IMG/VR virus record: IMGVR_UViG_3300020417_001646
Coordinates: 1-31,059 of that record
Reading direction: 5' to 3' (one strand)
Length of the DNA stretch: 31,059 bases
From: a virus
Of the stretch, positions 1 through 31,059 are shown one piece after another. The notes under the pieces are model-generated. The model had not been told where the DNA came from. It saw nothing but the letters and a program-made list of their open reading frames with translations, and did no database searches. Positions within the stretch are counted from its first letter, which is position 1. Each line of letters starts with the position of its first letter. The position numbers and the translations under genes are program-made.

Positions 1-252
1 ATGACGAAAATTATTTCTGGAAAACTGCAAAAGAGCGTAAAAATAGCGAAGAAAATCCACCGATTGCCGAATTTTAGAAAAATGAACGATTTTTTAGACA
101 ACTTAGCTAACGATCAGCATCAAAAAATGCTTCGTGAAATTTCAAATGACAAATTAACACCTAAAAAACGTGATTCTTTGAAAGAAACTGAAATTTTTGA
201 AGTTTCCGATGATCTCGAAGTAATTGAACCGACGATTCTCAACGAATTTTGA
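1..252 (+). CDS. Hypothetical small basic protein (83 aa)
   Basis: I do not recognise this protein. It is 83 residues, with a Lys/Arg-rich N-terminal half and an acidic C-terminal third, and no signal peptide or membrane segment. The frame opens with ATG at the first base of the window, so a start further upstream cannot be excluded. It lies 40 nt before the gp25 gene on the same strand, and a late promoter sits in the gap, so it probably ends the preceding transcription unit. Its position suggests a tail or late gene, but that is inference from context only. Confidence 0.6.
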   Translation: MTKIISGKLQKSVKIAKKIHRLPNFRKMNDFLDNLANDQHQKMLREISNDKLTPKKRDSLKETEIFEVSDDLEVIEPTILNEF

Positions 253-263
253 TCTAAATCATT

Positions 264-271
264 GATAAATA
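264..271 (+). promoter_or_regulatory. T4-type late promoter (GATAAATA) before gp25
   Basis: The octamer GATAAATA differs at one base from the T4 late consensus TATAAATA, which is read by RNA polymerase carrying the phage sigma gp55. It lies in a 40-nt intergenic gap, with 21 nt between its end and the GTG of gp25. Assuming T4 geometry, the leader would be about 15 nt. The call rests on the same motif recurring at four other gene boundaries in this window. Confidence 0.65.
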
Positions 272-292
272 ATACATAATTGCTATATTTTA

Positions 293-694
293 GTGCCACT
301 AGAAAGGGTAAGTCAGGGTTTTAAGGATGTTAGTATGTCGTTTCAGGAAAATCCCCTGAACGGCGACCTGATTGCGCTTAAAAATGAGAACGCCATTGCA
401 CGTTCTATTAGAAATATCGTATTTACCCTTCCTGGTGAGAAGTTCTTTAATGAAAGTTTTGGATCTAATATCTCCGAAACGTTATTTGACAACGTAAATG
501 ACTTAAGTGCTACTGTCATTGTTGATCAGATTAAAGAATCCATTAATAATTTTGAACCACGAGTTGACTTACAGGACGTTAAAGCATTTCCTGACTACGA
601 TAATAATGCATTTGATGTTGTTATAACATATACAATCATTGGAGCTGATGTTCCAGGTCAACAATTAGAATTCGTTTTGCAATCAACTAGGTAA
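293..694 (+). CDS. 25: Baseplate wedge subunit gp25
   Basis: This 133-residue protein belongs to the gp25/gpW family, T4 lysozyme-like baseplate wedge proteins that help join wedges to the central hub and start sheath assembly. The family core is visible: ARSIRNIVFTLPGEKFF, followed by FGSNISETLFDN and a late NFEPRVDLQDV segment, all lining up with remembered T4 gp25 (132 aa). The assigned start is GTG at 293, giving MPLERVSQGF, which resembles cyanophage gp25 N-termini from memory. An in-frame ATG at 335 is preceded by AAGGA at 323-327, so a shorter form starting MSFQENPL is possible. The gene ends 2 nt before gp6. Confidence 0.9.
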   Translation: MPLERVSQGFKDVSMSFQENPLNGDLIALKNENAIARSIRNIVFTLPGEKFFNESFGSNISETLFDNVNDLSATVIVDQIKESINNFEPRVDLQDVKAFPDYDNNAFDVVITYTIIGADVPGQQLEFVLQSTR

Positions 695-696
695 CA

Positions 697-2832
697 ATGC
701 CACTAGTCAACTTTTCAAACCTTGATTTTAATCAAGTAAAGACAACTCTAAGAGATTATCTTAAGTCAAACTCGGAATTTACCGATTATGACTTTGATGG
801 ATCTAACCTTTCGTCTATTTTAGACGTTTTGGCATACAATACCTACATCACTTCATACAATGCGAACATGGTCGCTAATGAAGTGTTCATTGATAGTGCA
901 ACTTTACGAGAAAATGTGGTTGCACTTGCCAGAAATATCGGATATACCCCTAGATCACGCAAAGCTTCATATTCAACGATCTCATTTTTCGTAGATACGT
1001 CAGAAATTACACCTTCACCAGTCAATTTGACCCTAAAAGCAGGTCCGGTTGCCTCTACACAAGGTAGTTTTGGTTCTCAATCGTTCGTTTTCTCGATTTC
1101 TGAAGATATTACCGTTCCAGTAGTCAACGGAATTGCTAATTTTACAGATATTCCCATTTATGAAGGCACTTTACTGACTTCAAACTTCACTTACAGTTCT
1201 AGAAACCCAAATCAGAAGTATATTTTACCAAATTCCGGTATTGACACTGCATTATTGAGAGTTACTGTCCAAAGTTCGCAATCTTCGACCCAAAAAGTCA
1301 AATATAGTGCTCAGGATGACCTCTTTGAACTTGGTTCTTCCTCAAAAGTGTATTTTTTACAAGAAATTGAGAACGAAAGATATGAACTTTTCTTCGGAGA
1401 CGGAGTTTTTGGTCAAGCATTAGAAGAAGGAAATTATATAACCGCAAATTACATCGTTTCTAATGGTGATAGTGCAAATGGAGTAAGTCAGTTCTCATAT
1501 TCTGGTAGAATTACATATACACGTAACAGTATTGAATATACGGTAACCTCTGGAATATCATTACTCAATACTGGAATCATTTCTACTGGCGGCGAGAGCA
1601 TTGAATCGGTAGAATCGATTAAAAAGTTTGCTCCTAGGGTTTATGCTTCTCAAAACAGAGCTCTGACAGCAAATGATTACGAATCTTTGATTCCAACCAA
1701 GATTTATCCAGAAACTGAGTCAATTTCTGTTTTTGGTGGCGAAGAACTTGTACCGCCACAATACGGAAAGGTGTTTATCAGCATTAAACCAAGAACTGGT
1801 GATTTTCTTCCGAACCTTACGAAAGAAAACATCAAAATGAAGTTGAAAAAGTATGCTGTTGCAGGAATTGTTCCAGAAATACTTGATCTTAAGTATTTGT
1901 TCATCGAAGTTGATACTAAGGTCTATTATAACACAAATTTTGCATCTTCAAGTGCTGCAGTTTCTACAATTGTTCAAACTAATGCAAATAAGTACTCTGA
2001 ATCAACTGAATTAAACAGATATGGTGCTAGATTCAAGTACAGTAAGTTTTTGAAGATTATTGATGATAGTAGTGATGCAATCACCTCTAATATTACTACT
2101 GTAAATATGAGAAGAGACCTTAGAGTCGCTCTAAACGCATTTGCAGAGTATTCAATCGGATTTGGTAATGCAATGCATGTGAAGGATCCTGATGGATATA
2201 ACATTAAGACCTCTGCATTCAGAATTGTTGGAATTAATGAACCAGTTTATCTCAGTGACTTACCAAACACTGATCGATTGTCCGGATCATTGTTCTTATT
2301 CACTTTACCTTCAGTAAATTCCAACTCACCCACTATCGTAAGAAGAAATGTTGGAAAAATTGATTATCAGAGAGGAATCATCACTCTGAACCCAATTAAC
2401 ATCATATCTGGAAAAATTAAAGACGGTCAAACGATTATTGAGATTGCAGCATCACCAAGTTCAAATGATGTTGTTGGATTACAAGATTTGTATTTGCAAC
2501 TAGATATTACTAATAGTAATTTTGAACCTGTGGTTGATGATATCGCATCTGGACTTGATCCGTCAGCATCTACATATACTGTATCCTCAAGTTATCCGAA
2601 TGGTACTTTGGTCAGATCTGGTGGTAGAGACGAAGTGAGCACTACTACAACACAATCTGGAGGATTCCAGACAACAGTCGCAACAGGAACAGGAGCGGCC
2701 GCGGCAACCTCTACAGGAGGAGTAACAGGAGGATCTACTGGATCTACATCCAGTGCTCCCACGACGCCCTCAGCGCCCTCTGGAGGGTCCTCAGGCGGCG
2801 GTTCAGGCGGCGGCGGTGGTTACGGATACTAA
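697..2832 (+). CDS. 6: Baseplate wedge subunit gp6
   Basis: This 711-residue protein is the gp6-type wedge subunit (T4 gp6 is 660 aa), a baseplate J-like protein that forms the inner ring of the T4 baseplate. The J-like signature FFGDGVFGQALEEGNYI is at about residues 231-247. A second conserved stretch, RALTANDYESLIPTKIYPE followed by QYGKVFISIKP, lies at about residues 322-370. The last ~80 residues (about 632-711) are a low-complexity Thr/Ser/Gly tail ending in SGGGSGGGGGYGY, encoded by an unusually GC-rich stretch that includes a GCGGCCGC octamer at 2695-2702. The ATG lies 2 nt after the gp25 stop, so translation is probably coupled. Confidence 0.92.
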   Translation: MPLVNFSNLDFNQVKTTLRDYLKSNSEFTDYDFDGSNLSSILDVLAYNTYITSYNANMVANEVFIDSATLRENVVALARNIGYTPRSRKASYSTISFFVDTSEITPSPVNLTLKAGPVASTQGSFGSQSFVFSISEDITVPVVNGIANFTDIPIYEGTLLTSNFTYSSRNPNQKYILPNSGIDTALLRVTVQSSQSSTQKVKYSAQDDLFELGSSSKVYFLQEIENERYELFFGDGVFGQALEEGNYITANYIVSNGDSANGVSQFSYSGRITYTRNSIEYTVTSGISLLNTGIISTGGESIESVESIKKFAPRVYASQNRALTANDYESLIPTKIYPETESISVFGGEELVPPQYGKVFISIKPRTGDFLPNLTKENIKMKLKKYAVAGIVPEILDLKYLFIEVDTKVYYNTNFASSSAAVSTIVQTNANKYSESTELNRYGARFKYSKFLKIIDDSSDAITSNITTVNMRRDLRVALNAFAEYSIGFGNAMHVKDPDGYNIKTSAFRIVGINEPVYLSDLPNTDRLSGSLFLFTLPSVNSNSPTIVRRNVGKIDYQRGIITLNPINIISGKIKDGQTIIEIAASPSSNDVVGLQDLYLQLDITNSNFEPVVDDIASGLDPSASTYTVSSSYPNGTLVRSGGRDEVSTTTTQSGGFQTTVATGTGAAAATSTGGVTGGSTGSTSSAPTTPSAPSGGSSGGGSGGGGGYGY
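2630..2829 (+). repeat. Low-complexity GC-rich tail of gp6
   Basis: This segment encodes a Thr/Ser/Ala/Gly-rich C-terminus with polyglycine runs. It is visibly richer in G+C than the AT-rich flanks and contains GCGGCCGC at 2695-2702. A short inverted repeat, CCCTC-TG-GAGGG, lies at 2776-2787. It may be a flexible linker tail, and it may be prone to replication slippage. Confidence 0.7.
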
Positions 2833-2860
2833 TATTAGAAAACCAGGATACTAGCATAAG

Positions 2861-5800
2861 ATGTCACAAAAAAGAGTACAGATTAACAACGTAGTTCAGA
2901 ATCAACTTCCTTCATATGTGAGGGAGGATTATCCTCTGGTTTCTGAATTCTTAAAGCAATATTATCTGGCTCAAGAATTTAAAGGGGCACCAATTGATCT
3001 CATACAAAACATTGATCAATACATTAAATTAGAAGAGACCACTAATTTAACAGATTCTGTTATTTTATATTCTGATCTCGAATTTGACTCAGAAACGATT
3101 GAAGTAGATATTGGTAAATCTAGAACAGGAACTGATGGATTTCCTGATTCCTATGGACTTTTGAAGATTGGTGATGAGATTATCACCTACACTGGTAAAA
3201 CAAAAACTACCTTCACTGGTTGTATTAGAGGATTTAGTGGTGTTTCCTCTTTGAAGAGTGACATTGACTCTGAGTCATTGGTTTTTGATGTTACTGATGC
3301 TCAAGATCACGATAAAGGATCTACGATTAATAATCTAAGTGATCTCTTCCTAAAGCAATTTTTACATAAAACTAAGATTCAAATTCTTCCTGGATTTGAA
3401 GATAGATCTCTTTCAAGTGATTTAAACGAAAATCTCTTCATTAAACAGGCAAAAGATTTTTATGGTTCCAAGGGAACGGACAGATCTTTTGAGATTTTAT
3501 TTAAAGCATTATATAACGAAAGAGTTGAAGTTGTAAAACCTAGAGATTATCTTTTTACACCTTCCGAGTCATTATATAAAGTAACCAACGATCTTGTTGT
3601 CGAAGCTGTTACTGGGGATCCTACAGAATTAACAGAGTCAACTCTGTTCCAGGATGCATATTTAAATATTGATAGAGCATATTCACCAGTAACTTATGTT
3701 GAAAAAGTTATATCTGGTATTGGACAGACATATTACAAATTAAGTTTTGATGCTGGGTATAATAGAGATATTGGTGTTAAAGGTGCAACTTATGGTGCAT
3801 TTACAGTTCACCCAAAAACAAGTTTAATTGATCAAGTTTCTACTGGAGCAACAATCCTTAATGTAGATTCTACAGTTGGATTCGCACACTCTGGTGAACT
3901 GTCTGTTACATACAGCGACGCCACCATAGGAGTTGTTTCATATACTTCAAAATCAATCGATCAATTTTTTGGTTGTTCATTAATTGAAGGAACCATCAAA
4001 GATGGAACTAGCGTTGGTATTAACACATATGCCTATGGATTGTCGGTAAAGAATCCTAATGAAATTATTGAAGTAAGAGTTAATTCAGTTCTCTCACAAA
4101 CAAACTACCCAGACAACACTCGTTTTTATTCAAAAGGAGATACTGCAAGAATTAAGAGTTTAGGTGTAATTAATAATTCATTCAAGAGTAGAAATTGGTT
4201 TTATAACGTAGCACCTACTTATGAAGTTTCTAGCGTTGAACTAATTGATGCCTCTGACCAGACATATACTGTAACACTGAAGAGAGATCATTATTTTAAG
4301 ATCGGAGATTCTGCTTCCATCATTGGTCCAGATAATGTAGAAAAGAATACGACCGTTATTGACACTAAGTCAGCAAGATCTTTAGTAATTAAAGGCCAAG
4401 GTGCGTTGAATGTTTCTTTAACTTACACTATTAAGAGAAGAATATTAAGAGGAGTATCGAATACTTTTGCTGCACTGTCTCAATATAAGACAAACGTTCA
4501 AAACACTTATGCAAGTGGAAACAAACTTTTAATTGCATCTTCATCAATTCCATCATATGATTCACAACCACTTGATACAACGGATAGAACTGCCACTTTC
4601 TCAGGATCTTTTGTTGGAAGTGAATTTGCAATATCAACTATAGATGATCATGGGTTCTACACTGGCGATGCTGTTTACTACACTCCACAGATTGTAGTTG
4701 AATCTTATAATAATGTATCTACAGGTTCGTCCGACACAAGAAGAGTTTGTAAGTCATCTTTGTTCTCGGCAGACGTAGGAACACTACCTGGCGATACGAT
4801 TCCTCAAAATCAAGGACTGTACTACGTTAGTAGAGTTAATTCAACAACAGTTAAACTTGCAAAAAGTAAAACAGATGTATTTAATAACAAATTTATTTCA
4901 CTTGATGATAGTGTAACTGTAACTGACTGTAAGTTAACACCGTATAGATTGCGTTTAAGTGAAGTTAAATCTCAAAAACTTTTTAGAGAGATTGATTTAC
5001 CTGTAGATGATGGAGAAAAAGTTAACCCCACCGTTCCTGGGACCACAGGTATTTTAATTAATGGTGTAGAAATTTTAAATTACAAATCTACCGATGTTGT
5101 TCGTCACGGTAGAATTGAAAATATAGAGGTTATCTCAGGTGGTTCTGGTTATGATATTATTGATCCACCCACATTAAACATTTCAGATTCTATCGGCGTT
5201 GGAGCTTCTGGAAATGTTGCGGTGTCCGGTTCTCTTGAAGAGATCCGAGTAGAAGATTCTGGTTTTGATTATCTTGATACACCAATTGTCACTATCACTG
5301 GTGGTAATGGCACTGGAGCTAGAGCTTCTGTAAATATGAAATTGATTGAGCACTCAGTCAATTTTAATTCTGAATCTGCTTCATCTAATGTAAATCTTAC
5401 TGACAACACAATTGGTTTTGGAACTTTCCACAAGTTTAGAAATGTTGAGCAGATTATTTACAAAACTGAAGGACAGCGTGGCGTTGGTGGCATAGCGACT
5501 AATGCTGTGTACTATGCCTCTACAGTAAACAACACCACTGTTCAACTTCATAATAAATTAGAGGATGCTATTGCTGGTATTAATACAATTTCTTTGACAG
5601 CGTATGGATTTGGTAGACACTCCCTACAATCTTATAATAAAAAATCAGTAGTTGAATCTGTTAATGTTATATCTTCTGGAGAAGGATATCAAAATAAATT
5701 AAGATCTACAAATCCAGCAGGAATTGTTACTTCTTCCAATTCAATTAATATTGAAAATCACGATTATCAATCTGGAGAAATTGTTGTATATACTGCACAA

Positions 5801-8800
5801 GGCACTGCTGCGGGTGGTATAGTAAACGGAAGTCGTTATGTTATTACTAGAGAAGATGAAAATAATTTCAAATTAAGTAGTGTTGGTCTTGGCAGCACCG
5901 CAACCAATTTCTATTATAATACAAACCAATACATAAATCTTTCAAATTCTGGTGTAGGCACGCATTCATTTAATTATGATGCTATCAATGTAAATCTTTC
6001 TGGAAGAATTGGAATATCCTCCATAGGTGGAGAAACTTTTGAGGCAACAATTCAACCAATATTCAGAGGTGAGATAACGTCCGTTCATCTAAATTCAAAA
6101 GGTGTAGGATATGGTTCATCAGAAGTAATCAATTTTGATAGGCAACCAAATGTTGAATTGGTCACTGGTAAAAATGCACAACTAGAGGTTGTTGTTAACA
6201 ACGGAAAAGTTGCTGAAGTTCTTGTATTGAACGCAGGATCTGGGTATAATTCTACTCCCGATATTACTATAGATGGTGATGGTATTGGAGCTGTACTGTG
6301 TCCTGTTGTTTCCAATGGGCAAATCACATCAGTGAATGTTCTTGAAAGTGGAACTGGATATCTGCAAGGATCTACCACTGCAAGCATCGAACCAACAGGT
6401 TCAGGAGCAGTATTTAATTCAAATCTTCAGAACTGGAGATTTAATCTCTTTGCAAGAAACTTAGAAAAATTCACTGGTGATGATGGATACATCACCTCTG
6501 GTAGAGATGGAAATCAATACGCTCATTTATATGCTCCTAGAAATCTGAGAGAAGTTGTATTCTCAGTGGATCAAGATGGTTCAATTTTATATGGTAACCC
6601 AGATCTTAAGAAAGTCAGCGGTACAGAAGTTTCTTCAACCGATCACTCGCCAATTATTGGTTGGGCTTATGATGGAAATCCAATTTATGGACCATATGGT
6701 TATCTAACAAAAACTGGTGGAACAATTGCTCAGATGAAATCCTCTTATAAGGAGGAAGCATCTACAAAAGAAAATAGACCGTCATTGTCTAGTTTCCCTG
6801 CAGGATTCTTTATTGAGGATTATACTTTTGTCAAGGTAACCGATGAAACTTTCCTTGATGAAAATAATGGTAGATTCTGCATAACTCCGGAGTATCCCAA
6901 CGGAACTTATGCATACTTCGCCACAGTTAATGATTCAACCTCAGATACATCTGGATCTTTCTCTGGATTTAGAAGACCAGTTTTTCCATATTTGATTGGC
7001 GAAAACTATAAATCTGTTCCTAATCCATTTAACTTTACTAATAATTCTAATCAAGATAGCATTGATCTGAATGAAACGACGTACTTGAGAAATACTGATC
7101 CTCTCAACTTGATTGAGGGAGACGTTAGATATAGTTATTTGCCGTTACCAAATGATTTAAATCAAACAGTTGATGTTACTGCAGTTTCTCCGGGAACCGT
7201 TCAATCAATTGGTATCAATACTGGTGGAGATCTGTATCGAGTTGGTGATAAAATTGTATTTGATAATAATGGGACTCAAGGGTCTGGTGCCGATGCGAGA
7301 GTATCTAGAGTAAAAGGAAAACAAGTAAGTAGTGTAAGTTTTGCTACAAGTTCAATTACAGGGTTAGAAGTAGCTCCAGGATTAAAAGGAAACTACACGC
7401 TCATCGCTGATAATCCTCACCAGTTACAAGATCAAAACTTGATTGTTGTTTCTGGAGTATCGACAACATCATCTAGAATTGAGGGGTCTTATGTGGCAGG
7501 AATTACCACAAATACTCTCACTGTTGCTGGTTTTGGTACAACTTCCTCAGGGATTGGTACGGATGGTGTAACTGGTATTGTTACGTTCTTCAATGTAACA
7601 GGAAATCTTTTAAACTTCCGAGAAAATGACATTTTAACAGTTGGATCAGAAAGAGTAAGAATTCTAAATGTTGATAATACTCTTTCTAGAATACGAGTTT
7701 TAAGATCTATTGATGGAACAACTGGTGCTGCACATACGGTGACCACAGTTCTAACTCAAAATCCTCGCACTATTTCGATAACTGCAGGATTTAATACTTC
7801 ATATTCTTACAAGGCAAATAGACAACTTTACTTCAACCCCACTGAATCAGTTGCGATCGGAACTGCAGGTGGTGTTGGTGTTGGAACTACTATAGCAATT
7901 TCAAATCCTGGTGCCGGAGTTACTCAAGTTTTTGTTCCTAACAGATCTGTATACATTCCAAATCATGGATTAGAAACTGGTGATCAATTAACATATTCAC
8001 CTAATGCGGGTAGTGGCATTGAACTTCTTCACGATACTGCCTCAGGTATCACTACTTTATCTAATTCCACGACACTGTTCGTTGCAAAACTAAATTCTGA
8101 TCTAATTGGACTATCAACAGTTCGTGTTGGACTGGGAACAACAGGTACGTTTGTCGGTATTGCAAGCACAGAAAAGACATCTTCAACGGTCTTCTTTACT
8201 GGATTTGGAACTGGCGTTTATCATAGTTTAAAAACCAATTACTCCGTAATTACTGCTAACGTTGATAGATCTGAAGTAACTGTTGCTACGGCATCCTCCC
8301 ATGGACTTCATAGTAATCACTCAGTTTTTGTTGATGTAAATCCATCCAACACTGGAGTTTCAACAATCAAATATAATGATTATAACAGAAGGCTCGTTAT
8401 AGACCCACTGTCATTTACTGCTGCTGGTGTTAATACTTCTACCAATGTCTTTACTATTGCAAACCATGGATTTGTAACAGGACAAAAAATTATTCACACA
8501 GCGACAACACCTTCTGCGGGTCTTAGTGATCAAGCAATGTATTATATCATCAAAGTTGATACTAATACATTCAAGTTAGCAAATTCATATCATGAATCTC
8601 TACAGTTAAAACCAGAAATTGTTGGAGTCACAAGTGCGTCTGCAGGAACAATTAATCCTGTCAATCCACCCATTACACTTTATACCGATTCCACTACAAC
8701 ATTTGATCTGACAGACACAAGTTTGTCATATACAAAACTGTCTACTAGATATCCGGCATTTGAACTGAATTTCTATCTTGATGAGAACTTCAATACACCT

Positions 8801-11800
8801 TGGGAAAAATCCCCAGAAAGATCTAACTTTAATGTTCTGCGAGTAGGTAAAGCAGGAGTTTCTACGGATGCTAAAGTAACTTTATCCGTTGACGAGCAAA
8901 CACCAACTAAAATATTCTACAAGTTAGATCCAGTATTTGAAAGTGATCTTCCTACAGAGAAAAATGAAATTTTTATTGACAATGAAGTTGCTTCAAATAA
9001 TGAAATTAAAGTAAGAGAAAGTGTATACAATGGTAAGCATACTGTTTCGATTGGATCGAGCACTCAGTTTAGTTACACAATAAGTGAAGTCCCCGAAAAG
9101 ACCTCTTATACTCCAGCTCCATCTAGATTGACATACGACACTGATTGTGAACATGCATATGGATCTATAGCGAAGTTTGACATTAAGAACCCAGGAAGAA
9201 ATTATTATTCATTACCAGGGATCTCAACAATCACAACTACAGTCGGTAAAAATGCGATTGTTGAAGCAGATAGTACAAATATCGGTGTTATCAAGAAAAC
9301 AAAGATCAATAACATTGGATTCAATTTCCCATCAGACAAAACTGTAAGACCAAATCTTGGTCTGGTTCAAATTATTGGTATTGATCCTTTAACTTCGATT
9401 GAATCTATCGGTATTACTTCTATTGGTAGAGGATACACTCAAGCACCAGGATTGCTTCTGTTTGATGGAAAAACCGATCAATTAATCGATGATGTTGATC
9501 TTAGATTTAAACTCGGAGATCCTCTTGTAACCATCTTTAAGAATACTACTGGAATATCAAATGTCACACCAAAAATTATTCCTGTAAACAACACTAATGG
9601 TGTTGGAATTAGCACCGTTGGATTTAATACAATTACTCAAGATGTCTCTGTTACTTTATCTCAAGGATTTAGTAGTAGTGATACCTTCCCATTTGAAGTT
9701 GGCAACAAAGTTCTTGTTGAGGGTATTAGTGTCGGTGTAGGATCTACTGGAAAGGGATACAACTCTGCAAACTATGATTACAAATTGTTTGAACTGACCG
9801 GGGTTGAACCAAACCTTGGTGGCATTGGAATTGTTACTTTTAGTTTGTCTGGACTCTTAAACGGTAAGGTCCCCGGTGCTTATGACACCATTAATTCTGC
9901 CGGAAGAATTATTCCTGAAAAATTCTTCCCATTGTTTGATGTTAAACTCAAGAAGAATGATTTCCTCGTTGGAGAAACTGTCGAACAAGGAAATATTACT
10001 GGAGTTGTTGAAGATTGGAATCCAAAGATTGAGGTCGTTAAAATTTCTTCTAATGCTTCCTTTACGTTTGATTCTATTATCAAAGGAAGATCTTCTAATA
10101 CTCAAGGAATTGCTTCCACTATCACGTCATTTGACTCTGATTTAAGCACTGAGGCTTCCTCTAGAGTGGAGAGTGGATGGCAAGATAATACTGGATTTAT
10201 TAATGATGATTTACAAAGAGTTCAAGATAGTTTCTACTATCAGAACTTCTCATATTCTCTGAAGTCCAGAGTTCCTCTGGATACCTGGGAAGACGCTGTT
10301 GGAAGTTTGAATCATACTTTAGGATTTAAAAAATTCTCTGATTATCAACTAGAAACTCCTGCTACCTTCCGAGAAATTTCTAATAATTCAATGGCAGTTG
10401 GATTAACCACTGCATTGACCAATTTCCAAGTTGTAACTGATATCATTGGAGTTGTTGATACACACTGCGTCTTTGATTTTGATCTTGTAAAAGAAAATGC
10501 TTTGGTTGGAGCAAGCGGAGTATTCTCAAATGAGATGATTTTCTCCAGTAGAATTCTGACAGATTTCTTTGAATCTGTAGGAAACAGAGTTCTTTCAATC
10601 GATGATATGAGTGGATCGTTCAATAGCAATCCACGTCCAACACCTTTCAGTATTGTAGCTCAATGGCCTCTGAATAAGAGACGTGCAATTAAGTATATCA
10701 CTTATGTTAGAGATAAGAGATTCGTAGCGCAAAGACAGGTTGTTATTGTTGATTTGGTTCATGATGATTCTAATGGATATATCAATCAATATGCTGCAGA
10801 ATCTACTGTCTATCCTCTTGGATCATTTGACTTCTCTATTGTTGGAACAGATGGAAAATTAGAATTCTATCCAAACAATTTTAAAGTTAATGACTACGAT
10901 GTCGTTGCAATTTCTTATAATCTTGATGATAATTTATTGAGCATTGGATCAACTCAACTGGGTCCTGCAAAAATTCAAACAAGTAGTGTAAGTTGTGTTG
11001 GTATTGCATCTACAACAATTGTTTCACTTGCAACAACATATAGATCTGCAAAAGTTCTCGCAAATATCACTGGTCCAAATAATGAGTTTGAAATGAATGA
11101 ACTGAACATCGTTCATGATGATACTGATGTTCACATTACCGAATATGGTAATTTGACTACCAACCTTGGTGGTTATGTTGCCGCTGGATTTGGTAGTTAT
11201 CATGCCAACATATCTGGATCAACTCTCAATGTTGATTTTATTCCTTTCATAGGAATCGCCGCTACAGTTAATACGATTCAAGTTGCTATCAGCACGGACT
11301 CTGTTTCTGGAGTATCTACCAGTGATTTAAAACATGCGAGATTAGAAGCTCGCACGACTGGAATTGCTTCTGCATCTTCCCCTGGTATTCATACAGTTGG
11401 AACATATCCAACCGTTTATGATGCTGCGTATTTTGTTGCTCAAGTTTCTGATACCACAAATAATACGTATCAGATGTCTGAATTAGTTCTGTTAGATGAT
11501 CATAATGCTGATCTGGGTACAGAACAAACTTACTTACTCGAATATGGAAACACTGAAACCGTCTCTGGACTAGGAACGTTTGGAGCACAAATGAATAGTG
11601 CCAAAACAGATGTTGAATTGATGTTTACACCTAACGCAGACATCACAACTCAAGTTAAGGTGTACATGAATGCTTTCAGAATTCAAGATGATGATAAAGA
11701 TCAAATAGAATTTGATAATGGTGTCATAGAAACATTTAATGGTGATTATGAAGGAACGGAGAGATCAATCAAGAGATCTTTCAACCTCACTCATAGAAAT

Positions 11801-14800
11801 AACGAGATCTTCAACCGTAGTTTTGAAGGAAATAATACTAGCATCGTTAAAGCATCTGAAAACTCCATTATTGTTCCAAATCACTTCTTTGTAACTGGTG
11901 AAGAAGTATCTTACGTCCATGCAGGTTCTGGAACTACCCAGGCAATTGGTATTGAAACAACTGATACCTTTGTCGGAATTGGAACAACAGATAAAGTTCC
12001 ATCTTCAGTATTCATTATCAAAGTCAATGAGGATACTGTCAAGTTAGCAGCAACTGCGGCAAATGCTCTCAAGGCCGTTCCTACTGTAATCGGAATCACT
12101 ACTGTTGGTATCGGAACATCTCATAGATTTGTTGCCAAGAATCAGAATGGTAAGTGTATCATTGCACTTGACAATATTATTCAATCACCTGTTGTTTCCA
12201 CGGCAACAACAACTGAACTTGCTAAGAGAGCGTTCACTACTGATGACATCTTAACGTTTACTGGAATTACATCATTCTTTGGTGGAGATCATATTAAGAT
12301 CGGTGACGAAATTATTAGAATTGAGGGTGTTGGAATTGGAAGCACCAACACAATCAGAGTTCGTAGACAACGACTTGGAACTTCACTGGCTGGTCACTCA
12401 ACCGGTGCTCTGGTCACAAAAGTCATCGGTAACTACAACATTGTAGAAAATACGCTGACGTTTGCTGAAGCACCATTTGGAAACATTCCTCTTGGAACAA
12501 GCACTAATCCGCCTGATGAAAGAGATTGGACTGGAATTTCTACATCATCCAGTTTCCAAGGTAGAACATTCTTACGTTCTGGTATTCAAGATAGTTCTAA
12601 TGAAACTTATCACGAAAACTATGTCTTTGATACTATTTCCGAACAATTTAATGGTGAAGAGAGAAACTTTGATCTTAAATCAAACGGTTCAGATGTAACT
12701 GGAATTGCCACAGACAATGCGGTCATTTTGATTAATGATATTTTCCAGGGTCCAGGACTTTCTCGCGATTATACCCTCAACGAAAATGCGGGTATTACAT
12801 CTATCAGATTCACTGGAACTGCTACTTCAATTAGCAGTGATGCTAATACATCCAATTTACCTCTCGGTGGCGTAATTGTTTCTGTTGGTTCAACCGAAGG
12901 TTTAGGATATCAACCTCTCGTTGCTGCCGGTGGAACTGCTGTTGTTTCTTCTGCTGGAACAATTACTTCCATCAGCATTGGAAACAGCGGGTCTGGATAT
13001 AGAGTTGGAGTTCAAACAGTTGTCAATGTTGCAGTTGCATCGTCTTCTCTGACAACTCCTGCTATTGAATTTATTGGAACTGCTGCAATTAGTGGTGGTA
13101 ACATTGTTAGCGTCGCCATTACAAATCCAGGGTCTGGATACAATCAAACTAATCCTCCAAGTGTTGTGTTTGATGATCCTCTCTCCTATAGTGATATTCC
13201 TCTGATTTACAGCACTAGTTCTAGCGGAACTGGTCAGGCTGCCACTGCTGATATTGTTGTTGGTCAAGGATCTAGTGTTATTGACTTTGAAATCAAAAAT
13301 ACTGGTTTTGGATATGGCAACGGTCAAATCTTGACTGTGGCTGCTGGTGGTTCTGCCGGTATTCCAACTTCAGGAACATTCAGAGAGTTTCAAATTGATA
13401 TTCAACAGGTATTCCATGATGAGTTCACGGGATGGGCGATTGGAACTTTACAATCTCTTGATGATATTTCTAATCTGTTTACAGGATCTAGAACTGCATT
13501 CCCACTTCAGGTTGGCGGAAATTCTATTTCTATTATCTCCGGTAAGGGATCTAACATTAACGTGCAGGACGTTCTTCTTGTATTCGTTAATGATATTCTA
13601 CAAGTTCCTGGAGAGGGTTATATATTTACAGGAGGAAGCACATTAACATTTACTGAAGCACCCAAAGTTGATGATACCGTTAAGATTCTGTTCTACAAAG
13701 GATCAGGTGATGTTGATGTTGTCTTTAGAAATATTATTGAAACTGTTAAAGTTGGCGATGAACTGACTATCAAGCATAGTCCTGATCTGGATCAACCTTC
13801 ATATATGACTGAAGATCCTCGCACTGTTGAAGTTGTCAAGTCAACAGATGTTGTTGGAACCAATAATTATTTCGGACCTGGCAATAATGCTGATACAGAA
13901 CTGGAGAGATCTGTTACATGGTGTCGCCAAACTGAAGATAAGATTATCAATGAAAAAGGTATTGGAAAAGATCGCGAACTGTATGAACCAGTAATTAATC
14001 CTTACGCATATATTATTCAATCCGTTGGTGTAGGATCAACTGCGATTTATGTTGACAATATTAGACCGTTCTTTAATCCAATCAATGAAAATGACACATC
14101 ACTGACTTTCCAAGATAAAGTTAAATTTAGAAATCAAGGAACAAAAGTTGGTGCTGCGGCAACTGCTGTGGTTTCTGTTGGTGGTACAATCTCATCCATC
14201 ACAATTTCAGATGGTGGATCTGGATATCTGACTGCGCCAACTGTAAGTATTGGTAATACTGTTGGAGTTGGAACAACGGCTTTGGCAACTGCCTCTATTA
14301 CTGCTGGTATTGTTACTGCAATTACTATTACTAATGCAGGAACTGGATATACTCAAGTCGATCCTCCAGAGGTATTGATTGCTCCACCAACAACGTTTGA
14401 GGAAGAAAACTCTGTTACTTCCTACGCAGGTGATTCTGGGGTCATCGTAGGATTTGGAACCACAACAGTCAGTAGCAATCCTCACATGATGTTTGATCTG
14501 TTTATCCCAAGAGATTCCTTCCTCAGAGATGGTAATGTAACTGGAGTGACGACAGTTAGTGGTATTGGAACTGGTGACTTCTTCGCCATCTATAATTCCA
14601 ACGTTGGATCTGCTACGACAACCTTGACAACTCTAGATGTTTCTGGTAATACGGTCGGAATTGGATCTTCCTTTATCGATAACGTTTATCAGGCACACTC
14701 TGTTGAGACAGTTAATATTAACGTAACTGGAATTGGATTCACTGATGTTCGCAGAGTATTCTCCAGAGTATCTGAGAACTTTAAGTTCGGTTCAACATCA

Positions 14801-14971
14801 GGAATTACAACCTCTCCTGAATTCGGGATATATAATTGGGGTAAGATTCTCCTTTCATCGAGATCTGGAGTTAACTCCTATACATCTTACACCAGTGGCG
14901 GCGTTGCAGGTATTGAAACTTCAACCATTGTTCAAAGATCTGCATCACTTAAATTTAAGAATTATACTTAA
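2861..14971 (+). CDS. 7: Giant gp7-like baseplate wedge protein (4036 aa)
   Basis: The position between gp6 and gp8 and an N-terminal domain mark this as gp7-like. At residues ~199-222, FYGSKGTDRSFEILFKALYN mirrors FYSTKGIEASYKFLFKVLYN near the C-terminal part of T4 gp7, as I remember it. T4 gp7 is 1032 aa, so this protein is about four times longer. Beyond the N-terminal ~260 residues it is a mosaic. H-G-x-x-T-G-D modules start near residues 596, 966, 1701, 1867 and 3006. G-S-G-Y modules start near 759, 1078, 1124, 1161, 3340-3503 and 3773-3847. A YHYH-like domain spans ~1262-1382. A tandem duplication occupies 2727-2940. A DSFYYQNFSYSLKS...LGFKKF block is at ~2455-2492, and the tail ends SLKFKNYT. 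No membrane segment is seen. AGGA at 2845-2848 is far (12 nt) from the ATG, and the gap lacks a late promoter, so it is probably cotranscribed with gp25-gp6. Confidence 0.85.
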   Translation: MSQKRVQINNVVQNQLPSYVREDYPLVSEFLKQYYLAQEFKGAPIDLIQNIDQYIKLEETTNLTDSVILYSDLEFDSETIEVDIGKSRTGTDGFPDSYGLLKIGDEIITYTGKTKTTFTGCIRGFSGVSSLKSDIDSESLVFDVTDAQDHDKGSTINNLSDLFLKQFLHKTKIQILPGFEDRSLSSDLNENLFIKQAKDFYGSKGTDRSFEILFKALYNERVEVVKPRDYLFTPSESLYKVTNDLVVEAVTGDPTELTESTLFQDAYLNIDRAYSPVTYVEKVISGIGQTYYKLSFDAGYNRDIGVKGATYGAFTVHPKTSLIDQVSTGATILNVDSTVGFAHSGELSVTYSDATIGVVSYTSKSIDQFFGCSLIEGTIKDGTSVGINTYAYGLSVKNPNEIIEVRVNSVLSQTNYPDNTRFYSKGDTARIKSLGVINNSFKSRNWFYNVAPTYEVSSVELIDASDQTYTVTLKRDHYFKIGDSASIIGPDNVEKNTTVIDTKSARSLVIKGQGALNVSLTYTIKRRILRGVSNTFAALSQYKTNVQNTYASGNKLLIASSSIPSYDSQPLDTTDRTATFSGSFVGSEFAISTIDDHGFYTGDAVYYTPQIVVESYNNVSTGSSDTRRVCKSSLFSADVGTLPGDTIPQNQGLYYVSRVNSTTVKLAKSKTDVFNNKFISLDDSVTVTDCKLTPYRLRLSEVKSQKLFREIDLPVDDGEKVNPTVPGTTGILINGVEILNYKSTDVVRHGRIENIEVISGGSGYDIIDPPTLNISDSIGVGASGNVAVSGSLEEIRVEDSGFDYLDTPIVTITGGNGTGARASVNMKLIEHSVNFNSESASSNVNLTDNTIGFGTFHKFRNVEQIIYKTEGQRGVGGIATNAVYYASTVNNTTVQLHNKLEDAIAGINTISLTAYGFGRHSLQSYNKKSVVESVNVISSGEGYQNKLRSTNPAGIVTSSNSINIENHDYQSGEIVVYTAQGTAAGGIVNGSRYVITREDENNFKLSSVGLGSTATNFYYNTNQYINLSNSGVGTHSFNYDAINVNLSGRIGISSIGGETFEATIQPIFRGEITSVHLNSKGVGYGSSEVINFDRQPNVELVTGKNAQLEVVVNNGKVAEVLVLNAGSGYNSTPDITIDGDGIGAVLCPVVSNGQITSVNVLESGTGYLQGSTTASIEPTGSGAVFNSNLQNWRFNLFARNLEKFTGDDGYITSGRDGNQYAHLYAPRNLREVVFSVDQDGSILYGNPDLKKVSGTEVSSTDHSPIIGWAYDGNPIYGPYGYLTKTGGTIAQMKSSYKEEASTKENRPSLSSFPAGFFIEDYTFVKVTDETFLDENNGRFCITPEYPNGTYAYFATVNDSTSDTSGSFSGFRRPVFPYLIGENYKSVPNPFNFTNNSNQDSIDLNETTYLRNTDPLNLIEGDVRYSYLPLPNDLNQTVDVTAVSPGTVQSIGINTGGDLYRVGDKIVFDNNGTQGSGADARVSRVKGKQVSSVSFATSSITGLEVAPGLKGNYTLIADNPHQLQDQNLIVVSGVSTTSSRIEGSYVAGITTNTLTVAGFGTTSSGIGTDGVTGIVTFFNVTGNLLNFRENDILTVGSERVRILNVDNTLSRIRVLRSIDGTTGAAHTVTTVLTQNPRTISITAGFNTSYSYKANRQLYFNPTESVAIGTAGGVGVGTTIAISNPGAGVTQVFVPNRSVYIPNHGLETGDQLTYSPNAGSGIELLHDTASGITTLSNSTTLFVAKLNSDLIGLSTVRVGLGTTGTFVGIASTEKTSSTVFFTGFGTGVYHSLKTNYSVITANVDRSEVTVATASSHGLHSNHSVFVDVNPSNTGVSTIKYNDYNRRLVIDPLSFTAAGVNTSTNVFTIANHGFVTGQKIIHTATTPSAGLSDQAMYYIIKVDTNTFKLANSYHESLQLKPEIVGVTSASAGTINPVNPPITLYTDSTTTFDLTDTSLSYTKLSTRYPAFELNFYLDENFNTPWEKSPERSNFNVLRVGKAGVSTDAKVTLSVDEQTPTKIFYKLDPVFESDLPTEKNEIFIDNEVASNNEIKVRESVYNGKHTVSIGSSTQFSYTISEVPEKTSYTPAPSRLTYDTDCEHAYGSIAKFDIKNPGRNYYSLPGISTITTTVGKNAIVEADSTNIGVIKKTKINNIGFNFPSDKTVRPNLGLVQIIGIDPLTSIESIGITSIGRGYTQAPGLLLFDGKTDQLIDDVDLRFKLGDPLVTIFKNTTGISNVTPKIIPVNNTNGVGISTVGFNTITQDVSVTLSQGFSSSDTFPFEVGNKVLVEGISVGVGSTGKGYNSANYDYKLFELTGVEPNLGGIGIVTFSLSGLLNGKVPGAYDTINSAGRIIPEKFFPLFDVKLKKNDFLVGETVEQGNITGVVEDWNPKIEVVKISSNASFTFDSIIKGRSSNTQGIASTITSFDSDLSTEASSRVESGWQDNTGFINDDLQRVQDSFYYQNFSYSLKSRVPLDTWEDAVGSLNHTLGFKKFSDYQLETPATFREISNNSMAVGLTTALTNFQVVTDIIGVVDTHCVFDFDLVKENALVGASGVFSNEMIFSSRILTDFFESVGNRVLSIDDMSGSFNSNPRPTPFSIVAQWPLNKRRAIKYITYVRDKRFVAQRQVVIVDLVHDDSNGYINQYAAESTVYPLGSFDFSIVGTDGKLEFYPNNFKVNDYDVVAISYNLDDNLLSIGSTQLGPAKIQTSSVSCVGIASTTIVSLATTYRSAKVLANITGPNNEFEMNELNIVHDDTDVHITEYGNLTTNLGGYVAAGFGSYHANISGSTLNVDFIPFIGIAATVNTIQVAISTDSVSGVSTSDLKHARLEARTTGIASASSPGIHTVGTYPTVYDAAYFVAQVSDTTNNTYQMSELVLLDDHNADLGTEQTYLLEYGNTETVSGLGTFGAQMNSAKTDVELMFTPNADITTQVKVYMNAFRIQDDDKDQIEFDNGVIETFNGDYEGTERSIKRSFNLTHRNNEIFNRSFEGNNTSIVKASENSIIVPNHFFVTGEEVSYVHAGSGTTQAIGIETTDTFVGIGTTDKVPSSVFIIKVNEDTVKLAATAANALKAVPTVIGITTVGIGTSHRFVAKNQNGKCIIALDNIIQSPVVSTATTTELAKRAFTTDDILTFTGITSFFGGDHIKIGDEIIRIEGVGIGSTNTIRVRRQRLGTSLAGHSTGALVTKVIGNYNIVENTLTFAEAPFGNIPLGTSTNPPDERDWTGISTSSSFQGRTFLRSGIQDSSNETYHENYVFDTISEQFNGEERNFDLKSNGSDVTGIATDNAVILINDIFQGPGLSRDYTLNENAGITSIRFTGTATSISSDANTSNLPLGGVIVSVGSTEGLGYQPLVAAGGTAVVSSAGTITSISIGNSGSGYRVGVQTVVNVAVASSSLTTPAIEFIGTAAISGGNIVSVAITNPGSGYNQTNPPSVVFDDPLSYSDIPLIYSTSSSGTGQAATADIVVGQGSSVIDFEIKNTGFGYGNGQILTVAAGGSAGIPTSGTFREFQIDIQQVFHDEFTGWAIGTLQSLDDISNLFTGSRTAFPLQVGGNSISIISGKGSNINVQDVLLVFVNDILQVPGEGYIFTGGSTLTFTEAPKVDDTVKILFYKGSGDVDVVFRNIIETVKVGDELTIKHSPDLDQPSYMTEDPRTVEVVKSTDVVGTNNYFGPGNNADTELERSVTWCRQTEDKIINEKGIGKDRELYEPVINPYAYIIQSVGVGSTAIYVDNIRPFFNPINENDTSLTFQDKVKFRNQGTKVGAAATAVVSVGGTISSITISDGGSGYLTAPTVSIGNTVGVGTTALATASITAGIVTAITITNAGTGYTQVDPPEVLIAPPTTFEEENSVTSYAGDSGVIVGFGTTTVSSNPHMMFDLFIPRDSFLRDGNVTGVTTVSGIGTGDFFAIYNSNVGSATTTLTTLDVSGNTVGIGSSFIDNVYQAHSVETVNINVTGIGFTDVRRVFSRVSENFKFGSTSGITTSPEFGIYNWGKILLSSRSGVNSYTSYTSGGVAGIETSTIVQRSASLKFKNYT
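3147..3255 (+). repeat. G-D-E-I...R-G module, gp7 copy 1
   Basis: This segment encodes KIGDEIITYTGKTKTTFTGC followed by IRGFSG (residues ~102-128 of the gp7-like protein). It is the clearest copy of a module that recurs at 12280-12430, 22915-23110 and 27958-28157. A related, more diverged copy follows at about 3840-4040 (TILNVDSTVGFAHSGELSV, then YTSKS and FFGCS). Confidence 0.7.
4640..4910 (+). repeat. H-G-x-x-T-G-D module, gp7 copy 1
   Basis: The segment encodes DDHGFYTGDAVYYTPQ and ends with GLYYVSRVNSTTVKLAKS. The pattern is HG-x2-TGD-x-V-x-Y, then YYV-x2-V-x3-T-x-KLA. It recurs at 5755-5895, 7955-8160, 8450-8610 and 11870-12125. Similar repeats occur in phage tail proteins and have been likened to E1 FCCH-type beta domains (from memory). 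Confidence 0.65.
5113..5338 (+). repeat. G-S-G-Y modules, gp7 cluster A
   Basis: Two adjacent copies encode IEVISGGSGYDIIDPPTLNI and IRVEDSGFDYLDTPIVTITG. The pattern is I-x-V-x2-GGSGY-x3-PP-x-V-x-I, followed by a Gly/Ala-rich strand such as GGNGTGARASV. This is the first of four clusters in the gp7-like gene. Confidence 0.7.
6070..6420 (+). repeat. G-S-G-Y modules, gp7 cluster B
   Basis: Three consecutive copies encode LNSKGVGYGSSEVINF, LNAGSGYNSTPDITIDG and VLESGTGYLQGSTTASIEP. Between the copies lies the strand pattern VVSNGQITSVNV, the typical second half of the module. Confidence 0.7.
6641..7010 (+). other. YHYH-like domain embedded in gp7-like protein
   Basis: Residues ~1262-1382 read HSPIIGWAYDGNPIYGPYGY, then after a spacer FLDENNGRFCITPEYPNG-TYAYFAT, then FPYLIGENY. 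This order of motifs is that of the YHYH family (PF14240 from memory), whose signature is a Tyr-His-Tyr-His stretch after a PxGxY-like element. Here the equivalent stretch is TYAYFAT, so the histidines of the name motif are missing. The role of the family is not established. The domain is flanked by G-S-G-Y modules on both sides. Confidence 0.7.
7955..8160 (+). repeat. H-G-x-x-T-G-D module, gp7 copy 3
   Basis: The segment encodes NHGLETGDQLTYSPNAGSGI followed by TLFVAKLNSDLIGLSTV. It fits the same scheme as the copy at 4640-4910. A degenerate neighbour, SSHGLHSNHSVFVDV, follows at about 8294-8338. Confidence 0.6.
8450..8610 (+). repeat. H-G-x-x-T-G-D module, gp7 copy 4
   Basis: The segment encodes ANHGFVTGQKIIHTATTPSA followed by MYYIIKVDTNTFKLANSYHE. 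Both halves of the module are intact, including the closing KLA-x-S. Confidence 0.65.
11039..11677 (+). repeat. Tandem ~127-residue duplication in gp7-like protein
   Basis: Two consecutive units, 11039-11295 and 11417-11677, align as diverged copies. YRSAKVLANITGPNNEFEMN pairs with YDAAYFVAQVSDTTNNTYQM, LNIVHDD pairs with LVLLDDH, ITEYGN pairs with LLEYGN, and LNVDFIP pairs with VELMFTP. Starts are 378 nt apart, and the NN-[E/T]-[F/Y]-x-M-[N/S]-E-L anchors about 381 nt apart. The units look like beta domains and do not match the other modules in this protein. Confidence 0.75.
11870..12125 (+). repeat. H-G-x-x-T-G-D module, gp7 copy 5
   Basis: The segment encodes PNHFFVTGEEVSYVHAGSG followed by VFIIKVNEDTVKLAATAANA. 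The glycine of HG is replaced by Phe, but the rest of the pattern is kept. Confidence 0.6.
12280..12430 (+). repeat. G-D-E-I...R-G module, gp7 copy near residue 3146
   Basis: The segment encodes HIKIGDEIIRIEGVGIGSTN, then TIRVRRQRLGTSLAGHSTG. It shows the full scheme: I-G-D-E-I-I, then a strand ending in V-R-R, then a G-T-x5-H-x2-G element. Confidence 0.65.
12719..13705 (+). repeat. N-D-I-x-Q-x-P-G modules, two copies
   Basis: The copies are at 12719-12835 (VILINDIFQGPGLSRDYTL, then ITSIRFTG) and about 13570-13705 (LVFVNDILQVPGEGYIFTGG, then LTFTEAPKVDDTVKILFY). The pattern is V-x-x-N-D-I-x-Q-x-P-G, a Tyr strand, then F-T-x-A-P-x2-D-x3-I-x-F-Y. It resembles repeats I recall from phage tail fibres. 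The region between the copies holds G-S-G-Y cluster C. Confidence 0.6.
12880..13372 (+). repeat. G-S-G-Y modules, gp7 cluster C
   Basis: Four copies encode TEGLGYQPLVAAGG, IGNSGSGYRVGVQTVVNV, ITNPGSGYNQTNPPSVVF and IKNTGFGYGNGQILTVAAGG. Connecting strands of the SSAGTITSISI and ISGGNIVSVAI type separate them. This is the densest cluster in the gp7-like gene. Confidence 0.75.
14155..14400 (+). repeat. G-S-G-Y modules, gp7 cluster D
   Basis: Two copies encode ISSITISDGGSGYLTAPTVS and VTAITITNAGTGYTQVDPPE. They are joined by a VGVGTTALATASITAG strand. The cluster lies about 190 residues before the C-terminus of the gp7-like protein. Confidence 0.75.
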
Positions 14972-14980
14972 TTAACACCT

Positions 14981-14988
14981 AATAAATA
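14981..14988 (+). promoter_or_regulatory. T4-type late promoter (AATAAATA) before gp8
   Basis: The octamer AATAAATA sits in the 36-nt gap between the gp7-like gene and gp8, with 19 nt between its end and the gp8 ATG. Spacing matches the copies upstream of gp25, gp13 and gp15. Confidence 0.65.
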
Positions 14989-15007
14989 ATAAGAAAACTC
15001 TGTCCAA

Positions 15008-16561
15008 ATGGCTGCCATTATAACTGATCAGATTAGAATATTAAATGCCAAGAACTTTGTTTCGGGTATAGGGTCTGCGAATAATGCATATTATTCTTTT
15101 ATTGGACTTCCCAACCCTACCGAAATTCAAAGTGATTGGGATTCTGATCCGCCATCTCCAAAAGATAGTTTTAATGAAGAGAACAATTATTGGGACACAA
15201 TTATTGCTCTCAAGAAAATTAATTCATCTGATGTAAGACAGGTTGTTCCTAAGAGATCTTGGTCTTCTGGAACGACATATGACATGTATCGTCATGATTA
15301 TAGCAGAACTAACACTGCTAAAGTTTCTGGTGCAACTAATCTGTACGCAGCAAACTATTATGTCTTAAATAGTGACTTCAGAGTTTATATTTGTTTAAAC
15401 AACGGAATTGATCCGGACAATCCAAATGGCAAACCGTCATTGGATGAACCAACGTTTACTGATCTAGAACCAAGATCAGCTGGAACTAGTGGTGATGGAT
15501 ATATTTGGAAATATCTGTTTACGATCAAACCAAGCGATATCGTTAAGTTTGATTCTACAGATTTTATGCCAGTTCCAGGAGATTGGACAACTGGCACTGA
15601 TAACTCTTCAGTTAGAGATAATGCAGTTGATGGATCTATTAAGATCGCAACTATCACAGATCGTGGAGTTGGTGTAGGAACTGCTAATTTAACTTATACT
15701 AGAGTTCCCATCAAAGGAGATGGATCAGGTGCAGAGTGTACGATTGTTGTTAATAATGACCAGCAAGTTGAAACCGTAACTATTTCTAATCAAGGATCTG
15801 GTTACACTTATGGTAACATTGATTTAGTTGCTGGTGGAGTTCCAACAGGAACAACCAGACCAACTTTTGATGTGATTATTTCACCAAAGGGCGGACATGG
15901 TGCTGATATTTACCGAGAGTTGGGTGCATATAATGTTCTCCTTTATTCTAGAATTGAAAATGATATTGAAAACCCAGATTTCATAACAGGAAATCAAATT
16001 GCAAGAGTTGGTGTTGTTGAGAATCCAGAAGCATTTGGATCTTCAGCAAACTTAGATTTGGATAAAGCAAGTGCTGTACCTGCCTTAAAATTAACTGGAA
16101 TTGGTTATAGCACAGCAACATTTACTGCTGATGCTTTTATTACTCAAACTGTTGCCACTGGATCAACTGCTGTTGGTAGAGTCATTAATTACGATCAAAC
16201 TACAGGAGTTCTAAAGTATTGGCAAGATAGAACTTTGGTTGGATTTAACACTGTTGGAACTGCACAAACTAATCCTACATATGGATTTGATTTGGTTGAA
16301 TTTACCAGCACACCAGACACTGGTGGAAGCGTCACAATTGTCCCGTCAACTGGGTCTAATTTGGCAATTGATACATCCTTCACAGGTCTCTCAACAGTAA
16401 TAAATAGTAGGACGTATTATCTTGGTCAATCATTTACTGATGGTATTGCGTCCCCAGAGGCTAAGAAATACTCTGGAAATATCATATACGTTGACAACAG
16501 ACCATCTATCACTAGATCGTCTAATCAAAAAGAAGATATCAAAGTTATTTTGCAGTTCTAA
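15008..16561 (+). CDS. 8: Baseplate wedge subunit gp8
   Basis: This 517-residue protein matches the gp8 wedge subunit, which dimerises in the T4 baseplate and contacts gp7 and gp10. Landmarks shared with remembered T4 gp8 (334 aa) occur in order: the N-terminal NAYYSFIGLPNPTEI region, QVVPKRSW (T4 has VIPRRDW) at ~78-85, GDGYIWKYLFTIKP (T4 GDGYVWEYLFEI) at ~162, and GNIIYVDNRPSI...QKEDIKVILQF at the C-terminus. The ~180 extra residues lie in the middle. They contain a G-S-G-Y module at ~262 (ISNQGSGYTYGNIDLV) and an S-G-A-type module at ~370-415. It has its own late promoter, and the next gene starts 6 nt after its stop. Confidence 0.92.
   Translation: MAAIITDQIRILNAKNFVSGIGSANNAYYSFIGLPNPTEIQSDWDSDPPSPKDSFNEENNYWDTIIALKKINSSDVRQVVPKRSWSSGTTYDMYRHDYSRTNTAKVSGATNLYAANYYVLNSDFRVYICLNNGIDPDNPNGKPSLDEPTFTDLEPRSAGTSGDGYIWKYLFTIKPSDIVKFDSTDFMPVPGDWTTGTDNSSVRDNAVDGSIKIATITDRGVGVGTANLTYTRVPIKGDGSGAECTIVVNNDQQVETVTISNQGSGYTYGNIDLVAGGVPTGTTRPTFDVIISPKGGHGADIYRELGAYNVLLYSRIENDIENPDFITGNQIARVGVVENPEAFGSSANLDLDKASAVPALKLTGIGYSTATFTADAFITQTVATGSTAVGRVINYDQTTGVLKYWQDRTLVGFNTVGTAQTNPTYGFDLVEFTSTPDTGGSVTIVPSTGSNLAIDTSFTGLSTVINSRTYYLGQSFTDGIASPEAKKYSGNIIYVDNRPSITRSSNQKEDIKVILQF
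15720..15850 (+). repeat. G-S-G-Y module in gp8
   Basis: The segment encodes GDGSGAECTIVVNNDQQVET followed by VTISNQGSGYTYGNIDLVAG. It is a single complete copy of the module found in gp7, gp14 and the DUF4815 protein, placed in the part of gp8 that exceeds T4 length. Confidence 0.65.
16110..16260 (+). repeat. V-x-G-x-x-S-G-A-type module in gp8
   Basis: The segment encodes FITQTVATGSTAVGRVINYD, then TGVLKYWQDRTLVGFNTVG. The scheme, also seen in gp14 and the DUF4815 protein, is a short strand with V-x-x-G-S/T-x-A-x-G-x-V, then D-x-x-T-G-x-L and a second strand. Confidence 0.5.
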
Positions 16562-16567
16562 AGAATT

Positions 16568-19500
16568 ATGCCTCAGCAAACGAATCTAAACGTAGCTCCA
16601 TATTTCGACGACTTTGATGCGAATAATGACTACCATAAAGTCCTATTTAAACCGGGTTATCCAGTTCAAGCAAGAGAACTGACAACCTTACAGTCGATAC
16701 TGCAAAATCAAATTGAAAAGTTTGGTCAGCACTTTTTTAAAGAAGGTGCTAGAGTAATTCCTGGTAATATTGGATACACTCAACTGTATTATTGTGTTCA
16801 ACTGAACAATGTTTATCAGGGAGTCCCTGTATCGGCGTATGCTGATCAGTTAGTTGGAACAAAAATCACAGGACAAGTTTCTGGAGTTACAGCATTTGTT
16901 GATAAGGTTCTGTTACCAGAAGATTCTGAAAGAGGTAATTTAACTCTTTACATCAACTACTTAAATTCAAATACTCAAAATAACGCAACTCAGGTTTTCT
17001 CAGACGGTGAGGGAATTACTTGCAATCAAACTATTTCATCAACTTTGCTGGGAAATAGCACGATTGCAGCAGGAGCGCCTTTAGCAATCACGCTTGGATC
17101 TGGAGCAGCTGCTACTGGATCATCTTTTCAGATTCAAGACGGTGTTTACTTCATTCGTGGCAACTTTGTTAATGTTAGCAGAGAAACTCTGATCTTAGAT
17201 CAATATACAAATAAACCAAACTATAGAGTTGGTCTGTTCGTAAACGAAGAAGTAATCAATGCAGACCTTGACGAAACCTTAAATGATAACTCCCAGGGAT
17301 TCAATAACTATTCTGCTCCAGGAGCAGATAGATTAAAAATCTCAGTAAGTTTATTCAAAAAAGCATTAGATGATTTTAATGATGACAACTTTGTTGAGTT
17401 GGCAACAATTGTTGATGGTGCTATTAGATCTCAGGTAAAGAGAGGTGGAGAAAATAATCCATATGGTGGAAATTTTGAACTTTTAGATACGATTGCAAGA
17501 AGAACGTATTTAGAATCTGGGGATTACTATGTCAAACCGTTTGACATTACTGCTTTTGAGTCCTTAAACAATAATCAGGGAAATAGAGGTATTTTCCAAG
17601 AAGGTCAACTCACCCCCGGTGGAGTTACTCCTTCTGATGACAACATGATTTACAAGGTCTCTCCTGGTAAAGCATTTGTTCGCGGATATGAGTTAGAAAC
17701 TAACTCTCCCATATTTTTAGATGCAGATAAACCAAGAACAACGAAGGAAGTAAAAAATCAAAAGTTAATTTATAACACTGGTCCAACCCTCAAACTGAAT
17801 AGAGTATTTGGCAATCCTAGTGTTGGTATTGGCAATACTTATGTTTTAAGTTTGCGAAGTGAAAAAGTAGGGTCAAATCAAAGAGGGGCATATGGTGATG
17901 AAATTGGACTTGCTCGGGTATATGATTTTGCATTAGAATCTGGATCTTATGACAGTAATGTTCCTAACTTAAATGAATGGGATATTGCCCTGTATGACGT
18001 TCAACCAGTCACAGATATCACTCTTAACGAACCAGTCACCCTTGCAACATCCACCTATGTAAAAGGTGCGAATAGTGGAGCTACTGGATTCTTAAAGGAT
18101 GCTGTCACTGCTGGCATTGCGGTCACAATTTATGATCGTGAGGGAGATTTCCAAAAAGATGAAAGATTGATATTCTCTAGAACCAACTCAAATGGTTCTA
18201 CTATTGCTAGGGTTGCGACTGCTGTTACAGCACACTCACTTTCTGATGTAAAATCTGTTTTTGGTTCACTTGATGGAACTGTAGGACTTCAAACCTTCAG
18301 TGCCGATGTCATTCAATCAACCGCAGTAAATGTTGGCATAGCGACGATTACAGCATTCTCTGGTGGATTTAGCACAGTTAGAAGCACTAATCCATTATTC
18401 CCAACAGGGGTTAAAGAAGGTGGACTTATAGAATATAGTGATCAGACAAGATCAACCGACCCAATCACTGCTAGAGTTGTTAGTGTTGGATCTTCTCACC
18501 TCTTAATCGCTGGTGTCACAACTGTTACCAACCTGTATTCCGGCAATCTTCCTGAATATGGCACTAATGGTGTAACTGCCAATGATTTCAAAATCCTAAC
18601 CACACAATTAACTTCGTCCTCTGATAATACTCTCTTTACACAACTACCTAAGAATCACGTATCAAACGTTGATCTTACTGATGCAACTATCACTATCAGA
18701 AAAACATTTACTGTTAATATTTCTGGAAACAAATTATCATCTGCTGTAACTGCTGGAGAGAATCAAACTTTTGCCACCTTTGATGAAGAGAGATATTCTC
18801 TTGTCAGAACTGATGGAACAAATGAAGTTTTAACAGCAGATCGTTTTGATTTCTTATCTGGAGCAAAATCTTTACAGATTAGAAACTTAGGATCTGATGA
18901 TACTGGTGCTCAGTTAGTTGCTACCGTAATTAAAGCAAAACCTAAGGCTAAGGTAAAACTAAAAAATAGAGTTAACTCAGTCACAATTGTAAATTCTATT
19001 GACAGAAGTTCAGGTGTCGGAACTACTACTCTAAATGATGGATTAACTTTTGGTGGTTATCCTTTTGGAACCAGAGTTCAAGATGAAGTAATCTCACTCA
19101 ATACACCTGATGTAGTTCAGATTCATGGTATTTTTGAGTCAGCAGATACATCTAATCCTTCTGCACCGAAAGTAACATTATCTAACATCAACAGCGCATC
19201 TACGACCACTGAGGAACTTATCGTTGGAGAATTAATTACTGGTCAAACTAGTAATGCTGTTGCCATTGTAGCAGAAAAATTAACTTCTTCGCAAATCGCT
19301 TTCTTATTCAAAAATCAAAATAGATTTGTTGAAGGCGAAACTGTGGTATTTGCTGAGTCCAATGTACGGGCACAAGTTACAACGCTTTCCACACCCAGTT
19401 TTGATATTTCTGGGGAATACACCTTTAGATCTGGTCAAGAACTAACCTACTATGATCAAGGACTTATTAAGAGAAAACCGGAGTTTGATCCAGCATCTAG

Positions 19501-22500
19501 AAGATTAAAAGTTTACTTCTCTAATGGATTCTATGAATCGACTGATGATGGCGATTTAACAACAGTGAATTCTTATGATGAGTTCAACTATGCAAGAGAT
19601 CTCTCTGGTCCAGGAGGACTTTCTGTCTCCGATATTATTGATATCAGACCTAGAGTTTCTGATTACACAATTTCAGAGGATTCAAGATCTCCACTAGAAT
19701 TTAAAGGAAGAACTTTTGATGGGTCAGGAAATTCTGCTGGTAACATTCTTGCATCAGATGAAGATCTAACAACCACTTTCTCTTACTATCAAGGAAGAAT
19801 TGATAGGATTTTCCTTACAAAGGATGGTGCTTTCCAAATCAAATATGGAACTCCCTCAGACAAACCAGAAAAACCTGGAGCTGTCGATGATGCTTTAGAA
19901 ATCGCAACAGCGGTTTTACCTCCATATCTCTACCATATAAGTCAAATATCTCTTAACTTCTTAGAGCATAAGAGATTCCAGATGAAGGACATTAAGGGTC
20001 TGGAAAATAGAATTCAAAACCTTGAATACTATACTTCACTTTCTCTTCTTGAAACCAATACTGCTAATTTGTTTATCCCAGATAGTGAGGGACTCAATAG
20101 ATTTAAGTCAGGATTCTTTGTAGATAATTTCACATCATTCCAACCACAAGAATCTGGATTACAAATTAAAAATAGTATTGATAGATCTGGAAAAGAACTA
20201 AGACCTAGACATTATACAAATTCAGTTGATCTTATTTTTGGTCCAGTTGTTAACACTGATGCAACAGAAGATGTTGATTTTGCTCCTATTGAAGGCATCA
20301 ATGTAAGAAAAGAAAATGATATAATCACTCTTGATTATAACGAAACTGAATATATTAAACAATCTTTTGCAACGAGAACTGAGAGTGTTACTCCGTTCTT
20401 GATTAGTTTCTGGCAGGGAACTATGGAGTTGACTCCTGCATCAGACACTTGGATTGATACTGTTCGTTTAGATCCTAAGATTATTGATGTTGAAGGTGAT
20501 TATGCATCTACACTGAATCGTTTGTCTCAAACTGAAGGAGTAGATCCACAAACAGGTCTTGGTCCAATTATTTGGAATGCATGGGAGACAACTTGGGTTG
20601 GAACTTCAACACAGGATCTTGGAACTAGAACAAGAACAGAAAACCGTCGTATTAATACCTTTGGTATTGGTGGTTGGATCAATGGTGGAAGTGGTATTGC
20701 TCAATTGTGGGAAACAACCGAGGAAACAGTTATTACTGAAGAAGTTACAAGAACAATTGAAACTACCAACCAAGCAAGAACAGGTTCACAAATTCAAGTA
20801 ACAGAACAGTTTGATAGGACCTCGGTTGGTGATAGAACTGTAAGTAGAGATCTTATTCCTTACATGAGATCCAGAAATATTCAGTTTGTTGCTAAGAGAG
20901 TAAAACCATTAACAAGATTATATGCTTTCTTTGATGGTATTGATGTTACTAAGTATTGTGTACCAAAACTTCTTGAGATTTCAATGACCTCAGGAACTTT
21001 CCAGGTTGGAGAAACTGTAACTGGCAGAATTATTCAAACTGGATTAGGTGAAGCAAATACTGACGTTACTCCTGCAATCACTTTCAGAGTGGCTCAATCA
21101 AATCACAGAGAGGGTCCTTATAATGCTGCAACTAAGGTTTATCCCGATAACCCATACACCAACACTCCTTTAGCATCTACATACTCATCGACTTCAAATA
21201 TCTTGAACGTTGATACGTTCTCCTTACAAAGACAGGGAGAAGGTGCTTTTAGTGGATGGGTTGGATCTAACATGGTTCTGACTGGATCCACTAGTGGTGC
21301 TCAAGCAACAATCACAAATGTTAGATTGATATCTGATCTGTCTGCTACCTTAATCGGTAGTTACTTCATACCCAATCCCAACAATCTGAATCACCCAAGA
21401 TTTGAAACAGGTGGTCGCGTTCTTACTTTAATTAATGATGAGGATAATGATCAAGACATCGCAACAACGATTACTGAAGAAACCTTTACGGCTGAGGGAA
21501 CTTTAGAGACAGTTCAGGAAAACATTGTTTCTGTCAGAAATGCTAGAGTTGAAAATAGACAAGAATTCCAAGAAAGATCCCTTAATAGAGATCTTGGAAC
21601 TCAAACGAATGTAATTAATCGACGTAGTGGTGGACAACAACAAAGACAGATTGGTTGGTATGATCCCCTTGCACAATCATTCTTAGTTGAAGATCCTACT
21701 GGTGTATTTGTTACTAGTTGTGATGTATTCTTCAGATCAAAAGACGATATGGATATCCCTCTCGTCTTCCAATTGAGAACGATGAAGAATGGATTCCCAA
21801 CTCAAAGAGTTATTCCATTCTCAGAAATTGTTCTTGATCCTGGTGAAATTAATGTGTCCCCTGATGGATCTGTAGCAACTACTGTTCAGTTTAAAGCACC
21901 TGTCTATCTCGAAGGTGGAAACACTGAATATGCTATATGTTTAGCATCCAACTCCACCAAATATAGTGTATACATTTCTCGTATTGGTGAGAACGATCTT
22001 CTGAGTGACACATTTATTTCTAATCAACCATATCTTGGATCTCTGTTTAAGTCGCAGAATGCTTCAACTTGGGAACCAAGCCAATGGGAAGATCTTAAGT
22101 TTACTCTCTATAGAGCAGAGTTTGTCAATTCTGGAAACGTAGAATTCTACAACCCACAGTTGACACAAGGCAATAATCAGATTCCTAAACTGATGCCAAA
22201 CTCTATCAACCTTAAATCTAGAAGTATTAGAGTTGGATTGGGAACAACAGTTCATGACAGCGGTTTACAACTTGGTAATAATGTTTTACAGCAAGGAACT
22301 AATGCCTCTGGTAATCTGGTTGGAACTGCTGGAACACTCGCAAGTATTACCATTCAAAATGCGGGTATTGGATATACTCCCTCTGCAAGCACTTTAACAT
22401 ACGATAATGTTAATTTGGTTACGATCACTGGAAGTGGAAGAGGAGCAACTGCTGACATCACGATTTCTAACGGATCCATTGTCGCATCTGGCGCAACTAT

Positions 22501-24124
22501 CAGCAATGGTGGTGGCACAGGATATCAAGTTGGTGACATCGTTGGTATTTCAACCATCGGATCCAATGACTTTAAGAATCTTGGCACTAATGCTAGATTG
22601 TCTATCACATCAATCGGAAGCACGAGTGAACTGATTCTCGATAACGTACAAGGTGAGTTTGTTGTTGGAACTGCAAACACAATCATGTATGTTTCTAGTG
22701 CAGGAATCACAACTGAACTCGGATACACAAATGGTGGAGATGTTCAAATTGGCGAAATTGATATTATCAATGACGGTTTACACTTTACCGTAGATCACAA
22801 AAACCATGGCATGTATTATGGAGATAACAGAGTTCAAATCTCTGGAGTCAAACCAGATGTTAAACCAACCAAATTGACTGCACCATATACAGATTCTTCT
22901 GTTTCTTCCTTGTCAGTTGAAAATGCATCACAGTTTGCAACCTTTGAAAATGTGGGTGTTGGAACAACTAATGCTGGATATCTGCTAATTGGTGATGAAG
23001 TTATTGAATATACCTCTGTTGATGGTAACACTGTTGGTGGAAACATCGTTAGAGGAACTGGTGCAACAAACTATCCTACTGGAACTCCTGTGTTTAAGTA
23101 TGAACTTGGTGGAGTAAATCTTCATCGAATCAATAAAACACACACTCTGTCTGATGCAACGACAACTGATCCAATCACCTTTGACTCATATGATGTCAAG
23201 GTTGATATGTCTACGAAATTCAACACAGATAATGATGACAGAAGCAATGATGTTGGGTATCCAAAACTTTACATCAATCAAACAAAGTCAACTGGTGGCG
23301 ACAAAACTAGAGCAACTCAAAACATGCCGTTTGAGTTAATTACACCATTAGTTCAAAACCTCAGCGTTCAGGAGACAAGCCTTACTGCTGAAATTAGAAC
23401 AGTGACATCTAAGAGTTTGGATGGATCAGAAATTCCATACATTGATGCTGGATTTGAACCAATTGTTTTGAATGAAGCAAATTACTTTGATTCTTCTCGC
23501 GCTATCTTCTCCAAGGTAAATGAAGATGCTAAATTATCAAATCTTCCTGGTTCAAAATCAATGAACATGAGATTGACACTGACTACCTTGGATACAAAAG
23601 TAAGTCCTGTAATCGATGCTCAAAGAGTAAGTGCGATTCTTACTTCTAATAGAATCAACAATCCAGTATCTAATTTTGCAACTGATAGCAGAGTAAATTC
23701 TGCTCTAAATGATCCTAATGCATGTCAATACATCTCTAAAGAGGTTGTTCTTGAAAATTCTGCCACGGGTCTGAAAGTTCTTCTTGCGGGACATGTCAAT
23801 ACAAATTCAGACATCCGCGTATTCTATGCTATCAACAATGAGCCTGGATCTGAACCAATCTTTGTTCCTTTCCCTGGATATTCTAATTTGGATGATCGTG
23901 GTCGGGTCATCTCTATTGAAAATAACAATGGAGAATCTGATGTATTTGTCACTAAGACGAATACTTATGGATTCACTGGTCAAGAATTGCAATTCAGAGA
24001 TTATACATTTACAATGGATGATCTGCCTGCATTCAAGTCATACAGAATAAAAATTGTTCTTACCTCAACTGATCAGGTTTACGTCCCTAGAGTCAAAGAC
24101 CTGAGAGTGATGGCACTTGCATAA
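16568..24124 (+). CDS. Large DUF4815-type virion/baseplate protein (2518 aa)
   Basis: The N-terminus (YHKVLFKPGYPVQARELTTL, then LQNQIEKFGQHFFKEGARVI) is the signature of DUF4815 phage structural proteins. A region at residues ~310-400 (YKVSPGKAFVRGYELET) fits the same family. At ~1430-1465, IPYMRSRNIQFVAKRVKPLT is followed by RLYAFFDGIDVTKYC, a motif I recall from phage tail and fibre proteins. A conserved globular block starts at ~1690 (IGWYDPLAQSFLVEDPTGVF). Two G-S-G-Y modules (~1928, ~1978) and a G-D-E-V module (~2140) follow. The C-terminal ~400 residues appear module-free. The gene sits where T4 has genes 9-12, so it may serve as a gp10-like wedge or fibre connector. That is inference. 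It starts 6 nt after gp8 and its TAA overlaps the next ATG. Confidence 0.85.
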   Translation: MPQQTNLNVAPYFDDFDANNDYHKVLFKPGYPVQARELTTLQSILQNQIEKFGQHFFKEGARVIPGNIGYTQLYYCVQLNNVYQGVPVSAYADQLVGTKITGQVSGVTAFVDKVLLPEDSERGNLTLYINYLNSNTQNNATQVFSDGEGITCNQTISSTLLGNSTIAAGAPLAITLGSGAAATGSSFQIQDGVYFIRGNFVNVSRETLILDQYTNKPNYRVGLFVNEEVINADLDETLNDNSQGFNNYSAPGADRLKISVSLFKKALDDFNDDNFVELATIVDGAIRSQVKRGGENNPYGGNFELLDTIARRTYLESGDYYVKPFDITAFESLNNNQGNRGIFQEGQLTPGGVTPSDDNMIYKVSPGKAFVRGYELETNSPIFLDADKPRTTKEVKNQKLIYNTGPTLKLNRVFGNPSVGIGNTYVLSLRSEKVGSNQRGAYGDEIGLARVYDFALESGSYDSNVPNLNEWDIALYDVQPVTDITLNEPVTLATSTYVKGANSGATGFLKDAVTAGIAVTIYDREGDFQKDERLIFSRTNSNGSTIARVATAVTAHSLSDVKSVFGSLDGTVGLQTFSADVIQSTAVNVGIATITAFSGGFSTVRSTNPLFPTGVKEGGLIEYSDQTRSTDPITARVVSVGSSHLLIAGVTTVTNLYSGNLPEYGTNGVTANDFKILTTQLTSSSDNTLFTQLPKNHVSNVDLTDATITIRKTFTVNISGNKLSSAVTAGENQTFATFDEERYSLVRTDGTNEVLTADRFDFLSGAKSLQIRNLGSDDTGAQLVATVIKAKPKAKVKLKNRVNSVTIVNSIDRSSGVGTTTLNDGLTFGGYPFGTRVQDEVISLNTPDVVQIHGIFESADTSNPSAPKVTLSNINSASTTTEELIVGELITGQTSNAVAIVAEKLTSSQIAFLFKNQNRFVEGETVVFAESNVRAQVTTLSTPSFDISGEYTFRSGQELTYYDQGLIKRKPEFDPASRRLKVYFSNGFYESTDDGDLTTVNSYDEFNYARDLSGPGGLSVSDIIDIRPRVSDYTISEDSRSPLEFKGRTFDGSGNSAGNILASDEDLTTTFSYYQGRIDRIFLTKDGAFQIKYGTPSDKPEKPGAVDDALEIATAVLPPYLYHISQISLNFLEHKRFQMKDIKGLENRIQNLEYYTSLSLLETNTANLFIPDSEGLNRFKSGFFVDNFTSFQPQESGLQIKNSIDRSGKELRPRHYTNSVDLIFGPVVNTDATEDVDFAPIEGINVRKENDIITLDYNETEYIKQSFATRTESVTPFLISFWQGTMELTPASDTWIDTVRLDPKIIDVEGDYASTLNRLSQTEGVDPQTGLGPIIWNAWETTWVGTSTQDLGTRTRTENRRINTFGIGGWINGGSGIAQLWETTEETVITEEVTRTIETTNQARTGSQIQVTEQFDRTSVGDRTVSRDLIPYMRSRNIQFVAKRVKPLTRLYAFFDGIDVTKYCVPKLLEISMTSGTFQVGETVTGRIIQTGLGEANTDVTPAITFRVAQSNHREGPYNAATKVYPDNPYTNTPLASTYSSTSNILNVDTFSLQRQGEGAFSGWVGSNMVLTGSTSGAQATITNVRLISDLSATLIGSYFIPNPNNLNHPRFETGGRVLTLINDEDNDQDIATTITEETFTAEGTLETVQENIVSVRNARVENRQEFQERSLNRDLGTQTNVINRRSGGQQQRQIGWYDPLAQSFLVEDPTGVFVTSCDVFFRSKDDMDIPLVFQLRTMKNGFPTQRVIPFSEIVLDPGEINVSPDGSVATTVQFKAPVYLEGGNTEYAICLASNSTKYSVYISRIGENDLLSDTFISNQPYLGSLFKSQNASTWEPSQWEDLKFTLYRAEFVNSGNVEFYNPQLTQGNNQIPKLMPNSINLKSRSIRVGLGTTVHDSGLQLGNNVLQQGTNASGNLVGTAGTLASITIQNAGIGYTPSASTLTYDNVNLVTITGSGRGATADITISNGSIVASGATISNGGGTGYQVGDIVGISTIGSNDFKNLGTNARLSITSIGSTSELILDNVQGEFVVGTANTIMYVSSAGITTELGYTNGGDVQIGEIDIINDGLHFTVDHKNHGMYYGDNRVQISGVKPDVKPTKLTAPYTDSSVSSLSVENASQFATFENVGVGTTNAGYLLIGDEVIEYTSVDGNTVGGNIVRGTGATNYPTGTPVFKYELGGVNLHRINKTHTLSDATTTDPITFDSYDVKVDMSTKFNTDNDDRSNDVGYPKLYINQTKSTGGDKTRATQNMPFELITPLVQNLSVQETSLTAEIRTVTSKSLDGSEIPYIDAGFEPIVLNEANYFDSSRAIFSKVNEDAKLSNLPGSKSMNMRLTLTTLDTKVSPVIDAQRVSAILTSNRINNPVSNFATDSRVNSALNDPNACQYISKEVVLENSATGLKVLLAGHVNTNSDIRVFYAINNEPGSEPIFVPFPGYSNLDDRGRVISIENNNGESDVFVTKTNTYGFTGQELQFRDYTFTMDDLPAFKSYRIKIVLTSTDQVYVPRVKDLRVMALA
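18040..19390 (+). repeat. V-x-G-x-x-S-G-A modules in the DUF4815 protein
   Basis: At least two copies are seen: 18040-18175 (TYVKGANSGATGFLKDAVTA, then FQKDERLIF) and 19205-19390 (IVGELITGQTSNAVAIVAEK, then NRFVEGETVVFAESNVRAQV). Weaker copies occur at about 16850-16910 (KITGQVSGVTAFVDKV) and 21250-21330 (NMVLTGSTSGAQATITNV). Each has an S-G/N-A turn between two short strands. Confidence 0.55.
22325..22560 (+). repeat. G-S-G-Y modules in the DUF4815 protein
   Basis: Two copies encode ASITIQNAGIGYTPSASTLT and ISNGGGTGYQVGDIVGI. A GSGRGATADITISNGSI strand joins them, the same order of elements as in the gp7-like protein and gp14. Confidence 0.7.
22915..23110 (+). repeat. G-D-E-V...R-G module in the DUF4815 protein
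   Basis: The segment encodes LLIGDEVIEYTSVDGNTVGG followed by NIVRGTGATNYPTGTPV, preceded by a SSLSVENASQFATF strand. It parallels the gp7 copy at 3147-3255 and the gp15 copy at 27958-28157. Confidence 0.65.
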
Positions 24125-24351
24125 TGACACAATATAAGATAGAGGGTCATGGCGATTTAGCCAGAGACCCTGAAACAAGTGCCATCATTAATGTGAATCA
24201 ATTTGAATACGATCAGTATATTGCTAAACGTAAATACAAAATGGAAAAGAATCAAAAGGCACAATCAGTTGAGGATGAAGTTGCTAATATTAAGAATGAA
24301 ATTGATGAAATTAAGTCGCTACTAAAGGAGTTAATTAATGGACCCCGATAA
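24124..24351 (+). CDS. Small coiled-coil protein (75 aa), function unknown
   Basis: I do not recognise a named family. The C-terminal half (VEDEVANIKNEIDEIKSLLK) has heptad-like spacing of Val/Ile/Leu and is probably a short coiled coil; the N-terminal half is polar. Its ATG overlaps the TAA of the DUF4815 gene by one base (TAATG), a typical translational-coupling junction. Its 3' end overlaps the next gene by 14 nt. The tight coupling argues that it is a real gene, perhaps an assembly factor or minor virion protein, but this is inference. Confidence 0.75.
   Translation: MTQYKIEGHGDLARDPETSAIINVNQFEYDQYIAKRKYKMEKNQKAQSVEDEVANIKNEIDEIKSLLKELINGPR
24325..24330 (+). promoter_or_regulatory. Shine-Dalgarno for the 60-aa gene
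   Basis: AAGGAG ends 7 nt before the ATG at 24338. It is one of the strongest ribosome-binding sites in the window and lies inside the preceding coding region. It supports translation of the overlapping small gene from this ATG. Confidence 0.7.
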
Positions 24352-24520
24352 CATAGAACTTAGCAATTTATCTAAAAGTTTTGCATATCAGAAGATTGCA
24401 ACTGATATAGATAAATGTGATGATCGTGATGAACTTAAAAATATTGCAAAGTCATTCGCCAAACTATATTATAAACAGCAAGAAACTATGCAAATTGTAG
24501 GAATCGCAGATGGCAACTAA
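24338..24520 (+). CDS. Small conserved-looking protein (60 aa), function unknown
   Basis: This 60-residue product is charged and probably helical (KSFAYQKIATDIDKCDDRDE, then LKNIAKSFAKLYYKQQE). I recall similar small proteins near gp13 in marine T4-like phages but no assigned function. The start is fixed by AAGGAG 7 nt upstream. The gene overlaps its neighbours by 14 nt on the left and 11 nt on the right, in different frames. No signal peptide or membrane segment is seen. Confidence 0.75.
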   Translation: MDPDNIELSNLSKSFAYQKIATDIDKCDDRDELKNIAKSFAKLYYKQQETMQIVGIADGN

Positions 24521-24896
24521 GAACGTTACTTTTGATCCTGATTCGGGAGTTCCGTTTTCAGTAAATCTGGACATGTATTCTGGTGCAGATTTTACTGCTA
24601 ATTTTAATATATTGAATACAGCAAACTCCGCTTTTGATTTGTCTGGATATTCTGGATCTTCTCAAATGAGTAAGAGTGTTGCTATTGGAGCAACTTTAGG
24701 TGCATCTGCAACATTCACTGTTGGATTCACTAGTGCTGCTGATGGTAAAATGAAGATCTCTCTTGGGTCAACATCGACTAGAGATTTATCTCAAGGTAGA
24801 TATGGATATACTGTGTTGGTTAGTTCCGGATCGACTCTTTACAATCTTGTAAATGGTCAGATATATGTTTATCCCGGAATAGCATCAGCACCATAA
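24510..24896 (+). CDS. Probable virion structural protein, Ig-like fold (128 aa)
   Basis: The sequence is rich in beta-strand residues. It begins with VTFDPDSGVPFSVNLDMYSG, then ADFTANFNIL and FDLSGYSGSSQMSKS, and later has DLSQGRYGYTVLV and LVNGQIYVYPGIAS. This order of strands resembles the N-terminal Ig-like domain of phage baseplate upper proteins (BppU-N type, from memory), so a small structural role on baseplate or neck is likely. The ATG overlaps the preceding gene by 11 nt and has AGGAA at 24499-24503, 6 nt upstream. The stop codon lies inside the late promoter of gp13. Confidence 0.7.
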   Translation: MATKNVTFDPDSGVPFSVNLDMYSGADFTANFNILNTANSAFDLSGYSGSSQMSKSVAIGATLGASATFTVGFTSAADGKMKISLGSTSTRDLSQGRYGYTVLVSSGSTLYNLVNGQIYVYPGIASAP

Positions 24897-24899
24897 ATA
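24892..24899 (+). promoter_or_regulatory. T4-type late promoter (CATAAATA) before gp13
   Basis: The octamer CATAAATA contains the TAA stop (24894-24896) of the preceding 128-aa gene. It is separated by 22 nt from the gp13 ATG. The spacing matches the gp25, gp8 and gp15 promoters. Confidence 0.7.
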
Positions 24900-24921
24900 C
24901 CATATAGGAATAGTAGTATAA

Positions 24922-25767
24922 ATGGCGCAACCTTCCAATAGACAAGAACTAATTGATTACTGCAAAAGGCAGCTGGGTGCTCCAGTCCTGGAAATTAATG
25001 TTGCCGATGAGCAAGTAAGTGATTTAGTTGATGATGCGCTACAGTATTTTCAAGAGAGACATTTTGATGGTGTCATACAGACATATCTGAAATATAAAGT
25101 TACTCAAGCAGATATTGACAGAGGAAGAGCGAGAGGAAATAATCAAACTGCAGGAATCACCACTTCAAGTGCCACATCTAGTATTGATGGATCTAATGTA
25201 ACTTTTGAATTTGAAGAGAACAGCAACTACTTAGAAGTTCCTCCAGCAGTTATTGGAATCAATAAAGTTTTTAGATATGACGGATCTAATACTGCCACTA
25301 ACAATATGTTTAGTGTCAAGTATCAGTTGTTCCTAAATGACATGTATTTCTTTGGGTCGATGGAACTACTGTCTTATGCAATGACAAAAACATATTTGTC
25401 AGATATTGATTATCTGTTGAATACAGAAAAACAAATTAGGTTTAACCAAAGACAAAACAGATTATATCTTGATGTTGACTTTGGAGCATTATCAAAGGAT
25501 GACTACCTAGTCATTGATTGTTGGAGAATTGTAGATCCTGCTGATTTTTCGAGAGTTTATAATGATTCATTTTTGAAGAGATATCTCACTGCACTAATCA
25601 AACGGCAGTGGGGTCAAAATATGATGAAGTTCCAGGGAGTAAAACTTCCAGGTGGTATTGAACTAAATGGCCGTCAAATTTATGATGATGCAGAAAAAGA
25701 TTTAGAAATAATTAGAGAGCAAATGTCCAATACTTACGAAATTCCCCCTCTTGACTTTATAGGATAA
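24922..25767 (+). CDS. 13: Neck protein gp13
   Basis: This 281-residue protein corresponds to T4 gp13 (309 aa), which with gp14 completes the head and forms the neck that receives the tail. The N-terminus SNRQELIDYCKRQLGAPVLE, followed by INVADEQVSDLVDDALQYFQ and ERHFDG, is characteristic of marine T4-like gp13. The gene order gp13-gp14-gp15-gp16 supports the call. It has its own late promoter. The C-terminal third (RYLTALIKRQWGQNMMKFQG) is also typical. No repeat modules are inserted, unlike the two genes that follow. The TAA overlaps the gp14 ATG by one base. Confidence 0.9.
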   Translation: MAQPSNRQELIDYCKRQLGAPVLEINVADEQVSDLVDDALQYFQERHFDGVIQTYLKYKVTQADIDRGRARGNNQTAGITTSSATSSIDGSNVTFEFEENSNYLEVPPAVIGINKVFRYDGSNTATNNMFSVKYQLFLNDMYFFGSMELLSYAMTKTYLSDIDYLLNTEKQIRFNQRQNRLYLDVDFGALSKDDYLVIDCWRIVDPADFSRVYNDSFLKRYLTALIKRQWGQNMMKFQGVKLPGGIELNGRQIYDDAEKDLEIIREQMSNTYEIPPLDFIG

Positions 25768-27215
25768 TGCTCAATCCATTCTTTACTCAAGGCACATCGT
25801 CTGAACAGAACCTTGTTCAGGATTTGATCAACGAGCAGTTGAGGATGTATGGTGTTGATATTTTTTATCTACCCAGAAAATATGTAACTCAAAAAAGTAT
25901 TATAAAGGAAGTAGTTCAGTCAACATTTGATACTGCTCTACCTCTTGAGGCATATGTTGACAACTATGATCAGTATTCTGGAGCTGGTAATCTTCTAACG
26001 AAGTTTGGAATTCAATCTCAAGATGAAGTTAGATTGATTATCTCTAGAGAGAGATTTGAAAATTATATTACGCCACTGATTGAAGATCAAGCAAATATAA
26101 AACTATCGACAAGACCAAAGAGTGGAGATTTGATTTGGTTCCCTCTAGACGATAGAGTTTATGAAATCAAAGATATTGAATACGCAAAACCATATTATCA
26201 ATTACAAGATCTTTACATCTATGAATTATATTGCGAACTCTTCCGCTATGAGGATGAGGTTATTGCAACCGGCATTGACGAGATTGATAATAATCTGGTA
26301 GGTGATGATTCTGATGGACTCACTGATGATGGAATCAATACGATTCAAGGTGTAACGCAAACACTTACTCTGGTTGGAACTGGGGCAACGGCAACTGCAA
26401 TTACTGGTATTGTAACCTCTGGTGGTGTTAGATTGATTACCATTACTAACAGAGGATCTGGATACATCGGTATTCCTACTGTCGGGGTCTCCTCTGCACC
26501 AAGTGGAGGAACGACAGGAATTGCAACTGTTGGTCAAGTGATCGGTGGTATTGTTGTCTGTAATAATAGTGCCAATCCAAGATCTAGATCTATTCAAAGA
26601 GTTGACATTTCAAATCCGGGTGCCGGATATACTATTGCACCAGGAATTCGTTTCATTGGTGGTAGTGGAGTTGGTGCTGCTGCAACATCTAAGATTGGAG
26701 ACGGTGTTGTTGGAGTTGTTACAGTTCAATCTGGTGGATCTGGATACACCACATCACCAACTATTACATTTAATGACGAAGTATTCTTATCTGGCGTTAC
26801 CACCGTCTCAGCGGCAGCCACAGCGGTCCTGAGTGCCTCTGGAAGCATCTCTGCTATCAATTTGACTAACGCAGGTCTTGGATACAGTTCTATCGGCAGC
26901 ATCACCATTTCTGCACCAGATATGGATTCTTCTGGCGATTTCATATTCAACGAAATTGTCACAGGATCTCTGAGTGGCACCACTGGTAGGGTTAGAACTT
27001 GGGATTCAACTACAAACATATTAGAGGTCGCATCTGTTAGCGGAACCTGGACACACGGAGAAGATATTGTTGGCGCAACTTCGGGTGCAAGTCATGCTCT
27101 CAGAATTATTAATCTCGAACCAGACAATGATGAGTATGCAGATAATCTCGATATTGAGAACGCTGCAGACAATATTCTTGACTTCTCTGAACAGAATCCT
27201 TTCGGAATTCCCTAA
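25767..27215 (+). CDS. 14: Neck protein gp14 with inserted repeat modules
   Basis: The first ~185 residues (MLNPFFTQGTSSEQNLVQDL, then YGVDIFYLPRKYV and GDLIWFPLDDRVYEIKDIEY) are the gp14 neck protein core, which in T4 (256 aa) joins gp13 at the head-tail junction. The last ~35 residues (NAADNILDFSEQNPFGIP) look like the conserved end. Between them, residues ~200-445 consist of four G-S-G-Y modules (~230, ~283, ~323, ~368) and one S-G-A module (~397-442). Without this insert about 230 residues remain, near T4 length. The insert is Gly/Ser/Thr/Ile-rich and probably projects outward from the neck. The start is coupled to the gp13 stop (TAATG), with AGGA just upstream. The stop overlaps the gp15 late promoter. 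Confidence 0.88.
   Translation: MLNPFFTQGTSSEQNLVQDLINEQLRMYGVDIFYLPRKYVTQKSIIKEVVQSTFDTALPLEAYVDNYDQYSGAGNLLTKFGIQSQDEVRLIISRERFENYITPLIEDQANIKLSTRPKSGDLIWFPLDDRVYEIKDIEYAKPYYQLQDLYIYELYCELFRYEDEVIATGIDEIDNNLVGDDSDGLTDDGINTIQGVTQTLTLVGTGATATAITGIVTSGGVRLITITNRGSGYIGIPTVGVSSAPSGGTTGIATVGQVIGGIVVCNNSANPRSRSIQRVDISNPGAGYTIAPGIRFIGGSGVGAAATSKIGDGVVGVVTVQSGGSGYTTSPTITFNDEVFLSGVTTVSAAATAVLSASGSISAINLTNAGLGYSSIGSITISAPDMDSSGDFIFNEIVTGSLSGTTGRVRTWDSTTNILEVASVSGTWTHGEDIVGATSGASHALRIINLEPDNDEYADNLDIENAADNILDFSEQNPFGIP
26365..26930 (+). repeat. G-S-G-Y modules in gp14
   Basis: Four copies encode ITITNRGSGYIGIPTVGV, VDISNPGAGYTIAPGIRFIG, VTVQSGGSGYTTSPTITF and INLTNAGLGYSSIGSITISA. Linker strands such as GSGVGAAATSKIGDGVVGVV separate them. 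They make up most of the extra length of this neck protein compared with T4. Confidence 0.8.
26940..27105 (+). repeat. V-x-G-x-x-S-G-A module in gp14
   Basis: This is the cleanest copy of the module: FNEIVTGSLSGTTGRVRTWD, then TNILEVASVSGTWTHGEDIV and GATSGASHALRI. The scheme is a V-x-G-x-x-S-G-[TA]-x-G-x-V-x-x-[WY]-D half followed by a second G-x-x-S-G-A half. It bridges the G-S-G-Y modules and the conserved gp14 C-terminus. Confidence 0.65.
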
Positions 27216-27218
27216 ATA
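27211..27218 (+). promoter_or_regulatory. Late promoter (CCTAAATA) before gp15
   Basis: CCTAAATA contains the gp14 TAA stop (27213-27215) and lies 23 nt before the gp15 ATG. It fits the CTAAATA variant of the late motif that I recall from marine T4-like phages. No strong Shine-Dalgarno is seen before gp15. Confidence 0.6.
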
Positions 27219-27241
27219 ATTGTTAATCTTGGTACATAGAT

Positions 27242-28243
27242 ATGTTTGAGTACTTTTACAACGAGATTTTAAGGAGGACGATTATTGCTTTCGGAACGCT
27301 TTTTAATGCGATTACGATCAAGCAAGAAAACTCCGTTGTAAGAGTTCCATTAGCATACGGACCAACACAAAAGTTTTTAGCGAGAATTGAGCAGTCACCT
27401 GATCTGAACAAACCGACTGCAATTACGCTTCCAAGAATGTCGTTTGAGTTTACCGGATTGACATACGATCCATCTAGAAAAGTTACCACGACTCAACAGT
27501 TCATGGTAAAAAATCCAGATGATGGATCGGATATTAAAAAATCGTATATGCCGGTTCCATATAATATGCAATTTGAATTGTCTATTATGTGTAAATTGAA
27601 TGATGACGCTCTTCAAATTGTAGAACAGATTCTTCCATATTTTCAACCATCATATAATCTTACAGTTGAATTAGTAGAAGCAATAAAAGAGAAAAGAGAT
27701 ATACCAGTGGTGTTGGAAAACATCACAATGTCTGATGAGTATGAAGGCGATTTTACATCCAGAAGAGTTCTTCTTTATACTCTGAGATTTACAGCAAAAA
27801 CTTACATGTTTGGTCCTACAACTGCGGCTACCAAAGATGTTATCAAGAAGGCAACCGTCAACTATCTCACTGGCACCGATACAACAAATACCATCAGAGA
27901 AGTTTCTTATTCCTCTTATCCAAGAGCGATCAAAAATTACACTGGGGATATTACTACGAACCTAACATCAGATGTTGGTCTATCACAAAAAACCTTTGAA
28001 GTTGAAGATGGACATGGACTTGTCAAAAATGACTACATTGACGTTGGTGGTGAGGAGATGAAGATTAGAACTGTTAATGGTAATAAGTTGAGTGTCATTA
28101 GAGGAGAAGATAATACTCAAATTATATCTCACCTCAGAGGAGATCCGGTCAAGAAGATCACCTTTGATGCTAACTCAACAACGACAGACAATGCTCTCAT
28201 TGAAGAGGGTGACGACTTTGGATTTAGTGGATCTTACAACTGA
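27242..28243 (+). CDS. 15: Tail sheath stabilizer / tail completion protein gp15
   Basis: This 333-residue protein matches T4 gp15 (272 aa), the hexameric terminator that caps the contractile tail and sheath and docks it to the neck. MFEYFYNEILRRTIIAFGTL parallels T4 MFGYFYNSSFRRYATLMGDL, and LQIVEQILPYFQPSYN parallels FQIVEQILPYFQPHFN (T4 as remembered). Residues ~240-307 form an insertion of the G-D-E-I...R-G type (EVEDGHGLVKNDYIDVGGEE, then LSVIRGEDNTQIISHLRGDP). Without it the length is about 265, near T4. The TGA overlaps the gp16 ATG by one base. Confidence 0.93.
   Translation: MFEYFYNEILRRTIIAFGTLFNAITIKQENSVVRVPLAYGPTQKFLARIEQSPDLNKPTAITLPRMSFEFTGLTYDPSRKVTTTQQFMVKNPDDGSDIKKSYMPVPYNMQFELSIMCKLNDDALQIVEQILPYFQPSYNLTVELVEAIKEKRDIPVVLENITMSDEYEGDFTSRRVLLYTLRFTAKTYMFGPTTAATKDVIKKATVNYLTGTDTTNTIREVSYSSYPRAIKNYTGDITTNLTSDVGLSQKTFEVEDGHGLVKNDYIDVGGEEMKIRTVNGNKLSVIRGEDNTQIISHLRGDPVKKITFDANSTTTDNALIEEGDDFGFSGSYN
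27958..28157 (+). repeat. H-G and G-E-E...R-G module in gp15
   Basis: The segment encodes FEVEDGHGLVKNDYIDVGGE, then EMKIRTVNGNKLSVIRGEDN and TQIISHLRGDPVKKI. It combines an H-G-L start with the strand pattern ending in V-I-R-G and a closing H-x-x-G element, as in copies in gp7 (12280-12430) and the DUF4815 protein (22915-23110). It lies near the C-terminus of gp15, where T4 gp15 has no counterpart that I know. Confidence 0.65.
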
Positions 28244-28662
28244 TGTCAAAATTTGATGAACTTAATGATGCTTTCAATGTCACTGGAGACATTGTTCAAA
28301 AGGAAAGTGTCACCAGAAAAATTGAAAAGATAAAGGACTCCACTGAGGATGTCAAAAAGGACTACGAGTATACTCGTGGGAATTTATATTCCATTATTGA
28401 AAAAGGACAGGAAGCATTAAATGGCATTCTTGAACTGGCTCAAGAAAGTGAAATGCCTAGAGCATATGAGGTGGCAGGACAATTAATTAAAAACGTTGCT
28501 GATGCCACAGATAAACTGATGGAACTTCAGAAAAAACTTAAAGATGTGGAAGAAGAGAAGCAATCAAAGGGTCCATCCACCGTCAATAATGCTCTGTTTG
28601 TAGGATCTACTGCCGAGTTATCAAAACTTCTTAAGTCCGGACTTAAGGAAGACGATAAATAA
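28243..28662 (+). CDS. 16: Small terminase subunit gp16
   Basis: This 139-residue protein corresponds to T4 gp16 (164 aa), the small terminase that regulates DNA packaging by gp17. The order of motifs agrees with remembered T4 gp16: DYEYTRGNLYSIIEKGQEAL (T4 [20 protein letters not shown]), then LELAQESEMPRAYEVAGQLI (T4 SPRHMEVFATLM), then a coiled-coil region DKLMELQKKLKDVEEEKQ, then NNALFVGSTAELSKLL (T4 NATVFMGSPTELMDEI). The start overlaps the gp15 stop. The 3' end contains an 18-bp perfect palindrome and overlaps the next late promoter. Confidence 0.92.
   Translation: MSKFDELNDAFNVTGDIVQKESVTRKIEKIKDSTEDVKKDYEYTRGNLYSIIEKGQEALNGILELAQESEMPRAYEVAGQLIKNVADATDKLMELQKKLKDVEEEKQSKGPSTVNNALFVGSTAELSKLLKSGLKEDDK
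28630..28647. repeat. Perfect 18-bp palindrome at the end of gp16
   Basis: CTTAAGTCC at 28630-28638 is followed directly by its reverse complement GGACTTAAG at 28639-28647. It encodes LLKSGLK in the gp16 C-terminus and ends 6 nt before the late promoter at 28654. It could be a dimeric protein-binding site, a transcript hairpin, or chance under coding constraint. No U-tract follows, so a standard intrinsic terminator is unlikely. Confidence 0.85.
28654..28661 (+). promoter_or_regulatory. T4-type late promoter (GATAAATA) after gp16
   Basis: GATAAATA is identical to the gp25 promoter octamer and overlaps the gp16 TAA (28660-28662). The next ATG is 42 nt beyond its end, twice the spacing seen at the other promoters. 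The longer leader can form a small hairpin, GGGA (28667-28670) with TCCC (28677-28680), so leader-level control is possible. Confidence 0.65.
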
Positions 28663-28703
28663 ATCTGGGAGAGGAATCCCGAAGTACCTAAGATACTCAT
28701 AAA

Positions 28704-30656
28704 ATGTCTAGAGAGGATTTACCTTCTATAGATGAGTTCGTTGAATCTAACGAACTTCCATCAGTTGAAGACGCAATAATTGAAGAAGAGTTACCCTCTA
28801 TTGATGATTACATAGAGCAAGAAGAAATTGTCGAAGAGATAGTAGAAGAACCTGAGATCGCAGAAGATTTAGATCTCACAGAAGTTCTCCGTCTCATTAA
28901 TGACGTAAGAAGAGATATACCGGATGTTCCGGAGATCAAATATTATGATGAAGAACTAAAAGCACTTGCGGAGCAAGTTAGTCAAATCTCTGGTTCTATA
29001 CCAGAGGTAAAGTATTATGATAACGAAGTAGAGGCTATTTGTGATCAGATTGATCTGGTCAAGGAGCAGATTAAAGATCTGCCCGAAGTAAAATATTATG
29101 ATGAGCAAGTTGGTGTCATTGAAGATAGAATTGATAATCTTCAAACTGCACTAGCAAATCTACCTGAAGTAAAATATTACGATGCTGAAATTGAAGCAAT
29201 TTGCGACGCAGTTGATGCGGTAAAGGCATCAATTCCCAAGTTCCCCAAATGGGTCAATGAAGTTAATGAAGTCCCTGATTTTTCATGGATCGGAAAAACA
29301 TTTAGTGTAATTGATGATGACTTCACTAAAGTAGGCGATAGTATTCAAGAGATCAAGAATAAGATCAACTATGAGGTTCAAGAACTCACAGAGTCAATAA
29401 GCACGAAGGACTTTGAGACCAGAGTTGATATAAAAGAAATTACAGAAAACTTAGAAAATACTAAGAACAAAATATATGAAGAGTTAAAAGAAACTGCGAT
29501 TAAGATTTGGGATCATCATCATGAATTTAAAGATGATGATAGAAAATTAAAGAAACAAATCCTAAGTCATTATAATTCTCTAAAACAAAACGTTAATAAA
29601 CAGGTTCTTGAACTTAGAGAAAAAACATATGAATCTGATAAAGAAATCAGTGAGAAGTTTTTAAATTACTTTGACAATTTAAAAGATGAAATTGCTTCTT
29701 TGCCAGAAGTAAAATATTATGATGATGACGTTATTGGACTCAGAAAAAATCTTTCAGAGTTAACTAAAAAGTTTGATTCTCACGTAATCAATATTGCTGA
29801 GTTATACAAGATTGTTAATGATTTAAAAGGAACTCAGCAAGATTTGACTGAAAGTTTAGCAGAACCTGCTAACACAAAACAAGGTCAAGATCCATTAACA
29901 CCAACGGATCAAAACTTTGCAACACTTGATGATCTTCAAAAACATTACAGATTATTTGTTGGTAGAATACAAGAACAGATCGCTGCACTAGGTGGCGGTG
30001 GTGAAACTAAACTACAATATCTTGATGACATTGTTGGCATAGCAACTAACCTGGATGCCTATGATGGAATGTATCTCCAAGTCGATGTTGGACTTGGAAG
30101 AACTAGTGGTCATAGTTTTAAATTTTCTGAGGTAACAGTTGGTGCAGCAGGAACTTGGGCTGCAACTGCTGCTGGTATTCATACCACCAAAAACGTCGGT
30201 ATTGCTACCACAGCAAGATCAGAATATTCTTTATACGTTGGAAGATCTTCGACAGCAGGTGCTGGATCTTCAATCGTTGCATATTTTGAAGGTGATGTTT
30301 CTATCGCAGGAACAGTATTCAAAGAAAACATTCAGAACGTTGATTCTATTGGAGTTGTCACCGCGAGAAGTGGCATTAACGTAGGATATGATTATCTTGG
30401 TGGTCCTGGTGTAGGTGCCACCATTGAGGCAAATGGAAATGCTAATTTTGCTGGAGTAGTAACATCTACTAATCTTCAAGTTTCTACTCTGTTTACTCCA
30501 CCAGTTTTAACAACCGCTCAGCGAGTTGGTCTTTCCACTTTAGAAGGATCAATGATATATAATAGCACAGATAAAAAGATGCAATTCTTTGACGGAACGT
30601 CTTGGAATGATCTTGGCGGTGTATCTCTCGGACTTGCTATCGCATTAGACGGATAA
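28704..30656 (+). CDS. Coiled-coil fibre-like virion protein (650 aa)
   Basis: The gene lies between gp16 and the expected gp17 site, where marine T4-like phages often carry a large virion gene. Residues 6-36 contain three LPS[IV][DE][DE] units at an exact 12-residue period in a very acidic N-terminus. Residues 76-165 hold four tandem PE[IV]KYYD repeats (starts 76, 100, 127, 154), and a fifth is at 334. Coiled-coil-like heptads run through ~85-170 and ~205-400. After a GGGGE hinge near residue 430 comes a beta-rich C-terminal region with VVTARSGINVG and GSMIYNSTDKKMQFFDGTSW, which resembles the ends of phage fibre proteins. A trimeric fibre or whisker, comparable in shape to T4 fibritin, is a plausible role but is inferred. 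The TAA overlaps the next ATG by one base. Confidence 0.75.
   Translation: MSREDLPSIDEFVESNELPSVEDAIIEEELPSIDDYIEQEEIVEEIVEEPEIAEDLDLTEVLRLINDVRRDIPDVPEIKYYDEELKALAEQVSQISGSIPEVKYYDNEVEAICDQIDLVKEQIKDLPEVKYYDEQVGVIEDRIDNLQTALANLPEVKYYDAEIEAICDAVDAVKASIPKFPKWVNEVNEVPDFSWIGKTFSVIDDDFTKVGDSIQEIKNKINYEVQELTESISTKDFETRVDIKEITENLENTKNKIYEELKETAIKIWDHHHEFKDDDRKLKKQILSHYNSLKQNVNKQVLELREKTYESDKEISEKFLNYFDNLKDEIASLPEVKYYDDDVIGLRKNLSELTKKFDSHVINIAELYKIVNDLKGTQQDLTESLAEPANTKQGQDPLTPTDQNFATLDDLQKHYRLFVGRIQEQIAALGGGGETKLQYLDDIVGIATNLDAYDGMYLQVDVGLGRTSGHSFKFSEVTVGAAGTWAATAAGIHTTKNVGIATTARSEYSLYVGRSSTAGAGSSIVAYFEGDVSIAGTVFKENIQNVDSIGVVTARSGINVGYDYLGGPGVGATIEANGNANFAGVVTSTNLQVSTLFTPPVLTTAQRVGLSTLEGSMIYNSTDKKMQFFDGTSWNDLGGVSLGLAIALDG
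28719..28811 (+). repeat. 12-residue LPSID repeats
   Basis: Three units start at residues 6, 18 and 30: LPSIDEF, LPSVEDA and LPSIDDY. The period is exactly 36 nt. The units are highly acidic and could be short linear docking motifs for a virion partner. Confidence 0.8.
28929..29723 (+). repeat. PE[VI]KYYD heptapeptide repeats
   Basis: The heptapeptide begins at 28929, 29001, 29082, 29163 and 29703. The first four are 24, 27 and 27 residues apart and separated by coiled-coil segments. The fifth lies 180 residues downstream. The proline at each start probably breaks the helix and the paired tyrosines may pack between chains. Confidence 0.85.
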
Positions 30657-30907
30657 TGAAAACTCTCAAAATTTTTCTAGAAATAGCAGAAGGTGTTGGT
30701 GTAGGCACCACAACCACAAAGTATTACGGAAGCAGGTACTTCGGTGGAGGACACTCTAACAAAAACGGTAATGGCCACAGTAACGGTAACGGAAGTTCTA
30801 ACGGAAATGGGAACTCTGGGAATGGTAATGGAAATGGTAATGGGGGCAATGGCGGTAACGGTGGTAACGGTGGCGGCAATGGTGGTAATGGGGGGAATGG
30901 GGGATGA
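30656..30907 (+). CDS. Gly/Asn-rich low-complexity small protein (83 aa)
   Basis: The first ~30 residues are ordinary (MKTLKIFLEIAEGVGVGTTT, then KYYGSRYFGGG). The remaining ~50 are almost wholly Asn, Gly and Ser (NGNGNGG-type repeats). The DNA is a GGYAAYGGY-type repeat ending in runs of five or six G. No family is recognised. The ATG overlaps the preceding TAA by one base, and the TGA overlaps the next ATG (ATGA), so translation is probably coupled on both sides, which argues for a real gene. The repeat invites length variation between isolates. It could be a disordered virion tail or a vestige, but this is unknown. Confidence 0.65.
   Translation: MKTLKIFLEIAEGVGVGTTTTKYYGSRYFGGGHSNKNGNGHSNGNGSSNGNGNSGNGNGNGNGGNGGNGGNGGGNGGNGGNGG
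30772..30903 (+). repeat. G-rich Asn/Gly codon repeat
   Basis: Imperfect tandem GGTAAYGGY units rise in G content towards the 3' end, with GGGGG and GGGGGG runs. Multiple closely spaced GG and GGG tracts on the + strand could form two-layer G-quadruplexes in mRNA or DNA. It is the strongest composition break in an otherwise AT-rich window. Confidence 0.75.
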
Positions 30908-31059
30908 AAACTTTTAATAAGTTTCAAGAAGATTGGTCTAATAAATATAAAAAGAGTATTGACTGTTCTAACCCCAAAGGTTTCTCTCAGAAAGCACATT
31001 GTGCCGGACGTAAAAAAAGAGCAGCAGGTGGTAAAACCAAATCAAAACCAGTTGAATGA
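30904..31059 (+). CDS. 51-aa protein with NPKGFSQKAHCAGRKKR motif
   Basis: This reading frame runs from ATG at 30904 to TGA at the last base of the window. The product has a basic C-terminus and a central IDCSNPKGFSQKAHCAGRKK segment with Cys21, His32 and Cys33. I recall closely similar C-x-N-P-K-G-F-S-Q-K-x-H-C segments in many marine T4-like phage proteins, alone or as part of larger ones, without known function. Cys/His spacing might bind a metal, but that is speculative. The ATG overlaps the TGA of the Gly/Asn gene (ATGA). The gene probably directly precedes the large terminase gene. Confidence 0.8.
   Translation: MKTFNKFQEDWSNKYKKSIDCSNPKGFSQKAHCAGRKKRAAGGKTKSKPVE
30940..30947 (+). promoter_or_regulatory. 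Possible late promoter inside the last gene
   Basis: AATAAATA here lies in the 10-mer CTAATAAATA, identical to the one before gp8. It is inside the 51-aa coding region, 112 nt before the window end. It could drive a downstream gene such as gp17. In AT-rich DNA single matches inside genes are expected by chance, so this is tentative. Confidence 0.25.

Follow-up and report, generated by a model that had tools for sequence, protein, structure and literature searches.

A modular beta-rich insert of variable length in the neck protein gp14 of cyanomyoviruses, probably facing outwards

Head-sealing neck proteins are commonly seen as conserved components of assembly, and the gp14 gene studied here raises the question of what some 250 residues of repeat modules are doing in the middle of one, and where on the particle they sit. 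The gene lies in a 31,059-nucleotide IMG/VR fragment (the window, meaning the whole stretch of DNA analysed), which comes from a Bellamy-like cyanomyovirus of the Kyanoviridae and has the gene order gp13-gp14-gp15-gp16, as in T4.

Conserved and inserted parts of gp14

The gp14 open reading frame (25767-27215, + strand, as are all features below with coordinates in gp14) encodes 482 residues with 79% identity to gp14 of Synechococcus phage Bellamy. Pfam T4_neck-protein (PF11649) matched residues 2-195 with an E value of 2e-27 and 96.5 bits against a cut-off of 25, and the head-closure (Hc2) family phrog_460 matched with an E value of 1.6e-123, extending over part of the insert as well. The alignment with the T4 gp14 chains in the PDB (9mkb and 9lu4) was limited to residues 2-168, and Foldseek aligned the protein with 9mkb at 32% identity across 178 columns. 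These matches make gp14 an ordinary head-closure (stopper) protein of the T4 type; gp14 of its relatives is already annotated as 'neck protein', and the family is a known one.

The beta-barrel stopper core covers residues 1-176 (25767-26294; PF11649, phrog_460/679, 9mkb and 9lu4), with a median pairwise identity of 66% among 88 homologues. It is followed by a variable acidic linker (residues 177-196, 26295-26354), recognized by 82% gaps at residues 181-190 of the homologue alignment and by pLDDT values of 44-52 at residues 171-190. At the other end is a conserved C-terminal peptide (residues 447-482, ..ADNILDFSEQNPFG.., 27105-27215 including the stop), the motif of which was found in 402 of 405 complete gp14s. 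The counterpart of this region in T4, gp14 residues 178-256, docks on gp15 residues 203-245 (PMC12270204). Between linker and peptide lies the insert, residues 197-446 (26355-27104), which is absent in gp14 of Sinorhizobium phage phiN3 (217 aa) and T4-like RB33 (256 aa). A frame or assembly artefact was excluded, as the insert is part of a single intact reading frame, is identical in gp14 of three further environmental contigs and is kept in hundreds of relatives.

A previous sequence-only reading had described a repeat insertion at 26365-27105 between two conserved gp14 parts, in good agreement with the boundaries found here. Its two-part layout, a core of residues 1 to ~190 and a tail of ~446-482, also stands, although the core ends nearer residue 176. 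Core and tail together come to ~212 aa, which is nearer the 217 aa of phiN3 than the T4 length of 256 aa that had been suggested. The count of four repeat modules plus one S-G-A module was right as well, but the motif is better written GxGY, since a literal GSGY occurs in two of the four units only.

The insert begins with a half-unit (strand region 197-219) ahead of four GxGY units of ~42 residues each, namely unit 1 (residues 220-259, GSGY, 26424-26543, 33.6 bits with the unit HMM), unit 2 (275-316, GAGY, 26589-26714, 36.3 bits), unit 3 (316-360, GSGY, 26712-26846, 27.1 bits) and unit 4 (360-388, GLGY, 26844-26930, 24.5 bits). A single SGA domain (residues 388-446, 26928-27104, 91.9 bits with the domain HMM) adjoins the tail. 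The unit model was built from 88 aligned relatives and has the consensus GVTAITITNGGSGYTSAPTVTISSPPGGGATATGIATIG; the insert scored 100 bits with it against -11 for the best of 1000 shuffles, a comparison that is partly circular as the model contains the window sequence. The GxGY glycines are invariant or near-invariant across the 88 homologues, and the insert matched further virion repeat families in PHROGs. On these three grounds the GxGY repeat is judged not to be a chance pattern. Relatives of the modules belong to families of tail fibres, baseplate wedges and virion structural proteins; the virion proteins of PHROGs 460, 701, 5342 and 708 are all repeat-bearing, and 701, 5342 and 708 have the same GxGY repeat as the gp14 insert. 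The insert is less conserved than the core (median pairwise identity 44% compared with 66%), and it has evolved faster in 99.8% of the homologue pairs.

The repeat has no name in Pfam or NCBIfam, and PF11649 was the sole Pfam match of the window gp14, with no lectin-fold domain found in its insert. No credible solved relative of the insert or the repeat was found (best E value 0.9), and Foldseek against the PDB at E < 0.001 returned T4 gp14 alone and nothing for the insert. AlphaFold predicted a beta-rich insert with pLDDT values mostly of 83-96 over residues 200-450 and a weak loop near 261-270; the pTM of the monomer was 0.51, so that the predicted orientation of the insert relative to the core is uncertain.

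Number, gain and exchange of modules among relatives

We collected 520 distinct complete gp14s using seven gp14 queries, a census in which class frequencies do not represent environmental abundances. Across the set the core and tail were constant and the insert varied, giving lengths from 292 to 1109 aa. One copy of the SGA domain adjoined the tail in all of the cyanophage gp14s. Zero GxGY units were present in 109 gp14s (the 292-310 aa class) and two units in 58 (~370-390 aa); four units characterized most of the 450-500 aa class, and 6-10 units were found in longer proteins, up to 1109 aa. Outside two lectin-type classes the count was 0, 2, 4, 6 or 8, being even in 436 of 441 gp14s, and each of the five odd counts was accompanied by a weak extra unit below threshold. 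Judging by these even counts, a pair of units (~85 residues) is the working quantum of the insert. Counts were less regular in the lectin-type classes (~760 aa and >1000 aa). In the ~760 aa class, the sister S-SSM7 class, a LamG (ConA-like) domain lay between the units in all 28 of the 28 members tested, an assignment made from Pfam alone and with a pLDDT of 44 for the LamG-like domain in AlphaFold.

The SGA domain was absent from the T4-like and Sinorhizobium gp14s, and from those of two marine Vibrio T4-like phages as judged by their length (276 and 224 aa); one of the latter genes adjoins a fibritin gene. In phiN3 gp14 there is almost nothing between the core and the tail ILDFSDMDPY, which makes it a natural near-empty site. 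When 50,697 phage records were searched by tblastn, the 104 records matched by the insert were confined to those of cyanophages and marine single-cell viruses, and the 174 phage records with the SGA domain were likewise all of these two kinds. On the point that the sequence-only reading had wished to see checked, some relatives have the insert and others lack it, its copy number differs between them, and far from having identical length in all marine T4-like gp14s it ranged from zero to about ten units.

Modules have been gained and lost within lineages. In the zero-unit S-PM2 lineage, one subclade has gained a unit pair, located inside the SGA domain, and within that subclade the pair is missing again from the gp14 of contig L340 but present in that of L473, with cores 85% identical. 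Similarly, L612 and L658 have six and four units respectively with cores 92.6% identical, and L638 and L640, the cores of which are 98.9% identical, differ by an 88-aa module inside the lectin-like region. The L638 gp14, at 1109 aa among the longest, has GxGY units at both ends, and its lectin-like middle is interrupted by a GGTNYY module missing in L640. Two insertion contexts were seen overall, one upstream of SGA and the other, in one group, nested inside it. The core of S-CAM4 is 71% identical to that of zero-unit S-PM2 and 41% identical to that of Syn33, whereas its unit pair is 75% identical to the Syn33 pair (Fisher 1e-6). This combination of an S-PM2-like core with a Syn33-like pair indicates, from sequence comparison, that modules have been exchanged between lineages by recombination. 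On a core-only tree the insert class has to change 16 times or more, a number that is approximate as the tree was a quick one with long outgroup branches. The window's own clade had four units throughout.

Neighbouring proteins and placement of the insert

The upstream gene encodes the head-tail adaptor gp13 (Ad2, 24922-25767, + strand, 281 aa; phrog_211, E value 7.5e-50). Aligned with gp13 of T4-like RB33, neither the window gp13 nor those of cyanophages were found to contain the segment of T4 domain III, which is the site of fibritin binding in T4 (PMC12270204). No match to a wac gene was obtained in the 31-kb window, which is part of a genome, in a search run without a positive control. In the S-CAM9 clade, gp13 (373-382 aa; 1371-2492 in contig L090) contains an insertion of its own, ~95 aa long and rich in GVGTTS-like repeats, at a site that differs from the T4 domain III position.

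Downstream, the tail-sheath stabilizer gp15 (27242-28243, + strand, 333 aa; PF16724, E value 8e-86) has a ~70-aa C-terminal insertion (27890-28180, ..SQKTFEVEDGHGLVKNDYIDVGGEEMKIRTVNGNKLSVIRGEDN..) that, by alignment, is present in many cyanophages and missing in T4, P-SSM2 and S-PM2. This extension accompanied 69 of 74 gp14s of more than four units, 145 of 225 of four units (80 were without it), 40 of 97 of zero units and none of 50 of two units. Strict coupling between the gp14 insert and the gp15 extension was not found, the correlation with unit number being loose. Elsewhere in the window, gp8 (15008-16561, 517 aa) is well above T4 gp8 size, enlarged by a related repeat region; its residues ~195-434 matched the gp14 insert with an E value of 2e-9, and Pfam Phage-Gp8 matched in two stretches. 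GxGY units, about seven in number, also occur in a 4036-aa protein (2861-14971), some of them close to the C-terminus, and a short reading frame (30656-30907) encodes a Gly/Asn/His/Ser low-complexity stretch (HSNKNGNGHSNGNGSSNGNG).

In T4, the part of gp14 past residue 177 has no ordered structure until the tail joins, and in the virion it docks on gp15 (PMC12270204); the cyanophage insert lies in the arm equivalent to this docking arm. Packing into the interior, where the insert would line the neck channel or plug it as a DNA gate, has a precedent in the stopper loops of T4 gp14, which gate the channel (PMC12270204), but the stopper-loop region belongs to the conserved core, and the span from core to tail ranges from about 60 to 900 residues. 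Using channel widths of 40-56 Å (PMC12270204 and PMC12886913, the latter giving 40 Å for phage 812), we estimated that six 250-aa inserts, ~200,000 Å3 in all, would fill a 40-Å channel for ~160 Å, and DNA must pass. We consider interior packing extremely improbable. Because six inserts exceed the channel volume and several hundred further residues are tolerated, the insert very probably projects outwards from the neck, as the sequence-only reading had supposed in speaking of surface modules.

Possible roles and comparison with known systems

The explanation we favour, and think probably correct, is that the insert forms an outward-facing beta-module collar built into gp14 itself, an evolvable neck decoration. 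gp14 would be expected in six copies at the head-tail joint, and the cyanomyovirus arm between the beta-barrel and the gp15-docking peptide would hold an array of one SGA domain common to all, GxGY units added in twos and, in some lineages, LamG. We infer that six such arrays ring the neck as a collar in phages with a gp13 that lacks the fibritin-binding domain. The most likely role would be weak surface or glycan binding and/or the seating of folded tail fibres, with a stabilized stopper-terminator joint as a by-product. Binding is favoured by the lectin-like domain, by modules common to fibres and baseplate and by recombination; however, the constant four units of the window lineage would suit a structural role equally well, and a function in binding or fibre seating is a tentative proposal, somewhat short of an even chance. 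In Anabaena phage A-1(L) a carbohydrate module of the neck fibres showed no host binding (PMC10966104), so a position on the neck does not imply adhesion. The putative role as adhesin or collar decoration raised by the sequence-only reading is thus hinted at indirectly, through LamG in the sister class, modules common to tail fibres and baseplate, recombination and the loss of gp13 domain III. The more far-reaching idea of a head-closure protein turned evolvable display collar, whose exchangeable modules, among them GxGY pairs, SGA and LamG, replace fibritin whiskers and aid attachment to hosts or particles while the stopper ring stays conserved, seems rather unlikely at present.

A purely structural brace, in which modules on the outside would pack onto gp15 and the sheath's first ring and reinforce the neck without external binding, is about as doubtful. 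It would account for the position of the insert in the arm used by T4 gp14 for docking on gp15 (PMC12270204), for the four units kept across the window's lineage and for the frequency of the gp15 extension with gp14s of four or more units, but the zero- and two-unit classes and the 80 four-unit gp14s without the extension show how loose that coupling is. A brace accords poorly with nested modules and with size changes of whole modules where the cores are almost the same, and the LamG domains suggest binding. Such a brace would act in the manner of the stopper/terminator decoration proteins of phage 812, and it is in its favour that the necks of phage 812 are often deformed in particles without this decoration (PMC12886913). 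Less likely again is that the GxGY repeats are recombination-prone passengers, spread among virion proteins and tolerated at permissive surface loops with no specific function. Several virion proteins, in this cyanophage and in others, do contain repeats of the same families, and the units are paired and mobile between lineages; against this, the glycines are conserved, the unit number is near-constant in the large four-unit clade to which the window belongs, and no cyanophage gp14 of the census lacks the SGA domain.

Returning to the collar built into gp14, a targeted search of the open literature found no evident description of the modular variation of the cyanophage insert. In these very abundant marine viruses the length of gp14 varies almost fourfold via module exchange while the ring and docking parts are fixed. 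If displayed, the modules would give the virion a hexameric surface element in addition to its fibres and baseplate and could affect attachment, fibre folding and neck strength; gp14s of 0, 2, 4, 6 and 8 units offer a natural series with which to test display. The sequence-only reading had called surface modules on the neck unusual, which overstates the case, as Kyanoviridae commonly have a large gp14 and decorated necks are on record for T4 (fibritin), A-1(L) and phage 812, and also for Milano.

T4 gp14 (Hc2) resembles the window gp14 in core fold and sequence, in gene order 13-14-15-16 and in its acidic ..PF.. C-terminal peptide, but has 256 rather than 482 aa and neither SGA domain nor GxGY units. 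T4 fibritin (gpWac) makes up the whiskers and collar on the neck exterior, where the gp14 insert would also sit; it is, however, a separate trimeric fibre on gp13 domain III, whereas the cyanophage decoration would be part of gp14. The phage 812 stopper (PMC12886913) has an external beta-sandwich domain and a decoration at the stopper-terminator joint that resemble the extra domain of gp14. Phage 812 is a Staphylococcus phage of another virus family with separate decoration proteins, and we found no variable repeat array in its description. Finally, the Anabaena myophage A-1(L) is, like the phages studied here, a cyanobacterial myophage, and has bead-like neck appendages, but its neck fibres are the separate proteins gp80-82 on a 15-mer adaptor and not an insertion in the stopper (PMC10966104).
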